DNA of 64,000 bases from Brevundimonas sp. (GTDB taxonomy: Bacteria > Pseudomonadota > Alphaproteobacteria > Caulobacterales > Caulobacteraceae): assembly GCA_027531145.1 (NCBI GenBank), contig JAPZRF010000006.1, positions 1 through 64,000 on the forward strand. The letters run 5' to 3'. Made by a program: the position numbers and the translations under genes. Positions 1 through 64,000 of this stretch are shown piece by piece. Within the stretch, counting starts at the first letter, position 1. Every line of letters starts with the position of its first letter. A model generated the notes under the pieces. The model was given only the letters and a program-made list of their open reading frames with translations, did no database searches and was not told where the DNA came from.

Positions 1-76
1 CCGCCGTCGCAACGCCGGCTTCCTGCTCACGCAGGATCCCGATGATCTGCTCTTCCGTGAACCGTGATCGCTTCAT
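1..76 (-). CDS. IS3-family transposase OrfA, N-terminal 25 codons only
   Basis: The minus-strand reading starts at ATG 76 and gives MKRSRFTEEQIIGILREQEA, the standard beginning of the small helix-turn-helix OrfA protein of IS3-family elements. The gene runs off the left edge, so nothing can be said about its integrity. OrfA binds the IS ends and is normally joined to OrfB by programmed frameshifting to form the active transposase. The protein start and the adjacent terminus agree in orientation and spacing. Confidence 0.85.
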   Translation of the reverse strand, partial: MKRSRFTEEQIIGILREQEAGVATA

Positions 77-140
77 TCTGTCCGTCCTTTCGAGGGGCGG
101 ACTCTAGCTATTCCTGGAGGAGTTTCAGGGGGTCAGGTCA
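1..140 (-). mobile_element. Left fragment of an IS3-family insertion sequence
   Basis: The window opens inside an insertion sequence read on the minus strand. Bases 140 down to 77 hold a typical IS3-family terminus that begins TGACCTGACCCCCTGA on the minus strand, followed by a short leader and then the orfA start. The transposase DDE gene (orfB) would lie outside the window to the left. Ends of this sort (TGACCTG plus a C run) are usual in the IS407/IS51-like groups; this assignment is from memory of the families. The target duplication cannot be checked because the other end is not visible. Confidence 0.8.
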
Positions 141-220
141 CAGCCGGAAACCGGTGCCGCTTGAACGAGAGTGGCCGCATCTGTCCCCTGCCCCGCGCGG
201 ACCCCGCCGGCCCGAGAGTA

Positions 221-307
221 GAGACAAGTTAGCGTTAGACTGACAGCACCGCCGCTCTAAGTGGAGACAAGTTAGCGTTTGCCTGACAGCACCGGACTGA
301 CAGCACC
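221..307. repeat. Tandem direct repeats resembling IS terminal repeats
   Basis: A 23-base unit occurs at 225-247 and again at 268-290, 43 bases apart and matching at 21 of 23 positions. Both contain CAAGTTAGCGTT and CTGACAGC. A shorter third copy (GGACTGACAGCACC) follows at 294-307. A related 23-mer lies at 32045-32067, beside another IS remnant. Repeated copies near an end are a habit of IS21-type elements, but no transposase of that family is present here, so this may be the footprint of a lost element. It lies just downstream of the TetR gene. Confidence 0.5.
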
Positions 308-323
308 AAATTTCTCATTCATT

Positions 324-926
324 TTACTTCGAATTCATTTCAGAGATAAATTCATTCAATTCAGGATCAATCAGATCGCCTGTGAGAATCTCATGATAAA
401 TTGGAAGGTTGCGGATGCGGCTTTCCAGACTCTCGTGCAAATCGAGAGTGTAGTAGCCAATCTGATGAAAATACATGACGCGCGCGCGGCCATGCGCCAT
501 TTCTGGGGGATGGCCTCGTCGGCGGAAAACGTCTGTCAGCAAGGCCACCCAGGCTTCGTCGATCCGTAAGGTCGCTTTGGCGACCTTGTCCGTCTTTCGC
601 CCCCAAAGTCGCATTGCGAGGTCAAAGGTGAGCACGTCATCTTCCATGGAGACCCAGACCCGAATGCAGTCAGCGAGCGTCGGGGCACCGTTTCGCTTGG
701 CGCGAAGCCTCTCGAATTCACCTGTGTTACGTTCGATCCAATCCTCCAGAAGGGCGTCAAGTAAGTCCTCCCGACTCTTGAAGTGCCAATAGAAACTGCC
801 TCGGGTGATGTTCATCCGTTTAGCGATGACATCTACCTTCACGTCCTCGACGCCGGTGTCGATGAAGATTTTCTTGGCCGCCCTGACCCAGTCGGCGCGA
901 GTATAGCGTTTACGGGTCTCGGTCAT
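324..926 (-). CDS. TetR/AcrR-family transcriptional regulator
   Basis: A protein of about 200 residues with the TetR helix-turn-helix at roughly residues 10-55 (VDVIAKRMNITRGSFYWHF, the typical ITRGxFYxHF recognition helix), followed by a divergent helical ligand-binding domain. I chose ATG 926 because GGAG precedes it by five bases; an earlier in-frame ATG at 944 lacks a good ribosome site. It is divergent from the peptidase operon starting at 1353. A palindromic site at 961-974 just upstream matches sites in two other promoter regions of this module, which suggests autoregulation and control of the peptide genes. The ligand is unknown. Confidence 0.85.
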   Translation of the reverse strand: MTETRKRYTRADWVRAAKKIFIDTGVEDVKVDVIAKRMNITRGSFYWHFKSREDLLDALLEDWIERNTGEFERLRAKRNGAPTLADCIRVWVSMEDDVLTFDLAMRLWGRKTDKVAKATLRIDEAWVALLTDVFRRRGHPPEMAHGRARVMYFHQIGYYTLDLHESLESRIRNLPIYHEILTGDLIDPELNEFISEMNSK

Positions 927-1352
927 GGACGCTCCATGGGTCATGTGACCAGCTTGCAACAGACAGAACTGTATGTCACCATACGGCGAGGTCGATGGAG
1001 AGATCTCGACCACGCCAGATCATGCCCACTTCCCTTGGAACGATCGGGGTGAGTACCCCGAATTGGAGAAGATCAACAAGGTGCAGCGGGACCCCAACAT
1101 GACGGGGCGGCGTCACGCAGTGCAACATCTCTCGCCCAGGCCGCGTCCGCGCGTGGACATCGGGACTTGCCCGAAGACGGAGATCATCGCCCGGGGCGGC
1201 CCTCATCAACTATCCAGCCACACTTCGGTGTCTCCCGGTGTTCTGGTCTTCGCCCAGCTCGTAAGTGTGGTGAGACTGGCGGCGCGGCGACGTCAGCTCC
1301 CGCAGCGATCAGTAAGCTAACCGAGTTAACTGCAAACCGGATTTGAACCGCG
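927..1352. other. Intergenic region between TetR gene and peptidase operon
   Basis: This 426-base gap separates the divergent TetR and DUF885 genes. It holds the operator-like site at 961-974 and an adjoining GTATG-tcac-CATAC inverted repeat at 971-984. The remaining sequence, about 1000-1320, has short open frames but none that I can assign to a protein family. I see no convincing sigma-70 promoter directly before 1353. The region may be relic DNA from an earlier rearrangement. Confidence 0.5.
961..974. promoter_or_regulatory. Putative TetR operator upstream of the tetR gene
   Basis: The sequence AGACAGAACTGTAT matches the perfect palindrome at 12929-12942 (ATACAGTACTGTAT) at 12 of 14 positions. 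It lies 35 bases upstream of the TetR start codon, a position suited to autorepression. The adjoining GTATG/CATAC inverted repeat at 971-984 shares its left arm. Assignment to this regulator is inferred from the shared sites, not proven. Confidence 0.6.
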
Positions 1353-3044
1353 ATGACCAACGCCTCTGCAAAACTCGCCGGACTTGCCGACCGCTATTGG
1401 GCGTTCGAACGATGGGAGTATCCGCTGAACGCGCTGATTGCGGGCCATCCGACCCATGATGATGCGATCTTTCGCGAAAGCCAACAGGACCATGCTCGCA
1501 AGGACGCGGCGGCTGCGGCCTTCCTCGCCGAGCTCGGTACCATCGCGCAGGCAGGTCTTTCAGGTCAGGACGCCGCCACCCATGCGCTGCTTCGTCATGA
1601 GTTGGATCTGGTTCGCGATCTCTATCGGACCGGTGCGCACCTGCGCCCTTCGCTGTTTCCCGTAGGACCAGATTTCACCACAATCTTCCTTGCGAATTCG
1701 ACAGCGTTGACCTCGCGCGCCGATGCAGACCAATGGCTCGCCCGCTTGAAAACCCTCCCCGCATTCATCGACGATCTCATCGCGAATTTCGAAGCTGGAC
1801 GCGCGAGAGGTTACAGATACCCGCGGGTGGTGCTGACCCGTGCGATCGAGGTTGCGGACGGATATCTCGCTGCGCCAGCCGAACTTTCCGGCTGGTATGG
1901 ACCGTTCAAGAGATCAGCAATTGCCGCGAAGCTTGAACCGGTCGCGCAAGCTGCAGTGGAACTTATCGCAGCGACGCTGCTGCCGGCATTTGTGCGATAT
2001 CGCAACTATCTTGCCGACACGCTCCTTCCCGAAGCGCGCGAGACGCTTTCCGTGTGCGACGATCCAGAAGGAGAAGCGTTCTATGCTGTTCTGGCAGCGC
2101 GATTCACCACAACAACCATGCGCCCGGATGAGATCCACGAGCTGGGCCTTGCTGAGGTGGAACGGCTGAATGACGAGATGGAGGCCGTGGCGCGTACGCA
2201 TGGATTCAGAAATGGGGCTGCCCTGCGCGCGCACGTGATGGCGTCTCCGGCAGCGGCGCTCGCGGACGGCGAGGCGGTTCGGCGCAATATTGAAGTGCTG
2301 GCGAAACGGATCGACGCAAAGATTCCCGCTTACTTCGGCCGGATCCCGCGCATCACTTACGGAATCGAATCCATGAGCCTCGCTCAATCTTCGCGCATGC
2401 CACCAGCCTATGCCCAGCCTGCGCCGGCGGGCGGCGGTCAAGCGGGAATATTCTGGGTCAGCGCCCTGCCGGAAAAATGCCCAGCCTATATGCACGTGCC
2501 ACTCACCCTCCATGAGGCCTGGCCCGGACACCTGATGCACATCGCGCTCATTCAGGAGATGGACCATCTGCCAGCGTTCCGACGGTTCGGAGCGGTGAAG
2601 TATACGCCCTGCATCGAGGGCTGGGCGTTGTATTGCGAGACCCTGGGCGAGGACATGGGTTTTTATGGTGCAGCGGCAGATGACTTTGGCCGCCTGGACA
2701 TGGAGATGTGGCGCGCCGTGCGGCTTGTCGCCGATACTGGCTTGCATCTGAAACACTGGAGCCGAGACGAAACAATTGCGTACATGCTCGACCGTCTCTC
2801 GCTGTCGCGCGAAACCGTGGAAGCGGAGGTCGACCGATATGTTGCTCTGCCCGGCCAGGCGCTTGGCTATCAGATCGGCGGACTGGCCGTACGCAGTCTG
2901 CGCGCGCGCATGGAGAGCGAACTCGGACCTGAGTTTTCCCTGCGCCGCTTTCACGACACTGTGACGGGTGCCGGCGCTGTCACGCTGCCGGTCCTGGAAG
3001 CCCTCGTCACCGGCAGCCTCACGAGCAGCGCCCGTGCCTCTTGA
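1353..3044 (+). CDS. DUF885-family zinc metallopeptidase-like protein
   Basis: A 563-residue protein of the DUF885 family, which has a helical M2/M3-like metallopeptidase fold. The zinc signature HEAWPGH lies at residues 387-393, and the downstream glutamate of EGWALYCE (E422) is the usual third ligand. There is no signal peptide (start MTNASAKLAGLADRYWAFER), so it probably acts in the cytoplasm, although many relatives are exported. The stop overlaps the GTG start of the next hydrolase, making it the first gene of a coupled three-gene run with a hydrolase and a dipeptidase. Role inferred: cleavage of imported peptides. The exact specificity cannot be read. Confidence 0.85.
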   Translation: MTNASAKLAGLADRYWAFERWEYPLNALIAGHPTHDDAIFRESQQDHARKDAAAAAFLAELGTIAQAGLSGQDAATHALLRHELDLVRDLYRTGAHLRPSLFPVGPDFTTIFLANSTALTSRADADQWLARLKTLPAFIDDLIANFEAGRARGYRYPRVVLTRAIEVADGYLAAPAELSGWYGPFKRSAIAAKLEPVAQAAVELIAATLLPAFVRYRNYLADTLLPEARETLSVCDDPEGEAFYAVLAARFTTTTMRPDEIHELGLAEVERLNDEMEAVARTHGFRNGAALRAHVMASPAAALADGEAVRRNIEVLAKRIDAKIPAYFGRIPRITYGIESMSLAQSSRMPPAYAQPAPAGGGQAGIFWVSALPEKCPAYMHVPLTLHEAWPGHLMHIALIQEMDHLPAFRRFGAVKYTPCIEGWALYCETLGEDMGFYGAAADDFGRLDMEMWRAVRLVADTGLHLKHWSRDETIAYMLDRLSLSRETVEAEVDRYVALPGQALGYQIGGLAVRSLRARMESELGPEFSLRRFHDTVTGAGAVTLPVLEALVTGSLTSSARAS

Positions 3045-3807
3045 TACGAAGAGCGGCGTCTGGTGGGAGTCGCGAGGCAAAGGGACGGGACTCATGCTAG
3101 GCCCTGCGATACTCGAGAGCCAGGGCGAGATCATTGGTCCGCCCATGGACACCGTTCTTGAGCGTTATCTCACCCGCCTGACCAGTCGGTTCAATGTGGT
3201 GACCGTCGATTATCCGGGCATCGGAAAGAGCGCCGACATTGATCCGTCGGCCTTCACAGTCGAGCGCGTATGCACCGACCTGCTGAGCGTAGCCGACGCC
3301 GCCGGGATGGACCGTTTTGTTTATTGGGGCACGAGTTGGGGCGCGGCGATGGGACTTCAGCTAGCCCTGCGGACCAATCGCCTCAACGCGCTGGTGATGG
3401 GTGCCTGGACGCCCCTTGGCGGCCCTTATGACAGGCTGCTGGAGGGCGCTCGGCTCAGCCTGCCGGACCCCGGGCCGGACTCGCTGCGCGTTCTGCGATC
3501 CAAAGCGCAGTACCTACAGTGGGTAACACTGTACCAAAGTCTTGCAGGGTTTGACGATGCGGCCGCGCTGCGGGCCGTCACCTGCCCCCGCCTCGTGTAT
3601 GTCGGCGAGCGCGGCGACAGCGACGCGGGCGGTATCGCCTTGCCGATTGCAAGTGCTGTGCAGACTCACCGGTCAGAGCTCGAGGCGGCTGGCTGGCGGG
3701 TCGAGATCCTGCCGGATCTTGACCATGCCGGTGCTGTGATGAGCGCGGATGCAGTGATCGACAGGGTCGATCCGTTTCTTGATATGCTAACGAGAACACC
3801 TGGATGA
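3034..3807 (+). CDS. Alpha/beta-hydrolase, proline-iminopeptidase-like context
   Basis: This 257-residue protein has an alpha/beta-hydrolase fold. The nucleophile elbow is GTSWG (Ser) and a late His lies in LPDLDHAG. Oxyanion-side sequences such as VDYPGIGKSADI resemble the DxPGxGxS stretch of the family. An ATG lies at 2968, but that start would sit far inside the upstream gene. GTG 3034 overlaps the upstream stop and gives MPLDTKSGVWWESRGKGTG, a natural N-terminus without a signal peptide. The end overlaps the dipeptidase start by ATGA. Between two peptidases, an aminopeptidase or esterase role on peptide fragments is likely, but the substrate is unknown. Confidence 0.75.
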   Translation: MPLDTKSGVWWESRGKGTGLMLGPAILESQGEIIGPPMDTVLERYLTRLTSRFNVVTVDYPGIGKSADIDPSAFTVERVCTDLLSVADAAGMDRFVYWGTSWGAAMGLQLALRTNRLNALVMGAWTPLGGPYDRLLEGARLSLPDPGPDSLRVLRSKAQYLQWVTLYQSLAGFDDAAALRAVTCPRLVYVGERGDSDAGGIALPIASAVQTHRSELEAAGWRVEILPDLDHAGAVMSADAVIDRVDPFLDMLTRTPG

Positions 3808-4826
3808 CGAGCGGGGTATCACAGGCGAGGCTGCAAGAGGCGCGCGAACTGATCGCGCGTTCGCTGGTATGGGACAATCACGCCTGCATGCCTCTTCGGC
3901 CGCAAGATCCGTCCTTCCTGCCTCAGCTCGAGAGTGTCGCGGCGGCCGGCGTCGACGTGGTAAGTTTGAATATCGGCTTTGGCCCGCAGGATCTTGAGAG
4001 CCATCTTCGCAATCTCGCCGCCTTCCGAAAATGGATCGGCGAGCGACCTGATCGCTACGCCCTGGTCCAAACGCTCGCGGACATCGACGCCGCAAGAGCA
4101 GCGGGCAAGCTCGCAGTGATCTTTGACATTGAAGGGCTCGCGCCATTCGACGCAGGCGACCATGGCCTTGTCGAGATGCTTGCCGGCCTCGGAGTAAAAT
4201 GGGCACTGGTCGCTTACAATCGCAACAACGCCGCAGGTGGCGGCTGCATGGACGAAGATGGCGGCCTGACCGAACACGGACGCGTTATTGTTTCCGAGAT
4301 GGGGCGAGTCGGCATGGCCGTGTGCTGTTCCCACACCGGACACACAACCGCGCTGGAGGTCATGAAAGCTTCAGGTGGACCAGTGATCTTTTCCCACTCG
4401 AACGCGAGCGCCGTGTTTGATCATCCGCGTAACATCCCGGACACGCTGATCAAGGCCTGCGCGGAAACGGGCGGTGTCGTCGGCATCAACGGCATAGGCG
4501 CGTTCCTCGGAGACGACGTTAAAGAGGATCGTCTCGCCGGCGCGATGGCGCATCATGCTGATCATATGCTTCGGCTCGTCGGAGCTGACCATGTCGGCTT
4601 CGGCATCGATTATGTGTTCGATCAGGCTGAACTGATGGAGTACCTCGCAACGATGAGAGATACCTTCCCGAACGAGCCGCAATGGCGCGAGTCGCCGAAG
4701 CTCGCTCCGCCGGGCGTGCTCACAGAGTTCACTGCTGGCCTTCTGGAGCGCGGCCACTCGCCTGAAGCGCTCGAAAAAGTGCTCGGCGGAAACTGGCGCC
4801 GTATCGCCGAGACGGTCTGGCGCTAG
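3804..4826 (+). CDS. Membrane-dipeptidase (peptidase M19) family protein
   Basis: A 340-residue TIM-barrel protein of the renal dipeptidase (M19) family, which hydrolyses L-X and often L-D dipeptides with a binuclear zinc centre. Visible candidate ligands are H26 (in DNHACMPL), the bridging E110 (FDIEG), H177 (CSHTGH), H198 (FSHSNAS) and the general D269 (GFGIDY). The usual H-x-D pair reads H26-A-C28, so the aspartate is a cysteine; this may mark a subfamily with altered metal loading. There is no signal peptide or lipobox. The gene is coupled by ATGA to the hydrolase upstream and is the last gene of the run. It probably finishes digestion of peptides released by the DUF885 and M3 enzymes. 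Confidence 0.85.
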   Translation: MTSGVSQARLQEARELIARSLVWDNHACMPLRPQDPSFLPQLESVAAAGVDVVSLNIGFGPQDLESHLRNLAAFRKWIGERPDRYALVQTLADIDAARAAGKLAVIFDIEGLAPFDAGDHGLVEMLAGLGVKWALVAYNRNNAAGGGCMDEDGGLTEHGRVIVSEMGRVGMAVCCSHTGHTTALEVMKASGGPVIFSHSNASAVFDHPRNIPDTLIKACAETGGVVGINGIGAFLGDDVKEDRLAGAMAHHADHMLRLVGADHVGFGIDYVFDQAELMEYLATMRDTFPNEPQWRESPKLAPPGVLTEFTAGLLERGHSPEALEKVLGGNWRRIAETVWR

Positions 4827-4889
4827 GACCTCAGCAAGAGGACGCCGGATTGCTCGGGTACCCTTGATCTTTGTTCGGATTTCCGCGGT

Positions 4890-5690
4890 CCAGGTCGTGT
4901 AGACAATGTGGCTTATCCACGGCCTGATGGATGCGACGGGGAAGAAGCCGGGGACGCTCTCTGCGGTCTTGTCGTATCGGGTGGCCAGGCTTCCGCCGTG
5001 CTTGAGCCTTGAGAAGCAGCGCCCGACGAGGTTTTCGCAGGCTGCTGATCTTGCCTTCGATGACGGGCTGGACCTTTCGGTTTCGCCATACGGGAATGAC
5101 TGCGGCGACGCCTCGGACCTCCAGGTCCGGCAGGATAAGGTCGGCGAAGCATCCCTTGTCGGCGCGCAGGACGCGCGGCGGCGGGCCAGGCTGATCCATC
5201 ATCGGCGCATAACCTTCTACATCCGAGGCCTGCCCGCCGCTCAGCGTGACTGCCACGGGGAGGCCCGGTACGTTGCCGCGGAGATGGATGCTGGTCGAGT
5301 AGCCACCCCGAGACCGGCGAGACCCCCGGTGACCTGATCCCTTTTCTTGCCGCGCCGGCGGCGTGCTGATGCGCGCGGAAGACGGTGGAATCGATCATCC
5401 GAACGCTGTCGTTGCCCGCGCCCGTGTCGTTCAATGCCTCCAGAAACGCGTCACAGGGCCCCGCCTGCCTCCAGCGCCGGAACTGCCGGCAGACCGAGTT
5501 GCAGGCGGCGAAACAGCTGTACAGGTTCCGCCAGGCTGTCCCCGTCCAGCACCGGCCGCTGATCACGAGTCCGACGACCCCGCCTCGACCCTCATGCAAT
5601 CACGAAGGGCTCGAAGACGGCCTACTCTCCATCCGAACTTCAGACCTCGGGCCAACGCCGCTATCCGCAAGGAACAGCCTTGGCTCAGCG
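4890..5690 (-). pseudogene. Degenerate IS5-family transposase
   Basis: Minus-strand translation shows pieces of an IS5 (IS427-like) transposase in more than one frame. An N-terminal part contains NSVCRQFRRWRQAGP and MIDSTVFRAHQHAAGA (first catalytic Asp). A shifted part beginning near 5256 contains MAVTLSGGQASDVEGYAP, LRADKG (second Asp) and GVAAVIPVWRNRK. The frames are broken near 5260-5330 and again towards 4900, so no functional enzyme can be made. The N-terminus upstream of 5600 is also scrambled. Clear terminal repeats were not found. It sits between the dipeptidase stop and the TonB receptor stop, so it does not interrupt either gene. Confidence 0.8.
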
Positions 5691-5726
5691 CTCAGCTGAT
5701 ATGGAAGTCCTCTTTGTCCACACCGC

Positions 5727-7874
5727 CTAGAACGTTACATCAAGACCGAGCCCGAAAGTAACCGGGCGGCCACGGGCGGGGATCGTTACCGTCCCGATCG
5801 CGGGATAGGTCGTGCCGTCATCGTTCAGAGCGTTTTCCACAAAACCGTAGACCTGGAAGCGCTCGAACTCGGCACCTGCCTTCAAATTGATGATCGTGCG
5901 CCCATCAACGAAAGTGAACGTGTCGAAAGGCGGGCTCGGCAGGTTGCGCAGCGTGTTCTGCGAACCGTCTGTGTAGCCGAGGTCGCCACGTGCAAATCCG
6001 ATCACACCGTTCGCCAGCGACTTGCGATAGTCCACAGACACCGAGGCGGTCCATTCGGGGACAAGATCGAGCGGGTCGCCGGCGACATGCGTTGCGCTGG
6101 CGGCGTCGTAAGCCATATCGGTCCAGCCGACGGTCGCACCGAGCCTGAGCTCGTCGGAGACTACAAGCTGGGCGGCGAAATCGACCCCGAAGCCCGATGC
6201 GGCCCCGCCGTTTGCGGTGAACGGAATTGGCACGCCGGGAGCGATCGTCAGCGTCTGCTGCACATCGGACCAGTCATTGTAGTAGAGCGCGGCGTCGATC
6301 AGAAGTTTGCTGTCGAAGAAATACTGCTTCATGCCGACTTCATAGGTCCACAGTTCCTCCGGTCCGAAGCTCGCCGGAGGCGGCGTAAAGGCCGGCGGCA
6401 CGCGCGTATTGTTGAACCCACCTGAGCGAAACCCCTTGGCCGCGGTGAAGAAGACGATTCCCCTGTCGAAATCGTAAGTCAGGTTCACGCGCGGATTGAA
6501 GCTGTCAAACGTTGCGGTCTGGAATGGAGCGCCCGGCGCAATCTGGCGCGAACGCTCGTCTTCGAAATAGCGCCCGCCGAGCGACACGGTCAGCGCCTCG
6601 CTCAACGCGTAGTCGCCTTGAGCGTAGAGGGTCCAGAACTCGGAAGTATTGGTAGTCGCCGGGGCACCGAACAGATCGAAGGCCAGGGCGCTTGTCGGCG
6701 TCGGAGCGGTTACCGAGAAGGAGTTGCCGACACGCTCGTCGTCGATGTAAGTGCCCCCGATCAACCAGTTGAAGCGGTTGTCTCCGTTGGAGGTCAGACG
6801 CAGTTCCTGGCTCGTACGCTCGAACTGGCCGTCGGCAAAAACGACGGCCTCGGTGATGTCGCCGGGCGACCGTCCCAGTCCGCCAAACGCGAGCGGCACC
6901 AGCGAGAAGCCGATAGTAAAGTCCGACTGATCGATTGCAACTGCCCCCTCGCGGTCGATGCGGCCTGTCGAACTGAGGAACGTGGCGAATCCGAGATCGA
7001 ACTCGGAGACCAGGTTGTACACATCAAACTGATCTCTAGACGGCGCACGCCCGGGGGCAGGATTGAACATGTTTATGTCAGCTAACGTGCTGTCGTCTTC
7101 TTCCATGGACTGCGTCATGGCAAGTAAGCTGACGCTCACACGATCCGTAGGTTCGAATCTGACCTTGGCACGAAGGCTATAGATGGTCGATCCGTTGGCA
7201 TTGTCGCCGTCCGGCGTATCGATCCACCCGCCGGCGTTCTCATATGATCCGGCGAGGCGCACACCGAGCTTGTCGGTAGCGATGGGCAGGTTCAGGACGC
7301 CTTCCAGCCGGTAACTTCCCTCGCCGCCATCGGTCGTTGCGGTCTCGGCACCGAGACGGCCTGAGACTTCATCGAGCACCGGATCTGCCGTGATGTAACG
7401 GATTGTGCCGCCCATCGAGCTTTCGCCGTACAGGGCGGGTTGAGGACCGCGAAGGACCTCTACACGCGCGAGGTCGAGAAGCTGCGGACTGAGGGCTGTG
7501 CCGGCCGAGCCGGGCGCGATGGAAAGTTCGTCGATATAGGTGCCGACTGTCGGCGAGCCCACGAACTGCGAAACACCGCGGAGCTGGATCTGACCGGTTC
7601 CGGGTCCGCGATCGGCGATCGACAGGCCCGGGATCGAGTATTGTAGATCCCTCAGTTGCTCCACGCCTCGTGCGTCAAGGTCAGCCCCAGTCACCGCTGT
7701 GATCGAAATTGGCACGTCGACGATGGATTGTTCGCGGCGCTGCGCTGTCACGGTGATAACGTCAAGCGTGGCGATAGGGTCCTCTTCGGGCTCCTGGGCA
7801 AGCGCGACGGGCGAGAGTGCCGTGGTGGCGAGCATCGTCGAAAGAGCAACAGTCAGGTTGCGGCGAATGGCCAT
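5727..7874 (-). CDS. TonB-dependent outer-membrane receptor
   Basis: About 715 residues: a signal peptide ending near LSPVALAQ, a TonB-box-like region with the IxVTAQRREQS pattern common in sphingomonad/caulobacter receptors, a plug domain (QLRGVSQF, RGPQPALYGESSMGG) and a 22-strand barrel ending in the typical aromatic terminus (GLGLDVTF). Of several ATGs I prefer 7874, which has GGGGAG six bases upstream; the longer frame would run through the promoter region. It is divergent from the MFS transporter over an elaborate shared control region (7909-7952). In this peptidase cluster it probably imports a peptide or peptide-like compound into the periplasm. Confidence 0.9.
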   Translation of the reverse strand: MAIRRNLTVALSTMLATTALSPVALAQEPEEDPIATLDVITVTAQRREQSIVDVPISITAVTGADLDARGVEQLRDLQYSIPGLSIADRGPGTGQIQLRGVSQFVGSPTVGTYIDELSIAPGSAGTALSPQLLDLARVEVLRGPQPALYGESSMGGTIRYITADPVLDEVSGRLGAETATTDGGEGSYRLEGVLNLPIATDKLGVRLAGSYENAGGWIDTPDGDNANGSTIYSLRAKVRFEPTDRVSVSLLAMTQSMEEDDSTLADINMFNPAPGRAPSRDQFDVYNLVSEFDLGFATFLSSTGRIDREGAVAIDQSDFTIGFSLVPLAFGGLGRSPGDITEAVVFADGQFERTSQELRLTSNGDNRFNWLIGGTYIDDERVGNSFSVTAPTPTSALAFDLFGAPATTNTSEFWTLYAQGDYALSEALTVSLGGRYFEDERSRQIAPGAPFQTATFDSFNPRVNLTYDFDRGIVFFTAAKGFRSGGFNNTRVPPAFTPPPASFGPEELWTYEVGMKQYFFDSKLLIDAALYYNDWSDVQQTLTIAPGVPIPFTANGGAASGFGVDFAAQLVVSDELRLGATVGWTDMAYDAASATHVAGDPLDLVPEWTASVSVDYRKSLANGVIGFARGDLGYTDGSQNTLRNLPSPPFDTFTFVDGRTIINLKAGAEFERFQVYGFVENALNDDGTTYPAIGTVTIPARGRPVTFGLGLDVTF

Positions 7875-7908
7875 CATAAGCTCCCCGGAGTCGGTTGAGA
7901 CATGCCTC

Positions 7909-7952
7909 ATTGACAACACCATACAGTGCTGTACTGTACTCACGTTGTCAAT
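7909..7952. promoter_or_regulatory. Overlapping divergent promoters with central TetR operator
   Basis: A perfect 9-base inverted repeat, ATTGACAAC (7909-7917) and GTTGTCAAT (7944-7952), brackets the operator-like ATACAGTGCTGTAC (7921-7934). Each arm supplies a consensus -35 hexamer TTGACA: one on the plus strand (7910-7915) and one on the minus strand (7951-7946). Plausible -10 elements (ACTGTA) lie 17-18 bases inward in each direction. The two promoters, one for the MFS gene and one for the TonB receptor, therefore occupy the same DNA, with the operator at the centre. A bound repressor should block both. Confidence 0.7.
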
Positions 7953-8063
7953 TCAAGAACGGGGACTCGCCTCGTTTGCCGTCAGATAGGCGCTGTCAGT
8001 TGCGCGGGCGCCACAGGTTGACGAAGTCACGACAATCCTGCGGCGGGTGGAAGGGGAAGAACA

Positions 8064-9407
8064 ATGGACAACAGTGCTGGTCTGCCAGATCGCGACAACG
8101 AAGCCGCTGTTTCACCCGGTACGATGCGCTGGGCCTGGTACGGGCTCGCCGTGCTGGCCACTGCAATGGTCTTTTCGTTGGTGAATCTGCAGATGATTTA
8201 CCTGCTGGCCGAACCTTTCAAACGTGATCTCGAACTAAGTGACAGCGAGGTGGGACTGTTGACCGGCCTGGCCCTGGGCCTGACGCTGTCCGTGATGACG
8301 TTTCCCATGGGCTGGCTGACAGACCGTACGAACCGCAAGATACTGCTGGCATTCTGCGTCGTGCTCTGGTCAGTTGGGACGGCCGGGGCCGGCCTGTCGC
8401 AGAACTACGCCCAGCTCTTTATCGCAGTCATGGGCCTCGGTGTCGGCGAGGCTGTTCTCGGGCCAATCGTTTATTCTATCATTCCGGACCTTTTTCCGGA
8501 GAAGCGCCGCGTCCTTGCCAACTACATCTTCTTCCTGGCTTCCGTGCTGGGTGCTGCGATTGGCCTGACGATCGGCGGCGCGCTCATAGCAGCTATTGAT
8601 GCCTGGAAGGACTCCGGCCCGGTCTTTCCCGCCGATCTTGAGACCTGGCGGATCGCCATGATCGCCTCCGCGGTCCCGGGCGTCTTGATAGCGCCGGCCA
8701 TTCTCGTGATGCGCCTTGAGCGAAAAGGGCCTTCTGCCGCCGCCGGAGGCGAATGGGGCATGATCATCGCTTTTGTTCGGCGCCATGCCCGTACACTCAT
8801 CGGCGTGTTTTTCGGCTTTGGACTGTCATATTCGGCCAAGAGCACGATGTTCATCTGGGCACCGTCGATGCTCATCCGCGTGTTCAGGGAAGGAGAAGCT
8901 GCCGTCGGCGTCAAGCTCGGCCTCGTCACAGCGGTGTCGACCGTGATCGGCGTACTGGGCTCCGGCCTCGCCTATCGAGCACTCAGTCCCAAACTCGGCG
9001 CTGTGACCGCTTTGCGCGTGGCCCAGGCCAGCCTCACGGTTGCGGCTCTTGTGCTTCCCGGGCTTTTGATCAGTCAAAGCCTGTTTCAGGCCTATGCGGT
9101 CCTGTTCATGTTCTCTGCGGCCTCGGTCGCGGCGATGAGCCTTTCGCCGACCATGCTTCAGGACATATCCCCTGCCCCGGCACGAGGCCGCTTGGTGGCG
9201 GCCGGCGGCTTGGTCTCGATCGGCTTCGGCGCGCTAACGCCGGTCGCGGTCGGTTATGCATCCGACCTTCTGCCAGGCAAAGGCGCGGGTCTGCTCGAGG
9301 CTATGGTCATTGTCGGGGCACCCCTGCTCTTCTTGAGCTGCGCTATTCTGTGGTTCGCGGAAAAGACCATCTCGGCGACAATCGCCGACGCAAAGCAGCT
9401 GTCCTGA
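8064..9407 (+). CDS. Major facilitator superfamily transporter
   Basis: A 447-residue integral membrane protein with 12 predicted transmembrane segments and the MFS motif A in the loop after helix 2 (GWLTDRTNRKILL). The second half carries a related but weaker motif. The start ATG 8064 is preceded by AGGGGAAG. Similar spinster-like MFS proteins in alphaproteobacteria move organic anions, sugars or amino-acid derivatives, and the substrate is not readable here. Because its promoter overlaps that of the TonB receptor, it is probably the inner-membrane partner for the same compound or its periplasmic fragments. It converges with the fusion peptidase gene, 85 bases apart. Confidence 0.88.
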   Translation: MDNSAGLPDRDNEAAVSPGTMRWAWYGLAVLATAMVFSLVNLQMIYLLAEPFKRDLELSDSEVGLLTGLALGLTLSVMTFPMGWLTDRTNRKILLAFCVVLWSVGTAGAGLSQNYAQLFIAVMGLGVGEAVLGPIVYSIIPDLFPEKRRVLANYIFFLASVLGAAIGLTIGGALIAAIDAWKDSGPVFPADLETWRIAMIASAVPGVLIAPAILVMRLERKGPSAAAGGEWGMIIAFVRRHARTLIGVFFGFGLSYSAKSTMFIWAPSMLIRVFREGEAAVGVKLGLVTAVSTVIGVLGSGLAYRALSPKLGAVTALRVAQASLTVAALVLPGLLISQSLFQAYAVLFMFSAASVAAMSLSPTMLQDISPAPARGRLVAAGGLVSIGFGALTPVAVGYASDLLPGKGAGLLEAMVIVGAPLLFLSCAILWFAEKTISATIADAKQLS

Positions 9408-9492
9408 CCAACAGACTGCGTGCCGCAGCCAAAACTGCCACCAACGGATAATCCCCTGTCAGGGCTAACGGACCAGTTCGAGTGAAGTCGGC

Positions 9493-12400
9493 TCAGTCAT
9501 CAGAGGTCGGCAGAAGGTCGAAGCGCTTCAGCAGAGCATCAGGGTTGGGGTCGCGGCCAAGGAATTCGCGGACGGCCTGATCGGCCGTGAGCGTGTTTGC
9601 CGGTTCAAGGATGAGCCTGCGGTAACGCGCATTGAGCGTTTCATCGTAGAGCCCGTCTTTCGACGCGAGGAACTGCTCGGCAATGTCAGCAGCGATCATG
9701 TCTGACCAGTAGTATGTATAGACACCTGCTGCATATTCCGGGCTGAATGTGTGGAAAGCGTGCGAAACGGCGAGCAGCGGCGCGACGGACGCCGGCGCGC
9801 CCAGATCCGCGATCAGTTTCGCTTCCACAGCCTGTGCGTCGATCTCGCGCCCGTCGGCCTGCAGATGGAGGTGCATGTCCGTGATAGCCGTCAGCAGATA
9901 GTCCAGGGTGACCGAGAACACCCGGTCGAACTGCACGGACGCCTTGAGGTTTCCGATCAAGGTGTCGCTTATGGAAGCGCCCGTTTCGACGTGGCGCAAA
10001 TGGCGCCGCATGAGCGTCTCGTCCATGAACCAGCGCTCGTGGAACAGAGCAGGCGCTTCGATGAAATCCCAGGGCAGGGTGTATGTCCCGAGCGAAGGAT
10101 ACGGTGCCGTATTCGAAAGTGTATGGAGCGTATGGCCGAACTCGTGGAAGATCACGTTCGCGCGCTCAAACGGCATGGTCGCAGGCTTTCCCTCCTGAGG
10201 CGGTATTGCGCTGGAGTGGAGCACAACGAGCGGCAATACGTCGCCGTCGAAGCTCGAAGCGGCACGGTACTGCGAAGCCCAGCTGGACGGGCGTTTGCCC
10301 TCGCGCTGGAAGAGGTCCATCCAGAGAACGCCCGCAATCTTACCATCCTGGCGCACCTCATAGACTTCGATTTCCGGTGCGACCGTCTCGATGTCGGCGA
10401 GACGCCCGAAAGTGAAGCCATAGGCGCGCCCGGCCGCGTCAAACATGGCCGCACGCACATTTTCGAGGGTGAGGTATGGCTCGATGTCGCGGATCGAAAA
10501 CCCGATCTCCGCCTCGCGGAGCTTCTCTCGATAGAACAGGCGGTCATGGGCCGCGATCGCGAAATCCGCGCCTTCGGCATCGGCCAGCACTTGCATCCGC
10601 TCCAGTTCGCTTTCTGTAACAGCGAGGATAAGCTCCCAGCTCTGCAGCATCATATCGAGAGGCCGTTCCGGTTTTCCCGCCATACGCGCCGCAGTCTGGT
10701 AGGCAGCAAAATTCGCATAGCCCATGAGAGCAGCCTTCTCTCCGCGCAGAGAAAGGATTTCAGTCATGACCGGAGCGTTGTCATGAATGCCATCAAATCC
10801 GCCGCGACCGATCCAGAGATCCCAGACCTGTTTGCGCAGCGCCCGGTCTTCGGCAAACTGTAGCACGGGCCAGACCGATGGACGCCGGATTGCGATGGCA
10901 AACTCGCCGTCGCGTCCGCGGCTCGCCGCTTCGCTACGGGCCGCTTCCACCTCGACCGGCGTCAGTCCCTTCAGGCGCGCTTCGTCTTCCACATAGACGA
11001 CAAGGTCTCCTTCCTGGGCAACAACGTTGGCGCTGAAGGCTGCCTGCAGCAGCGCGAGCCGTGTCTCGATTTCCGCGAGACGCCTGGATTCTGCCTCTCC
11101 GAGCGCCGCGCCGCGGTGACGCAGATCAGATGCGATCACCGCTGTGAGGCGGGCGGCCACGGGATCCGGAGCACTGTCCGGTAGTCCCGCCTCGATTGCT
11201 TCAATACGTGCGAACAACGCCGAGTTCGCGACGATCTCTGCCTCGAGGGCCGCGATCAGCGGATTGATCGCTGCAGCGACTTCGCCCACCTCCGGGGTGC
11301 GCGCAGTTGATGCAAAAAGATTCAAGAGCGCCTGACAGCGTGCAAGCCGAGTGCCCGCCCGTTCATAGGCGAGCACGGTATTCTCGAAAGTCGCGGGTGC
11401 CGGATCAACGCTGATGGCTTCGATCGAGGCGCGCTTTTCCGCAATTGCGGTCAGGCAGGCTGCCTCTATCCGATCGGGCGTCACGCGGCTGACGGGCGGC
11501 AGGCCGCCATAGGGTCCCGGCCACTCAAGCAAGGTTTCGATCATGGGATCGGGAAGACTCCGCTCGTCCGTTGCATTGTTGTTGACAGCACGACGAAAGT
11601 CCGGCGCTTCGTAAATGACGTTACCGCCCGTAAATTCTGGAGCGTACATCAACGTCGCGTCTGAGCTGACACGGAGCAGCGGCAGGCCGCCATATGGTCC
11701 TGGCCCCTCGAGCAAGGATTCGATCATGGGACCGGGAAGATTCAGCCCGACTATTATCTCGTTGATGACAGGAGGAAGAAAGTCCGGAGCTTCGTAAATG
11801 AAGTTATGTCCGGTACCTTCAGGTGCGTAGATCCGCGTCGCGTTTGAGCTAGCTCTAAGAAATTGCTCGCGTGTTATCCTCAGGAACCGTAAAAAACGTT
11901 CCGCCTGATCGGGATCTTTGGCAATCATTGCAGCGTATTGATCGATCTGCGGCTCAGCACGCGGCGCAATCAGGAAAAGCGGCAGATCACCCAGATCGCC
12001 CTCAAAGACATGAGTTTCGAACGCGAGTTCAGCAAACCCATCAGGCGTCAGCTCAGAATATATTGACGCGCTCGCAAAGTGAATTCCGGCCCGATTGTTG
12101 AGTGCCTCCAATGTTTCACGAGGCGCTGCAAGAACGTCCGGCTCGCCGTTCCGGTTTCGTGGCGGGGTGTACCGATTAAACCCATACAAGCCAAACAGAT
12201 ATCGCCACCCGGCGCTTCGCGACATGGTTTCCAGTGAACCGAGGCCAGTACGGTCGAGCCCGTACATCAAGACATCGGGCGGGGTAGGATCGAGCAGGAT
12301 CAGCGCTGCCGTTCGGTCCGGATACCTCCGGGCAATGTTTGCAGCGAGCAGCCCGCCGAAGGAATGACCGACAAATATGAACGGGCCTTCCTCGCCCGCC

Positions 12401-12864
12401 GCGTCGAGTGCTGCGATCATTTCATCCGCTTCACGCGCCGTTGTCCTCGGGAACCGGCCGGTGTCACTCCATCCTGTGCCGGGTCGGTCAATCAGAACGC
12501 TGCGGTGCCTGGTTCTGAGTTCAGCGTGGAAAGGATACATTGAGAGCCCGCCGGCATGCCCCCCGCCAAACCAGACGAGGGTCGCCCGGCTTTCCGGCCC
12601 CTCCGCAATCAAATGGATGCGCGTGCCATGCACGTTGACGAACTCTCCGGGTGCCGGAAAGTCAGCGCCGAGGGCGGCAAGGCGCACCAGATGGCTCATC
12701 GAGCCCAGGGCTGCCACGATCGAAACCCCTGCCAGAGCCAGGCCGGCGTAGCGCGCCGGCTTCGGCACGAAGCGGGTCAACGCGATGCCGGCCGCGATCC
12801 CGAGGCTGGCGATCAGAAGCCCGGCATACTCCTGGCTCGCTAAGGCGAAAATCACTGCATCCAT
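9493..12864 (-). CDS. Fusion of membrane-anchored alpha/beta hydrolase and M3 peptidase
   Basis: A 1123-residue two-enzyme protein. Residues about 8-60 hold two hydrophobic helices. About 65-360 form an alpha/beta hydrolase (VGHSFGG with S168; late His H353 in GTGHNFIYE). About 440-1123 form a peptidyl-dipeptidase/oligopeptidase of family M3, with zinc motif HEFGH at 907-911 and DFIEAP following as the third-ligand region. Between them a 61-residue segment is duplicated (see the repeat entry). ATG 12864 is preferred: GGGGA is seven bases upstream. Promoter and operator sites lie at 12917-12958. The protein probably tethers peptide cleavage and an ester or amide hydrolysis to the membrane. The frame is open throughout, so the fusion does not result from a stop readthrough. 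Confidence 0.85.
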   Translation of the reverse strand: MDAVIFALASQEYAGLLIASLGIAAGIALTRFVPKPARYAGLALAGVSIVAALGSMSHLVRLAALGADFPAPGEFVNVHGTRIHLIAEGPESRATLVWFGGGHAGGLSMYPFHAELRTRHRSVLIDRPGTGWSDTGRFPRTTAREADEMIAALDAAGEEGPFIFVGHSFGGLLAANIARRYPDRTAALILLDPTPPDVLMYGLDRTGLGSLETMSRSAGWRYLFGLYGFNRYTPPRNRNGEPDVLAAPRETLEALNNRAGIHFASASIYSELTPDGFAELAFETHVFEGDLGDLPLFLIAPRAEPQIDQYAAMIAKDPDQAERFLRFLRITREQFLRASSNATRIYAPEGTGHNFIYEAPDFLPPVINEIIVGLNLPGPMIESLLEGPGPYGGLPLLRVSSDATLMYAPEFTGGNVIYEAPDFRRAVNNNATDERSLPDPMIETLLEWPGPYGGLPPVSRVTPDRIEAACLTAIAEKRASIEAISVDPAPATFENTVLAYERAGTRLARCQALLNLFASTARTPEVGEVAAAINPLIAALEAEIVANSALFARIEAIEAGLPDSAPDPVAARLTAVIASDLRHRGAALGEAESRRLAEIETRLALLQAAFSANVVAQEGDLVVYVEDEARLKGLTPVEVEAARSEAASRGRDGEFAIAIRRPSVWPVLQFAEDRALRKQVWDLWIGRGGFDGIHDNAPVMTEILSLRGEKAALMGYANFAAYQTAARMAGKPERPLDMMLQSWELILAVTESELERMQVLADAEGADFAIAAHDRLFYREKLREAEIGFSIRDIEPYLTLENVRAAMFDAAGRAYGFTFGRLADIETVAPEIEVYEVRQDGKIAGVLWMDLFQREGKRPSSWASQYRAASSFDGDVLPLVVLHSSAIPPQEGKPATMPFERANVIFHEFGHTLHTLSNTAPYPSLGTYTLPWDFIEAPALFHERWFMDETLMRRHLRHVETGASISDTLIGNLKASVQFDRVFSVTLDYLLTAITDMHLHLQADGREIDAQAVEAKLIADLGAPASVAPLLAVSHAFHTFSPEYAAGVYTYYWSDMIAADIAEQFLASKDGLYDETLNARYRRLILEPANTLTADQAVREFLGRDPNPDALLKRFDLLPTSDD
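11485..11850 (-). repeat. In-frame tandem duplication at the hydrolase/M3 peptidase junction
   Basis: Two adjacent 183-base units (11668-11850 and 11485-11667) encode residues 339-399 and 400-460 of the fusion protein. They align without gaps at about 37 of 60 amino acids. Each unit contains the hydrolase C-terminal stretch (Y-A-P-E...F/V-IYEAPDF) followed by the beginning of the M3 domain (PMIE-S/T-LLE...GPYGGLP). The second copy has Gly where the first has the catalytic-type His (H353). The duplicated block therefore spans the fusion point itself, which suggests an old tandem duplication after the two genes had been joined. Confidence 0.8.
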
Positions 12865-12916
12865 CGTCATTTCCCCGGTCCGCAGAACCCTCGGCACCGA
12901 CGATCAATGGGGTTCA

Positions 12917-12958
12917 TTGCCGCCGCAGATACAGTACTGTATGTTTTGGCTCTGTCAA
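12917..12958. promoter_or_regulatory. Divergent promoters around the best TetR operator
   Basis: The perfect 14-base palindrome ATACAGTACTGTAT lies at 12929-12942. On the minus strand TTGACA (12958-12953) stands 17 bases from ACTGTA within the palindrome, directed at the fusion peptidase. On the plus strand TTGCCG (12917-12922) stands 17 bases from TATGTT (12940-12945), directed at the oxidoreductase at 12991. This is the same layout as at 7909-7952: two opposed promoters sharing one operator. It is the reference copy for the motif. Confidence 0.7.
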
Positions 12959-12990
12959 ACCGCCCAGAAGCGAAACGATAGGAAGCGTAG

Positions 12991-14229
12991 ATGAGCCAGA
13001 GCGCCGATGTCGTCATCGTCGGGGGCGGCGTGATCGGCCTTTGCGTGGCGCTGTCGATCGCCCAACGCAGCCGCTTGAGTGTCACGATTCTCGAAAAGGG
13101 GCTTGCGACGGGCGAGGGATCAACGGGCGCAAGCTCAGCCGTTTGCCGCTTTCGGTACTCAAAGCAGGAAATGGTCGAGCTGGCGCGCGACGGGATCGCC
13201 GGTTACCAGAACTGGGCAGACTATCTGAAATGTTCTTCCCCCCTCGGAAAGTATCAGAGGCACGGCAATGTCTGGCTCGGCTTGAACCGCCACGCCTATG
13301 AAGGCGAAGTGGAGCGCCTCGGAAAACTGGGTGTTCGCGCGAGTTATCTCGACGACGCGGCGCTCTCTGAACTCTATCCCGCACTAAACCGGTGCGTGCG
13401 CCGACCGAAGTTTGAAACTGGCGAAGCGCACGTTTGCAGAGGCGGCGGTCGCCATCTTCTTGAATTCGACTCCGGCTACATGGAACCGGGTGACGTCCTT
13501 GTCGATCTCGTAAATGCCTGCCGCGCGCATGGCGTGACAATCCGTTTCCGATCAGAGGCAACAGTCATCAAGCAATCCGGCGGAACGGTAAAAGGCCTCG
13601 GACTTGCAGACGGCGATCGGATCACAACGGGCGTGATCGTAAACGCTGCCGGTCCGTGGTGTGGCCGGCTGATGCTGGCCGCCGGGATCGACAATCCTTG
13701 GCCGCTTCTGCCGACACGTGTCCAGATCGTGCAGATCGATCGGCCAGACGGACTTGAGGGTGACATCCCCATCTGCGCGGACCCGGCGTCAGGGATCTAC
13801 TTCAGGCCGGCGCGCGACGGCCATCAGATCATCGTCGGATCCCTTCTGGAGAAAGACGAGCGCGAGCATATCACTAATCCTGATTCATTTCTTAGACTGG
13901 CTGACGATACATTTATTCGAGAGAAGTTGTTTGCACTTGAGCACCGTATTGGCAAAATTGATTACAGCAAGACGATCAGGAGCTATTCTGGCTTGTACAC
14001 GATCAATAAAGCTGATGTTCATCCGGTTATAGGCCCGACACCGCTGTCGGGCTTCTACGTCGCAAACGGATTTAGCGGGCATGGTTTCAAGCTGGCACCA
14101 GCGATTGGCAGGCTGCTCGCTGCCCAGATCACGAGTAAGTCGCTACCCGGAGATCCGCAGATCGAACCGGAGTTCCTTGCCTTCGACAGAGCGCCGTTCC
14201 GGATAGAGACCAACAGCGTTCTAGCCTGA
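12991..14229 (+). CDS. FAD-dependent amine/amino-acid oxidoreductase (DAO family)
   Basis: A 412-residue member of the D-amino-acid oxidase/sarcosine oxidase family. The Rossmann dinucleotide motif VVIVGGGVIG lies at residues 6-15 and the C-terminal FAD signature region GFYVANGFSGHGFKLAPAIG near residue 350. Such flavoproteins oxidise secondary or D-amino acids to imino acids. There is no signal peptide. The start has GGAAG seven bases upstream. It is divergent from the fusion peptidase over a shared operator, so it may process an unusual residue (N-methyl, D- or cyclic amino acid) released from the imported peptide. The family is clear; the substrate is unknown. Confidence 0.85.
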   Translation: MSQSADVVIVGGGVIGLCVALSIAQRSRLSVTILEKGLATGEGSTGASSAVCRFRYSKQEMVELARDGIAGYQNWADYLKCSSPLGKYQRHGNVWLGLNRHAYEGEVERLGKLGVRASYLDDAALSELYPALNRCVRRPKFETGEAHVCRGGGRHLLEFDSGYMEPGDVLVDLVNACRAHGVTIRFRSEATVIKQSGGTVKGLGLADGDRITTGVIVNAAGPWCGRLMLAAGIDNPWPLLPTRVQIVQIDRPDGLEGDIPICADPASGIYFRPARDGHQIIVGSLLEKDEREHITNPDSFLRLADDTFIREKLFALEHRIGKIDYSKTIRSYSGLYTINKADVHPVIGPTPLSGFYVANGFSGHGFKLAPAIGRLLAAQITSKSLPGDPQIEPEFLAFDRAPFRIETNSVLA

Positions 14230-14757
14230 ACGACAAGGGCCGGAAGCTTTCTCGCCCAAAGCGGAGGCGGCGCTCCTGCTGGGTTATCTTGAGCCTCTGG
14301 TGAACAAAGCGAGCCAACCCCTACGGCACGTTGACGTGACCCCCCGAAGTGATCCCTGCCCCGGCCTTGGCCCGCGAGGGAAGAGAGTCTGGCCGACTAT
14401 CCAGAGCGAACCGCGATTTGTCGGAATCCGGATTCTCAAGTCAGCGGTGATGTGATTCATCCTGTCTGCCGGGCAGGAGGCCGGCGGTGATGACAGCTGC
14501 GTCTTCCATGGATCTCCGCGAGAGGGCTCTGGCCCACGAGGCAGCGGGCGAGACGCATCGGCAGATTGCCGAGGCGCCGCTGATCGCTCTCTCGTGTATC
14601 TCCAGGTAGGCCCGGCGCGAGCGGGAGACGGGCTCGCCCGCGCCGGCGCAGGACAGATGACCGCACCCCGACAGATCACTACATCAAACCGGACTCACGC
14701 CTGCAGCAGAGGGACCATCCACAGATGACAGCCCCCGACTGCCGCGACCGTGGCCGA
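14230..14757 (+). pseudogene. Intergenic stretch with IS630-type transposase remnant
   Basis: The only recognisable content is a decayed IS630-family transposase N-terminus from ATG 14490: MDLRERALAHEAAGETHRQI, then a TAG at 14609 and, in the same frame, RRERETGSPAPAQD before another stop. This matches the helix-turn-helix head of IS630 transposases (SxDLRERALA...TGSxAP). The catalytic DDE domain is absent. The sequence from 14230 to about 14480 shows nothing else I can assign. The fragment marks the boundary between the peptide module and the polyamine module. Confidence 0.65.
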
Positions 14758-16017
14758 CTACAGCCGGTCGCGCAGCGCATGCCAGGCGAGCCCGGCCACG
14801 GTCAGCGGCCAGCGCAGCAAGCGTCCGCCCGGGAACGGCGGCGTCGGCAGACGGGAGAGCAGTTCGACCCCGCCGGGCTCGCCAAGCACCGCCTCGGCCA
14901 GCAGCTTGCCGACATAGGGGGCCAGCATCACGCCCTGCCCCGAATAGCCTGAGGCTACCCGAACGGCCGGCGCAACCTCGCCGACGAACGGGACCCGGTT
15001 CATAGTGATGCCGAGGGTAGCACCCCAGGCGTGGTCAATCGGCACATCGGACAGCTGCGGATAGACCTTCAGCATGTGGCGACGCACAAAGCCGGCAAGG
15101 TCTGACGGAAATCCGGGCCGGTAGTTCTCGCCGCCGCCGAACAGCAGCCGGCCGTCAGGTGTCTTGCGGAAATAGTTCACGACGAAGCGGCTGTCGGCCA
15201 CTGCCGCATCCGAACGGATGATCGCCTCGGCCCGCTCGCCGAGCGGCGCGGTGGTTAGGATGAAGTTGTTGATCGGTATGACCCGGGCGCGAACTCTGCG
15301 GGCCATACGGTTCAAGGAGCCGTCGCCGGAGAGGATCAACTGGTCGCAGCTCACCTGGCCACAGGTCGTCTGAACCACGATCCTGCCACCCTCGCGCCGC
15401 CAGTCGAGGGCGCGGGTCTGCTCGTGGATCACGGCCCCGGCGACCATCGCGGCCTGGGCCATGCCCCGCGCCAGGTTGAGGGGGTGGAGGTGGGCCCCGT
15501 CGCGATCAATCACCCCTCCGTGATAGACTTGGGTCCCCAGCTCATGGGACAGATCTTCCGGCGCGATCAGGGCAAGCGCCTCACAGCCATAGACCTTCGC
15601 CATGTGCTCGATGTGGACTGCGTCCGCGGCCTCACCGTCAGGACGGTGGCGCGCATGGATCATGCCCGGCTTGAGATCGCAGGCGATGGCGTGGCCGGCG
15701 ATGATCGCCTGAAGGTGCCGTCGGGCATCCTCGGCCAGCTTCCAGAGCGCGAGGGCGTCGTCGCGGCCGACGGTCTGTTCAAGCCAGACCTGGTCGCGGC
15801 GCTGACCGGTATGGACCTGCCCGCCGTTCAGTCCGGAAGCCCCCGCCCCGACCCGGCCGGCCTCGAGCACGATCACTGACACGCTGCGGAGCGCCAGGCT
15901 CAGGGCCGCGCCCAGACCCGTAAAGCCCGCGCCGATCACGCAGACATCCGCCGACGCATCGCCGCGCAACAACGGCTGATCGGGGAAGGGCATTGCGGTG
16001 GTGGCGTAGTAGCTCAT
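14758..16017 (-). CDS. puuB: PuuB-like gamma-glutamylputrescine oxidase
   Basis: A 419-residue FAD flavoprotein of the DAO family. The dinucleotide motif VCVIGAGFTGLGAALSLA lies near residues 25-42 and GASGLNGGQV follows, matching the GASGRNGGQ motif of PuuB/OrdL oxidases. The C-terminus carries a GYSGQGVMLAP FAD signature. In the gamma-glutamylation route PuuB oxidises gamma-glutamylputrescine to the aldehyde with release of ammonia and peroxide. It is the last gene of the long minus-strand polyamine operon, 36 bases after the glutamine-synthetase-like gene, which supports the assignment over other DAO enzymes. Confidence 0.82.
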   Translation of the reverse strand: MSYYATTAMPFPDQPLLRGDASADVCVIGAGFTGLGAALSLALRSVSVIVLEAGRVGAGASGLNGGQVHTGQRRDQVWLEQTVGRDDALALWKLAEDARRHLQAIIAGHAIACDLKPGMIHARHRPDGEAADAVHIEHMAKVYGCEALALIAPEDLSHELGTQVYHGGVIDRDGAHLHPLNLARGMAQAAMVAGAVIHEQTRALDWRREGGRIVVQTTCGQVSCDQLILSGDGSLNRMARRVRARVIPINNFILTTAPLGERAEAIIRSDAAVADSRFVVNYFRKTPDGRLLFGGGENYRPGFPSDLAGFVRRHMLKVYPQLSDVPIDHAWGATLGITMNRVPFVGEVAPAVRVASGYSGQGVMLAPYVGKLLAEAVLGEPGGVELLSRLPTPPFPGGRLLRWPLTVAGLAWHALRDRL

Positions 16018-16053
16018 GGCCCTGCCCCGCCTTGGGGCAAGAATCTGATCGAC

Positions 16054-17454
16054 CTAAACATTCAGCAGCAGGAACTCGCGCTCCCACGGGCTGATGGTCC
16101 GCATGAAGGTCTCGTACTCGGCCTCCTTGACCTTGTCATAAGCCTGGCAGAAGTTGCTACCCAGGATCTCGACCAGGGGCTCGCAGGCCTCAAAGAGACG
16201 CAGGGACTCGCTGAGACTGCGCGGCAGCTCGATGCCCCGGACGCTGGCATCGGTCGCCACCGGATCGGAGGGGTTGAGGCCCTGCACCATGCCCAGATAG
16301 CCGGCCGCCAGGGCGGCGGCGATGGCGAGGTAGGGATTGGCATCCGACGACGGAATCCGGTTTTCCAGGCGGCGATTGGCCGGATTGGAGGGCGGCACGC
16401 GCAGGCCGCAGGTGCGGTTGTCATAGCCCCACTGGGTGTTGACCGGCGCGCCGCTGCCCCGGGCGATTCGGCGGTAGGAATTCACATAAGGGGCCAGGAT
16501 GGCCATGATCGCCGGCAGGTAGGTCTGCTGTCCGGCGATGAAGTTGTGGAACAGCGCCGTCTCCTCGCCCGTCCTGGGATGCGAGAACAGGTTGTGGCCG
16601 TCCGCGTCGACGATCGACTGGTGGATGTGCATGGCGCTGCCGGGTTCGGATGCCATAGGCTTGGCCATGAAGGTCGCGTAGATCTCATGTTCCAGTGCCA
16701 CCTCCCGGATGGTGCGCTTGAACATGAACACCTGGTCGGCCAGTTCCAGCGGCGGACCGTGCCTCAGATTGATCTCCATCTGGGCCACACCACTTTCGTG
16801 GATCAGCGTGTCAATCTCCAGACCCTGGCGTTCGGAGTACTCGTACATGTCCTCGAAAAGGGCATCGAACTCGTTGACCGCACTGATGGAATAGCCCTGG
16901 CGTCCGGTCTCGGGCCGGCCCGACCGTCCGATCGGGGGCTTGAGGGGATAGTCCGGGTCGATGTTGCGTTCGACGAGATAGAACTCCAGTTCCGGCGCGA
17001 CGATCGGGGTCCAATCCTTCCCGGCATACAGGGCCAGCACCCGGCGTAGCACCTGGCGGGGGCTCTCCTCGACCGGTCGCCCGTCCGGATGGAAGGCATC
17101 ATGGATCACTTGGGCCGTCGGATCCTGGGCCCAGGGTACCACGGCCAGGGTGGCCAGGTCAGGGGTCACGAAGATGTCGGTGTCGCTCTGCACGGCATTC
17201 ACCACGCCCTCGAACTCCGGGAAGTCGCCGGTGATCGTCTGGTAGAATATCGCCAGCGGCAGGTTCATCGTCGGCATCCCGAGGAACTTGCGCACCGGCA
17301 TGATCTTGCCGCGCGCCACCCCGGCCAGATCGGGCACCACGCACTCGATCTCCTCAATGTTCTGGCGAGCAAACCAGGCTTGCGCCTCCTCCAGCGAGGC
17401 TACGCCGCGGTTGATCCGCTGGTCGGGCTTGGCCTTCTTGTGCCTGGGCTTCAT
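16054..17454 (-). CDS. puuA: PuuA-like gamma-glutamylpolyamine synthetase (copy 1)
   Basis: A 466-residue glutamine-synthetase-fold enzyme of the PuuA type. Visible family motifs are the glutamates of APELEFYL, the MAKPM...GSAMHIHQS stretch (catalytic His region), NSYRRI, and the late RLENRIPSSDANPYLAIAA signature. PuuA ligates glutamate to an amine of putrescine using ATP. The start ATG overlaps the upstream aminotransferase stop (ATGA), indicating coupling. A second paralogue lies at 23964-25349; two copies may serve different amines, such as putrescine and spermidine or ethanolamine. The exact substrate is not decidable from sequence alone. Confidence 0.82.
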   Translation of the reverse strand: MKPRHKKAKPDQRINRGVASLEEAQAWFARQNIEEIECVVPDLAGVARGKIMPVRKFLGMPTMNLPLAIFYQTITGDFPEFEGVVNAVQSDTDIFVTPDLATLAVVPWAQDPTAQVIHDAFHPDGRPVEESPRQVLRRVLALYAGKDWTPIVAPELEFYLVERNIDPDYPLKPPIGRSGRPETGRQGYSISAVNEFDALFEDMYEYSERQGLEIDTLIHESGVAQMEINLRHGPPLELADQVFMFKRTIREVALEHEIYATFMAKPMASEPGSAMHIHQSIVDADGHNLFSHPRTGEETALFHNFIAGQQTYLPAIMAILAPYVNSYRRIARGSGAPVNTQWGYDNRTCGLRVPPSNPANRRLENRIPSSDANPYLAIAAALAAGYLGMVQGLNPSDPVATDASVRGIELPRSLSESLRLFEACEPLVEILGSNFCQAYDKVKEAEYETFMRTISPWEREFLLLNV

Positions 17455-18854
17455 GCCACATACCCCGGCTTCAGGGACCGCAGGATCGGCTCCGCCTCGT
17501 CAAGTGACTTGCGGATAATCGACACCAGCTTATCGATCTCGGCATGGCTGATGATCAGGGGCGGGCAGCAGACGATGGTGTCGCGGATGCCGCGCACCAT
17601 CAGACCATTGGCGATGCAGCGGTCACGAACGATGGGGCCGGCCTCGCCTTCCTTGTCGAGGAATCGGAGATTGGTGCCGGGCTCGCGGACGATCTCGACG
17701 GCCCCGATCAGGCCCAGCGAGCGGGTCTCGCCGACCAGCGGATGGTCGTTCAGGGTGGCCAGGGCCTTGGCCAGATAAGGACCGGTATCCTCACGGGTAC
17801 GCTCGACCAGGCCCTCGCGCTCCATGATCTCGATGTTCTTCAGCGCCACGGCGCAGCAAGTCGGATGGCCCGAATAGGTAAAGCCGTGGATGAAGTCGCC
17901 GCCCTTTTCGCGCAGTTCCGCGACGATGTGGTCGGCGACGCCGACGGCACTGATCGGCAGGTAGCCGGACGACAGTCCCTTGGCCATGGCGATCATGTCG
18001 GGCTTGATGCCGTAATGCTGGTGACCGAACCACTGACCCAGACGCCCGTAGCCGCAAATCACCTCGTCACAGACCAGCAGGATGTCGTACTTGCGGCAGA
18101 GGGCCTCGACCGCTGGCCAGTAGCCGTCCGGCGGGATGATCACCCCGCCCGCGCCCTGCACCGGTTCGCCGATGAAGGCGGCGACGTTCTCGGGACCGAG
18201 CTCCACGATCTTGTCCTCGATCTCCTTGACCGCCCGGGCGCAGAAGTCCGCCCGGGCTTCGCCGAAGCCTTCCCCGAAATGATAGGGCTGCATCACGTGG
18301 TGGACGCCTGGGATCGGCAGGTCGCCCTGCACATGCATGTGCTTCATGCCGCCCAGCGACACCCCGGCCACAGTGGAGCCATGATAGGCGTTCCAGCGGC
18401 TGATGAAGGCGGTACGCTGCGGCTGGCCCTTCAGCTTCCAGTAGTGGCGCGCCAGACGGAAGATCGTGTCATTGGCCTCTGACCCAGACGAATTGTAGAA
18501 AACATGGGTCAGGTCGCCGCCCATCTTCTCTGCGATCTTGGCCGCCAGTCTGATCAGTGGCGGCGTCGCAGTCTTGAAGAAGGTATTGTAGTAGGGCAAC
18601 TCCAGCATCTGCTCATAGGCAGCTTCCGCCAGTTCCTTGCGGCCATAGCCGACATTCACGCACCACAGGCCCGCCATTCCGTCGAGGATCAGGTTGCCCT
18701 CACCGTCGTGGACATGCACGCCCTCGGCGCGGGTGATGATGCGGCTGCCACCCAGTCTGGCGATGACCTTGTGGTCAGCCTGGGCCGGCAGGTGATGAGC
18801 TAGGTCGAGGCGCTTGAGTTCGGCGATGTCGTGATTGCGGATCGGGGCGTTCAT
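17451..18854 (-). CDS. spuC: Putrescine:pyruvate aminotransferase-like class-III aminotransferase
   Basis: A 467-residue PLP enzyme of aminotransferase class III. The PLP lysine lies in AMAKGLSSGYLP, and LLVCDEVICGYGRLG holds the Asp that contacts the pyridine nitrogen. GLWCVNVGYGRKEL is a hallmark of the SpuC/omega-transaminase group. These enzymes move the amino group of putrescine (or GABA) to pyruvate, giving 4-aminobutanal. It is coupled by ATGA to both neighbours (PuuD upstream in sequence, PuuA downstream). Its presence gives the locus a direct transamination route beside the gamma-glutamyl route. The symbol follows the Pseudomonas homologue. Confidence 0.8.
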   Translation of the reverse strand: MNAPIRNHDIAELKRLDLAHHLPAQADHKVIARLGGSRIITRAEGVHVHDGEGNLILDGMAGLWCVNVGYGRKELAEAAYEQMLELPYYNTFFKTATPPLIRLAAKIAEKMGGDLTHVFYNSSGSEANDTIFRLARHYWKLKGQPQRTAFISRWNAYHGSTVAGVSLGGMKHMHVQGDLPIPGVHHVMQPYHFGEGFGEARADFCARAVKEIEDKIVELGPENVAAFIGEPVQGAGGVIIPPDGYWPAVEALCRKYDILLVCDEVICGYGRLGQWFGHQHYGIKPDMIAMAKGLSSGYLPISAVGVADHIVAELREKGGDFIHGFTYSGHPTCCAVALKNIEIMEREGLVERTREDTGPYLAKALATLNDHPLVGETRSLGLIGAVEIVREPGTNLRFLDKEGEAGPIVRDRCIANGLMVRGIRDTIVCCPPLIISHAEIDKLVSIIRKSLDEAEPILRSLKPGYVA

Positions 18855-19747
18855 TCCGGGCTACTCCTGGACTTGTCTTGTCCGCTGATCCCCGCGAAAG
18901 CGGTGATCCGGGCGATGTTTGGTTGTTCTGACCGGGCAAGCGCCGCCAGCCCGACTCGGGTCTCGCTCTCGCGAGGGATCAATGACGAGGGATTTGGCGG
19001 GACCATCGGTTCGCCCCTGAGAGCACGCCCGAACAGCTGGAAGAAGGTCTGGGACTGGGCGTTGGCGGCGGTCTGCCATTCCGGGTGCCACTGCACGGCC
19101 AGCAGCGGGGCACCGCTGACGGTAGCCGACACCGCCTCGACCACGCCGTCCGGAGCGCGAGCCTCGACCGTCAGGCCCTCGCCCAGCCGGTCGACTCCCT
19201 GATAGTGGACCGAATTGACCACGATCCGGTCCGCGCCAAAGACCTTCGACAGCACGCCACCGGGCGTAAGGTCGACCGGGTGCCTGTGGTCGAACATGCC
19301 GTTGAAGTCGACGTCGTCCGGCGCATGGTGGGGGATCAGCGCCTCGCTCGCAGCCATGTCGCGACGCAGGGTCCCGCCGAAGGCGACATTGATCTCCTGG
19401 AAGCCGCGGCAGATGCCGAACACCGGGCGGCCCAGGTCGAGCATGGCCTTGATCAGCTCGGTGGTCATGGTGTCGCGCGCGGCGTCGAACGGGCCCGGAG
19501 CGTCGCCGATCTCCTCGCCGTAAAGCGCCGGGACGAGGTTGGAGGGGCTGCCCGTCAGCATCAGCCCATCCAGCCGCGCTGCCACCTCGGAGGCCCTCAT
19601 CAGACCAGGCATGGACGGAACCAGCAACGCCGCTGCATCGGCATAACGCATGGTGCCGGCCACATATCGGTTCATGACTGCCTGGGCAGGCTCGATCCCG
19701 ACAGTGCGGGTGCAGCAGATAATGCCGGCGACGGGACGGGCGCTCAC
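18851..19747 (-). CDS. puuD: Gamma-glutamyl-GABA hydrolase, class-I glutamine amidotransferase fold
   Basis: A 298-residue hydrolase of the PuuD/peptidase C26 family. The nucleophile Cys lies in FGICRGFQEINV (C113) and the catalytic His in VQWHPEW (H221). It splits gamma-glutamyl-GABA into glutamate and GABA at the end of the Puu pathway. The start is GTG 19747, four bases after the ATPase gene stop. The C-terminal end overlaps the aminotransferase start (ATGA). Length and motifs are normal for the family apart from a Ser/Pro-rich tail of about 40 residues, which may simply be an extension. Confidence 0.88.
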   Translation of the reverse strand: MSARPVAGIICCTRTVGIEPAQAVMNRYVAGTMRYADAAALLVPSMPGLMRASEVAARLDGLMLTGSPSNLVPALYGEEIGDAPGPFDAARDTMTTELIKAMLDLGRPVFGICRGFQEINVAFGGTLRRDMAASEALIPHHAPDDVDFNGMFDHRHPVDLTPGGVLSKVFGADRIVVNSVHYQGVDRLGEGLTVEARAPDGVVEAVSATVSGAPLLAVQWHPEWQTAANAQSQTFFQLFGRALRGEPMVPPNPSSLIPRESETRVGLAALARSEQPNIARITAFAGISGQDKSRSSPE

Positions 19748-19751
19748 GGGA

Positions 19752-20873
19752 TCAGCTCAGCAGGATGGCGGGCGAGCAGGCGTGCCAGCACAGCCAGACC
19801 GTCTCGCCCAGCTTGAAGTCTTCCTGGTCCCAGCGCGTCAGGTTGGAGCGGTGCACCTTGACCCGTCGACCGCCAGCGATCTCGACCTCATAGACCGACG
19901 AACCGCCCAGATAGGCCTCGTGGGTGATGACGCCGGCCACGGCATTGGTGCCCTTGGGCGCATCCCCGAGATTGGGTGGCTCATCGCTGTCCTTCTTGTG
20001 CAGTTCGATCTTCTCGGGCCGGATCGCCGCCCAGGCAGTGCCGCCGCGCGGCCCCGTGACCCCGTGGTCGAGGAAGATGTCGACCGGCATATCCGGCGAG
20101 CGGATCACCGCATGGCTGGGCTCGTCCACCGCCAGAACGCCCTCGAACAGATTCACGCTGCCGATGAAATCGGCGACGAAGCGGCTGTTGGGGAATTCGT
20201 AGAGATCGTTGGGCGTGGCGACCTGCTGCAGCACGCCACGGTTCATCACCGCGCAGCGGCTGGCCAGGGCCAGGGCCTCGTCCTGGTCGTGGGTGACCAT
20301 GATGAAGGTGATGCCAACCTTCTCCTGCAGGGTGCAGAGCTCTGTGCGCATCTGTTCGCGCAGCTTGGCATCCAGGGCCGACAGCGGCTCATCCAGCAGC
20401 AGAACGCGAGGCCGCTTGACCAGGGCCCGGGCCAGGGCGACGCGCTGACGCTGGCCGCCGGACAGCTGGTCAGGCTTGCGCCCGCCGAGGCCGACCAGTT
20501 GCACCAGCTCCAGGGCTTCCTCAACCCGCCGGGCCCGCTCGGCGGCCGGCACGCGGTCTACCTTGAGCCCATAGGTGACATTGTCGGCGACCGTCATGTG
20601 CGGGAACACGGCATAGGACTGGAACACCATGTTCACCGTCCGCTTGTTCGGGGGCACGGTCGAGACATCCTCACCGTCGATCAGGATCCGGCCCTCGGTC
20701 GGAGTCTCGAAGCCCGCCAGCATCCGCAGCAGCGTGGTCTTGCCGCAACCCGACGGTCCGAGCAGCGAGAAGAACTCCCCCTCCTCGACCGACAGCGAGA
20801 CATTGTCGACCGCCACCATCTTGCCGAAGCGCTTGGTGACGTTTTCGAAGGTGATGATGGGTTGCTTGGTCAC
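19752..20873 (-). CDS. potG: Polyamine ABC transporter ATP-binding protein
   Basis: A 373-residue ABC ATPase with Walker A GPSGCGKTT, signature LSGGQRQRVALARAL, Walker B VLLLDEPLSALD and the switch His in MVTHDQDEAL. A C-terminal TOBE-like domain follows, as in PotA/PotG. It powers import by the two permeases encoded immediately upstream in the transcript. The start is GTG 20873 and overlaps the permease stop (GTGA). PotG is preferred because the neighbouring genes are putrescine-degradation enzymes, but PotA-type (spermidine) cannot be excluded from sequence. Confidence 0.88.
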   Translation of the reverse strand: MTKQPIITFENVTKRFGKMVAVDNVSLSVEEGEFFSLLGPSGCGKTTLLRMLAGFETPTEGRILIDGEDVSTVPPNKRTVNMVFQSYAVFPHMTVADNVTYGLKVDRVPAAERARRVEEALELVQLVGLGGRKPDQLSGGQRQRVALARALVKRPRVLLLDEPLSALDAKLREQMRTELCTLQEKVGITFIMVTHDQDEALALASRCAVMNRGVLQQVATPNDLYEFPNSRFVADFIGSVNLFEGVLAVDEPSHAVIRSPDMPVDIFLDHGVTGPRGGTAWAAIRPEKIELHKKDSDEPPNLGDAPKGTNAVAGVITHEAYLGGSSVYEVEIAGGRRVKVHRSNLTRWDQEDFKLGETVWLCWHACSPAILLS

Positions 20874-21727
20874 GATTTCTCTCCCCCATGGCCGGCCGTC
20901 GCTGCGGAAGTCCCCTGCAGCTTCAGCGCCACGGCCGTCAGGATCACGGTCAGCACAATCAGGATGGTCGAGGCCGCATTGACTTCCGGCGTCACCGAGA
21001 AGCGGACCATCGAATAGACCTTCACCGGGAAGGTCACCGTATCGGGACCGGCGGTGAAGAAGGTGATGACGAAGTCGTCGAGGCTGAGCGTAAAGGCCAG
21101 CAGGGCTCCCGCCACCAGGGACGGGGCCATATGCGGCAGAATCACGTCGCGGATGGTCCGGAACTCGCCGGCCCCGAGGTCGCGAGCGGCCTCCTCCATC
21201 TCGCGGTTGAAACTGCTCATCCGCGCCCGCACCACCACCGCCACAAAGGGGAAACAGAACGAGACGTGGGCGATGATGATGGCCCCCAGATTCAGGGGCC
21301 AGCCCAGGCCTTGGGGCCAGGGCAGGACCTTGGCGAAGAATACCAGCATGGCCACGCCCATGCAGATCTCGGGCACAACAATGGGCAGGGCCAGGGCTCC
21401 GTCGACCGCCGGCTTTCCCGGGAACCGGAATCGCCAGAGCGCCAGGGCGATCATTGCACCAAGGACGACGCTGAGCACGGTCGAGACCGCAGCAATGGTC
21501 AGGCTGTTGCCGAACGCCTCGATCAGACCGTCATTGTTCAGAGCCTTCTCGTAGTATTTGAGTGTGAAGCCCTTCCAGACGATGTTGCGCCGGCTGTCAT
21601 TGAAGCTGAAGGCCATCAGGGCGATCAGCGGCGCGTAGAGGAAGATGAAGACGGCCGCCAGCCAGGCCTGCATCTGCCAGCGGCGCAGGTATTCCAGCGG
21701 TCCAGGCGCGCTGCGCTTGGCCATCAC
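20870..21727 (-). CDS. potI: Polyamine ABC transporter permease (PotI/PotC type)
   Basis: A 285-residue inner-membrane permease with six hydrophobic segments and the EAA loop EEAARDLGAGEFRTIRDVIL that docks to the ATPase. The order binding protein, PotH-type, PotI-type, ATPase is standard for putrescine importers, although here the binding-protein gene is first in the transcript and separated by an inverted-repeat region. The start overlaps the upstream permease stop by TGATG, and the end overlaps the ATPase GTG, so the transporter subunits are translationally coupled. Confidence 0.87.
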   Translation of the reverse strand: MMAKRSAPGPLEYLRRWQMQAWLAAVFIFLYAPLIALMAFSFNDSRRNIVWKGFTLKYYEKALNNDGLIEAFGNSLTIAAVSTVLSVVLGAMIALALWRFRFPGKPAVDGALALPIVVPEICMGVAMLVFFAKVLPWPQGLGWPLNLGAIIIAHVSFCFPFVAVVVRARMSSFNREMEEAARDLGAGEFRTIRDVILPHMAPSLVAGALLAFTLSLDDFVITFFTAGPDTVTFPVKVYSMVRFSVTPEVNAASTILIVLTVILTAVALKLQGTSAATAGHGGEKS

Positions 21728-22650
21728 CTCGCCTCCGGGGTTTTGCGGGACAGCACCGCGTGGATCGCGATGGCGATGAAGGTCATGTACATCAGCAGGA
21801 AGGACATGGCCGCGCCGAACGGCCAGTCATTGGCGCGCTTGAACTGGCGCTCGATGACATTGGCGATCATCTGGCTGTCGGGTCCGCCCAGCAGGTCAGG
21901 CGTCAGATAGGCCCCGAGGGCGGGAATGAAGGTGATCAGAACGCCCGAGGCGATGCCCGACAGAGCCAGGGGCACAACGATCTTGAAAAGGGTCCGCACG
22001 TGCCCTGCGCCCAGGTCGAGGCTGGCCTCCAGCAGCGACTTGTCCAGCCGGTCGAGGGCTGCATAGAGCGGCAGCACCATGAACGGCAGATGGACGTAGA
22101 TCAGGCCCAGGATGACCGCGAAATTGTTATGCAGCAGCTCCAGAGGCTGGAAATCGCCCAGGGGCTGCAGGCCCAGCAGGGCCGCGATCGTGCCGCCGCC
22201 CTCCCAGAGCCACTCCAAGCCCATGTTCACATAGCCCTCCGTCCGCAGCACAGCGATCAGGGCATAGGTGCGGATCAGAAGGTTCGTCCAGAAGGGCAGC
22301 ATGATGAGCAGCAACAGCCAGGTCTTGGCCTGGTCGGACGCAAAGGTGATGGCCAGGGCGACCGGGAAGCCGATCACCAGGCACAGGCCGGTGACGATCG
22401 CCGCCACCCAGGCCGACTTGATGAAGATTTTCAGGTAAAGCGGCTCTATCGCCCGGGCGTAGTTCTTGAACGTGCCAGTGATGGCGATGTCGGTCAGGCC
22501 GTCATTGTGGCCGAAGCTGTAGGCCCATATGATCGCCAGCGGCACCAGGAAGAACAGCACCAGCCAGAACAGCGGCGGGACCAGCGCAGCTGCGAAGACT
22601 GCCTTGGACTCTTTCCAGCTCTGCTCCATGGGACCGTTCCTCTTCTCCAT
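21724..22650 (-). CDS. potH: Polyamine ABC transporter permease (PotH/PotB type)
   Basis: A 308-residue membrane permease of the PotB/PotH group, with an N-terminal helix (AALVPPLFWLVLFFLVPLAI), further transmembrane segments and an EAA-type loop (LLEASLDLGAGHVRTLFKIV). It forms the heterodimeric channel with the next gene product. Two starts are possible: ATG 22650, very close to a G-run, and ATG 22629 with GAGGAA upstream; I list the longer one. It is the first transporter gene after the inverted repeat at 22651-22776. Confidence 0.87.
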   Translation of the reverse strand: MEKRNGPMEQSWKESKAVFAAALVPPLFWLVLFFLVPLAIIWAYSFGHNDGLTDIAITGTFKNYARAIEPLYLKIFIKSAWVAAIVTGLCLVIGFPVALAITFASDQAKTWLLLLIMLPFWTNLLIRTYALIAVLRTEGYVNMGLEWLWEGGGTIAALLGLQPLGDFQPLELLHNNFAVILGLIYVHLPFMVLPLYAALDRLDKSLLEASLDLGAGHVRTLFKIVVPLALSGIASGVLITFIPALGAYLTPDLLGGPDSQMIANVIERQFKRANDWPFGAAMSFLLMYMTFIAIAIHAVLSRKTPEAR

Positions 22651-22776
22651 TCCCCCCTTGATGGGGGAAGGGCGGGGCTAGGGGTGAACACGTTTCGAGA
22701 CGGGGAGAGGCGAGCGTGAAGCCCGCCGACGGTGTCACCCTCATCCCCGCCCCCTCCTCCACCTGGGGGAAGGGAG
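22651..22776. repeat. REP-like inverted repeat between binding-protein and permease genes
   Basis: GGGCGGGGCTAGGGGTGA (22670-22687) is largely complementary to TCACCCTCATCCCCGCCC (22735-22752), giving an imperfect long hairpin. A small CCCCC-TTGAT-GGGGG hairpin flanks it on the left. Similar GC-rich palindromic units with CACCCTCATCCCC cores are dispersed in alphaproteobacterial intergenic regions (REP/MITE-like). Lying after the binding-protein gene, it could stabilise that upstream message, as REP elements do after abundant periplasmic binding proteins. No T-run follows, so it is not a classical terminator. Confidence 0.6.
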
Positions 22777-22785
22777 GAGGGCCTC

Positions 22786-23883
22786 TTAAGCTGCCCGGAC
22801 CCGCGTGATGACTTCCTCGTATTCGCTGGCCTTTTCGGCACCCTCAAAGGCCCCGTACTCGCAATTGGCCATGATCTCGGGGGGTGGGAAGATAACCGGA
22901 TTGTTCTTGTAGTCTTCCGGCATCAGCGCCTTGGCCGCGGCATTGGGGGTCGGATAGAGGATCGTCCTCGAGATCTCCGCCCCGGCCTCGGCATCCAGCA
23001 GATAGTTGATGAAGTTGTGCGCGTTCAGGGGACGCGGTGCGCCCTTCGGGATACACAGGTTATCTGAGTTGATAAGACTGCCTTCCTTGGGGACGACAAA
23101 GCCAACGTCATCGTCTTCCTTCATTAGCTGGGCGATGTCGCCATTATATTCAAGTACCAGATCCACCTCGCCCGAAGCCAGCATGTCCTGGCCGTTGTCG
23201 TCGTGGAAGGCCTTCACAAACCGCTTCTGCTTGATCAGCATCTGCTCGATCTCGGCGACGAGCTCTGGCGGGATGTTGTTGACGCTGTGGCCCTTGTACT
23301 TGGCGGCCAGGCGGATAAGGTCGGCGCTTTCAGACAGCAGGGCGATCTTGCCGGCGTACTGGTTGCTGTCGAACAGATACTTCCAGCTGTCCGGCACGCC
23401 CCTCACCCTGCTCTTGCGATAGCCAATGCCGAGCACCAGCCAGGTATAGGGCATTGAAAACTTCCGGCCCTGGTCATAGTCCGGGTTCATGAAGGCCGGA
23501 TCGATGTTCCTCAGATTCGGGATCTTGCTGTGATCCAGTGACTCCAGCAGGCCGGCCTGGCCCATGCGGGTCACGAACTCGTTGGACGGCACGATCACGT
23601 CGAAGCCCGGGTTGCCGGCCTTCAGCTTGGCGAACAGTTCGTCATTGGTCGCGAACAGGCTCATACTCACATCGACGCCGGTAGCCGTCTTGAAGTCGGC
23701 CAGGGTCGTCTCGCCGATATAGGTGTCCCAGTTGTAGAAGTTCAGCTTGGCTTCTTCGCCGCCCGCCCCGGCCGGCGCAGCCGCCCTTGGGCTGCAGGCA
23801 GTGAAGGTCAGGCCGACAGCGGCGGCCCCGGTCGCCGCCAGCAGAGAGCGCCGGTTCATGGCGCGGTGCGTGATGATGGTCAT
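22786..23883 (-). CDS. potF: Periplasmic polyamine-binding protein, probable Tat lipoprotein
   Basis: About 365 residues of the spermidine/putrescine-binding family. The mature part begins LNFYNWDTYIGETTLADF, the family's characteristic start, and it carries DVIVPSNEFV and NSDNLCIPKGAPRPLNAH later. The leader MNRRSLLAATGAAAVGLTF-TAC combines a twin-arginine motif with a lipobox-type Cys, so the protein is probably exported folded and lipid-anchored. I favour ATG 23883; an ATG at 23901 is also open. It captures putrescine or spermidine for the permease pair downstream. Confidence 0.88.
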   Translation of the reverse strand: MTIITHRAMNRRSLLAATGAAAVGLTFTACSPRAAAPAGAGGEEAKLNFYNWDTYIGETTLADFKTATGVDVSMSLFATNDELFAKLKAGNPGFDVIVPSNEFVTRMGQAGLLESLDHSKIPNLRNIDPAFMNPDYDQGRKFSMPYTWLVLGIGYRKSRVRGVPDSWKYLFDSNQYAGKIALLSESADLIRLAAKYKGHSVNNIPPELVAEIEQMLIKQKRFVKAFHDDNGQDMLASGEVDLVLEYNGDIAQLMKEDDDVGFVVPKEGSLINSDNLCIPKGAPRPLNAHNFINYLLDAEAGAEISRTILYPTPNAAAKALMPEDYKNNPVIFPPPEIMANCEYGAFEGAEKASEYEEVITRVRAA

Positions 23884-23963
23884 GATCTCTAATCTCCCCA
23901 ATCTGTTCCATCAAATGCCGACTTCCATCGGCGCAAGGTTCAAGCTGTCTTCGCGCATCGTGG

Positions 23964-25349
23964 TCACGCGTTACGCAGGTACCAATCGAAATCGAGGCTG
24001 GTGACGGCCTCGAAGAAGCGCGCCTGTTCAGTGCGCTTGACCGAGACAAACATGTTTACGAAACGGTCGCCAAGATAATCGCGCAGCACCGTGGACTGAT
24101 CGAAAAGGTCAACCGCCGAGAACCAGTTGGCCGGCAGACGATACGTCTCCCTGGCCGCCACCGCGTAGCCGTCGCCAACCACGGCAGGACCGGGGTCCAG
24201 CTTCCGGATCAGGCCATGATGAGCACTGGCCAGCACTACGGCCATGACCAGATAGGGGTTGCCGTCCGCCCCGGCGACGCGGTGTTCGACATGGCGGGTC
24301 GGGGCCGGGCCGGCCGGAATGCGCAGGGAGACCGTCCGGTTGTTGACCCCCCAGGTCGCCGCGACCGGCGCATAGGAATTGGCCTTGAACCGGCGATAGC
24401 TGTTGGCATTGGGAGCCAGGATCGCCATGCCCTCGCCCAGCAGGGCCTTCATGCCGCCGATCGCGTGGCGCAGCAACGGCGAGCCTTCCGGATCCTCGTC
24501 GGCGCAGAGATTGTTGCCGTTCGCGTCATTGAAGCTGACATGGACGTGGAAGCCGTTACCCGCCCGGTCCGACCAGGGCTTGGCCATGAAGGTGGCCTCG
24601 CAGCCGTGACGCAGGGCCAACCCCTTGGCCATGCGCTTGAAGAGCAGGGCGTCGTCGCAAGCGCGCAGTGCGTCGGGCTTGTGCTTGAGGGTCAGCTCGA
24701 CCTGGCTGGGCGCGAACTCGGAAATGGCCCCTTCCAGCGGTACGCCGATCACATCGGCGGTCGCCCAGAGCTCCCGCAGGAAGGGCGCGATCGACTCCAG
24801 CTCGGGAAGCCCATAAACTTCGATTCCTTGTGGCCGCTGACCGGTCTGCATCGACCTCGCCGGTTGCAGATCGCCGTCGGCGGTGCGTTCGGTATCGACC
24901 AGATAGTATTCCAGCTCGCAGGCGGCGACCGGCGTCAGGCCGTCGGCCGCATAGCGATCCAGCACCCGCTGCAGCACGTGGCGCGGATCGAGGTCGTTGG
25001 GCGTGCCGTCCAGCTCATAGAGCGACAGCATGACCTGGGCCATGTCATCGCCCAGCCAGGGGGCCAGGGTCAGGGTTCCGGGCACCGGGCGGGCCCGGCG
25101 GTCGGCGTCACCATCTTCCCAAACGAGGCCCGTCTCCTCGCAGTCCGCACCCCGCGTATCTACCACCAGGATCGAGCCGGGCAGGAAGCGGCCATAGTCA
25201 TAGATGGCTTGCAGTTCGTGCACGCGCAGGCGCTTGCCGCGCGGCACGCCGGTCATGCTGGTGAAGAAAACGTCGACAAACTTCACCTGCGGATGAGCCG
25301 CGAGAAAGTCTCGGCATTCCCGGGGATCGGCAACCATGGGATGGCTCAT
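23964..25349 (-). CDS. PuuA-like gamma-glutamylpolyamine synthetase (copy 2)
   Basis: A 461-residue glutamine-synthetase-like ligase, only moderately similar to copy 1 at 16054-17454. Motifs are CELEYYL, FMAKPWSDRAGNGFHVHVS (catalytic region), NANSYRRFK and VEHRVAGADGNPYLVMA. It lacks the N-terminal extension of copy 1. The start overlaps the upstream aminotransferase stop by ATGA. It presumably glutamylates a second amine, or acts as the primary PuuA. The two copies flank the transporter genes. Which of the two uses putrescine cannot be told from the sequence. Confidence 0.8.
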   Translation of the reverse strand: MSHPMVADPRECRDFLAAHPQVKFVDVFFTSMTGVPRGKRLRVHELQAIYDYGRFLPGSILVVDTRGADCEETGLVWEDGDADRRARPVPGTLTLAPWLGDDMAQVMLSLYELDGTPNDLDPRHVLQRVLDRYAADGLTPVAACELEYYLVDTERTADGDLQPARSMQTGQRPQGIEVYGLPELESIAPFLRELWATADVIGVPLEGAISEFAPSQVELTLKHKPDALRACDDALLFKRMAKGLALRHGCEATFMAKPWSDRAGNGFHVHVSFNDANGNNLCADEDPEGSPLLRHAIGGMKALLGEGMAILAPNANSYRRFKANSYAPVAATWGVNNRTVSLRIPAGPAPTRHVEHRVAGADGNPYLVMAVVLASAHHGLIRKLDPGPAVVGDGYAVAARETYRLPANWFSAVDLFDQSTVLRDYLGDRFVNMFVSVKRTEQARFFEAVTSLDFDWYLRNA

Positions 25350-26713
25350 GCGGTCAGGCCCTCAAGCGCTCCGGCAAAGCCGTCGATCGCCGTGACCAAC
25401 CGGTCGATCGACGCATCTTCGGTGACCGGAGACACCAGCATCATGTTGTGAAAGGGGGCGATGAGGACGCCCCGGTTGATCAGCCACAGATGAAGGGCGG
25501 CCAGAAGCTCATGGTCCAGGGCCTTGCGCATCTGGGCGGCGTTTCTCGGCAAAGGATCGGCGAAAACCAGCTCGACTCGCGCCCCGACATGGGCCACCGA
25601 CCACGGCAGCTCCCGGGCAGAGATCACCCGGCGCAGACCGGCCACCAGACGCTCCGCCCCGGCCAGCATCCGGGCGTAGGCCGCGTCGGTCATAACCTCG
25701 GCCAGCATGGCCCGCATCGCGGCCATGGCCAGGGCGTTGCCGGACAGGGTCGTACCGATGCCCGACTGCCCCGGGCCGATCCGGGCCTGGGCGGCATCCA
25801 TCCGCGCCGAGAGTTCTGCGGTGACTCCCCATGCCGCCGCCGGGACGCCCCCAGCGATGGCCTTGCCGACCACGAAGACATCAGGCTGCAGGTCGTGCAG
25901 GCGGGTATAGCCGCCGGGACCGCTCGACAGGGTGTGGGTCTCGTCCAGGACCAGCAGGGTTCCGGCCGCCCGGGTCAGGGACCGCAGGGCTTCATGAAAC
26001 CCTTCGTCCGGCAGGATCATGCCGCAATTGGTCATCACCGGCTCGGCCAGCACAGCGGCGACATCGCCCGGGGCGAGCGCGGCTTCCAGGGCGGCGAGGT
26101 CGTTGAAGGGTACGACGCGGGTTGTCGGCGTAAGGTCGTGAACCTGGCCGACCAGCCCCGGCTTCATGACCGCCTGGCCGTCCTTCAGGACCACGAAGGC
26201 ATCCTCGACCATGCCGTGGTAGCAGCCATCGAAGACCAGGATCACCGGTCGGTCTGTCACCGCCCGCGCCCAGCGGATCACCGCCCGGTTGGCGTCACTG
26301 GCGGTCGTGGCGACCTGCCAGAGCGGCAAGCCGAAACGCTCGGCAAGCAGCCGACCAACCATGACCGAGGTGGCCGTCGGCAGCATGAAGCCCGCGCCGC
26401 GCCGGACCTGGTCGGCAACGGTCGCCACGACCGAAGCATCCCCATGGCCGAACATCGAGGGCGTGTCGCCAAGACAGAAGTCGTCATAGAGCCGGCCGTC
26501 GACATCGGTGATCTGGGCCCCTGCACCCTGGGCCACAAAGATCGGCGTCGGGCTGGCCCAGTCGTTCATCCAGTGCAGCGGAGCGCCACCGCGCCAGACC
26601 TGGGTCGACTGGCTCGCCATGGCAACACTGCGCGGATGGTCGGCTCGAAAGCGTTCGGCTTCAGCCTGGAGCAGGTCGTCAAGCGTCGGAGTGTCGGCCC
26701 GTTCGGGATTCAT
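25346..26713 (-). CDS. Class-III aminotransferase, HemL-like subgroup
   Basis: A 455-residue PLP enzyme related to glutamate-1-semialdehyde aminomutase and other class-III transaminases. The likely PLP lysine is in VVGKAIAGGVPAAAWG, the Asp region is LLVLDETHTLSSGPGG, and the phosphate-binding region is in ATTASDANRAVIRWAR, where the usual SG-E-A is replaced. The start ATG 26713 overlaps the upstream aldehyde dehydrogenase stop (ATGA); an earlier ATG at 26734 would extend into that gene. Within a polyamine operon it may transaminate GABA or an amino-aldehyde. The divergent active-site sequence makes the substrate uncertain, and hemL itself is unlikely here. Confidence 0.7.
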   Translation of the reverse strand: MNPERADTPTLDDLLQAEAERFRADHPRSVAMASQSTQVWRGGAPLHWMNDWASPTPIFVAQGAGAQITDVDGRLYDDFCLGDTPSMFGHGDASVVATVADQVRRGAGFMLPTATSVMVGRLLAERFGLPLWQVATTASDANRAVIRWARAVTDRPVILVFDGCYHGMVEDAFVVLKDGQAVMKPGLVGQVHDLTPTTRVVPFNDLAALEAALAPGDVAAVLAEPVMTNCGMILPDEGFHEALRSLTRAAGTLLVLDETHTLSSGPGGYTRLHDLQPDVFVVGKAIAGGVPAAAWGVTAELSARMDAAQARIGPGQSGIGTTLSGNALAMAAMRAMLAEVMTDAAYARMLAGAERLVAGLRRVISARELPWSVAHVGARVELVFADPLPRNAAQMRKALDHELLAALHLWLINRGVLIAPFHNMMLVSPVTEDASIDRLVTAIDGFAGALEGLTA

Positions 26714-28149
26714 CCCGCAACTCCGCCGAAACACAGGTACTTGGTCTCCAGATACTCATCGAGACCCTCGGAAGCCCCCTCCCGGCCAAGGCCGGACTCC
26801 TTGACCCCACCGAAGGGTGCGACCTCGGTGGAGATCAGGCCCTCATTGATCCCGACCATGCCGGCCTCGATGGCCTCGGCCACCCGCCAGCAACGTCCGA
26901 CGTCGCGGCTGTAGAAGTAGGCCGCCAGGCCAAAGGGCGTGGCATTGGCCAGGTCGATCGCCTCGGCTTCCGTCTCGAACTTCACGATCGGGGCGACGGG
27001 ACCAAAGATCTCTTCCTGGAACAGCCGCATCTCGGCCGTGGCCCCGGTCAGAACAGTGGGCTGGTAGAATAGCCCCCCCAGGCCATGCACATCCCCGCCC
27101 GTCAGGATCGTGGCCCCGGCCTCGACGGCCTCGCGCACCAGGCTGTGGACCTTGATCAGGGCCTTGTCATTGATCAGCGGGCCGATGGTCACGCCCTCGC
27201 CCGTGCCCGGCCCCACCTTCAAGGCCGCAACCCGCTCGGCCAGCCGGACCGCAAAAGCGTCGTGGATGCCTGACTGCACGATCAGCCGGTTGGCACAGAC
27301 GCAGGTCTGGCCGGTGTTACGATACTTGCTGGCGATTGCCCCCTCGACGGCCGCCTCCAGATCGGCATCGTCAAAGACGATGAAAGGTGCATTGCCCCCC
27401 AGCTCCAGGCCGAGCTTCTTCATGGTGCCGGCACACTGGGCGTAGAGGATCTTGCCGACCGGGGTCGAGCCCGTGAACGACAGCTTGCGGACCCGGCTAT
27501 CTTCACAAAGCGTCCGGCCAATGGCGCTGGCATCGCGGCCGGTCACGACGTTCAGGACGCCGGCCGGCACACCCGCCTTCTCCGCCAGCCGGGCAATAGC
27601 CAGGGCACAGAGCGGGGTTTCGGCGGCCGGCTTGATCACGACCGTACAGCCCGCCGCCAGGGCCGGCCCGACCTTGCGGGTAATCATGGCGATGGGGAAG
27701 TTCCACGGCGCGATGGCCGCGCAGACCCCGACCGGCTGCTTGATGGACATCAGCCGCTTGTTGCAGTCCGTGGTCTGGATCGACTGGCCGTGGCCGCGCT
27801 TGGCCTCCTCGGCGAACCAGTCAATGAAGCTGGCCCCATAGGCGACCTCGCCCCGGGCCTCAGCCAGCGGCTTGCCCTGTTCGGCCGTCATCAACTTGGC
27901 CAGGTCTTCGCTCCGGGCCAGGATCAGGTCACTCCAGCGGCGCAGGATCGCCCCACGGTCCTTGGCCGTGCGGGCTGCCCAGGCGGGAAAGGCCCGATGG
28001 GCTGCCGTGATCGCCGTGCGGGTCTCGGCCGCACCTAGATCGGCCACCCGGATGATAAGGCTTCCATCTGCGGGATTGACCACTTCGAAGGTGGCTTCAG
28101 CGCTGATCCACTGGCCGCCGACATAGGCCTGGGTCTCGATCAGGGTCAT
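26710..28149 (-). CDS. gabD: Succinate-semialdehyde dehydrogenase-like aldehyde dehydrogenase
   Basis: A 479-residue NAD(P)-dependent aldehyde dehydrogenase. The catalytic Glu region is LELGGNAPFIVF and the catalytic Cys is in NTGQTCVCANR, the double-Cys pattern of GabD-type succinate-semialdehyde dehydrogenases. It oxidises the succinic semialdehyde formed from GABA to succinate, feeding the TCA cycle. It lies between the PuuC-like dehydrogenase (four bases upstream) and an aminotransferase (overlapping downstream), fully consistent with the last steps of putrescine degradation. Confidence 0.88.
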   Translation of the reverse strand: MTLIETQAYVGGQWISAEATFEVVNPADGSLIIRVADLGAAETRTAITAAHRAFPAWAARTAKDRGAILRRWSDLILARSEDLAKLMTAEQGKPLAEARGEVAYGASFIDWFAEEAKRGHGQSIQTTDCNKRLMSIKQPVGVCAAIAPWNFPIAMITRKVGPALAAGCTVVIKPAAETPLCALAIARLAEKAGVPAGVLNVVTGRDASAIGRTLCEDSRVRKLSFTGSTPVGKILYAQCAGTMKKLGLELGGNAPFIVFDDADLEAAVEGAIASKYRNTGQTCVCANRLIVQSGIHDAFAVRLAERVAALKVGPGTGEGVTIGPLINDKALIKVHSLVREAVEAGATILTGGDVHGLGGLFYQPTVLTGATAEMRLFQEEIFGPVAPIVKFETEAEAIDLANATPFGLAAYFYSRDVGRCWRVAEAIEAGMVGINEGLISTEVAPFGGVKESGLGREGASEGLDEYLETKYLCFGGVAG

Positions 28150-28153
28150 CCAT

Positions 28154-29644
28154 TCACCTCAGCGTCACGGACACCGACTTCAGGTCGGCGTACTTGTGCA
28201 ACGCATGAAGGCTTCGGTCTCGGCCAAAACCGGACTGCTTGAAGCCCCCGAAAGGCATGGTGATGTCGCAGGCGTCCCAGCCGTTGATCCAGACCAGTCC
28301 GGCCTTCAGCTTGCGGGCGCAGCGCAGAGCCCGGCTGATATCGGTGGTCCAGAGTCCCGCGGCCAGGCCATAGACGGTGTCATTGGCCAGTTGGATGGCC
28401 TCGTCCTCGCCCAAAAAGCCCATTACGCCAAGCACCGGGCCGAAGATCTCCTCGCGGGCCAGGGTGCTGTCCGGAGCCACCTGGTCGAAGATGGTCGGCT
28501 CGACATAGAAGCCGCCGCTGTCCTGACGGATGCGCTCACCGCCCAGCAGCCGCCGCGCTCCCTGGCTGTGGGCCGTGGCGATAAAGCTGAGGGCGGTGTT
28601 CATCTGCCGCTCGCTGACCATCGCCCCGAACTGGGTGGCTGGATCCAGCGGATCGCCGACCACCATGTCGCGGGCGATCTGGACGACTCGAGCGACAAAC
28701 TCGCTGCGGATCGACTCCTCGACCAGCAGTCGCGACGCGGCGGTACAGACCTCGCCCTGGTTATAGAATACGCCCCAGGCCGCAGCCTGGGCGGCGGCTT
28801 CCAGGTCGGGGCAGTCGGCGAACACGATCTGGGGCGACTTGCCGCCCAGCTCCAGCGACACCCGCTTGAGGTTGCTGCAGGCCGAGGCCTCCATCAGCCG
28901 GCGCCCCGTGGACCCCGAGCCGGTGAAGGCGATCATGTCCACGTCCATGTGCTGGGCCAGGGCCTCGCCGGCTGTCGGCCCCAGACCCGGGACGACGTTC
29001 AGCACGCCCGGCGGCAGGCCCGCCTCCAGCGCCAGTTCGCCCATCTTCAGGGCCGTCAGGGGCGACTGCTCGGCGGGCTTGAGGACCACGCTGTTGCCCA
29101 TGGCCAGGGCCGGAGCCACCTTCCACATAGCCATGTGCAGCGGGAAGTTCCACGGCACGATGGCCCCGATCACCCCGAGGGGTTCATGGGTCGCAAAGCT
29201 CAGCCGGTCAGCAGGCGAGGCCCCGACCTCGCCATAGACCTTGTCCAGCGCCTCTGCGTACCAGCGGCAGGTATTGATCGCCAGCGGCACGTCCACGCTG
29301 CGGGCGTCGGTGATCGGCTTGCCGACATCCAGGCTCTCCAGCAGGGCAAGTTCTTCGGCGTCACGGGCCATCAGGTCGGCCAGGCGGAACAGGACGGTCT
29401 TCTTCTGCCGTGGTCCAAGGTTACGCCAGCGGCCATCCTCGAAGGCCGTGCGGGCACTGGCCACGGCGCGGTCCACATCAATAGCCTGGCACGAGGCCAC
29501 CGGGTTCAGCACGCGGCCGTCACGGGGCGAGACATTGAGAAAGGTGGCCCCGGACGCGGCCTCCACCCGCGCGCCGTCGATGACGGCCTGCCCCGGCAGG
29601 GACAATCCGGCGAGCGCTCGGGCAGCATCAAAGGCGAGGGTCAA
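28154..29644 (-). CDS. puuC: Gamma-glutamyl-aminobutyraldehyde dehydrogenase
   Basis: A 496-residue aldehyde dehydrogenase with IVPWNFPLHMAMWKVAPALA, VSLELGGKSPQIVF (Glu region) and FYNQGEVCTAASR (catalytic Cys), all typical of the PuuC/AldH group. It converts gamma-glutamyl-4-aminobutanal to gamma-glutamyl-GABA. It is the first gene of the minus-strand operon. A TTGACA promoter overlapped by a GATCAC palindrome (29662-29699) lies directly upstream, so expression of the whole series is probably controlled by the adjacent GntR regulator. Confidence 0.87.
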   Translation of the reverse strand: MTLAFDAARALAGLSLPGQAVIDGARVEAASGATFLNVSPRDGRVLNPVASCQAIDVDRAVASARTAFEDGRWRNLGPRQKKTVLFRLADLMARDAEELALLESLDVGKPITDARSVDVPLAINTCRWYAEALDKVYGEVGASPADRLSFATHEPLGVIGAIVPWNFPLHMAMWKVAPALAMGNSVVLKPAEQSPLTALKMGELALEAGLPPGVLNVVPGLGPTAGEALAQHMDVDMIAFTGSGSTGRRLMEASACSNLKRVSLELGGKSPQIVFADCPDLEAAAQAAAWGVFYNQGEVCTAASRLLVEESIRSEFVARVVQIARDMVVGDPLDPATQFGAMVSERQMNTALSFIATAHSQGARRLLGGERIRQDSGGFYVEPTIFDQVAPDSTLAREEIFGPVLGVMGFLGEDEAIQLANDTVYGLAAGLWTTDISRALRCARKLKAGLVWINGWDACDITMPFGGFKQSGFGRDRSLHALHKYADLKSVSVTLR

Positions 29645-29661
29645 GAGTGAAGATCTCCAAG

Positions 29662-29699
29662 ACTGTGATCACAGTTTTCCGGGCAAGCGAGACTGTCAA
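29662..29699 (-). promoter_or_regulatory. Polyamine operon promoter with GntR operator
   Basis: On the minus strand a consensus -35 TTGACA (29699-29694) is followed 17 bases later by AACTGT (29676-29671). A perfect 14-base palindrome ACTGTGATCACAGT (29662-29675) overlaps this -10. The site lies 18 bases before the puuC start and after the stop of the GntR gene. A related site occurs at 30535-30548. Position and symmetry fit repression by the FadR-type regulator encoded next door. Confidence 0.7.
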
Positions 29700-29708
29700 G
29701 CCAACGCC

Positions 29709-30386
29709 TCATGCCTCAGCCTCAACGGCCAGCCGCATCTTGTCCATGCCCTCGGAAAGATCGGCGGCGATGGCTGCTCGGGCAGCGTCAGGATCTCGGG
29801 CCTTCAGCGCCGCCATCGCCTCGGCATGACGGTCGGCAGGCAGGCTGCCGGTTCCAACCCGGCCGAACACCACCCGCATGAAGGGACCGATCTGCAGCCA
29901 GAGCCCCCCGGCCATGGACAGCAGGACCTCGGCCCCGGCCCGCTCATAGATGGTAAAGTGGAAGGCGTGGTTGGCGATCATGTAGCCGTCGACATCGCCG
30001 GCCGCGAGCGCCGCATCCAGCCGCGCGTCAATTCCCTGCAGGGTACGGATCAGGGCCGTATCAGCCGAGGGAGCTGTGCGAGCGGCCAGTTCCGGCTCGA
30101 TCCAGAGCCTTGCCTGGGCCAGTTGAGACAGGCGTTCAGCGCTCAGGGACGGCACGCTGAGCCGTTTGTTGGCCGGATTGATCGCCAACGCCCTCTCGGC
30201 GACCAGGCGGCGCACAGCATCGCGTACCGGCATCGGACTGACCCCGAGATCGGCGGCCAAGCTGCGCAGCGACACCCCCACGCCCGGTGCAATCCGGCCG
30301 ATGATCAGCGCCTGACGGATCGCGTCATAGACTTGGTCGTGAACGGCGGTGGAATCCGCAAGGGAGCGGCGGAGCCTGCCTGTCAC
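29709..30386 (-). CDS. GntR-family (FadR subfamily) regulator of the polyamine genes
   Basis: About 225 residues. A winged helix-turn-helix occupies the first 75 residues (VYDAIRQALIIGRIAPGVGV, SLRSLAADLGVSPMPVRDAV), followed by an all-helical FCD ligand domain with the usual His-rich metal site region (ANHAFHFTIYERAG). GTG 30386 is chosen because GGGGA lies six bases upstream; an ATG at 30458 is also open but poorly placed. The gene sits between the polyamine operon and the divergent aminotransferase, with palindromes in both control regions. A polyamine or GABA-type effector is likely but unproven. Confidence 0.82.
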   Translation of the reverse strand: MTGRLRRSLADSTAVHDQVYDAIRQALIIGRIAPGVGVSLRSLAADLGVSPMPVRDAVRRLVAERALAINPANKRLSVPSLSAERLSQLAQARLWIEPELAARTAPSADTALIRTLQGIDARLDAALAAGDVDGYMIANHAFHFTIYERAGAEVLLSMAGGLWLQIGPFMRVVFGRVGTGSLPADRHAEAMAALKARDPDAARAAIAADLSEGMDKMRLAVEAEA

Positions 30387-30534
30387 CGACCATCCCCGTA
30401 AAGGCGAACATCCGTGCGGACGCTCAAGATCGCGCTCGGCATGATGGCTCCTCGGCACCCTCCCCCGAGATCAAACCCGCAACGCCGCTTTCAGAGCAGT
30501 GAGCAGGCGAGGGAGGCTTGCAAAGTGGGGTGTA

Positions 30535-30548
30535 ATTGCGATCACAAT
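30535..30548. promoter_or_regulatory. Second GATCAC palindrome, putative GntR operator
   Basis: ATTGCGATCACAAT is symmetric at 12 of 14 positions and shares TG-x-GATCACA with the perfect site at 29662-29675. It lies in the gap between the divergent GntR and aminotransferase genes, 26 bases before the aminotransferase ATG. It could serve autoregulation of the GntR gene and repression of the aminotransferase. No other copy was noticed in the polyamine module. Confidence 0.6.
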
Positions 30549-30573
30549 GCAAGCCCTTGCAGAGGACTTCGCC

Positions 30574-31893
30574 ATGCCCGACCTCGGCACCAACAATCTC
30601 GACGCCTTCTGGATGCCGTTCACGCCCAACCGGCGGTTCAAGGCCCAGCCGCGTATGCTCTCGTCCGCGAAGGACATGAACTACAAGACGCCTGACGGCC
30701 GCGAGATCCTGGATGCCACATCGGGCCTTTGGTGCGTCAATGCCGGCCACGATCGCCCCCGCATCCGTGAGGCGATCCAGAAGCAGGCAGCCGAAATGGA
30801 CTATGCTCCCTGCTTCAACATGGGCCACCCCTTGGCTTTTGCCTTCGCCAGCCGCCTGGCCGAGATCACCCCGAAAGGTCTGGACCATATCTTCTTCACC
30901 AGTTCCGGGTCCGAGTCGGTCGACACCGCCCTGAAGATCGCGCTGGCTTATCAGCGGGCCCGTGGCAAGGGCACCAAGACCCGGCTGATCGGGCGCGAGC
31001 GCGGCTATCACGGGGTCGGCTTCGGCGGCGTCTCGGTTGGCGGCATACCGAGGAACCGGATGTATTTCGGCTCGCTACTGACCGGCGTCGATCACTTGCC
31101 GCACACGCACGGCGTGCCCGGCAACCTGTTCTCGAAGGGCGAGCCTCAGAACGGGGCCCATCTGGCCGACGACCTGGAGAGGATCGTCGCCCTGCATGAC
31201 GCCTCCAACATCGCCGCCGTGATCGTCGAGCCGGTGGCCGGTTCGACGGGCGTGCTGATCCCGCCCCGGGGCTATCTGCAGCGCCTGCGGGCCATCTGCG
31301 ACAGGCATGACATCCTGCTGGTCTTTGACGAGGTGATCACCGGTTTCGGGCGCCTGGGCGCGCCATTCGCCGCCGACCGCTTCGGCGTGACCCCCGACCT
31401 GATCTGCATGGCCAAGGGCCTGACCAATGCCGCCGTGCCCTGCGGGGCCGTGGCGGCCAGCGGCAAGATCCATGACGCCTTGATGGAGGGTGCCGACGCC
31501 CCCATCGAGCTCTTTCACGGCTACACCTATTCGGCCCACCCCCTGGCCTGCGCCGCCGGGATCGCGACGCTGGAGACCTATCGGGAAGATGACCTTTTTG
31601 CCCGTGCCGCCGGGATCGAGGCCTACTGGCAGGACGCCCTGCACAGTCTGCATGACGCCCGACATGTCATCGATATCCGCAATCTGGGCCTGATCGGCGG
31701 CATCGAACTGCAGCCCCGACCGGGCGCGCCCACGGCACGGGCGCTTGAAGTCTTCGAGGCCGCCTTCGACGACGGCCTGCTGATCCGGGTGACCGGCGAC
31801 ATCATCGCCCTGTCGCCGCCGCTGATCCTCGAGACCGGGCATATCGACCGCATGGTCGAGACCCTGCGGGCCGTGCTGGCGAAGGTGAAGTAG
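30574..31893 (+). CDS. Omega-amino acid:pyruvate aminotransferase-like protein
   Basis: A 439-residue class-III PLP transaminase. LDAFWMPFTPNRRF at the N-terminus and DATSGLWCVNAGH are hallmarks of the beta-alanine/omega-amino acid:pyruvate group. The PLP lysine lies in ICMAKGLTNAAVPCGA, with LLVFDEVITGFGRLG supplying the Asp. ATG 30574 has AGAGGAC upstream; longer starts at 30499 and 30550 lie upstream of or beside the operator. Divergent from the GntR gene, it likely handles GABA or beta-alanine, the latter arising from spermidine-type amines. It ends the polyamine module. Confidence 0.83.
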   Translation: MPDLGTNNLDAFWMPFTPNRRFKAQPRMLSSAKDMNYKTPDGREILDATSGLWCVNAGHDRPRIREAIQKQAAEMDYAPCFNMGHPLAFAFASRLAEITPKGLDHIFFTSSGSESVDTALKIALAYQRARGKGTKTRLIGRERGYHGVGFGGVSVGGIPRNRMYFGSLLTGVDHLPHTHGVPGNLFSKGEPQNGAHLADDLERIVALHDASNIAAVIVEPVAGSTGVLIPPRGYLQRLRAICDRHDILLVFDEVITGFGRLGAPFAADRFGVTPDLICMAKGLTNAAVPCGAVAASGKIHDALMEGADAPIELFHGYTYSAHPLACAAGIATLETYREDDLFARAAGIEAYWQDALHSLHDARHVIDIRNLGLIGGIELQPRPGAPTARALEVFEAAFDDGLLIRVTGDIIALSPPLILETGHIDRMVETLRAVLAKVK

Positions 31894-32067
31894 GCCTCCG
31901 CCCTGCAGCGGGTTCACCGGCAGCTTCGGTAACACCCGGGCGCACCGCTCGGTCGAGCACTTCGGAGGAACACCTGTCCGTCGTCCTGCCAGTCATGGCT
32001 CAACCCTCTCAGGAGTTGGAGCCTCCGGGAAATCAGGGACGGTTCAAGTTGGCGTTGGACTGACAGC
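31894..32067 (-). mobile_element. IS3-family end remnant and repeat, module boundary
   Basis: Minus-strand sequence beginning TGAACCGTCCCTGATTTCCC at 32046 resembles the terminus of an IS3-family element. An ATG at 31996 follows, opening MTGRTTDRCSSEVLDRAVRP, an eroded OrfA N-terminus that soon loses similarity. The adjacent 23-mer at 32045-32067 (CAAGTTGGCGTTGGACTGACAGC, split here as CAAGTTGGCGTT and GGACTGACAGC) matches the repeat at 225-247 at 21 of 23 positions. No complete transposase is present. The fragment separates the polyamine module from the GntR/imide-type module. Confidence 0.5.
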
Positions 32068-32083
32068 GACGGCGGAATTGCCT

Positions 32084-32126
32084 TTGCAAGCCCGCAAGAG
32101 CAAATGATATAAGATTATATCTTTTG
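32084..32126 (+). promoter_or_regulatory. Promoter and GntR operator A, hydratase/lyase operon
   Basis: Inverted repeat CAAATGATATAA (32101-32112), spacer GA, TTATATCTTTTG (32115-32126), with 11 of 12 arm positions paired. TTGCAA (32084-32089) lies 18 bases from TATAAG (32108-32113), so the operator covers the -10 element and the expected start site. The hydratase ATG is at 32158. This is one of six related sites (38820, 48362, 49209, 50440, 54773). The likely binder is the HutC-type GntR protein encoded at 48420-49211. Confidence 0.75.
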
Positions 32127-32157
32127 CGCGGTCCGCCCGCGCCGCTACGGGGTTCGG

Positions 32158-33468
32158 ATGGCTGGGGCCAAGGCCGCAAGGGGTCGCACGCTCGTCGAGA
32201 AGATCGCCGCCAAGGCGTCGGGTCGCGAGGGCGCGCGCGCGGGCGATCTGGTGACGGCCGAGGTGGACCTCTGCTTTGCCCATGACAGCTCTGGACCACG
32301 CCGCTGGGCACCGATGCTGGCGGAGATTGGGCGCGGCCTGTGGGATCCGTCCAAGGTCGTGATCGCGTCGGATCACTATGTGCCTGCGGTTGACGCCGAA
32401 AGCGCGGCGATTCTGAGCCTGACACGCCGGTTCGCTGCCGAACATGGCGTGGGCCGCTTCTACGACATGGAGGGGATCGGCCATATGCTGCTGGCCGAAC
32501 GAGGACTGGTCCGGCCTGGCATGCTCGTGGCGGGGGGCGACAGCCATACGCCTATGGCCGGTGCCTTCGGGGCCTATGCCGCAGGATACGGAGCGACAGA
32601 TATGGCGGCGATCGCCGCAACGGGTCGCACCTGGCTGGAAGTGCCCGCGACGATCAGGGTGGAGTGGCGCGGGGCCCTGGCGGACGGGGTGACGGCCAAG
32701 GACGTAATGCTGTTCCTTTGCCGCGAACTGGGTATGGACAATGCCTTCCGCGCCGTGGAGTTCGCCGGTCCGATGGTCGAGGCCATGTCGATGCCCGAGC
32801 GGCTGGTCTTGACCAATATGGCCGCCGAGCTGGGAGCCGAAACCGGGATCGTGGCACCGGACGCGACCACCTTTGCCTGGCTGAAGGAGGTCGGAGCGCC
32901 GGTCGAGGATGAGGCGGCGGCGCAGGCCTGGACGTCCGATCCGGACGCGGACTATGGAGCTTTACACCGGTTCGACGCGGGCGCGCTTGAACCCATGATC
33001 GCCCTGCCCCACTCCCCCGCCAACAGTGTGTCGGTCGCCGGTGCCGCTGGTCGCCGTATCGACCAAGCCTATGTCGGAGCCTGCGTGGGAGCAAAGCTGG
33101 AAGACTTGCACATGGCCTCGCGGGTGCTGGCGGGCCAAAGGATAGCGCCTGGCGTGCGGTTGCTCGTCGCCCCGGCGTCGTCGCGGGTTACGGAGGCCGC
33201 CGCGCGAGACGGGACCCTGGCCTGTCTGATGGCGGCCGGGGCCACCCTTATGCCCTCAGGTTGCGGGGCCTGCGCGGGCATGGGCGCGGGCCTGCTGGCC
33301 GATGGCGAGGTTTGCATCTCGACGACCAATCGGAATTTCAAGGGCCGGATGGGCCATGCAGGAGCCGAGGTCTATCTCGGTTCGCCCTATAGCGTGGCCG
33401 CTGCAGCCATCGCCGGAAGGATCATCGATCCGCGTGGTTACCTCGGTCAGCGGAAGGCGGCGGCATGA
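32158..33468 (+). CDS. Aconitase-family large subunit, dimethylmaleate hydratase-like
   Basis: A 436-residue large subunit of the LeuC/homoaconitase/dimethylmaleate hydratase branch. The [4Fe-4S] cysteines are C309 (YVGACVGAKLED), C369 and C372 (SGCGACAG). AGGDSHTPMAGAFGAYAAG and TTNRNFKGRMG are family signatures. Such enzymes add water to an alkylmaleate or remove it from an alkylmalate. It is coupled by ATGA to the small subunit and then to an isocitrate-lyase-superfamily gene, an arrangement known from dimethylmaleate hydratase/dimethylmalate lyase in nicotinate fermentation. No leucine-biosynthesis genes are nearby, so a catabolic role is favoured over LeuC. Confidence 0.8.
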   Translation: MAGAKAARGRTLVEKIAAKASGREGARAGDLVTAEVDLCFAHDSSGPRRWAPMLAEIGRGLWDPSKVVIASDHYVPAVDAESAAILSLTRRFAAEHGVGRFYDMEGIGHMLLAERGLVRPGMLVAGGDSHTPMAGAFGAYAAGYGATDMAAIAATGRTWLEVPATIRVEWRGALADGVTAKDVMLFLCRELGMDNAFRAVEFAGPMVEAMSMPERLVLTNMAAELGAETGIVAPDATTFAWLKEVGAPVEDEAAAQAWTSDPDADYGALHRFDAGALEPMIALPHSPANSVSVAGAAGRRIDQAYVGACVGAKLEDLHMASRVLAGQRIAPGVRLLVAPASSRVTEAAARDGTLACLMAAGATLMPSGCGACAGMGAGLLADGEVCISTTNRNFKGRMGHAGAEVYLGSPYSVAAAAIAGRIIDPRGYLGQRKAAA

Positions 33469-33977
33469 CCTTGCCCGACAGCGGCCGGGCCTTCGTGTTC
33501 GGCGACCAGATCGATACCGACCTCCTGGCACCAGGCCACCTGATGAAGCTCGATCCGGACGCTCTGGCAAGCCACTGCCTGGAGGCCATCGATCCGACGT
33601 TCGCGAGCAGCGTACGCGCGGGAGACTTCGTCGTGGCCGGGCTGAATTTCGGTCTGGGGTCGTCGCGCGAGCAGGCCGCGGTCTCATTGAAGCGCCTGGG
33701 GGTGCGAGCCGTCATCGCCCGGTCTTTCGCGCGAATCTTCTGGCGCAATGCCATCAACCTGGGCCTGCCCGCGATAACACTCGCCGCCGCGCACGAGGTC
33801 ACGGCCGGCGACCGGCTGAGCCTCGATCTGCAGGCGGGCAAACTGATCAATGAGACTTCGGGTCGGCTCTATGCGTTCGCCCCCTTCCCCGACCACCTGA
33901 CGGCGATGATGCGCGATGGAGGGCTGATCGCCCATCTGAAGCGTTCCGCCTCTGAACCCACCGGAGCCGCCGCGTGA
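33465..33977 (+). CDS. Aconitase-family small subunit (swivel domain)
   Basis: A 170-residue LeuD-like swivelling domain that closes the active site of the two-subunit hydratase. Signatures are FGDQIDTDLLAPGHLMKL at the start and NFGLGSSREQAAVSLK, the substrate-binding loop. It overlaps both neighbours (ATGA with the large subunit, GTGA with the lyase), so equimolar synthesis is expected. The length is normal for the LeuD/DmdB group. Substrate specificity in this family depends on the loop after GSSREQ, but I cannot read a particular acid from it. Confidence 0.8.
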   Translation: MTLPDSGRAFVFGDQIDTDLLAPGHLMKLDPDALASHCLEAIDPTFASSVRAGDFVVAGLNFGLGSSREQAAVSLKRLGVRAVIARSFARIFWRNAINLGLPAITLAAAHEVTAGDRLSLDLQAGKLINETSGRLYAFAPFPDHLTAMMRDGGLIAHLKRSASEPTGAAA

Positions 33978-34852
33978 GCCTGAAAGCCCGCCTGACTACG
34001 CCGGGACCGGCGGTCCACGCACCGGGTGCATTCGACGCCCTGTCGGCCCTGCTGATCCAGCAGACAGGCTTCGAGGCCGTCTACTTGTCCGGAGCGTCTA
34101 TCGCGTACACCCAACTTGGGCGACCGGACCTTGGGCTGGTTAGCTTCGACCACGTCGCAGACGTGGTGGCCCGCATCTGCGAGCGGGTGGACATTCCCCT
34201 GATCGTCGATGCCGATACCGGCTTCGGGAACGCCCTGAACGTGGCGCGGACGGTCAAGGTTTTCGAGCGCAACGGGGCCCGCGCCATCCAGCTGGAGGAT
34301 CAGACGTTCCCGAAACGCTGCGGACACCTGGCCGGCAAGGGCGTGGCCTCGACCGAGGAGATGGTCGGCAAGGTCCATGCGGCGCTGGATGCCAGGAGAT
34401 TCGACGAGACCCTGATCATCGCCCGGACCGACGCCATCGCGGTGGAGGGGTTCGAACCCGCACTGGAGAGAGCGGTCGCCTATGCAGAGGCGGGTGCCGA
34501 CGTTGTCTTCGTCGAGGCCCCGCGCGACCTGGAGCAAATGAAGCGCATCGTGACGACGCTCGGCCGCACGCCCGCCATGGCCAATATGGTCGAGGGCGGA
34601 AAGACGCCGATACTGACCCGGGACGCCCTGGGCGAGATTGGCTTCAGGCTGGTTATCAGCCCTGGTGCCCTGGTGCGCGCCCTGATCCCGGCGGCGGAGA
34701 GCTTCCTGAGGGCGCTCGGGTCGGAAGGGTCGACCGTCAGCTACAGGGACAGGATGACGGACCTCGCCGGGGTAAACGCCCGCATCGGCCTGGAGGAGAT
34801 GTTGGCGCTCGGCGACCGCTACGAGCGGGAGCGAGAGGAAGCGGCCGAGTGA
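33974..34852 (+). CDS. Isocitrate lyase/PEP mutase-family lyase, dimethylmalate lyase-like
   Basis: A 292-residue lyase with a TIM barrel. The metal-binding Asp pair is in VDADTGFG (D79, D81) and the catalytic loop is KRCGH (residues 114-118), the form found in methylisocitrate and dimethylmalate lyases. Family chemistry is retro-Claisen cleavage of a 2-hydroxy acid to pyruvate (or glyoxylate) and a carboxylate. With the hydratase pair encoded just upstream, the natural reading is hydration of an alkylmaleate, then cleavage to pyruvate plus an acid. No methylcitrate synthase accompanies it, which argues against a plain propionate (Prp) role. The start is GTG, overlapping the previous stop. 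Confidence 0.8.
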   Translation: MSLKARLTTPGPAVHAPGAFDALSALLIQQTGFEAVYLSGASIAYTQLGRPDLGLVSFDHVADVVARICERVDIPLIVDADTGFGNALNVARTVKVFERNGARAIQLEDQTFPKRCGHLAGKGVASTEEMVGKVHAALDARRFDETLIIARTDAIAVEGFEPALERAVAYAEAGADVVFVEAPRDLEQMKRIVTTLGRTPAMANMVEGGKTPILTRDALGEIGFRLVISPGALVRALIPAAESFLRALGSEGSTVSYRDRMTDLAGVNARIGLEEMLALGDRYEREREEAAE

Positions 34853-35799
34853 ACTGCTCCGATCCCAACCTCTATGACCACTGGCCCTATCGCGACCGGC
34901 CGAAGATCACATGGCCGGGCGGCAAGGCCCTGGCCTTCTGGATCGCGCCCAACATCGAATTCTATGAGTTCGACCCGCCGGTGAACCCGGCGCGACCCGG
35001 CTGGCCGCGCCCGGCCCCGGACGTGGTCGGCTATTCCCAGAGGGACTGGGGCAATCGGGTCGGGCACTGGCGGCTTCAGGACCTGCTGGACCGGCACGGG
35101 CTGAGGGGGTCCGTGTCGCTGTCGATCGGGCTGATCGACCACCACCCCGAGATCATCGAAGCAGCGAACGCGCGGGGCTGGGAGTTCTTCAGCCACGGCA
35201 TCTACAACACCCGCTACTCCTACGGCATGGACGAGGCCCAGGAACGGGCAATCCTCATCGACTCGATCCGCTCGGTCGAGGCCGCGACGGGCCAGCGCAT
35301 CCGGGGTTATCTGGCACCCGCCCTGACGCACACGGCGCGGACCCTTGATCTGCTCGGCGAGCACGACTTCTGGTACTCCTGCGACCTGTTCCAGGATGAC
35401 CAGCCCCAACCACTGAAGACGAGGACCGGGCGGCTGGTCTCCATGCCCTATTCGCTCGAGGTCAACGACGTCATCGGCTACTCGGTGATGGGCTTGGACC
35501 CTTGGCGCTATGCCGACGTCCTGAAGCGTCATTTCGACCAGCTGCTGGCCGAGGGGCGCGAGAGCGGGACGGTAATGTGCATACCGCTGCACGCTTATCT
35601 GGTCAGCCAGCCGCATCGTATCCGGGCCTTCGAAGAGGCTCTGGAGCACATAATGGGCCACCGCGACGAGGTCTGGTTCGCGACGGGGTCGGAGATCGCG
35701 GCTCACTACCTTGAGCACTGCTGGGATCAGACGGTGGCGGACATTCAGCGGCGCGGCCTGGCGACAGGCGGGTATGGGTTCGACGATGCCGCTGCCTGA
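34849..35799 (+). CDS. Polysaccharide-deacetylase-fold hydrolase, PuuE/imidase-like (1)
   Basis: A 316-residue protein of the PuuE branch of the polysaccharide deacetylase superfamily. It contains NRVGHWRLQDLLDRHGLR, LIDHHPEIIEAANARGWEFF and SHGIYNT, all characteristic of allantoinase PuuE and, as I recall, of some bacterial cyclic-imide hydrolases. These enzymes open cyclic amides or imides rather than deacetylating sugars. GTG 34849 overlaps the lyase stop (GTGA). Placed right after an alkylmaleate-type hydratase and lyase, an imidase acting on an alkylated maleimide would provide their substrate after one more amide hydrolysis. No allantoin genes are nearby. The function is inferred. Confidence 0.72.
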   Translation: MNCSDPNLYDHWPYRDRPKITWPGGKALAFWIAPNIEFYEFDPPVNPARPGWPRPAPDVVGYSQRDWGNRVGHWRLQDLLDRHGLRGSVSLSIGLIDHHPEIIEAANARGWEFFSHGIYNTRYSYGMDEAQERAILIDSIRSVEAATGQRIRGYLAPALTHTARTLDLLGEHDFWYSCDLFQDDQPQPLKTRTGRLVSMPYSLEVNDVIGYSVMGLDPWRYADVLKRHFDQLLAEGRESGTVMCIPLHAYLVSQPHRIRAFEEALEHIMGHRDEVWFATGSEIAAHYLEHCWDQTVADIQRRGLATGGYGFDDAAA

Positions 35800-36718
35800 G
35801 GAGCATCTTATCTATCCACACCGGCGACGCGGCATGGACCAGTCGCTCTACGACTGGCGGCCGGCGACGGCGCGGCCCAGGGGGCGCTGGCCCGGCGATC
35901 GCGGGATGGCGGTCATGATTGTGATGCCGGTCGAGTGGCACATGCTTGATCCTTCGGGAAAGCCGTTCAAGCATCCCGGTGCCATGCAGACTGCCTGGCC
36001 GGACCTTCGGCACTACACGACAAGAGACTATGGCCCCCGCGTCGGGGGCTTCCGACTGCTACGGGCGCTGAAGGAGGCGGGGCTTAAGGCGACTGTTCCG
36101 GTGAACGGCATCGCGCTGGAGCGTTACCGGCCACTGGTCGAGGCGGCGCTGGAGGACGGGCACGAGATCGCAGCTCACGGCTGGTCGACGGATGCGATCC
36201 ATCATTCGGGTTTGTCCGAGGGCGAAGAGCAGGCGCTGGTGGCGCGCGCACGCGAGGCTTTCGAGCGCTTGGGCCTGAAGCCCCGCACGTGGATGAGCCC
36301 GGCGCGGCAGCAGTCATTCCGCACCCTGTCGCTGATCGCCGAGGCAGGCTTCGACGTCTGCCTGGACTGGGAGCAGGACGAGGTGCCGGTGGCGATGACT
36401 ACCGAAGCCGGGATGGTTCACGCCGTGCCGCTGATGAACGAGCTTGACGACCGAACCCTGCTGATAGATCGGCGACAGACAGAAGACGTGTGGATCGATC
36501 AGGTGCTGGAGGCGGCGGCGTATCTGAAGGCCGACTCCGGAACCGACGACCGGCGGGTGCTGGGCTTCACCCTGACGAGCTACGTCGCGGGCCAGCCGTT
36601 CCGGATGAGCGCCGTGCGCCGCATGCTCGCGGGTCTGGCGGAAGTTCGGGCGTGGTCGGCGACGGCGAGCGAGATCGCTGCCGCCTATTCTCCCACTGGG
36701 AGGTCGGTAAGTACCTGA
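35786..36718 (+). CDS. Polysaccharide-deacetylase-fold hydrolase, PuuE/imidase-like (2)
   Basis: A 310-residue paralogue of the preceding protein with the same frame of motifs (YGPRVGGFRLLRALKEAGLK, EDGHEIAAHGWSTDAIHH, WMSPARQQSFRTL) but clearly divergent. ATG 35786 lies inside the last codons of the preceding gene, a 14-base overlap, so the two are made together and may act on related cyclic amides or form one complex. The 3' end overlaps by 34 bases with the convergent VOC gene. It is the last gene of the operator-A operon. Confidence 0.7.
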   Translation: MPLPEEHLIYPHRRRGMDQSLYDWRPATARPRGRWPGDRGMAVMIVMPVEWHMLDPSGKPFKHPGAMQTAWPDLRHYTTRDYGPRVGGFRLLRALKEAGLKATVPVNGIALERYRPLVEAALEDGHEIAAHGWSTDAIHHSGLSEGEEQALVARAREAFERLGLKPRTWMSPARQQSFRTLSLIAEAGFDVCLDWEQDEVPVAMTTEAGMVHAVPLMNELDDRTLLIDRRQTEDVWIDQVLEAAAYLKADSGTDDRRVLGFTLTSYVAGQPFRMSAVRRMLAGLAEVRAWSATASEIAAAYSPTGRSVST

Positions 36719-37281
36719 TTCAGTTCGACGTAGTGACCGTCGGGGTCATAAACCGACGAGAAGCTCACGCGGATCACGCTGGTCCCGTCGTAGCCGGGAT
36801 AGGTCACCACATGAGGCGTCTCGCCCACCCGCACGCCCGGCGAGGCAGCGGCGCGGGCGAAGACCTCTTCCTGGTTCTCGACGTTGAACACGAGCACGAT
36901 GTCGCCGGGATGCAGGACGTTGTCGTCCGGGGCGCGCTCGGGCCGGGGCTGGCGCTCAGGCCTAGTGTACTCCATCAGGCCGAGGATGCCGATGTAGTCG
37001 TCATTGGCGCGCAGGAAAACGAGCCGCAAAGACCGCTCGGCCGCCTCGTCGTTCGGGGCGTCTCGCGGCGTACGGATCACGTTGTCATAGATCGGCACGA
37101 GACCGATCGCTCGGTAAAAGGCCAGAGATGCCTCGATGTCACGCACAACCAGGGTGGTGCGCCGCAGGTCCAGCGGAACGCGCTGGTCGGCCGACACCCG
37201 CTCGGGAGCGGGCTCGGCAATTGCGCCGGCGGCACAGGAGGAGGCCGCCAAGACCGAAGCCACCAGCAGGGCGCGGATCAT
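36685..37281 (-). CDS. Exported VOC/glyoxalase-fold protein, probable lipoprotein
   Basis: About 198 residues. The leader MIRALLVASVLAASSC ends at a lipobox-like Cys. A single VOC (glyoxalase/dioxygenase) domain follows, starting TTLVVRDIEASLAFYRAIGL and ending VYDPDGHYVELNQV, where the Glu is a typical metal ligand. ATG 37281 overlaps the isochorismatase stop by ATGA. VOC proteins include lyases, isomerases and ring-cleaving dioxygenases, or may only bind the compound. A second exported VOC protein is encoded at 42051-42596. Role in the pathway unknown. Confidence 0.78.
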   Translation of the reverse strand: MIRALLVASVLAASSCAAGAIAEPAPERVSADQRVPLDLRRTTLVVRDIEASLAFYRAIGLVPIYDNVIRTPRDAPNDEAAERSLRLVFLRANDDYIGILGLMEYTRPERQPRPERAPDDNVLHPGDIVLVFNVENQEEVFARAAASPGVRVGETPHVVTYPGYDGTSVIRVSFSSVYDPDGHYVELNQVLTDLPVGE

Positions 37282-37976
37282 CGGGCAGTCTCCAGATGGT
37301 CCAGGACATCGGCCGCCGGCAGGACATCGGCGTACTTCAGCAGCAGGTCCGTCAGGTTGGCGTAATGGTAGCTCTCGTGCTTGTCGGCGACGCATTCGAC
37401 CGGGACGATCGTCCGGTATCCGCGCGACAGGCTTTCCACGGCCGTGGCGCGAACACAGCCCGAGGTCGAGCCACCGGTAACGATCACCGTGTCGATGCGA
37501 TGCCAGATCAGATAGCTCTGCAGCGGCGTCTCGTGAAATGCTGACGGCATACGCTTGTCGAAGATCAGGTCGATCTCGCAGTCGGGCCGAGCGCGCGGAT
37601 CAAACGCATGACGGTCCGAGCCGAACCGGATGTTCTGCAGGCTGTCGGGCGTGTCGCTCCGCGTTCCCCACACGCCAGCGTCGCTGCCGTCGGGCTTGTA
37701 ACAGACGCGGGTCCAGACGACCGGCAAACTTGCGGCGCGAGCAGCGTCGCTGATCCTATTGATCCAGCCTATCTGGTCCGGGTCAGTCACGTAAGCTGTC
37801 TTCGGAAAAAGGTCCGGGCGGGTGTAAGCTTGCTGCACATCGACATTGACGACAGCGGATCGCTGGCCAAAGCCGAAGCCGCGGCGCGCCGGGTTCGCCC
37901 GCACTTCTTCGTAGATCAGTCTGGCGGGCCGGTCGTCGCGGGTCATCGTGGGTTCGAAACGCAGATCGCCCATCAT
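37278..37976 (-). CDS. Isochorismatase-family amidohydrolase, maleamate amidase-like
   Basis: A 232-residue cysteine hydrolase with the full catalytic triad: D46 (VVNVDVQQAY), K141 (IFDKRMPSAF) and C174 (GGSTSGCVRAT). This GxSTSGCVRAT form is that of N-carbamoylsarcosine amidase, maleamate amidase (NicF) and ureidoacrylate amidase. ATG 37976 overlaps the upstream stop (ATGA); the longer open frame extends into the upstream gene. No signal peptide is seen, so it is cytoplasmic, unlike its two exported neighbours. It is well placed to hydrolyse the half-amide produced by an imidase to a free dicarboxylate plus ammonia. Confidence 0.83.
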   Translation of the reverse strand: MMGDLRFEPTMTRDDRPARLIYEEVRANPARRGFGFGQRSAVVNVDVQQAYTRPDLFPKTAYVTDPDQIGWINRISDAARAASLPVVWTRVCYKPDGSDAGVWGTRSDTPDSLQNIRFGSDRHAFDPRARPDCEIDLIFDKRMPSAFHETPLQSYLIWHRIDTVIVTGGSTSGCVRATAVESLSRGYRTIVPVECVADKHESYHYANLTDLLLKYADVLPAADVLDHLETAR

Positions 37977-38770
37977 TGCGGCTCCCCGGACTGAAGGTGC
38001 CGGATCTCCTGAAGTCCCGTCGGCGGCGCTCGCCAGAGCGGGGCCTCCGTCTCGACGTAGTGCCGCAGTGAGGCGGGCACGTCCTCCCATTGGTCAATGC
38101 GCCAGGTAATCAGGTGCATGATCGCCGGCCCACCGCCTGCCCACGCCGGGGCATCTCCGTACCGGACCCAGGAAAGCTGGTTCGGATTGGAGGCCCCGCC
38201 CGGTGCCTGGATAAAGAAATCGTAGTTCTCGAAGGCCTGGTAGCGGCGCTCCCCGCTGGTCGGGATGTCCAGAAAAAGCGGCGCGGTGAACACGTAGGCG
38301 TCGCCGATCCGGCGCGCCTGCATCGTATTGCCCGGTCCGATGCGCTGGACGCGCGCGCCCGAGCCTTGCTCCACCATCGTTGTCAGGCGATCACCGACCA
38401 GCTCATAGGTGATGAACTGATAGGGATAGGCCACCGGTTCGACGGCGACTCCGTTCCTCTCCTGCAGGATCTCGTTCGATTCCGCGTCCCGATAGACGTA
38501 AATCTTGCGCGAGAACTGCCGCGCCAGCGCCCGCCCTGGATCCGGGCGATCAGATGTCGATGCGTCGAAGCCTTCGACCCGCGCGAGCAGATCGCCCGAA
38601 GGGTAGGCCCGCAGAGTGCCGACGGAATACCAGTAGACCGGACGCCCCGTTCCGGTGCGAGCATCGACAAACACGGCGAAGCTTTCGCGGTCGAACCCCT
38701 GGCTCCGGGCATCGTCTCCCGAGCCAGCCAGGATGGCCGCGGTGAACGCAAGAAGGGTCAATCGTCGCAT
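37973..38770 (-). CDS. Exported DUF1838-like protein of unknown function
   Basis: A 265-residue protein with a signal peptide (MRRLTLLAFTAAILAGSG...) and a beta-rich mature part resembling DUF1838 proteins (YVYRDAESNEIL, GERRYQAFENYDFF, PAIMHLITWRIDQWEDVP). ATG 38770 has GGAGG seven bases upstream; the longer open frame to 38950 runs through the promoter. It is the first gene of a three-gene coupled run (DUF1838, amidase, VOC) divergent from the TonB receptor across operator B. Periplasmic binding or conversion of the imported substrate is plausible. The DUF assignment is from memory of the family and is moderate. Confidence 0.65.
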   Translation of the reverse strand: MRRLTLLAFTAAILAGSGDDARSQGFDRESFAVFVDARTGTGRPVYWYSVGTLRAYPSGDLLARVEGFDASTSDRPDPGRALARQFSRKIYVYRDAESNEILQERNGVAVEPVAYPYQFITYELVGDRLTTMVEQGSGARVQRIGPGNTMQARRIGDAYVFTAPLFLDIPTSGERRYQAFENYDFFIQAPGGASNPNQLSWVRYGDAPAWAGGGPAIMHLITWRIDQWEDVPASLRHYVETEAPLWRAPPTGLQEIRHLQSGEPQ

Positions 38771-38819
38771 GTGTGCGCCTCCAATCCGCAAACAGGGTAC
38801 CCGCGCTTGTCGGCGGCTC

Positions 38820-38845
38820 CAAATGATATAAGAATATACCAATAG
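38820..38845. promoter_or_regulatory. GntR operator B in divergent promoter region
   Basis: The left arm CAAATGATATAA (38820-38831) is identical to that of operator A. The right arm ATATACCAATAG (38834-38845) matches the consensus TTATATCATTTG at 8 of 12. It lies between the divergent DUF1838 (start 38770) and TonB receptor (start 38893) genes and could control both. TATAAG inside the site may serve as the -10 for the receptor gene. Confidence 0.7.
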
Positions 38846-38892
38846 AACCGGGCGGAGGTCCGGGCCCACATCGCAAACCGGGAGTTCCGTCC

Positions 38893-41208
38893 ATGCGTTT
38901 TTCCGTTTCGCTTCTCTCCACCGCCTCCGCCGCCGCCATGTTTGTCGCACTTCCTGCGGCTGCCCAGGATAGGCCGTCCGACCGGGCCGTCACGCGCGTC
39001 GATGAAATCATCGTCACTGCCCAGCGCCGGGAGCAGAACATCCAGGACGTGCCGATAGCCGTTACGGCCTTCACTGACACCCAGCTGGAAGTCGCTATCG
39101 TAGAGGATACGACCGACCTCGTGCGGGTTACGCCAAGCCTGACGGGGGGTCTGAACACCGGCACGGGGGGCGCCGTCAGCTACTTCATCCGAGGTCTCGG
39201 ATCCACCGAACAGGTCGCTACATTCGATGTGCCTGTCGCGACCTATGTCGATGAAGTCTACGTCGCTCGCCAGATCGCCAACAACATCACCCTGCTGGAC
39301 GTGGATCAGATCGAGGTCTTGCGCGGCCCGCAAGGCACATTGTTTGGTCGCAACACAACAGGCGGCGCAATCTCTATCACGACGCGCAAGCCCAATCAGG
39401 ACTTCCGAGCCTCCGTTGAAGGCACCTACGGATCATTCGACCGCTATACCTTGCGCGGTGCAATCAGTGGACCGCTGAATGACGCCGTCTCGGCGGGCGT
39501 GACGGTCCTCCGGATCGGCGATGACGGGTACTCGCGCAGCCTTGTTACCGGACAGGACCTGAACGGCGAGGACACTTGGGGCATCCGCGCAGCCTTGCGT
39601 TTCCAGCCCGGCGAGACCTGGGACTGGAATCTCTCCGCCGACTACATCGACCAGGCCAAGACCACCATCGGCGTGAACCCGTTGGATCCCCAGTACACGA
39701 GCCGGACTGGACTGAGGCGCGGCAACTGCTCCGACAGCGCGGTGGAGTCTTTCCTGAACCAACGCCTTGGCAACTGTGCCCGCACTCGGGTCGCCACCCT
39801 GATTTCGAACCTGACCCACGACATGGGCTGGGCCAGTGTCAGCTGGATCAGCGGCTACATCTCCACCGATCAGATTTTTTCGATCGACTTCGGCCTTGGC
39901 GGCAGCCCCACGCCGTTCGGCGGCTTCGTCATTTCCAATGACGTCGAGACGAGGCAATGGACGCAGGAACTCAAGCTGGTCGGCGAGACCGGCCGCGTCA
40001 ACTGGGTGGCCGGCCTCTTCTACCTGGATGAGGACAACTCGACCTATCAGGTCGACACCTTCGCCACGACGCCGACGGCCACCAGCGCCCTGGTGCTGGG
40101 CGATCGTTTGCTTGATAACGGGACCCGGTCTTTTGCGGCCTACGCCCAGGGCGACTTCGCGATCACGGACCAGCTCACCCTGACGCTTGGGGGGCGTTAC
40201 ACCGATGAGGACAAGGACATCAGTTTCGGTGATCGGACCCGAGCGACCTATCCGGCCGGCTTCATCGGCTTCACCGGTGCCGCGACCTCACGGCCGACGA
40301 CCGCGAACCTGATCGCAGCCGGAATACCGGTTTCGCAGTCGACCTCGAAGTTCACGCCCCGCGTCGCCCTCGCCTACGAAATGAACGATGACGTGATGTT
40401 CTTCGCTTCCGCGACCAATGGCTTCAAGTCAGGCGGCTGGAACGCGCGCGGCACGACCGCAATCACCAACTCCGCCTTCGGCCCGGAGGAGGCATGGTCG
40501 TACGAATTCGGCATGCGTTCTGACCTTCTTGAGGATACGCTGCGGCTCAACTTGACCCTGTATCGTCTGGAGGTGGAGAACCTGCAGCTGCTTTCGGGTC
40601 AGCCTCGCCCCGGCGGCGGTATCGACTTCGTGACCCGTAACGCGGGTGGCCTCGAAGCAACCGGCCTTGAGGCCGAGATCACCTGGAGTCCTACCGAAGC
40701 GCTGGAGATCTATGCCACCGGCTCAATCGCTGATCGGCAATACGTCGACATCCCGCTGCGTAACGGCGCAGGTGGCGTCCCGTGTTCAACGACGCCAGAG
40801 CCGCTGAACTGTGTGACCACTCGCGACCAGCCGGTCCGTTTCCCGGAGAGCCAGGCCACGCTGGGTGCCCGCTATACCCTGCCCACCACACTGCTCGACG
40901 GCGAGTGGTCGCTGAACGGTTCGATCAGCTACTCAGACGAGTACTGGACTTCGACCTACAACGATGCGCGCACCGCGACCGGTGTGCCGTTTGGCGGAAC
41001 GACAGCCATTACGGTGCCGTTATCCCTGACCGCAGCAACCACGGTCTACAACATCGGCGTGCGCTACGAGAGCAACGACGGGGCCTGGCAAGCATCGCTG
41101 GACTGCTCGAACTGCGGTGAAGAGTATTACGTCACCTCCTCGCTGGTGGGCCTAGCCTATCCGAACGATCCGCGTCGGGTCACCTTCCGCCTGCGCCGGA
41201 ATTTCTGA
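38893..41208 (+). CDS. TonB-dependent outer-membrane receptor (module 3, first)
   Basis: A 771-residue receptor: signal peptide ending ALPAAAQ, TonB-box region DEIIVTAQRREQN, plug (YFIRGLGSTEQVATF, LRGPQGTLFGRNTTGG), then a long barrel ending TFRLRRNF with a terminal Phe. GGGAG lies eight bases before the ATG. It is followed 10 bases later by an exported hydrolase and a VOC gene. Receptors of this IPR/Pfam type in alphaproteobacteria take up many organic compounds besides siderophores. Control by operator B ties its expression to the imide-type enzymes. Confidence 0.9.
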   Translation: MRFSVSLLSTASAAAMFVALPAAAQDRPSDRAVTRVDEIIVTAQRREQNIQDVPIAVTAFTDTQLEVAIVEDTTDLVRVTPSLTGGLNTGTGGAVSYFIRGLGSTEQVATFDVPVATYVDEVYVARQIANNITLLDVDQIEVLRGPQGTLFGRNTTGGAISITTRKPNQDFRASVEGTYGSFDRYTLRGAISGPLNDAVSAGVTVLRIGDDGYSRSLVTGQDLNGEDTWGIRAALRFQPGETWDWNLSADYIDQAKTTIGVNPLDPQYTSRTGLRRGNCSDSAVESFLNQRLGNCARTRVATLISNLTHDMGWASVSWISGYISTDQIFSIDFGLGGSPTPFGGFVISNDVETRQWTQELKLVGETGRVNWVAGLFYLDEDNSTYQVDTFATTPTATSALVLGDRLLDNGTRSFAAYAQGDFAITDQLTLTLGGRYTDEDKDISFGDRTRATYPAGFIGFTGAATSRPTTANLIAAGIPVSQSTSKFTPRVALAYEMNDDVMFFASATNGFKSGGWNARGTTAITNSAFGPEEAWSYEFGMRSDLLEDTLRLNLTLYRLEVENLQLLSGQPRPGGGIDFVTRNAGGLEATGLEAEITWSPTEALEIYATGSIADRQYVDIPLRNGAGGVPCSTTPEPLNCVTTRDQPVRFPESQATLGARYTLPTTLLDGEWSLNGSISYSDEYWTSTYNDARTATGVPFGGTTAITVPLSLTAATTVYNIGVRYESNDGAWQASLDCSNCGEEYYVTSSLVGLAYPNDPRRVTFRLRRNF

Positions 41209-41218
41209 GGCCAGGAGA

Positions 41219-42046
41219 TTGCGCCGCCGCACGCTTCTGGCTGGCGGTGCCATGGGGGCGGTCCTGAACGCTACCCATCACGGGGCGCGAGCGCATAGCT
41301 CGCGCCCCGTCTTCGTTCTGGTACACGGCACCTGGCACGGCGGGTGGTGCTGGCGGCGCGTCGCCAGCACGCTGGAAGCTTCGGGCGCGCGGGTGCTGAC
41401 CCCGACCTTGACCGGCTGCGGCGAGCGGACCCACCTGCTGGGACCAGACGTGGACCTGGAAACCCACATCCAGGACGTCATGGGTGCCATAGACGCGGAA
41501 GAACTGACGACCTTGCATCTCTGCGGCCACTCCTACGGCGGAATGGTCGTCACAGGCGTCTGTGACAGAATGAAGAGCCGGATCGCATCGGTCCTGTATC
41601 TCGACGCTGCTGTCCCATCGGATGGCCAATCCATGGTCACCCAATCGCCGGGAATTACGCCGGAGGCGGCGGCTGCCATGGAAGCCAGCCTGCGCGCCCT
41701 GGCTCCAGACGGCGTCGCCATGCAGGTGTTCAATGACGTTACCCTCTTCGGCGTGGCTGCCGGAAGCGCAGATGAGGCTTGGTTGAAGCGGCGCCTGACC
41801 CCCCATCCTCTCAAGACATGGCTGGACCCGATTCGCCTCGGCGATGGCGGATCGGCCGGACTTCGCCGGACCTATGTCCATTGCATCGACCCGGTCCTGC
41901 CTATGGCCTCGTTCGGGGCCCATCACGAACGATTGAGCTCCGATCCCAGCTGGTCCACTTCGACGCTGGCGACCGGACACGATGCGATGGTCTCAGCGCC
42001 TCATGTCGTCGCCGACCTGCTGATGGCCCAGACCTTGAACGGATAA
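41219..42046 (+). CDS. Tat-type exported alpha/beta hydrolase, methylesterase-like
   Basis: About 275 residues. The TTG start at 41219 gives MRRRTLLAGGAMGAVLNATH, a twin-arginine leader, but AGGAG is too close to it, so the exact start is unsure (ATG 41252 would lose the RR motif). The mature domain, FVLVHGTWHGGWCWRR...GCGERTHLLGPDVDLETH, is strikingly like the plant methylesterase/hydroxynitrile lyase group. The nucleophile is in CGHSYGGMV and a late His in LATGHDAM. Members remove methyl esters or cleave C-C bonds of beta-diketones. In the periplasm it would act on the imported substrate early in the route. Confidence 0.75.
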   Translation: MRRRTLLAGGAMGAVLNATHHGARAHSSRPVFVLVHGTWHGGWCWRRVASTLEASGARVLTPTLTGCGERTHLLGPDVDLETHIQDVMGAIDAEELTTLHLCGHSYGGMVVTGVCDRMKSRIASVLYLDAAVPSDGQSMVTQSPGITPEAAAAMEASLRALAPDGVAMQVFNDVTLFGVAAGSADEAWLKRRLTPHPLKTWLDPIRLGDGGSAGLRRTYVHCIDPVLPMASFGAHHERLSSDPSWSTSTLATGHDAMVSAPHVVADLLMAQTLNG

Positions 42047-42050
42047 GCTC

Positions 42051-42596
42051 ATGACCACTGATCGCCGCGCCATCCTGGCCGGGTCCACCTTGCTCCCGGC
42101 CGCCCTTGCGACCGCAGTCCTGGCGCAGACCCCGCCATCCACCGGCCAGTTGGTCAGGTGCGCCCTGTTCGTTTCGGATCTGGAGGCATCGACAGCCTTC
42201 TACCGCGATGTGATCGGCCTGCCCGAGTTGCTGTTTGAAGGGGCCCTGCAGGGCGCACCTCTGGAGCGGTTGCTGGGCCTCGCCGAAGGTGCCGGGGTTC
42301 GGTTCCGCATCCTCAAGGCGGAGGGACCACCGTACGGCATGATCGCCCTGTTCCAGGTGACCGGACAAACTCTCACGCGAGTCGCTAAGACAGAGGGGAC
42401 GGTCAACATCGGCGAGAGTGTCCTTGTTTTCCATCGCCCCGACCTCGACGCCGTTGCGGCCCGGCTGGCAGGGATCAACCAGGCCTTCCTGAGCGGTCCT
42501 CAACGGCTTGTGGACACACCTCGGCGTCAAACCGACCGTGAGGTCATGCTGCGCGACCCGGATGGTGTCTTGATCAACCTGATCGAGCGCGTCTAG
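42051..42596 (+). CDS. Tat-type exported VOC/glyoxalase-fold protein
   Basis: A 181-residue protein with the leader MTTDRRAILAGSTLLPAALA (RRxxL twin-arginine type) and one VOC domain: CALFVSDLEASTAFYRDVIG at the start, REVMLRDPDGVLINLIE at the end. It follows the hydrolase by four bases and converges with the flavin amine oxidase, overlapping by four bases. Together with the lipoprotein VOC at 36685-37281 it suggests two VOC halves in the same compartment, possibly a metal-dependent ring-opening or binding pair. This is inference. Confidence 0.78.
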   Translation: MTTDRRAILAGSTLLPAALATAVLAQTPPSTGQLVRCALFVSDLEASTAFYRDVIGLPELLFEGALQGAPLERLLGLAEGAGVRFRILKAEGPPYGMIALFQVTGQTLTRVAKTEGTVNIGESVLVFHRPDLDAVAARLAGINQAFLSGPQRLVDTPRRQTDREVMLRDPDGVLINLIERV

Positions 42597-43981
42597 GCCG
42601 ACAGAACAGCTCGTGCAGACCGCTCGCCGGTCTCACAGGCGGCCTCCATGCCGTGTTCCTCGCGGCGTGTGTGTTCCCCGGCGAAGAAGACGCGCGTGTG
42701 GGCACCGCCGGGCTGCCACACCTGACCCAGGCCCTCACCCGGCCGAGGGGCGTGGCGGATACCCCCCGACAGTGGTCCGGCCCAGCTCCAGGAGAAGACC
42801 CCACGGACCTTGCCCGCCGAGGACGGCCGCACACGTGCCAGCTCCGACACCGCCCGCTCGACCCGATCGGCCTCGCCCATCTGGTCCCAATCGATGGCCC
42901 CGTCTCCATTGATCCAGCAGACGAGGCGTTCGACACCGCGTTCCGTCTCAACCGCGAAGACGCGCTCCAGCGGACCGTCGACATAGAGAGAGGGTGGCAA
43001 ACCATCGTCCTCCCAGAACGGGGACTCGGGCAAGAGATGAACCTGGGTCACTCGGGCGTATACCGCCCCGGACACGGCAGAGGAGAGCTCCGGGGGCAAG
43101 TGTGGACTGAAGGCGATAAGGGCCACTGCAGTCAGAGGCGCGGCCATGACGACGTGCCCGGCTCGGAGCGTCTCGCCGGAGTCAAGGCGAACCTCAACTC
43201 CCGAAGGGGTCTGCGAGACAGCCGTTACGAGCGCGCCGTAGCGGACAGGGACTGCCAGAGCGGCGGCCATGGCGGCAGGCAGGGTCGCGCTGCCTCCCAC
43301 AATCTCGCTGGCCCCCTCGGGTCCGGTCGGTGGCGGCGCATTGGGAGAGCGGGCGAACTCGCGGAACAGGCCGAGTGCCGACGCCCCGGCCAGTGAGGGG
43401 GCATTGGTCCAGCGGTCCATCAGCCGGATCGCTTCGGCAGACGCGCCGGCTTCTGTCAACAGATCGAAGGCGGAACGGTCGAAGGCGGCGAGTGCCGGGT
43501 CGGCAGCCTGATCCACGGTCCGGATCGGTGACAAGGGTCGCAACAGGCGGGCCTCCAACGCCGCGGGTGCGATCTCGCGCTCCGCGCCTACCGTGAGGTT
43601 CGCAGGGCTGGACGGCCAGTCAGCCGCTGCAACCAAGCGGTCGCCAATGGCGTAGCCGAAGCCACCAAACCGTCGGGTGATGGGACGAATCCCCACACCG
43701 AACCGCTCCGCCCACGCCCTGATCCGCCGGTAGTGAGGCCCGACCTCGACAGCGCCCACGTCAATCGTCAGACCGCCACCGCTCTCGGTTCTCAGTCGCC
43801 CGCCTGGCCGGTCTTGCGCCTCGAGCACCATAACCCGTGCGCCCGCATCCTGTAGCGTGAGGGCAGCCGACAGCCCCGCGAGACCGGCACCGACCACAAT
43901 CGCATCATGCCGAGCCTGAGACCTTACCCGACCCGCGAACGTCGCAGCCAGGCCAGCCGCAAGCAGCGCACGGCGGTCCAT
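42593..43981 (-). CDS. Tat-type exported flavin amine oxidase
   Basis: A 462-residue FAD protein of the monoamine oxidase/protoporphyrinogen oxidase superfamily. The leader is MDRRALLAAGLAATFAGRVR. The FAD motif AIVVGAGLAGLSAALTLQDAG is followed by VLEAQDRPGGRLRT, the full GR-motif. The C-terminus contains the flavin-binding FFAGEHTRREEHGMEAAC. Export of a folded flavoprotein through Tat fits the leader. The substrate could be an amine or a conjugated ring system to be oxidised. It is the last gene of the operator-C operon, and its start follows the preceding stop by one base. Confidence 0.83.
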   Translation of the reverse strand: MDRRALLAAGLAATFAGRVRSQARHDAIVVGAGLAGLSAALTLQDAGARVMVLEAQDRPGGRLRTESGGGLTIDVGAVEVGPHYRRIRAWAERFGVGIRPITRRFGGFGYAIGDRLVAAADWPSSPANLTVGAEREIAPAALEARLLRPLSPIRTVDQAADPALAAFDRSAFDLLTEAGASAEAIRLMDRWTNAPSLAGASALGLFREFARSPNAPPPTGPEGASEIVGGSATLPAAMAAALAVPVRYGALVTAVSQTPSGVEVRLDSGETLRAGHVVMAAPLTAVALIAFSPHLPPELSSAVSGAVYARVTQVHLLPESPFWEDDGLPPSLYVDGPLERVFAVETERGVERLVCWINGDGAIDWDQMGEADRVERAVSELARVRPSSAGKVRGVFSWSWAGPLSGGIRHAPRPGEGLGQVWQPGGAHTRVFFAGEHTRREEHGMEAACETGERSARAVLSA

Positions 43982-43982
43982 C

Positions 43983-44696
43983 TCAACGATCCAGCGCGAT
44001 CAATTCGTACCAGGTCTGCATGTAGCCGCCGACGCCGCCTTGAAGCATGATCGCGTCGGCATCGTCGGTGATCCAGACGTCATAGGGCGGATGCTGACCC
44101 GCCATCCCCGAGTTGCCGTCATCGATAAACTGGAAGTGCTTCGCGGCAAAGGTCCCGGCCTTGACCGTCACCGTCTCACGGCCGAGGAAGACGGCGTCGA
44201 TATTGACCTCAGCGATGACGGGCGGGGTCGCGCCCCGGTGGTCGGGGCTTGGCAGCATGACCCGCAGTTTCTTCTTCTCGCCCTCGACCCAGCCAAACAG
44301 GCTCAGCAGGTAGCCATCCGCCACGACAGGATGGGTGCCCATCCCATCGACGGGACCGTTCAACGGCATACGCTGGGACAGCCGGCCGATAGTGGGGCCG
44401 TAGCTCTCGCACTCGACAAAGTCTTGGGTGAAACGGAACCAACCTGAACCCATGAAGCGGTCGTCGACCGTGAGGCGAACATGACAATCCATGGGACGAC
44501 CGTGCTCGTCCAGCGAGTAAACAATGTCGCGAAGCACGCTGGGATGCGGTTCCTCGATCTCGCAATGGGCGCGGAGCGTTCGCTTGCCGTCGGTGTGATG
44601 GGTGAAGCGGAAATGCTCGATGCCTCGCGGCTGATCGAGGCGATCCGGCTTCTTGGACGTGTAGAGGATGGTGCCTGTGATGGAGCGATGCTTCAC
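43983..44696 (-). CDS. Uncharacterised protein, probable beta-barrel/lipocalin-like
   Basis: A 237-residue protein of no family I recognise with certainty. It has no signal peptide and is rich in alternating hydrophobic stretches. A segment ETVTVKAGTFAAKHFQFID resembles a motif seen in DUF3108-like beta-barrel proteins. GTG 44696 has GAGG eight bases upstream; the stop is one base before the amine oxidase ATG. It lies between an aldehyde dehydrogenase and an amine oxidase in the operator-C operon, so a binding or chaperone role for the substrate is possible. Function unknown. Confidence 0.6.
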   Translation of the reverse strand: MKHRSITGTILYTSKKPDRLDQPRGIEHFRFTHHTDGKRTLRAHCEIEEPHPSVLRDIVYSLDEHGRPMDCHVRLTVDDRFMGSGWFRFTQDFVECESYGPTIGRLSQRMPLNGPVDGMGTHPVVADGYLLSLFGWVEGEKKKLRVMLPSPDHRGATPPVIAEVNIDAVFLGRETVTVKAGTFAAKHFQFIDDGNSGMAGQHPPYDVWITDDADAIMLQGGVGGYMQTWYELIALDR

Positions 44697-44698
44697 GT

Positions 44699-46120
44699 CT
44701 AACCCTCTTCGGAAAAGGCCGCCAGCGGAACGGGCGGGGCGGTGTTGGCGATAAGCGCCTGGCGACGCAGGAACCGTCGATATCCCTCCTCACCCATCCG
44801 GGAAGGGCCGAGACCCGAGCTCTTGAAACCCTGCTTCGCTGCTTCGAAGAAGATGGAGGTCAGGGCCGCGTCATTCAGACTGATGGCCCCAGCCAGCAGC
44901 CGGCGGCCGATGGTCTCGGCTTCGTCCAGAGAGGCGGCGAAGACCGCGCCGGAGAGCCCATACTCCCCGTCGTTTGCCATCGAAACGGCCTCGTCCACGG
45001 CGTCGAAGGCGACGACAGGCAAGATGGGACCAAACGTCTCGTCCCGCATGACCAGCATGTCGGGAGTGACGCCGGTGAGAACGGTGGGGCGCAGCCAGAG
45101 GCCGCCGCCGTGGGTCTCGATCTCGCCGCCGGTCAGGACGCGGGCCCCCTTGTCGCGCGCATCGGCGATCTGGGCAGCCAGAATGTCTGCCTGGCGATCA
45201 AAGATGATCGGGCCTATCTCACCGGAAGCGATGTCGGGCCAGTTCAGGCGGGTGGCCTCAGCCTTCTGGACCAGAAGAGCGAGGAAGGCGTCATGGATCG
45301 GTCCGGCGACATAGATGCGCTCGATCGACTGGCAAGCCTGCCCCGTAGACAGGACCGAGCCGCGCAGTGCCGCGTCGGTCGCGGCCTCGAGATCTGCTCC
45401 CTCCAGAACGATCAGCGGGTCCTTGCCGCCGAGCTCAAGAAAGGCGGGGATCAGTTGCCCGGCGGCCTGGACGGCGACCTTGCGCCCTGTCGCGACCGAG
45501 CCGGTGAAACAGACGCAGTCGGCGGCGTAGACTACCGCTTGCCCTGTGATCCCATCGCCGGTGACGACGGCGAATACGGCTGCGAGATCGGGCACCTCGG
45601 CGAGGGCAGCGATCACAGGGGCTATGAAACGGGGTGTCACCTCGGACGGCTTCACCACGACAGCGCAACCAGCCAGCAGCGCCGGGACAGCGTCAATCAT
45701 GCCGAGCAGCAGGGGGAAGTTCCACGGACTGATCACGCCGACCAGGGGATAGGCTTTCCAGGCGGCGATGTGGCGCACGGACGGCAGCCCTCGACCCTGC
45801 ACCCAAGCCGGCGGGGCGTCGGCAGCGATGACGCGGGCCCAGCCTTCGATCGAGCCGACGACGCTGTCTATCTCCAGCCGGGCGATACGGCGGCGACCCG
45901 TATCGGTTTCCAGCGCGGCACCGATGGGTTCAGCGTGGCGGCGGAGCGCCTGTCCGAACGCGCGCAGCACCTCCAAACGGGAGACGGCTCCTCTGGCCTC
46001 CCAGGTGGCCTGTCCATCGCGCAGGCGGGCGGCGACATCGCCGACCTCGGGCGGGTCGAGCGCCTGTCCGCGCCAGTCGTGGACGCCAGTCCTCGGGTTG
46101 CGAGCAGTGAAATCCCTCAC
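44699..46120 (-). CDS. NAD(P)-dependent aldehyde dehydrogenase
   Basis: A 473-residue aldehyde dehydrogenase with VISPWNFPLLLGMIDAVPAL, FLELGGKDPLIVLEGADL (Glu region) and VLSTGQACQSIERIYV (catalytic Cys), followed by GPILPVVAFD. It lacks transmembrane segments and is cytoplasmic. The start overlaps the FAD-oxidase stop (ATGA). It would oxidise an aldehyde arising from the amine oxidase or the FAD-linked oxidase in the same operon. The family includes coniferyl aldehyde and succinate-semialdehyde dehydrogenases; the specific substrate is not readable. Confidence 0.85.
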   Translation of the reverse strand: MRDFTARNPRTGVHDWRGQALDPPEVGDVAARLRDGQATWEARGAVSRLEVLRAFGQALRRHAEPIGAALETDTGRRRIARLEIDSVVGSIEGWARVIAADAPPAWVQGRGLPSVRHIAAWKAYPLVGVISPWNFPLLLGMIDAVPALLAGCAVVVKPSEVTPRFIAPVIAALAEVPDLAAVFAVVTGDGITGQAVVYAADCVCFTGSVATGRKVAVQAAGQLIPAFLELGGKDPLIVLEGADLEAATDAALRGSVLSTGQACQSIERIYVAGPIHDAFLALLVQKAEATRLNWPDIASGEIGPIIFDRQADILAAQIADARDKGARVLTGGEIETHGGGLWLRPTVLTGVTPDMLVMRDETFGPILPVVAFDAVDEAVSMANDGEYGLSGAVFAASLDEAETIGRRLLAGAISLNDAALTSIFFEAAKQGFKSSGLGPSRMGEEGYRRFLRRQALIANTAPPVPLAAFSEEG

Positions 46121-47703
46121 AGGCCCAACACGCCGGGGTTCATGCGATGGGTCGGGTCAACATCGGCCTTGATCGCATCGATCAGCCGGCGACTGCCCTC
46201 ATCCAGACTGTCGCGCCAGGGATAGGTCCGCCCGATCTGGAAGTGAGCAGCACCAACTTCGTTGAAGGCGTCAATGGCGGCGGTGCGGGCCTCGGCGACC
46301 AGCGCGGTGACCTCAGGGTTCTCGCCATGGCGAGGCAATTTCGAAAGGACGTGGGGTTCAACCGTCGCCTCATGCAGGGCGCGACGCTCTTCCGGCCAAA
46401 CAAAAACGGGCTCGATCAGGAGGGCGTTGGTCGAGAGCGCCGTCAACATCATGCCGGTCTGAACCCCGCCCGCCTCGAATCGGGGCCTCAGCGCCTCGAA
46501 CCGGGCCATGATGGCGCGATAGGCGGCCTGGCCGTCCTGCAAGGCGACAATGCCATGAACCGGCACCCAGCGCTCGCCGTCGGGGCCCAGCACATTGTTC
46601 AGCGGCGTGAAGGGGCTGACCCTGACCACGCGCGGGATCGACGCTTCGACCTCGCGTCCACCCAGACCCAGGCAGATGCGGCGCGCCTCAACCAGATCAG
46701 CCTCGGCCCCGGCGGCGGAGCGGGCCTCGGCCGTCAGATGGATCGACCAATCATCAGCCCCGAGGAAGCCCCGCCCAGCAACCGCCGTTCGGGCGGCGGC
46801 CGCCATGCCCTTGAAAAGGTCGCCTCCGGACGTCGCGATGGCCCCCAGCGCCTTGACCCCCTGAAGGAGCGACGCGCGCTTCAGTCGCATCGCAGACAGA
46901 GACGGATCGAATCCGAACATGTCAGCCGCAACGCCAGCGCGGCTGATCTCGGCCGTCGCCGCCAGCGCCTGGTCTGCTGTGTCGAAAGCGAAGGAGCCGT
47001 GCGCCTCGTGCGCCGGCGTCCGCATGAGCCGGAGTGTGATCTCGGCCTTTACGCCGAGCGCGCCGCAGTCGCCGCAGAACAGGCCGGTCAGGTCAGGGCC
47101 GTAATGACGGTAGAAGACCCGGCCGTCGGCCTTGCGGCGAGCGCCGGTCGCGACGAGCCGCCCGTCGGCGAGGGCGACTGTCAGGCCAACCACGCTTTCG
47201 GACGTCGTGCCCCAGTGGCCCGCACCGAAGACGGCGTTCAGCTGGGACAGTCCGCCGCCGATCGTCGACGACACGCCGGACAGAGGGCCCCAGAAGGGCG
47301 TCCGCAGGCCATGCGGCTTCAGCGTCTCGTGCAGGGTCTTCCAGGTACAACCGGCCTCGACCGTGACCGTCATGGCGTCGGGATCGACGTGCAGAACCCG
47401 ATCCATCCGCGACAAGTCGATCAACGCGACCGGACCAGCATCCGAGGCATAGCCGCCGGTGTAGCTCATGCCACCGCCGCGCGGGGCCACGGGCAGGTTC
47501 AACCGTGCTGTTTCAGCAAGGGCCCGCGACAGGCCAGAAGTGTCTGCCGGGCGGAGAACAACGACCGGACGGCGACAGATCTTCCAGATGTCCTGGCCGT
47601 AGAGCTCCAGCAGGGCCGGATCGGTTGAGACGACCTCGGGGCTCAGCGCGGCCCGGAGAGCGTCGGCGGGCAAAGTGCGTGACAGGTCGTCGGCGGAGCT
47701 CAT
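46117..47703 (-). CDS. FAD-linked (PCMH-type) oxidoreductase
   Basis: A 528-residue protein with the VAO/PCMH flavin-binding fold: RPVVVLRPADTSGLSRALA and APRGGGMSYTGGY near residues 50-90, then SSTIGGGLSQ and GTTSESVVGL. It resembles glycolate oxidase/D-lactate dehydrogenase and 4-cresol/vanillyl-alcohol oxidase relatives. ATG 47703 overlaps the membrane-protein stop (ATGA), so the longer open frame is not used. Coupling to a small membrane protein suggests that electrons may be passed to the respiratory chain. The substrate is likely a 2-hydroxy acid or hydroxylated aromatic; uncertain. Confidence 0.8.
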   Translation of the reverse strand: MSSADDLSRTLPADALRAALSPEVVSTDPALLELYGQDIWKICRRPVVVLRPADTSGLSRALAETARLNLPVAPRGGGMSYTGGYASDAGPVALIDLSRMDRVLHVDPDAMTVTVEAGCTWKTLHETLKPHGLRTPFWGPLSGVSSTIGGGLSQLNAVFGAGHWGTTSESVVGLTVALADGRLVATGARRKADGRVFYRHYGPDLTGLFCGDCGALGVKAEITLRLMRTPAHEAHGSFAFDTADQALAATAEISRAGVAADMFGFDPSLSAMRLKRASLLQGVKALGAIATSGGDLFKGMAAAARTAVAGRGFLGADDWSIHLTAEARSAAGAEADLVEARRICLGLGGREVEASIPRVVRVSPFTPLNNVLGPDGERWVPVHGIVALQDGQAAYRAIMARFEALRPRFEAGGVQTGMMLTALSTNALLIEPVFVWPEERRALHEATVEPHVLSKLPRHGENPEVTALVAEARTAAIDAFNEVGAAHFQIGRTYPWRDSLDEGSRRLIDAIKADVDPTHRMNPGVLGL

Positions 47704-48350
47704 TGGGGCTTCCACAGACCCAGCAGGGCCGCCGCAAGCAGCAGCAGCCAGATGAAGAGAACGGCAGGGCGCGTCGCGGCGAGCGAGCGGGCGATACGCG
47801 TGTCGGCGTCGGCCTGTCCGGCTGCGAGCGCACCCAGCGCCGGGCCGAGGTCAGCGGTGAGGCGGCGGACAAGCAAGCCGGTGAGGACGCATCCGGCGAG
47901 GATGAGGAGCTTGAGGTTCACAAACAGTGGCCAACCAATGACCCCTGCCAGCCCCGCCACGCCGCCCGCGCCGAGACCGGCCGCCACGACCCAACGCAGG
48001 CCGAGGTCAATCTGGCGCAGGCTCGACGCGGGTGCGGCGTGGCCCAAATGAATTCGCCAGGCGACGAACAGCCAAATCAGGCTCGCCGCCCATGAGACCG
48101 CGATCCACACCAGATCGACCGCGACCCAGCCCCGCGCGGCCGCCAGGGTGAATCCCGTCGGAAACGCTAGGATGAGTGCTGTGCGAGGGGCCATGTCGAT
48201 GTCGCCCAGCAACCCGGCCGCTCCTAGCCTCGCCGCCCGGTCCTTGCCGGAATTGGAGATCAGGAAAGACGCAACGAACGCACCGAGATCGCCACCCAAC
48301 CAGTAAACCAGGATCAGAACGTGCAGCAGCAGGAGAAGCGCGTCGGCCAA
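47700..48350 (-). CDS. Integral membrane protein, CopD/DUF2269-like, unknown role
   Basis: About 216 residues with five or six hydrophobic segments. The first, LLLLLHVLILVYWLGGDLGA, carries a His and the xxWxGG pattern found in CopD/DUF2269-type membrane proteins, some of which bind haem or metals. The start is TTG 48350: GAGGG lies seven bases upstream, and no in-frame ATG fits. It is the first gene of the operator-C operon and is coupled to the FAD-linked oxidoreductase. I infer a membrane electron-transfer or anchoring partner for that enzyme; there is no direct proof. Confidence 0.65.
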   Translation of the reverse strand: MADALLLLLHVLILVYWLGGDLGAFVASFLISNSGKDRAARLGAAGLLGDIDMAPRTALILAFPTGFTLAAARGWVAVDLVWIAVSWAASLIWLFVAWRIHLGHAAPASSLRQIDLGLRWVVAAGLGAGGVAGLAGVIGWPLFVNLKLLILAGCVLTGLLVRRLTADLGPALGALAAGQADADTRIARSLAATRPAVLFIWLLLLAAALLGLWKPQ

Positions 48351-48361
48351 GGCATCGCCCT

Positions 48362-48387
48362 CAAATGATATAACTCTATATCATTTG
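48362..48387 (-). promoter_or_regulatory. GntR operator C, near-perfect palindrome
   Basis: CAAATGATATAA (48362-48373), spacer CT, CTATATCATTTG (48376-48387): 11 of 12 arm positions pair. This is among the most symmetric of the six sites. It lies between the stop of the GntR gene and the TTG start of the membrane protein, 12 bases upstream of that start. It would allow the regulator to repress the oxidoreductase operon running down to 42593 independently of its own transcription. Confidence 0.75.
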
Positions 48388-48419
48388 GTCGCGACGCTGT
48401 TGGCAAGCCCAAAGGGCGG

Positions 48420-49211
48420 TCAGGTCCAGCCTTCGGCCCCCGACTGGCGCCGGGACGTCATGTGGTACTGGAACCGGTCTGGGCGGTAGTGGCCGACAAT
48501 CATCTGAACGGGGCGGCCGTCTGCGCCGATCATGATCCGCTCTATCTTCAAGACGGGCGATCCCGACGGCACGTCCAGACAAGCCGAAACGGTGGGCGAG
48601 GCCGCGCCCGCTGTAATCCACTGCTCAGCCTCCACGGCCCCGGCTCCAGCGCGTTCCAGCAGCGTCAGCAGCGGTGTCGAGCGCAGTTCATCAATCGAAT
48701 AGCGTGCCGCGATTTCGGCGGGAACGAAGGTCGTCAGGTAGGAGAACGGTTCGCCTTGCAGTTTCCGCAGGCGGACGGCCCTCTGAACCGTCGCCCCGGG
48801 TTCAAGCTTCAGTCGCGCGACGACAAGTGCATCGGCTGGCTCGTCTGCCACCTCCAGCAGCTCCACCTCGGTCGTGAGCCCCATCGACTTCAGGGACGAG
48901 ATCAGGGTCTCGAAGGAGCCAGACACCAGCGGGATCACCCCTCCGGTAGACACGATCGTCCCTCGACCTCGATGGCGCGAGACCAGATTGTTGGCAGCCA
49001 GTTCGTTCAACGCCCGCTTGACAGTGATACGCGACACGTCGAAGGCCCGCGCCAGCTCCTGCTCACCAGGCAGGGTCTCGCCATCGGCGTAGACGCCCGA
49101 CTGGATGCGTTCGCGCAGGATCAGATAAACCTGATGATACAAGGGCGTGGGCAGGGCCCCGTTCAGAAGTCCCGAGTCGTCAGCCTCGATGTCTGATGCG
49201 CCGTCGGCCAA
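48420..49211 (-). CDS. GntR-family (HutC/FarR subfamily) regulator of module 3
   Basis: About 263 residues. The N-terminal winged helix (PLYHQVYLILRERIQSGVYA, LPGEQELARAFDVSRITVKRAL, NNLVSRHRGRGTIV) is followed by a UTRA ligand-binding domain (FSYLTTFVPAEIAARY, GSPVLKIERIMIGADGRPVQ). The long open frame extends far upstream into the nitrilase promoter and gene. TTG 49211 gives a normal family length but overlaps operator D; ATG 49250 is the alternative. Six copies of one inverted repeat stand at the module's control regions, so this is the probable master repressor. The effector is unknown, perhaps a pathway intermediate. Confidence 0.82.
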   Translation of the reverse strand: MADGASDIEADDSGLLNGALPTPLYHQVYLILRERIQSGVYADGETLPGEQELARAFDVSRITVKRALNELAANNLVSRHRGRGTIVSTGGVIPLVSGSFETLISSLKSMGLTTEVELLEVADEPADALVVARLKLEPGATVQRAVRLRKLQGEPFSYLTTFVPAEIAARYSIDELRSTPLLTLLERAGAGAVEAEQWITAGAASPTVSACLDVPSGSPVLKIERIMIGADGRPVQMIVGHYRPDRFQYHMTSRRQSGAEGWT

Positions 49212-49234
49212 ATGACCTATTCCTATACCAACTC
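49209..49234. promoter_or_regulatory. GntR operator D, autoregulatory and nitrilase promoter
   Basis: CAAATGACCTAT (49209-49220), spacer TC, CTATACCAACTC (49223-49234). The left arm keeps 9 and the right arm 7 of 12 consensus positions, making it the weakest of the six. It lies between the divergent GntR and nitrilase genes and overlaps the proposed TTG start of the regulator. TATACC inside it could be the -10 for the nitrilase gene. Lower affinity at the regulator's own site would suit autoregulation. Confidence 0.6.
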
Positions 49235-49274
49235 CGTCCGCGCTAGGCATAGGACGATCCGCACGGAGCGCGCA

Positions 49275-50321
49275 ATGTCCGACCCCTCGCCCTACATCGC
49301 TCTGGCCTTGCAGACGACCTGTTTCGCCGTCAACGGCGATGCCGACGCCCGCGCCAGTCGGCCGCGCATGGCGGAGGCGATCCGGCGGATCGGAGCCCAG
49401 ATCGCGGCGTCGAAACGCTTCATCGGTCCGGACGTGCGACTGGTCGTCCTGCCGGAGTACTTCCTGACGGGCTTTCCGATGGGGGAGCCCACCGCCGTCT
49501 GGTCCGAGAAGGCCTGCCTGGCACCCGGAGGGCCCGAGTATCGGGCGCTGGGGGAGGTTGCCCGCGCCAATGACGTCTTCCTGGCCGGCAACGCCTATGA
49601 GACCGACGAGCATTTTCCGGGCCTCTACTTCCAGTGCAGCTTCGTTGTGGCCCCCCCCGGAGAGGTGGTGCTTCGGTATCGCCGCCTTGTCACCCTGTTC
49701 GGTCCCAGCCCCTATGACGTCTGGGATCAATACCTGGCCCGGTACGGCCTGGATGGCGTCTTCCCCGTTGCCGACACCGAGATCGGTCGACTGGCGGCTA
49801 TCGCGTCGGAAGAGATCCTGTATCCCGAGATCGCTCGCGCCCAGGCCGTGCGCGGTGCCGAGGTGTTCGTCCACTCCTCAAGCGAGATCGCCGCCGCGCT
49901 GGCAACCCCGAAAAACGTCGCCAAACAGGCCCGCGCCATCGAGAACCTGACCTACGTCGTCAGCGCCAACTCGGCTGGCATAGAGGGCATCGCTATCCCC
50001 AGCGCCTCCACCGACGCATCATCAAAGATCATCGATTTCCGGGGTCAGGTGCTCGCAGAAGCGGGCTATGGCGAGAGCATGGCGGGCTACGCTGAAATCG
50101 ACGTGGGTGATCTGCGTCGTTACCGCCGCCGCCCGGGGATGCCCAACCTCCTGTCGCGCCAGCCCATGCACCTTTGGAGCCAGGCCTACGCCGACGTGGA
50201 CATCCAGCCGAGCAACACCCTGCTGGACGCGTGGGGCGGTCTGACCGTTCCGACCCCGGCTTTCTATGCCCAGCGTCAGCGAGCTGTGATCGACAAGCTG
50301 GTCGATGCGGGCCTGATATAG
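49275..50321 (+). CDS. Nitrilase-superfamily protein lacking the catalytic cysteine
   Basis: A 348-residue carbon-nitrogen hydrolase fold. The Glu of the triad is present (E61, VVLPEYFLTG). The usual Lys is Arg (R137, LRYRRLVTL) and the usual Cys is Ser (S178, AIASEEILYPE in place of xICYExxFPE). Other fold signatures, such as GAEVFVHSSSE, remain. ATG 49275 has GGAG nine bases upstream; an in-frame start at 49212 would place the operator in the coding region. Either it uses Ser as nucleophile, has another activity, or is a binding or regulatory protein. It is divergent from the GntR gene and precedes the second TonB receptor operon. Confidence 0.8.
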   Translation: MSDPSPYIALALQTTCFAVNGDADARASRPRMAEAIRRIGAQIAASKRFIGPDVRLVVLPEYFLTGFPMGEPTAVWSEKACLAPGGPEYRALGEVARANDVFLAGNAYETDEHFPGLYFQCSFVVAPPGEVVLRYRRLVTLFGPSPYDVWDQYLARYGLDGVFPVADTEIGRLAAIASEEILYPEIARAQAVRGAEVFVHSSSEIAAALATPKNVAKQARAIENLTYVVSANSAGIEGIAIPSASTDASSKIIDFRGQVLAEAGYGESMAGYAEIDVGDLRRYRRRPGMPNLLSRQPMHLWSQAYADVDIQPSNTLLDAWGGLTVPTPAFYAQRQRAVIDKLVDAGLI

Positions 50322-50439
50322 GCACCTTGAGCTTACCGGCGTTCACCGTGTCGTCATGGTTACGGTTTCTTGACAGCCGGAGGCTCTGAGCCGTGCCGCT
50401 ACATTGCAGCGTTGACGCCTGCTCTCTCTCGTCCATAGT

Positions 50440-50465
50440 CAAATGGCTTAAAAGTATATCATTTG
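50440..50465 (+). promoter_or_regulatory. GntR operator E upstream of second TonB receptor
   Basis: CAAATGGCTTAA (50440-50451), spacer AA, GTATATCATTTG (50454-50465). The right arm matches the consensus at 11 of 12 and the left at 9 of 12. It lies 23 bases before the receptor ATG. A TTGACG at about 50412 could be a -35 with a -10 close to the operator, but the spacing is not convincing. The site is well placed to control the receptor and CpcT-like genes. Confidence 0.7.
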
Positions 50466-50488
50466 GGCAATAGGAGGGGCTGGACCCA

Positions 50489-52873
50489 ATGTCGCACAAT
50501 CATCGTGTTATCCTGACGCGCAGCATTTTCCTTGCGGGCGTCGCGTTCGCAGCCTTGGCCTCGGCTGCCGCGCCCGCCTCCGCGCAGCAGGCATCGAACA
50601 CAGACCCTGAAGCCACGACGGTCGAGGACATTGTGGTCACCGCGCGGCGGCGCGAGGAGTCACTGCAGGACGTGCCAATCGCGGTTTCCGCCTTCACCGA
50701 GGCAACGATCGAGAACCGACAGCTTGAAGATCTCTCCGACATCGCCCGCTACACACCGGGCGTTCAGCTGCAGCAGGCCTTCGGCCGAGATGGTGATCGT
50801 CCCGTCATCCGTGGAGCCTCCAACATCCTGATCTCCGACGGCAAAGTCGGCGTTTTCCTGGACGGCATCCCGTGGTTCGGTGACTTCACGACCCTGGATC
50901 TCGACATAGCCCAGCGTGTCGAAGTGATTCGCGGGCCTCAGTCGGCCGTGTTCGGTCGCGGGACCTTGTCGGGCGCGATCAACGTCGTTACCCGGCGCCC
51001 TGGCGACGACTGGAGCGGCCGGGTCAGCTACACGGCGGGAACCGACAATCGCCTTTCAGTCTCGGGCGTGATGTCGGGGCCGCTCATGGACGGCGTCGGC
51101 GTGATGCTGGGCATGACCCAGAACGACGTGGACGGGCAGTACCAAAATCAGATCGGACTGCGCGAGGACCTCGGCAGCCAGAGCTCGAAAGGCCTCTATG
51201 GCGGCCTGTTCTTCAACCCGCACCCCAATTTCGACGCCTCGATCCGCTATTTCCGCTCCGAGGATCGGGACAGCCATTTCGCCGTTGCCCTTCAGAACTC
51301 AACATTCAACAACTGCTTCCAGTCGACGCGCAGCTACTACTGCGGAGAGATACCGACGCCGACACGGTTCGCCTTGAACACCGACCGCTTCCTGATGCCC
51401 GGTCTCAAGCGCGAGGCTGAGCGTTTCATTGCCGACGTCAACTGGAACATCGCAGGCTCAGGCTATGTGTTGTCGTACCTCGGGGGCATGAACGATGTCT
51501 ACGAGGCCTCTGGATACGATCAGTCCTATGACGAGCGGGACTTTTTCCTGATCGGAGCGGGCTGCCCGTTTGTTCCCATCGCCAACCGGCTATGCGGCCG
51601 GTCGCCGTTCAACGACACCTCAAGCTCCAATCGGGAGACGCAAACCCACGAGTTGCGGCTGTCGAGCCCGGGCGGTGGCTTCCTGACATGGAACATCGGC
51701 GTCTACTCGGCCAACGACGAATTGACGCCCTCACCGGAATTCCTCGAGGCCACTGAGGTCGGCCTCGATACTCTCGGTGCAGTCAATGAGGTCCAGACCC
51801 GCGCCATCTTCGGTGGGATTGATCTGGCCTTTTCGGACACCCTGACGCTGGCGCTGGAGCTCCGGTATCAGGAGGACGAGGTTACCTCGACCAACCAGCC
51901 CTACACGGCCTCAACCTATTTCGCGCCCGCCTACCTGGCGACCCTGCGCAGTTCCAACCCCAATGCTGTAGTCGGCACGACCCTGACCCGGACGACCCAG
52001 TTCGACAATACCCTGCCTCGCGCCACCCTCACCTGGGAGCCGTCGTCGGACCTGACGCTGTATGCTCAGTACGCTCAGGGCAACTCGCCAGGTGGCTTCA
52101 ACGACCCGGCCGCGCCCGTCACGACGTTCGAGGAAGAAACCCTCACCAACTATGAGATCGGGGCCAAGACGCGGCTGTTCGGCTTCGACTATCTGAACGC
52201 CTCGCTGTTCTGGAACACCTATGAAGACCAGGTCCTGACCAACACCTTCCAGGCGCTGACCGTCGTTCAGAGCTATCGCGCCAACATCGGTGAATCCGAG
52301 CTGAGGGGCCTCGAGCTGGAAGGTGCCTACTCGCTGACCGACAACCTGTCAGCACGCTTCACCTACTCCTACCTCGACGCCGAAATCACTGAAGGAGTGG
52401 ATGGTGACCAGGCGGTGCTGCTGAACGGCGCAGCTTGCAAGACCGGCACGGCGATCAACCTTGATCGTCCGGGTTGCCGCAGCGCAGGATCGATCGTTGG
52501 AAAGCGCCCGCCGCTGGTGTCCGAGCATTTGGCGAGCGCCGGCATTCGCTGGGACGGTGACGCCCTGGAGAGCGGCTGGACGCCTTTCGCGGCGGCCGAT
52601 GTCAGCTATCGCGGTGAGTTCTTCGAGCAGGTGCACAACAACATCACCATCCCGTCCTCGACGCGACTGGATGTGCAGTTGGGTGTCCAGAACGACAACC
52701 TGAGACTGGCCTTCTGGGGCCGCAACATCACCGACGATGACACACCGCAGGGCGTGCTCCGCTACGTCGACTTCCCGGCTGCGCTCACGCCGTCCGGGGA
52801 CCGGCCGCGCGCGTTTGCGGTGACGGCTGCACCGGGCGCGAGCTACGGCATCACGCTTAGCGCCCGCTTCTGA
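50489..52873 (+). CDS. TonB-dependent outer-membrane receptor (module 3, second)
   Basis: A 794-residue receptor with a signal peptide (AGVAFAALASAAAPASAQQA), TonB-box region VEDIVVTARRREESL, plug (PVIRGASNILISDGKVGVF, VIRGPQSAVFGRGTLSGA) and a barrel ending GITLSARF. It is only distantly similar to the receptor at 38893-41208. Its stop overlaps the ATG of the CpcT-like gene (TGATG), so the two are coupled. Two different receptors in one regulon suggest either two related substrates or a large and a small form of one compound. Confidence 0.9.
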   Translation: MSHNHRVILTRSIFLAGVAFAALASAAAPASAQQASNTDPEATTVEDIVVTARRREESLQDVPIAVSAFTEATIENRQLEDLSDIARYTPGVQLQQAFGRDGDRPVIRGASNILISDGKVGVFLDGIPWFGDFTTLDLDIAQRVEVIRGPQSAVFGRGTLSGAINVVTRRPGDDWSGRVSYTAGTDNRLSVSGVMSGPLMDGVGVMLGMTQNDVDGQYQNQIGLREDLGSQSSKGLYGGLFFNPHPNFDASIRYFRSEDRDSHFAVALQNSTFNNCFQSTRSYYCGEIPTPTRFALNTDRFLMPGLKREAERFIADVNWNIAGSGYVLSYLGGMNDVYEASGYDQSYDERDFFLIGAGCPFVPIANRLCGRSPFNDTSSSNRETQTHELRLSSPGGGFLTWNIGVYSANDELTPSPEFLEATEVGLDTLGAVNEVQTRAIFGGIDLAFSDTLTLALELRYQEDEVTSTNQPYTASTYFAPAYLATLRSSNPNAVVGTTLTRTTQFDNTLPRATLTWEPSSDLTLYAQYAQGNSPGGFNDPAAPVTTFEEETLTNYEIGAKTRLFGFDYLNASLFWNTYEDQVLTNTFQALTVVQSYRANIGESELRGLELEGAYSLTDNLSARFTYSYLDAEITEGVDGDQAVLLNGAACKTGTAINLDRPGCRSAGSIVGKRPPLVSEHLASAGIRWDGDALESGWTPFAAADVSYRGEFFEQVHNNITIPSSTRLDVQLGVQNDNLRLAFWGRNITDDDTPQGVLRYVDFPAALTPSGDRPRAFAVTAAPGASYGITLSARF

Positions 52874-53847
52874 TGCGAGCCTCCTCGCTGGCCGCTGTCG
52901 CTTTGGCTCTCTGGGCTTCGGCGGTAGCGGCCGGCGATCCGTCGCCTGCCCCTCTGGCCATCGGTGTGCTCGAGCGCGACCTGCCCGGGCTGGTGGAGAT
53001 GTTCGAGGGCGACTGGGACAATGCCGAACAGGTGAGCTTCGCAGAGGAGCTCGGCTTTCCGGACGGAGCCCCGCCCTTGCGCCGTCATGTCACGGTGCGC
53101 CGGATCGAGGCTCCTGGCCTCGGTCAGCTCGTTCTCAGGTTGGACGAATACAGGAACAACGACCCCTCCGACGTGGGGCGTCAGCGGTTCTACGTGTTCG
53201 CCGTCGATCCGGCGAAGATGGCGATCCGGATGGACGTGCTGACGACGTTGGGCGAACGACTGCTCGCCGACGCCGATCACGCAGGCCTGACTCGAGAAGG
53301 CATGCGTTTCAATCCGGGCTGCGAAACCCTGTGGCGGCGGAACGCCGACCAGTTTGTCGGGTGGATCGAAGACAAGGCTTGTACGGTCCGGTCGCAAGGC
53401 GGCTCGGGCCCCGAGCTGACCATCGGGGCTGACATTGCCTTGTCGGCCGACCAGCTCTGGATGACGGAGACCGCGCGCTACGCCAACGGCGGCGACGCCT
53501 TCCCGAACGAACCCGACATTCCTGTACAGTACCGTCGCGCCACGGCCTTCACCTGCTGGCTGGCCGTGCCCCGACAGGCACCGCAGAGGGGTTGGTTCCA
53601 CGCCCGTAATCTGGCGATCCACGATCAGGGCGGGGAGGCCTGGGTCACCACCGACGAGACCACGCCACGCACGTATGGCTTTCGCATGAGGAACGTCCGC
53701 TGGCCGACGGGGCAGAACGCCGACGCCTTGACCCTCTATGTCCACGACCAGAGGGGCGCGCCCGCGATCAGCTATGTCTGGGCCAGCCCGGATGCGACCC
53801 GGATCGGCATCAATCTGAGAACCCTCCAGGGCAGTTGCTCGCGCTAG
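52873..53847 (+). CDS. Exported CpcT/CpeT-like (chromophore lyase family) protein
   Basis: A 324-residue protein with a signal peptide (SLAAVALALWASAVAAGDP) and a mature domain resembling CpcT/CpeT (DUF1001). It has LVEMFEGDWDNAEQ near the start, GRQRFYVF mid-way, and GCETLWRRNADQFVGWIEDK-AC, which matches the family's C...W...F.G...GK.C pattern. In cyanobacteria such lipocalin-like lyases bind phycobilins and attach them to proteins. Here no phycobiliproteins exist, so bilin binding or conversion in the periplasm is the inferred role. The gene is coupled to the receptor and converges with a lipocalin-like pair. Confidence 0.75.
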   Translation: MRASSLAAVALALWASAVAAGDPSPAPLAIGVLERDLPGLVEMFEGDWDNAEQVSFAEELGFPDGAPPLRRHVTVRRIEAPGLGQLVLRLDEYRNNDPSDVGRQRFYVFAVDPAKMAIRMDVLTTLGERLLADADHAGLTREGMRFNPGCETLWRRNADQFVGWIEDKACTVRSQGGSGPELTIGADIALSADQLWMTETARYANGGDAFPNEPDIPVQYRRATAFTCWLAVPRQAPQRGWFHARNLAIHDQGGEAWVTTDETTPRTYGFRMRNVRWPTGQNADALTLYVHDQRGAPAISYVWASPDATRIGINLRTLQGSCSR

Positions 53848-54290
53848 GCGATGCGCCGCTCGTCGATCAGCGTCCGCTGATAGCACTCACCGTCCCGGAA
53901 CCAGTGCCACGTCCGCGCGCGAGAGCGTCCGTCCGGAGCCACGACGATCAGCTCATAGAGATGGGCTCCGGGCGTGTCGGTCCGCTCCCACGTCAGGATG
54001 CAGGTTCGCTCGTCGCCCTGCCAGGCGTGTCCCTGGATCAATCCGGTGTCCCACCACAGGCGGCCGTCGCGATAGACGCCCGGATGCTCGGCCTCCACCA
54101 TCCGGCCGTCGGGCCAGGTGAACCGGTTCTTCTGCAGATAAGCGTAGGGGCCGTCGTCGGGGAAGGAGACCTCGATGCGCGAGGCATGGCAATCGACCTC
54201 AACGCCATCGGTCGTCACCGTCCTATAGGTCCCCTCCCACACCCCCGCGTGGCTGACCAGCGCGGGCATATGCTCATGCAGCGGGTTCAC
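53844..54290 (-). CDS. Small lipocalin-like protein, DUF3598-like (paralogue 1)
   Basis: A 148-residue protein with no signal peptide: MPALVSHAGVWEGTYRTV, FPDDGPYAYLQKNRFTW, GRLWWDTGLIQGHAW and ARTWHWFRDGECYQRTLIDE. The pattern of short beta strands around G-x-W-E-G resembles DUF3598/CpeS-like lipocalins, several of which bind bilins; my family assignment is tentative. It has the same length as paralogue 2. Its GTG start overlaps the stop of paralogue 2 (GTGA), and its own stop overlaps the CpcT-like stop tail-to-tail. A cytosolic carrier or isomerase for the pathway compound is possible. Confidence 0.65.
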   Translation of the reverse strand: MNPLHEHMPALVSHAGVWEGTYRTVTTDGVEVDCHASRIEVSFPDDGPYAYLQKNRFTWPDGRMVEAEHPGVYRDGRLWWDTGLIQGHAWQGDERTCILTWERTDTPGAHLYELIVVAPDGRSRARTWHWFRDGECYQRTLIDERRIA

Positions 54291-54733
54291 TTCACCCGGC
54301 GCTCGGTGATGCAGGTCCGCTTGAACAGCTTGTCGTTCTCGAACCAGTGCCAGGTTCGGGCACGGTCGTTGCCGTTCGCGGACAGCTGGATCATCTCATA
54401 GAGATAGGCACCCGGCATGTCCTTGCGCGTCCAGGTCAGACACACGGTCCGCGGATCGATTTCCCAGGCGCGGCCGTCGATGCGGTCGGTGTCCCACCAG
54501 ATCTGGCCGTCGCGATAGGTCGCGGGGAAATGAATCTCTTCCCTCCTGCCGTCGTCCCAAGTGTAGGTGTTGATCTGATAGTAGGCATAGGGGCCATCGT
54601 CGGGGAACTTGCACTGGAGATGCGAGCGGTGACGATCGATGACGTTGTTGTCGGGATCGACGTGGATGTATTCGCCTTCCCACTCGCCGGCGTGGCGGGC
54701 CAGGACCGGCATGCCTTCTCGGATACCCCTCAT
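54287..54733 (-). CDS. Small lipocalin-like protein, DUF3598-like (paralogue 2)
   Basis: A 148-residue paralogue with MPVLARHAGEWEGEYIHV, FPDDGPYAYYQINTYTWDDG, GQIWWDTDRIDGRAW and ARTWHWFENDKLFKRTCITE, closely matching the first copy throughout. ATG 54733 has GGGAGA upstream; the longer frame to 54814 reads through operator F. It is the first gene of the pair and lies under operator F. The conserved FPDDGPYAY and WWDT patches probably line a ligand pocket or interface. Two adjacent copies may form a heterodimer. Confidence 0.65.
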   Translation of the reverse strand: MRGIREGMPVLARHAGEWEGEYIHVDPDNNVIDRHRSHLQCKFPDDGPYAYYQINTYTWDDGRREEIHFPATYRDGQIWWDTDRIDGRAWEIDPRTVCLTWTRKDMPGAYLYEMIQLSANGNDRARTWHWFENDKLFKRTCITERRVK

Positions 54734-54772
54734 CGTCGTCTCCCTCGCTCGGGCGGCGCGATCCGCCCTTTG

Positions 54773-54798
54773 AAAATGGTATAGACTTAGATCATTTG
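54773..54798. promoter_or_regulatory. GntR operator F between lipocalin pair and crotonase gene
   Basis: AAAATGGTATAG (54773-54784), spacer AC, TTAGATCATTTG (54787-54798). The right arm keeps 11 and the left arm 9 of 12 consensus positions. It lies 40 bases upstream of the lipocalin-like gene on the minus strand and about 75 bases upstream of the crotonase gene on the plus strand, and it may control both. It is the rightmost of the six sites noticed. Confidence 0.7.
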
Positions 54799-54872
54799 GG
54801 CGTGAAACCCCCAATACGCGTGATCGGTCGAATGGCTGTGAATCAGGCGCTCAACAGGATGTGGACGGGCTT

Positions 54873-55652
54873 ATGGATCATGCGCTGAAGGTCGAGGTCG
54901 CGGGCGATGTGGCAACCCTGACCCTGAACCGGCCCGGGAAGAAAAACGCCCTGACGCGGGCGATGTGGAGCACCTTGCCCGGCCTGCTGGCGGAGGTGGC
55001 GGCCGATCGGGCGGCCAAGGTCCTGGTGTTGCGGGGCGCAGGCGGGACCTTCGCGGCAGGGGCCGACATTGGCGAGTTCGAAACCGTTTATGCGACCCCG
55101 GACAGAACCCGCGACTATTTCGACCGGGTCGGCAAGGCAATGGCGGCGCTGGCGGCGTTCGAGAAGCCGACGATCGCCATGATCGAGGGGGCCTGCGTCG
55201 GTGGCGGACTAGGGCTGGCGCTGGCGTGTGATCTACGGATCGCGGCCGCCGACGCGCGGTTGGCCCTTACCCCGGGCAAGCTGGGGCTGGTCTATTCGCT
55301 GCCGGACACACGCAGACTGGTGCAGGCGGTAGGCCTGTCCCGGGCCAAGGACATTTTGTTTACCGGGCGGCTGATCGCGGCGGAAGAGGCCCTCGTGATC
55401 GGGCTTGTCGATGCGCTGCATGCCCCGGAGGCACTGAAGGCAGCGGTGGCCGAGAAGACCGCCCAGATCGCGGCGGCGAGCCAGTGGACCGCGCGCAGGG
55501 CAAAGGCCATCGTCGGCCTGATCGCCGACGGGGAGACAAGGGACACGGACGAGACCGCGCGGTGGCTGATCGAAGCGGTCGAGGGCGAGGACTTCAGCGA
55601 GGGGCGGAATGCATTTCTGGGCAAGCGGAAGCCGGAGTTTCCGTTTCGCTAG
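54873..55652 (+). CDS. Enoyl-CoA hydratase/isomerase (crotonase) family protein
   Basis: A 259-residue crotonase with VATLTLNRPGKKNALTRAM, the oxyanion loop FAAGADIGEF and IEGACVGGGLGLALACDLRI. The position of the common catalytic Glu (P-E-x-x-L-G) reads TPGKLGLVYS, so Gly replaces Glu. The enzyme may therefore be an isomerase or use another residue. ATG 54873 is chosen; GTG 54861 is also possible. The 3' end overlaps the convergent amidase gene by 59 bases. It could process an enoyl-CoA made by the CoA ligase or CoA-transferases of this region. Confidence 0.8.
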   Translation: MDHALKVEVAGDVATLTLNRPGKKNALTRAMWSTLPGLLAEVAADRAAKVLVLRGAGGTFAAGADIGEFETVYATPDRTRDYFDRVGKAMAALAAFEKPTIAMIEGACVGGGLGLALACDLRIAAADARLALTPGKLGLVYSLPDTRRLVQAVGLSRAKDILFTGRLIAAEEALVIGLVDALHAPEALKAAVAEKTAQIAAASQWTARRAKAIVGLIADGETRDTDETARWLIEAVEGEDFSEGRNAFLGKRKPEFPFR

Positions 55653-56982
55653 CTTGTTCTCTCTCCCAAAAGGAGAGCGGTGGTAGCGTCACCGCCAACC
55701 GCTCGGCCAACCCGAGGATCGCCTCGCTATCGCGGCCAATGATCTGGGCAGACAGGGGCAGACCATCGCTTGACAGGCCCATCGGAAAGGCCACGGCGGG
55801 TAGTCCCGCCATGTTGGCGAGGCAGGTGATGTCGGCCTGGTCCGCCGGAACGGGATCGCCGAACGGGAAGGCCGGGCCGCCGGTGGTGGGGCACAGAAAG
55901 CCGATGCGGTCGCCAATCAGGACCTCCATACGCTGCTTCATCGCCGCGATCTCGGCGCGGGCCTCAGCGAGCTTTGCCGGGGGCTGGGCCGCACCCCAGC
56001 GGAGCATGCTGGCGAATGTCTCGGAGAAGCCGTCGGGGCGGGCCTGGAGCATAGCGGCGTGCTCGGCCAAGCCCTCGGCCTCGGAGATCAGGAGGCCCCG
56101 GCGTCGCAGGCGGCCGAGATCGATATCGAGCGGGACGGACCCGTCCAGCAGGCCTTGGGCTTCGGCGGCGGCAACCAGGGCGACGAAGGCGGCGCGGACG
56201 TCGTCGGAAAGGGATGCGCAGTCGGTGACGTCAAGCACCGCGAGCGGGGCGGTCGGCGAGGCGGGATCCGGCACGGCGATCTCGGCGAGCACCGCAGCAC
56301 AGTCCCCGGCCGACCTCGCGTGGATGCCGACGTGGTCGAGGCTGGGCGAAAGGGGCGTGACCCCTTCCTCCGATATGGCAGCGTAGCGGGGCTTGATCCC
56401 GAACACGCCGCAGTAGGCGGAAGGGATGCGCACCGAACCCATGGTGTCGGTTCCCAGCGCCACCGCACATAGGCCCGCCGCCACCGCCGCGCCCGAACCG
56501 CCCGACGATCCGCCGGCCGTGTAGCCTGCGCGCCAGGGGTTCTGGGTCCGGCCGAACCACGGATTATCGGTGACGGCACCGAGCGCCCCCTCCTCCATGT
56601 TCAGCGTGCCGAGGATGATCGCGCCGGCGGCCCGAAGGCGCGCCACGCAAGCCGCATCCCGGTCGGCGATGCGGTCGCGATAGGCCCCGATGCCGGCTGT
56701 CCAGGGCAATCCGGCGACAGCGATATTGGCCTTTACCCCAACGAGGCAGCCGTCCAGCGGCGACAACGCCAAGCCCGAGGTCCAGCGACGGGAAGATGCT
56801 TTCGCCGCATCGCGCGCGCCCTCGACGTCCAGATCGACAAAGGCGTGGATCGCCGGGTTCGCCTGCTCGATCCGGGCCAGATAGGTCTCGAGCACCGCAG
56901 CCGGCCTTGCCGAGCCCTCGCCATAGGCGGCGGCGAGCCCGCAAACCCCGGCCGCGACCTCGGGCTCGAAGGAGCCGGTCAT
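55594..56982 (-). CDS. Amidase-signature family hydrolase
   Basis: A 462-residue amidase with the Ser-cisSer-Lys triad: Lys in GVKANIAVAG, the Ser pair in AGYTAGGSSGGSGAAVAAG, then MGSVRIPSAYCGVFGIKP. These enzymes hydrolyse amides, ureas or carbamates such as allophanate, indoleacetamide or malonamate. It is the last gene of a four-gene minus-strand series. The start overlaps the CoA-ligase stop (TGATG). It may release ammonia from an amide intermediate before CoA activation. The substrate is not readable. Confidence 0.85.
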   Translation of the reverse strand: MTGSFEPEVAAGVCGLAAAYGEGSARPAAVLETYLARIEQANPAIHAFVDLDVEGARDAAKASSRRWTSGLALSPLDGCLVGVKANIAVAGLPWTAGIGAYRDRIADRDAACVARLRAAGAIILGTLNMEEGALGAVTDNPWFGRTQNPWRAGYTAGGSSGGSGAAVAAGLCAVALGTDTMGSVRIPSAYCGVFGIKPRYAAISEEGVTPLSPSLDHVGIHARSAGDCAAVLAEIAVPDPASPTAPLAVLDVTDCASLSDDVRAAFVALVAAAEAQGLLDGSVPLDIDLGRLRRRGLLISEAEGLAEHAAMLQARPDGFSETFASMLRWGAAQPPAKLAEARAEIAAMKQRMEVLIGDRIGFLCPTTGGPAFPFGDPVPADQADITCLANMAGLPAVAFPMGLSSDGLPLSAQIIGRDSEAILGLAERLAVTLPPLSFWEREQASETETPASACPEMHSAPR

Positions 56983-58379
56983 CAGAATCGCTCGTCGATG
57001 AGGCGGATGGGCTTCTGACGGACCTCCACCTGGGTCAAGGCGGCGGTCTCCCCACGGCCGACCACTTCGACTTCGACTTCAATGCCTATCCTGCGCTTCA
57101 GGATCTCGCCGAAGCGGCCGGCAAGGGCAGGGTCGCCCGACGCCGAGGCCTCGGCTACCACCACGAAGGTATCCCGCCCGGCGGCGTCCCGGCGAGTCTT
57201 GCAGACGAACTCGCCCGCGAACTCCGGAGCCTCGTCCAGCATGGGGCCGATGGCCTGGGGGAAAATGTTGATGCCGCGCACCTTCACCATGTTGTCGGAG
57301 CGGCCCAGGAACCCCTCGATGCGCCGGAAACTGGCACCGATGGACGACGGCCGGGTGATGACTTCGGTCACGTCGTGGGTGTTGAAGCGGATGATCGGGT
57401 AAAGGTCGTCCTTGTAGAGGCAGGTCACGACCATATCGCCAGGCGAGCCGTCGGCCACAGACTTGCCTGTGTCGATGTCGCAGACCTCCAGATACTGGGC
57501 GTCCTCCATGACGTAGAGGCCGTCGCGGTCGGGGCCCTCGCCCGCGATGCAGCCGGTGTCGCCGACGCCGTACCAGTCGAAGCATTCGGCCCCGCCCCAG
57601 GCTTCGGACAGGGCCTGCTTGTCCTCGCGCCCCATGTGGCCCGAGATCATCCGCACGGGAATGTCGACGCCGGGACGCAGTCCAGCCTCGCGCGCCACCT
57701 CGGCCAGCCGCTTGATGTAATCCGCGAAGCCAACGATGGCCGTGGCCCCGAAGGTCTTCATCAGCTCGACCTGTTGGGCCGAACGGGTCTCGACTCCCGT
57801 GCCCGCCGACATGAAGACGGCACTGGTCCAGTGGGTCACGGCCTCGCGCACATAATGGCCGCCGTTGATCATGCCGTGGCCGTAGACCGAGTGGACGACG
57901 TCGCCCGGGCGCAGTCCCTGCCAACGATAGAGGCGGGCCAGAAGCAGGTTCTGGAGCTCACGGCTCTTGGGCCCGAACAGCAGGACCTGGGGCTTTCCGG
58001 TGGTGCCCGAGGTGGTGTGGAAGATGACCGGCGGGCGCTTGTCGGCGGGGTAGCTTTCGAAGCCGGCGAAGTCGCCGAACGGCGGCGCGATTTCCAGCGA
58101 CTTCATGATGTCGGACTTGTCGAAGCTGGGCAGGTTCGGCAGGTCGTCGAGGCTCTTGATATCGCCCTCGGCGATGCCGGCGGTACCCCACAGACGACGA
58201 TAGAAGGCGGTCTTCCACGCGCGGGCGACGCAGCGGGCGAACAGCGTCTCTTGTCGGGCGCGCAGCTCGTCGCGGCTGATGGAGGTCACCAGCCTGGTGA
58301 AGGCATCCCCGATGGGGTGGTCACGAGCGATGGCGGCGAAATCGATCTCGTCCCAGTAGGTGCGGTGGGTGTCGGTCAT
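56982..58379 (-). CDS. PaaK-like carboxylate-CoA ligase
   Basis: A 465-residue adenylate-forming enzyme of the phenylacetate-CoA ligase type: P-loop FHTTSGTTGKPQVLLFG, WYGVGDTGCIAGE, YPIIRFNTHDVTEV and FLGRSDNMVKVRGINIFP near the C-terminal domain. It forms an acyl-CoA from a carboxylate, ATP and CoA. It is coupled to both neighbours. With MmgE/PrpD proteins and CoA-transferases it suggests that the acid product of this region is processed as a CoA thioester. The substrate need not be phenylacetate; no paa genes are present. Confidence 0.85.
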   Translation of the reverse strand: MTDTHRTYWDEIDFAAIARDHPIGDAFTRLVTSISRDELRARQETLFARCVARAWKTAFYRRLWGTAGIAEGDIKSLDDLPNLPSFDKSDIMKSLEIAPPFGDFAGFESYPADKRPPVIFHTTSGTTGKPQVLLFGPKSRELQNLLLARLYRWQGLRPGDVVHSVYGHGMINGGHYVREAVTHWTSAVFMSAGTGVETRSAQQVELMKTFGATAIVGFADYIKRLAEVAREAGLRPGVDIPVRMISGHMGREDKQALSEAWGGAECFDWYGVGDTGCIAGEGPDRDGLYVMEDAQYLEVCDIDTGKSVADGSPGDMVVTCLYKDDLYPIIRFNTHDVTEVITRPSSIGASFRRIEGFLGRSDNMVKVRGINIFPQAIGPMLDEAPEFAGEFVCKTRRDAAGRDTFVVVAEASASGDPALAGRFGEILKRRIGIEVEVEVVGRGETAALTQVEVRQKPIRLIDERF

Positions 58380-59743
58380 CGGCGGGCTCCGAGGAGAGAG
58401 AGGATCGCAGCGGCGTCGGGCAGGGTCTCGAACCGGTCGATGGCGTCGGCGAGGGCGGCCGCATTCGCACCGAGGCCCCCGAAGTCGAGGCAGGTCGCCT
58501 GCTTGGCCAGGTGCTGCTCGCGGGTCAGGGGTTGTTCGGGCGAACCCAGCTGAGCCGTGATCGTGTGTCGGAACAAGCGGCCATCGGTCGTGCTGAAAGT
58601 GAGGGTCGCCGGCGTGAAGGCGGCGGGGTCGGGGTTATCATCGACCTCGACGCGGATGCGGTCCGCAAGCCGGAGGAGCGCCGGATCGGACAGCCGCTCC
58701 GGCGTGAAGTCAGCGAGACCCACGGTACCGCGGGCGAGAACTATGGCTCCAAGCCACGGCAGGCAAAGCCGCGCCCAGGCTGGAACCATGCCGGTGCCGG
58801 GGCGACGCCCGACGAGGCGGTGTATAAGGGGCGGCGCACGATAAACGATCTCCGCCAGATCCTTGGAAGTCAGGCCATGATCCGCCATAAGGGTCTGAAG
58901 GGCGACAATGCCTCCGTGGGCCGCGCGGCCGGTCGGGAAGGGCTTCCAGCTTACCTCGGCGATGCGGAAGCCAGGGGCGGGGTGGGTCAGAGGTGCGGCG
59001 TCGTGTGCCGTCTCGAACAGGGCAAGGTAGCCGAACGGCCCTTCCAGCGAAGCCTCGGGGCCTGGCAGTCCAGCTTCAGCCAGATCAACGGCCATGACGG
59101 CGGCGCGGGCGGCGTTGGCGATCTGGATCGGCAGCGCTGGCTTGCCCTCGGCGTGGGCCTGCATTGTGCCCGACGCGAAAGCGAGGGCATAGCCGAAGGC
59201 GGAGACGCCCTGATTCACCGGCAGACGGCGCAGCGAGATCAGGGCGGCGATGCAGCCAAAGACTCCCGCCGTCGCCGGGCGGAAGAACTTGAGCGGCGTG
59301 CTGGCAGCGAGCCCCAGGGAAGCGGCGACCTCGACCCCGGCGACGAGGGCTGTCAGCAGGCCTTCGCCGGTGACGGGTTTGCCCTCGGAGGCGGCTCGGT
59401 CGGCCTCGGACAGGATCACGGCACCAACAGTCGCCATGGGGTGAACGACGGCCGGCTCATGGACGCAGTCGAACTCCTGGGCGTGGATCTGGAAGGCGTT
59501 GACGAAGGCGGCCGAGGGCTGGGACAATCGCACATCGGGCCGGCCGAGCACGCCGCAGGCCGAGCCCTCGCCCCAACGCCGGGCGGCGGCGAGCACGTTT
59601 TCGGCAAGCGGCGCGCGGGCTCCGGCGGCACCGACGCAAAGGGTATCGTGCAGGAAGGTCTTCGCCGCCGCTCGCGCTGCAGCGTCGATGTCCGCCCAGG
59701 TCAGGGCCAGGACGCGCTCGCCCAGGGTGCGGGACAGGGTCAT
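58376..59743 (-). CDS. MmgE/PrpD-family protein (1)
   Basis: A 455-residue protein of the MmgE/PrpD family (2-methylcitrate dehydratase, cis-aconitate decarboxylase, iminodisuccinate epimerase). FLHDTLCVGAAGARAPLAEN, FVNAFQIHAQEFDCVHEPAVVHP and FRPATAGVFGCIAAL are family landmarks, with the HxxExD-like segment at the active site. ATG 59743 overlaps the next gene's stop (ATGA); the longer frame reads back into it. It is the partner of a second member directly upstream; the two may form a heteromer. A lyase or dehydratase step on an alkylated polycarboxylate is likely. Confidence 0.8.
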   Translation of the reverse strand: MTLSRTLGERVLALTWADIDAAARAAAKTFLHDTLCVGAAGARAPLAENVLAAARRWGEGSACGVLGRPDVRLSQPSAAFVNAFQIHAQEFDCVHEPAVVHPMATVGAVILSEADRAASEGKPVTGEGLLTALVAGVEVAASLGLAASTPLKFFRPATAGVFGCIAALISLRRLPVNQGVSAFGYALAFASGTMQAHAEGKPALPIQIANAARAAVMAVDLAEAGLPGPEASLEGPFGYLALFETAHDAAPLTHPAPGFRIAEVSWKPFPTGRAAHGGIVALQTLMADHGLTSKDLAEIVYRAPPLIHRLVGRRPGTGMVPAWARLCLPWLGAIVLARGTVGLADFTPERLSDPALLRLADRIRVEVDDNPDPAAFTPATLTFSTTDGRLFRHTITAQLGSPEQPLTREQHLAKQATCLDFGGLGANAAALADAIDRFETLPDAAAILSLLGARR

Positions 59744-61089
59744 GCGTCGCGCCCCGGCAGGGCGGCCGAAAGGTCCGCAACCGTGGTCCTGACGCCCAGC
59801 CCCCGGACGGCGGCGATCAGGCGCTCGGCCGCCTCCGGGCTCATGCCTCCCCAGGCCATCAGGGCCCGGGCCTTGTCGCAAATTGCACCGGGCGACAGGG
59901 GGTTCTCGGGATCGCCGAGCGCGTCAAGCGTTTCGATCCGGTGTTCTACGGTGCCTGCCATGGCGATCAGACGCGCGCCGAAGCGGGCCGGATAGGTGGC
60001 GGTCAGGTCGTCGGCCATGGCGACCGAGACGCGGGCGCGCATCGCCGCGATCTCCGGATCGGTCAGAGTGGCGGGCTCGAAGCTGTCAAGGCCCGCATCG
60101 CCGCGGATCAGGGCGACGGCGACGCTGTGCTGGAGCGAGAACTTGGCCTCCGGGACAGTCGTCGGCGCAGGCTTGTCGCAGAAGAGGACGCTATCGCGGT
60201 AGGTCTCGACCCGCACAGTGTCCGGCAGCCCGGCGATCCGCGCGCGCAGGGCAAGGGCGGCGTCGATGGTGGGGTGGGCGTGACGGCAGGCGGCGTGGGG
60301 CTTGAAGCTTACCTCGTGCATGAACCAACTGTCGGCGGGGATCAGTACGGCCTCGGGGTCTGCGTCAGGGGCCATGGCCGGGAAGAAGCCCTGCTCGCCT
60401 TCCAGCACCCTTAGCGGCCCGCGGAAACCGTCGCGCGCCAGCAGGGCCGAGGCCACGCCGTTCGCCGCAGCCCGTCCGTCGTGAAGCGCCTTGACCGACC
60501 CAGGTTCATGCCGCGCCCGCCAAAGCCCGGCACCCTGCTGGCCGGCCAATCCGAGCGCCCAGGCGGTCCGTTCGTCATCCAGTCCCATGAGGCTCGCTCC
60601 AGCCGCCGCCGCACCGAAACCACCGACGGTGCCGGTCGGATGGAAGAAGCGATAGTGCGAGGCCCCGGCCGCCCGGCCGATGCGGATCATGACCTCATAG
60701 CCGCGAACGACCGCGTCCAGCAGCGCGTCGCCGCTCGTCACTCCGAGATGCTCGGCAAGCGCCAGGGCGGCGGGCATGACCACGGGTCCCGGGTGCAGCA
60801 GGGCGCGGCGATCCACGTCGTCCATCTCCAGGATCGCTCCGGCTGGACCGTTGGCGAGCGCCGCCGCCTGGGGCCCAGCGCCAGTGCCGCCGATGATGCT
60901 GCTGGCACCTGTGCCCTCTGCCCGAGCCAACCCCCGGACCCGCGCCACATCGGCCTCCCGTGCTCCCGCCACGGTACAGCCGACCCAGTCGAGCAGGTGC
61001 AATCGTGCCCGCGCGCGATCGTCCGGCGAGACCGGCCTCGCCAGCAGAACCGACAGTCGTTCGGCGATGGAGGACAAATGTCCGGACAT
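59740..61089 (-). CDS. MmgE/PrpD-family protein (2)
   Basis: A 449-residue MmgE/PrpD protein: LHLLDWVGCTVAGAREADVA, ALANGPAGAILEMDDVDRRALLHPG (the active-site loop, His after MDDVD), ASHYRFFHPTGTVGGFGAAAAG and FKPHAACRHAHPTIDAAL. It is clearly different from member 1 but has the same architecture. It is the first gene of the minus-strand series. The palindrome at 61074-61093 lies on its first codons, so transcription may start very close and initiation may be leaderless or repressed there. Role presumably the same as its partner. Confidence 0.82.
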   Translation of the reverse strand: MSGHLSSIAERLSVLLARPVSPDDRARARLHLLDWVGCTVAGAREADVARVRGLARAEGTGASSIIGGTGAGPQAAALANGPAGAILEMDDVDRRALLHPGPVVMPAALALAEHLGVTSGDALLDAVVRGYEVMIRIGRAAGASHYRFFHPTGTVGGFGAAAAGASLMGLDDERTAWALGLAGQQGAGLWRARHEPGSVKALHDGRAAANGVASALLARDGFRGPLRVLEGEQGFFPAMAPDADPEAVLIPADSWFMHEVSFKPHAACRHAHPTIDAALALRARIAGLPDTVRVETYRDSVLFCDKPAPTTVPEAKFSLQHSVAVALIRGDAGLDSFEPATLTDPEIAAMRARVSVAMADDLTATYPARFGARLIAMAGTVEHRIETLDALGDPENPLSPGAICDKARALMAWGGMSPEAAERLIAAVRGLGVRTTVADLSAALPGRDA

Positions 61090-61093
61090 ATGT
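61074..61093. promoter_or_regulatory. Palindrome at the divergent MmgE / CoA-transferase starts
   Basis: The core ATGTCCGGACAT (61078-61089) is a perfect 12-base palindrome, and the symmetry extends to 61074-61093 with one mismatch. It covers the start codon of the MmgE/PrpD gene and lies 52 bases before the CoA-transferase ATG. It is unlike the CAAATGATATAA sites. The second GntR regulator (62403-63116), whose gene follows the CoA-transferase, is the natural candidate to bind it. Confidence 0.55.
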
Positions 61094-61144
61094 TGTTATC
61101 GCGTCCCCGACCCTCGCCGGTCAAGCCGGAGCCATCCTCGACCC

Positions 61145-62395
61145 ATGCCGCTTTCCGTGACGATGGACGCTGCTATCGACGCCCTCAAGTCGACCTTGCC
61201 AAACGGCGGCCGTGTCTTCGTCCAAGGCTGCGCGGGCGAGCCGCTGGCGTTGGCGGAGGCCCTGGCGCGGCAACCCGAAGCGGCAGCGAGGTTGACGTTC
61301 GAAGGCGTGTGGATTCCGGGGGTCAATCGCACGGACTGGGCCGGGCTGCATGCACTGGCTCGGGCCGAGGCCATCTTCCTGGCACCCGAATGGCACGACA
61401 GCTTCAGGGCGGGTCAGCTGGCCTTCTCGCCCATGACCTACACCCAGGTCTGGAGACGGCTATCGGGGCACCCGTTCGACGCCGGAGTCTTCACCATTGC
61501 TCCACCGGGCGCGGACGGCCGATGCAGTCTCGGTGTCGCGGCTGACTTCAGCCCGGCCGTGTTCGACCGAACCCGGCTGCGGATAGGCCTGATCCATACG
61601 GCCATGCCGGCCGTGCGTGACGGGCCGACCGTCCCGCTGGACACCTTCGATGTTGTGGTGCAGGTCGACACGCCCCTGCCCGGCTATGGCGCGGGTGCGA
61701 TCGATCCGGTCAGCGCCGCCATCGCCGCGCGGGTCGGGGCCTTGGTCCCCGACGGTGCGACCGTCCAGACCGGCCTCGGCAAGATCGGCGTGGCGACGCT
61801 GGCCGCGCTGGCCGATCACCGGGGCCTGTCGATCCACTCCGGCATGGTGACCGAGCCGCTGATCGCATTGCTGGATCGCGACGCCGTGGAGGGGGTGACG
61901 ACCGGAGTCGCGCTCGGTTCGGCCGACCTCTACGCCCGCGTCGCGACCGATCCGCGTGTTCGCTTCCGTCCAGTGGGCGAGACGCACGCGATCTCGACGC
62001 CGGCGGCCATCCCGCGCTTCATCGCCGTCAACTCGGCGATCGAGATCGATCTGTTCGGGCAGGTGAACGCCGAGTGGATGGATGGGCGGCAGGTGTCGGG
62101 GGCCGGTGGTTTGATCGACTTCCTGCGCGGGGCCTGGGCGTCCGACGGCGGGATGCCGGTCATCGCCCTGCCGGCCTCAGCCAAGGGCGATGCGCTCAGC
62201 CGGATCGTGCCGCGCCTGTCGTCTCCGCCCAGCGTCGGCCGAGGCGATCCGGTCGTGATCGTGACGGAGCACGGCGTCGCCGATCTGCGCGGCTTGTCGA
62301 TCGATGCGCGGGCTGCAGCTTTGATCGACGTCGCAGCACCCTCGCACCGCGATCGACTGGCCGAGGACTGGTCCGCCATGCGACAGGCAATGTAG
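61145..62395 (+). CDS. Acetyl-CoA hydrolase/4-hydroxybutyrate CoA-transferase-like protein
   Basis: About 416 residues of the Cat1/AbfT-type CoA-transferase family: GGRVFVQGCAGEPLALAEAL, FSPMTYTQVWRRL, VQTGLGKIGVATLAALADH, LSIHSGMVTEPLIALLD and the C-terminal VIVTEHGVADLRGLSIDAR, a strong family signature. It transfers CoA between acyl-CoA and a carboxylate. The motif IHSGMVTE differs slightly from the usual IHTEM form. ATG 61145 is chosen, though the ribosome site is weak. The regulator gene follows eight bases later. It would activate or recycle the acid products of the module. Confidence 0.83.
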   Translation: MPLSVTMDAAIDALKSTLPNGGRVFVQGCAGEPLALAEALARQPEAAARLTFEGVWIPGVNRTDWAGLHALARAEAIFLAPEWHDSFRAGQLAFSPMTYTQVWRRLSGHPFDAGVFTIAPPGADGRCSLGVAADFSPAVFDRTRLRIGLIHTAMPAVRDGPTVPLDTFDVVVQVDTPLPGYGAGAIDPVSAAIAARVGALVPDGATVQTGLGKIGVATLAALADHRGLSIHSGMVTEPLIALLDRDAVEGVTTGVALGSADLYARVATDPRVRFRPVGETHAISTPAAIPRFIAVNSAIEIDLFGQVNAEWMDGRQVSGAGGLIDFLRGAWASDGGMPVIALPASAKGDALSRIVPRLSSPPSVGRGDPVVIVTEHGVADLRGLSIDARAAALIDVAAPSHRDRLAEDWSAMRQAM

Positions 62396-62402
62396 GAAAA
62401 CC

Positions 62403-63116
62403 ATGGCATCCCCCCGCTATCGTCAGCTCGCCGAGACCCTGCGCGCCGCCATTGCGCGGGGCGACTTCCCCGTCGGGTCTCAGCTGCCGCCCGAACTGGA
62501 GCTTGCCCAGACCCACGGGGTGTCGCGCCACACCGCTCGCGACGCCATCCGCCTGCTGACGGAGGCCGGGCTGATCGCACGGCGACGGGGAGCGGGCACC
62601 ACGGTGATCGCCGCGTCCAGCCCTCAGGCCTATGTCCAGCCGCTAGGTGGGGTCGAGGATCTGATGCAGTATGCCCAGACCGCCCGGCTGACGGTGCTGG
62701 CCCAGGTCGAACGTCCGCTGACGTCCGAGGAAGCGGCGCGGATCGGTGGGGATCTGGCGCGAGTCTGGCTGGTGATCGACGGGCTGCGTATTGCGGAGTC
62801 GCTGCCACTGGCCCTGTCGCGGATCTATGTACCCCAGCCGTTCACCAGCGTTGCGGGTGTTCTGGGCGAAGGCCGCTCCGTGCACGTCTTGCTTGACGAA
62901 CGGTTCGGCGTCGCGGCAGGTCGGATCGACCAGGAGATCACGGCAGAGCTGCTGTCCGCAGTGGACGCCAGGACCCTCAAGGCCGAGACGGGCGGGGCCG
63001 CACTGCGGACGCTTCGTCGCTACTTCGCCGAGGACGATACCCTGATCCTGGCGTCGGACTCCGTCCATCCTGGCGCGCGGTTCGTCTATGCGATGACGTA
63101 CCGGCGGGAGGGATAG
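62403..63116 (+). CDS. GntR-family (HutC subfamily) regulator 2
   Basis: A 237-residue protein with an N-terminal winged helix (YRQLAETLRAAIARGDFPVG, ELAQTHGVSRHTARDAIRLL, ARRRGAGTTVIA) and a UTRA effector domain ending LRTLRRYFAEDDTLILA. AGGAAAACC precedes ATG 62403. It is only distantly related to the regulator at 48420-49211. It is transcribed with the CoA-transferase and probably controls the divergent MmgE/ligase/amidase series through the palindrome at 61074-61093. A rho-independent terminator overlaps its 3' end. Confidence 0.83.
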   Translation: MASPRYRQLAETLRAAIARGDFPVGSQLPPELELAQTHGVSRHTARDAIRLLTEAGLIARRRGAGTTVIAASSPQAYVQPLGGVEDLMQYAQTARLTVLAQVERPLTSEEAARIGGDLARVWLVIDGLRIAESLPLALSRIYVPQPFTSVAGVLGEGRSVHVLLDERFGVAAGRIDQEITAELLSAVDARTLKAETGGAALRTLRRYFAEDDTLILASDSVHPGARFVYAMTYRREG

Positions 63117-63132
63117 ACGTCCCTCCCCTTTT
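63106..63132 (+). terminator. Rho-independent terminator after regulator 2
   Basis: A perfect 8-base stem, GGGAGGGA (63106-63113) and TCCCTCCC (63120-63127), with a six-base loop is followed by CTTTTC. The stem begins within the last codons of the GntR gene, so the stop codon lies in the loop. A T-run follows only in the plus direction, so it should end the CoA-transferase/regulator transcript. Confidence 0.75.
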
Positions 63133-63199
63133 CTGGAGGCGGATTCGAGCTCCTGGCGACCATACGGAGGGCACCAGCCGCACATGCCGCCATTCGTGG

Positions 63200-64000
63200 C
63201 TACCGCCCTCCACCGCTTCGCGGTCCCCATCCCCCAACGGCGGAGCATCCAAGCCGCGCCCGGATATCCGCACCGTGTCCGTCCAGCGACGGCACCGTCG
63301 GGTCGATCACCGCAGGCTCTTCGCGAAAGCGGATGGGCGTGCCGACGATTTCGTAGCCGTCCGCGTCCTGCGCCAGCATCTCCCGTTCGACCAGCGCCGG
63401 ATCGTCGAAGGCCTCCTTCAGCGTCCGGACCGGTGCCCAGCAAACGTCCTTGTCGGCGAACCAGGTCTGCCACTCCGCCAATGTCCGGCCCGCGAACGTC
63501 TCACGAAGGAAGACTCGCAGCGGCTCCTGCCCCGGCCCCGGAGGCAGCCCTGCGCACCGGACCAGATCCTCGCGGCCGAGCGGCGTCAGCAGGTTGCGAG
63601 CGAACTTCACCTCCGCCCCACCCAGCGCGAGCCAGCGTTGGTCGGCGGTGCGGTAGAGGCCGTACATGGCATTGCCGCCCCAGGACCGTTCGTCCTTGAC
63701 GACGTGGGCCTGCCCGGTCGCGAAGATCCGGCCCGTGACATTCGGGGTCCAGGCCATGACGCTGTCGAACATCGCCACATCCAGATAGTCGCCCTGCCCG
63801 GTCTCTCGCTTGCGCAACAGCGCCATCAGGACGCCCGAAAGCGCTGTCAGCGACCCGAGCGCATCGGCCACCGGCATGGCGGGCATGGCGGGCAGACCGT
63901 CCTGTCCCTCATTCAATGACACCACGCCTGCCAGCGCCTGGACCGCCACGTCATGTGTAGGGCGATCCCGATAAGGTCCGTCCTGCCCGAAGGCTGAAAT
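63200..64000 (-). CDS. CaiB/BaiF-family CoA-transferase, C-terminal part
   Basis: The visible 266 codons cover the central and C-terminal regions of a type-III (formyl-CoA transferase-like) CoA-transferase. The reading enters from the right edge with SAFGQDGPYRDRPTHDV, the family's landmark after the catalytic region, followed by LTALSGVLMALLRKRETGQG-D and GNAMYGLYRTADQRWLALGG. The N-terminus with the catalytic Asp lies outside the window. These enzymes exchange CoA between carboxylates such as succinate, formate or mesaconate. It converges with the GntR gene and adds a second CoA-transfer activity to this region. Confidence 0.88.
   Translation of the reverse strand: MSAFGQDGPYRDRPTHDVAVQALAGVVSLNEGQDGLPAMPAMPVADALGSLTALSGVLMALLRKRETGQGDYLDVAMFDSVMAWTPNVTGRIFATGQAHVVKDERSWGGNAMYGLYRTADQRWLALGGAEVKFARNLLTPLGREDLVRCAGLPPGPGQEPLRVFLRETFAGRTLAEWQTWFADKDVCWAPVRTLKEAFDDPALVEREMLAQDADGYEIVGTPIRFREEPAVIDPTVPSLDGHGADIRARLGCSAVGGWGPRSGGGR

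Follow-up and report, generated by a model that had tools for sequence, protein, structure and literature searches.

What would a Brevundimonas cell do with a gene block that joins predicted imide-opening hydrolases to a hydratase and a lyase? In the 64,000-nucleotide stretch of contig JAPZRF010000006.1 analyzed here (the window), the initial annotation had assigned two PuuE-like hydrolases, an isochorismatase-type amidase, an aconitase-family hydratase pair and a lyase to one regulon, acting in turn from a cyclic imide to pyruvate plus an acid. All five families were found at the positions given for them, and the motifs of the hydratase pair and the KRCGH-loop lyase were intact.

The hydratase consists of a DmdA/IPM-isomerase-type large subunit (32158..33468, plus strand; PF00330, 307.4 bits) and a DmdB/LeuD-type small subunit (33465..33977, plus strand). 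The large subunit scored above the TIGR02086 cut-off (438.1 against 410.15) and the small subunit above that of TIGR02087, the LeuD/DmdB family (181.1 against 108.95). Three cluster cysteines were conserved in 25/25 large subunits. Subunits and cysteines fit the dimethylmaleate-hydratase type, with hydration of dimethylmaleate as a putative activity. The adjoining lyase (33974..34852, plus strand; PF13714) belongs to the ICL/PEP-mutase family; the loop K-[RK]-C-G-H was found in 12/12 lyases and fits that superfamily. The final cleavage step was swapped among loci: an ICL-type lyase was present in 24/65 and an HMG-CoA-lyase type in 15/65, while both occurred together in 0/65 at the thresholds used (15 of the 80 named loci, being under 13 kb, were left out of this count).

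One possibility is that the hydratase and lyase serve leucine synthesis or the methylcitrate cycle and simply happen to lie here. At the family level they are aconitase/IPM-isomerase and PrpB-like proteins, two MmgE/PrpD genes lie close by (58376..59881 and 59740..61089, both minus strand; PF03972), and a second PrpB-like gene was not found in the genome. On the other hand, the large subunit falls below the leucine equivalogs (LEU2, 373 against 610.65; leuC, 223 against 560.25), the lyase falls below the methylisocitrate lyase prpB equivalog (278.3 against 354.4), TIGR01800 was not reached (337.9 against 421.3), and the second MmgE/PrpD protein, the one tested, fails prpD (47.5 against 458). 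Contig 23 carries a LeuC-type frame of its own, and the lyase co-occurs with PuuE2, one of the PuuE-like proteins, in 22/22 genomes. On cut-offs and genome content we rejected this assignment, which we consider highly improbable. The initial annotation had named leucine or methylcitrate orthology as a finding that would count against its route; because both enzymes fail the equivalog cut-offs, no such identity emerged by that test.

PuuE1 (34849..35799, plus strand; PF01522), with PDB relatives 1z7a and 3cl6, and PuuE2 (35786..36718, plus strand; PF01522; the frame opens at 35711, with an ATG at 35786) are allantoinase-like proteins of the deacetylase fold. By the TIGR03212 equivalog neither is a PuuE allantoinase (117.8 and 69.2, respectively, against 424.6). 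We took the canonical metal ligands to lie at the H-x-x-x-H pair of NodB-fold imidases of the HxnM/HpPgdA type. H116 of PuuE1 was present in 38/38 sequences, yet N120 was as well (38/38), so the second metal histidine is missing; in PuuE2, H156 was present in only 29/43, and the three commonest residues at position 160 did not include histidine. The imide-opening role of both proteins is predicted from distant similarity. The isochorismatase-family amidase, a putative half-amidase (37278..37976, minus strand; PF00857), lies in a frame reaching 38090. Counted from the 37976 start, its D46-K141-C174 triad is intact, as had been claimed, and D-K-C was conserved in 34/34 members of the family as clustered in our analysis. 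The protein reached no NCBIfam equivalog, and its nearest solved relative is 1nba.

That these genes form one regulon had been an assertion. Support for it comes from a 26-bp palindrome, CAAATGATATA-N4-TATATCATTTG, of which nine copies are spread across about 48 kb from window position 32101 to contig position 79694. We first spotted the palindrome by reading intergenic stretches and then tested it with a weight matrix; a script found no exact inverted repeats common to ten intergenic stretches. The island copies scored 30.7 to 46.1, five of the nine lying outside the set that built the matrix. By comparison, the top score in five simulated 64-kb sequences was 11.8, and no score above 16 (maximum 16.0) was found in 398 kb of control stretches from the same genome. 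Copies lie before the hydratase operon (32101..32126, score 46.1), in a divergent promoter region (38820..38845, 42.1), at 48362..48387 (40.9) and 54773..54798 (35.0), both outside the matrix set, at 49209..49234 (30.7), and before the TonB2 and CpeT-type genes (50440..50465, 39.2). The island is an operator-marked catabolic unit much wider than the five enzyme families, and it runs past the window to about 80 kb on the contig (L244). A GntR/UTRA protein (48420..49190, minus strand; PF07702, PF00392; start approximate within a longer frame) is likely the repressor of the regulon. A second GntR/UTRA regulator is encoded at 62403..63116 (plus strand; PF00392, PF07702).

Genes for CpeT- and DUF3598-type proteins lie within this island, outside the interval first annotated. 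The start of the CpeT/CpcT-type gene (52873..53847, plus strand) overlaps the stop of the gene for TonB2, a TonB-dependent receptor (50489..52873, plus strand; PF00593, PF07715); another such receptor is encoded at 38893..41208 (plus strand; PF00593, PF07715). The CpeT-type protein has a signal-like N-terminus. Its match to PF06206 is modest (29.2 against a cut-off of 21), and its profile matched CpcT with an E value of 0.0011. The best PDB matches of its predicted model (pLDDT 92) were CpcT with PCB, CpcT, CRL and phage CpeT, and a Foldseek E value of 7e-8 against 4o4s points to the T-type lyase fold. Pfam match and predicted fold together place the protein in the CpeT/CpcT family, with bilin binding or ligation as a putative function. 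In an alignment of proteins drawn from 51 of 78 sequences (the window protein and 77 matches), the window protein and its relatives carry an extra conserved C-terminal region.

The DUF3598-type protein (54287..54814, minus strand; true start probably near 54733) matches PF12204 marginally (22.6 against 22). A second, DUF3598-like protein (53844..54290, minus strand) is 51-52% identical to it and has no Pfam match. In a fold search the model of the first protein matched the DUF3598 structure 2o62 (E value 3e-7) and also resembled nitrobindins and designed barrels, and a profile search found no convincing sequence relative in the PDB. The underlying alignment held 30 sequences, namely the window protein and 29 from the best 120 of 411 matches.

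CpeT-type relatives lie beside predicted imide-opening and cleaving enzymes in an operator-marked block, so the block may well let the cell feed on bilins. We propose, with about even confidence, that the island takes up and breaks down linear tetrapyrroles (bilins, above all cyanobacterial phycobilins) via 2-methyl-3-alkylmaleimides. The observed gene set, catalytic motifs, nine shared operator-like sites and conservation underlie this proposal, as does the predicted CpcT-like fold. The pigment would enter through the TonB receptors and be bound outside the inner membrane by the CpeT-type protein. Methine bridges might be cut by flavin, VOC, DUF1838 or DUF1330 proteins. The window encodes two VOC-family proteins (36685..37395, minus strand, and 42051..42596, plus strand; PF00903), an FAD amine-oxidase-type protein (42593..43981, minus strand; PF01593), an FAD-linked oxidase (46117..47715, minus strand; PF01565) and a DUF1838-like protein with a signal-like N-terminus (37973..38770, minus strand; PF08894 at 19.8 bits against a cut-off of 25), whose start at 38770 was picked by reading in a frame that extends to 38950. 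No bilin-cleaving enzyme was recognized in the island. Opening of the imide would then fall to PuuE1 and PuuE2, and hydrolysis of the half-amide to the isochorismatase-family enzyme; the DmdAB-like hydratase would add water to the alkylmaleate, and the ICL-family lyase would split the resulting alkylmalate so that the methyl-bearing carbon leaves within pyruvate. Each pyrrole ring of a bilin bears a methyl group and a second substituent, so each would yield pyruvate plus an acid determined by the latter (glutarate, butyrate, vinylacetate).

These acids could reach central metabolism through a PaaK-like CoA ligase (56982..58379, minus strand; PF14535; PaaK, 155.5 against 646.3), an enoyl-CoA hydratase family protein (54861..55652, plus strand; PF00378), an acyl-CoA dehydrogenase, MaoC and CoA transferases. 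Two transferases are encoded in the window, one of acetyl-CoA hydrolase/transferase type (61100..62395, plus strand; PF13336; start approximate) and one of CaiB type that extends past it (63200..64000, minus strand; PF02515). Beyond 64 kb, the island holds CoA transferases, a MaoC hydratase, a CitE-type lyase and an acyl-CoA dehydrogenase. It also encodes an alpha/beta hydrolase (41219..42046, plus strand; PF12697), a DUF3108-like protein (43983..44696, minus strand; PF11306 at 18.4 bits, under the cut-off of 26), an aldehyde dehydrogenase (44699..46120, minus strand; PF00171), a membrane-protein-like ORF with no Pfam family (47700..48350, minus strand), an amidase-signature hydrolase (55594..56982, minus strand; PF01425) and a nitrilase-fold protein (49212..50321, plus strand; PF00795; true start probably later than 49212). 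In the last, alignment to amidase revealed E-R-S in place of E-K-C, a substitution present in 31/31 sequences.

The order proposed earlier, from imide through half-amide, alkylmaleate and alkylmalate to pyruvate plus an acid, fits both the genes that are inherited together and the exchange of lyase types at the final cleavage. The PuuE proteins predicted to open the ring lack one histidine of the canonical metal triad. Hematinic acid and methylvinylmaleimide had been suggested as sources, and the CpeT, DUF3598 and TonB genes of the island support this; every substrate named here is a prediction from sequence. This genome contains no PF01126 heme oxygenase; any bilin made by such an enzyme would have to be supplied externally. 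A fuller reading, which we hold to be possible but doubtful, is a complete phycobilin-eating system switched by one GntR/UTRA operator. Phycobilin peptides would enter via TonB2, and their bilin would be held or stripped off by the secreted protein of CpeT type, a pigment-attachment lyase that has become a scavenger. New oxidative enzymes would then split the bilin into methyl-alkyl-maleimides and succinimides, and from every ring hydratase-lyase modules that can replace one another would release pyruvate and the acid of its side chain.

The initial annotation had suggested a search for co-occurrence. Among 200 Caulobacterales genomes, PuuE2 accompanied CpeT in 29/34, DUF3598 in 32/35 and the lyase in 22/22, with DUF3598 counted by protein query (35/200) rather than by Pfam model (11/200). 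CpeT lay within 60 kb of PuuE2 in 14/29 genomes with both, and 11/46 PuuE2 genomes had neither CpeT nor DUF3598. At class level, 21/24 PuuE1 genomes had no CpeT, and the isochorismatase adjoined PuuE1 in 14/14 loci regardless of CpeT. A genome of another family (G373) holds most of the gene set within 37 kb; its CpeT locus is without DmdAB and HMGL modules, and a second locus has the HMGL module. In these comparisons of loci, tblastn matches below 40% query coverage were excluded. One named PuuE1 carrier is an ectosymbiont of a green alga. Brevundimonas bacteroides DSM 4726 has the stretch from hydratase to FAD oxidase (L139) and a CpeT homologue (P0125).

We think it unlikely that the same maleimide route serves cyclic tetrapyrroles instead, either when the cell recycles bacteriochlorophyll that it made itself or on scavenged chlorophyll or heme products, with CpeT and DUF3598 binding those. 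Phototrophic potential is reported for Brevundimonas (including B. bacteroides), Aquidulcibacter and Oceanicaulis (Alkalicaulis) species (PMC12700997). Some carriers appear to be phototrophs, so chlorophyll-type tetrapyrroles are possible substrates. Maleimides are counted among tetrapyrrole degradation products (PMC8669743), and both the PuuE2 genomes without CpeT and the presence of PuuE1 in a green-alga symbiont are consistent with this explanation. However, the coupling of TonB2 to CpeT and the signal-like N-terminus suggest an external substrate, and the nearest folds of the CpeT-type model are phycobilin lyases and CRL.

A slightly less probable alternative still is a module for other cyclic imides, hydantoins or N-heterocycles, with CpeT and DUF3598 co-opted for another hydrophobic ligand. 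The constant pairing of isochorismatase and PuuE1 irrespective of CpeT speaks for it, as do the relatives of these enzymes, PuuE allantoinase and N-carbamoylsarcosine amidohydrolase, which are cyclic-ureide and carbamoyl enzymes, and a fungal imidase that works on a hydroxyglutarimide (PMC9304392). Against it stand the several parallel routes that would cut methyl-bearing C4 diacids in one island and the bilin-lyase-type proteins under the same operator.

If the bilin reading is correct, a pigment-attachment fold has been repurposed for pigment scavenging. Phycobilin metabolites rather resistant to breakdown by microbes have been suggested to contribute to deep-ocean fluorescent organic matter (PMC5442323). 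In the open literature, as judged by titles and the opening lines of abstracts, no description was found of bacterial genes that would channel bilins or alkylmaleimides into central metabolism. The island supplies testable genes in a cultured relative, B. bacteroides DSM 4726, and candidate roles for DUF3598, DUF1838, HapK-like and PuuE-like proteins.

Anaerobic nicotinate fermentation in Eubacterium barkeri employs the dimethylmaleate hydratase DmdAB and dimethylmalate lyase. The island resembles this system at the family level in its two-subunit aconitase-family hydratase adjoining an ICL/PEP-mutase-family lyase; unlike it, the island adds hydrolases for imides and amides, together with uptake genes of the TonB/CpeT kind. 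Gut BilR reduces bilirubin bridges without ring opening; bacterial use of a bilin is proposed for the island too, but with ring opening. In the fungal nicotinate pathway, the cyclic imidase HxnM is followed by the amide hydrolase HxnN (PMC9304392), an order of deacetylase-fold imide opening and amide hydrolysis that the island would share. The relatives of HxnM are HpPgdA and the Pseudomonas putida imidase, whereas PuuE1 and PuuE2 are nearer PuuE allantoinase, and the predicted alkylmalate steps belong to the island and not to the fungal route. The CoA transferases, MaoC hydratase and CitE-type lyase beyond 64 kb recall itaconate and mesaconate degradation of the RipABC type, to which the island adds an acyl-CoA dehydrogenase; by score, the relatives come closest to RipB, RipC or citE and to CoA-transferases for glutarate or mesaconate, all under equivalog cut-offs. 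Finally, the CpeT-type protein shares its Pfam family and predicted fold with the CpcT/CpeT phycobilin lyases of cyanobacteria and cyanophages, but differs from them in its signal-like N-terminus, its extra conserved C-terminal region and the coupling of its gene to that of a TonB receptor.

We identified by reading a 26-bp palindrome that recurs in intergenic stretches, and built an operator matrix from four window copies. Scanning with this matrix recovered five further palindromes, two of them within the window and the other three in the following 20 kb of the contig. The nine sites (contig 37 positions 32101, 38820, 48362, 49209, 50440, 54773, 71491, 74909, and 79669) mark an island of roughly 48 kb, from window position 32101 to contig position 79694. 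Their scores were 30.7 to 46.1, compared with maxima of 11.8 in five simulated first-order 64-kb sequences and 9.7 in the window outside the island. A further 398 kb from this genome (contig 37 otherwise, up to 280 kb, plus 200 kb of contig 45) gave a single site that reached 16.0. Two of the island sites flank a GntR/UTRA gene, which likely encodes the regulator. The single regulon proposed in the initial annotation is therefore well supported, and it is wider than was reported there: beginning with the hydratase operon, it takes in the two TonB receptor genes and reaches genes for an MFS transporter and a YCII protein at about 80 kb on the contig.

No operator was detected by the matrix scan before the amidase-CoA ligase-MmgE/PrpD genes or before the CoA transferase at 61100, and a second GntR/UTRA gene sits in this operator-free amidase/CoA ligase/CoA transferase part. 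Of the 145 related loci scanned, 34 had sites scoring at least 25; the remaining loci may carry a diverged operator. The scan also gave zero sites in ~13000-32000, which by reading holds polyamine-catabolism-like genes (glutamine-synthetase-like, ABC transporter, aminotransferases, and aldehyde dehydrogenases) and an AptA match at 30499 (752 bits, cut-off 500). This region seems to be separate from the island. A further TonB receptor gene also lies near the island, at 1353-12897, together with peptidase-like genes (a DUF885 protein at 1353; by reading, others are dipeptidase- or M3-like); an ORF at 4913-5599 (-) resembles, by reading, a broken IS5-type transposase.

The five families from which a route from cyclic imide to pyruvate plus a carboxylate had been proposed (32158..37976) were all found where they had been placed, with the isochorismatase gene on the minus strand. 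Among the relatives compared, D-K-C was kept in 34/34 isochorismatase-family proteins, the K-[RK]-C-G-H loop in 12/12 lyases, and three cluster cysteines in 25/25 hydratase large subunits. The DmdAB-type hydratase (32158-33977) fell below the LEU2 and leuC equivalog cut-offs and passed the broader IPMI_arch and LeuD/DmdB subfamily cut-offs; the lyase (33974-34852) fell below prpB, and the two allantoinase-like proteins PuuE1 (34849-35799, +) and PuuE2 (35786-36718, +) fell below allantoinase. Elsewhere in this genome, contig 23 carries a separate LeuC-type frame, and the only other lyase match is a short one within a 429-aa frame on contig 11. At what we take to be the second metal-ligand position, PuuE1 has N (38/38) and PuuE2 mostly T (43 proteins); judged from these residues, neither is a canonical metal-triad enzyme. 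Our best reading is an imide-to-pyruvate route with putative substrates.

The last step of this route looks interchangeable between an ICL-type lyase and an HMG-CoA-lyase-type enzyme (HMGL). The modules were counted in the 65 named loci (of 80) that span 13 kb or more. A DmdA-like hydratase (at least 55% identity) occurred with an ICL-type lyase (at least 50%) in 24 of them, and a LeuD-type subunit with HMGL in 15; no locus had both modules at these thresholds, and 26 had neither within reach. The hydratase loop goes with the module: every GACVG loop (9/25) came from a genome that carries the ICL-type lyase, with no HMGL in the fetched loci, and 15 of the 16 GSCTN loops (16/25) were in HMGL genomes. 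The exclusion is not strict, as two of these HMGL genomes (L058 and L059; three rows) additionally hold a more distant ICL-type lyase (37-41%), and genome G166 combines HMGL with a 49% lyase.

Beyond 64 kb the island gains CoA transferases, an acyl-CoA dehydrogenase, MaoC, and CitE, relatives of which score closest to glutarate/mesaconate CoA-transferases and itaconate/citrate-lyase enzymes, under equivalog cut-offs. It also has a glutathione S-transferase, a third PuuE-like protein, a HapK/REDY-type protein (a family that we associate with prodigiosin clusters), and a methyltransferase-like protein (6052-10772 of locus L244, ~68-73 kb of contig 37). From pathway chemistry, this one island would hold several ways of converting methyl-bearing C4 diacids to pyruvate and an acyl group, which is what breaking down beta-substituted pyrrole rings would call for.

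Three further features of the region were observed. A nitrilase/aliphatic-amidase-fold protein (49212-50321, +) has E-R-S in place of catalytic E-K-C in 31/31 family members (positions by alignment); this conserved protein is expected to be without the usual nitrilase chemistry. An FAD-linked oxidase and an aldehyde dehydrogenase, neighbours at 44699-47715 (-), form one ~1000-residue ORF in a related locus (L046, 3039-6047); five genomes have an ORF of this family, L046 alone being checked individually. Two DUF1838-type proteins with signal-like N-termini lie at 37973-38770 (-; 19.8 bits, cut-off 25) and at 11662-12594 (-; 245 bits) of locus L244.

The stop codon of the second TonB receptor gene (50489-52873, +) overlaps by one base the start codon of a CpeT/CpcT-type gene (52873-53847, +). 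Its 324-aa product (29.2 bits, cut-off 21) has a signal-like N-terminus by reading and shares a conserved C-terminal region with its relatives (51 sequences aligned). The predicted model (pLDDT 92) best matched CpcT with phycocyanobilin, then CpcT, plant CRL, and cyanophage CpeT (E 0.0014); the next match had E 0.022 and probability 0.20. Two adjoining DUF3598-type proteins are 51% identical, and the model of one (pLDDT 90) matched BFA1, a Nostoc DUF3598 structure, and 3bdr, along with designed barrels and nitrobindins. According to PMC7948978, 3BDR is a structure of a CpcS/U-type lyase, and CpcS/U and CpcT are distantly related families with a similar beta-barrel. The DUF3598 match thus speaks for the barrel fold rather than for bilin binding itself.

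Co-inheritance was assessed in 200 Caulobacterales genomes, the window's own included in every count. PuuE2 was present in 46, and was shared by 29 of 34 genomes with CpeT, 32 of 35 with DUF3598, 33 of 41 with HapK, and 22 of 22 with the lyase. It occurred in 14/16 genera with CpeT versus 3/25 without (p ~2e-6), a comparison that only partly removes kinship. CpeT lay within 60 kb of PuuE2 on the same contig in 14 of the 29 genomes having both, and 21 of 55 CpeT copies were that close versus ~2 expected if copies were placed at random in 3.3 Mb. The class sample of 337 genomes had PuuE1 in 24 and CpeT in 5, with both in three (the window's included); an isochorismatase gene adjoined PuuE1 in 14/14 class-level loci examined. 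A class genome of a different family, G373, packs much of the island set into 37 kb: CpeT, TonB2 (the second TonB receptor), GntR, CoA transferases, both MmgE/PrpD, CoA ligase, amidase, acyl-CoA dehydrogenase, MaoC, CitE, ECH, PuuE2, PuuE1, isochorismatase, MFS, DUF1330, DUF3598 (72% identical), DUF1838, and nitrilase, with the LeuCD-CoA transferase-HMGL module at a second locus. Both CpeT and DUF3598 were absent from 11 of the 46 PuuE2 genomes, and CpeT from 21 of the 24 class-level PuuE1 genomes; the imide module is therefore broader than its CpeT-linked use.

The source feeding the imide route is likely a linear tetrapyrrole. No bilin-cleaving enzyme was recognised, the flavin, VOC, DUF1838, and DUF1330 proteins being no more than candidates for bilin cleavage, and a search of this genome for PF01126 heme oxygenase found none. 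Chlorophyll-type tetrapyrroles are an open alternative, because phototrophic potential is described for some Caulobacterales, including B. bacteroides (PMC12700997). Named PuuE1 carriers include, as individual examples, Aquidulcibacter paucihalophilus, an isolate from cyanobacterial aggregates (PMC5712168), but also Candidatus Phycosocius bacilliformis, described as a green-alga ectosymbiont (PMC5946039), and Caulobacter of root or soil type by name.

Among the papers listed by searches of an open-access library, none describes, judged by title or abstract opening, a bacterial route from a bilin or alkylmaleimide to central metabolism. DmdAB and dimethylmalate lyase are known from nicotinate fermentation. 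Fungal nicotinate use, as described in PMC9304392, resembles the putative island route in having an imidase of broadly the same fold followed by an amidase.
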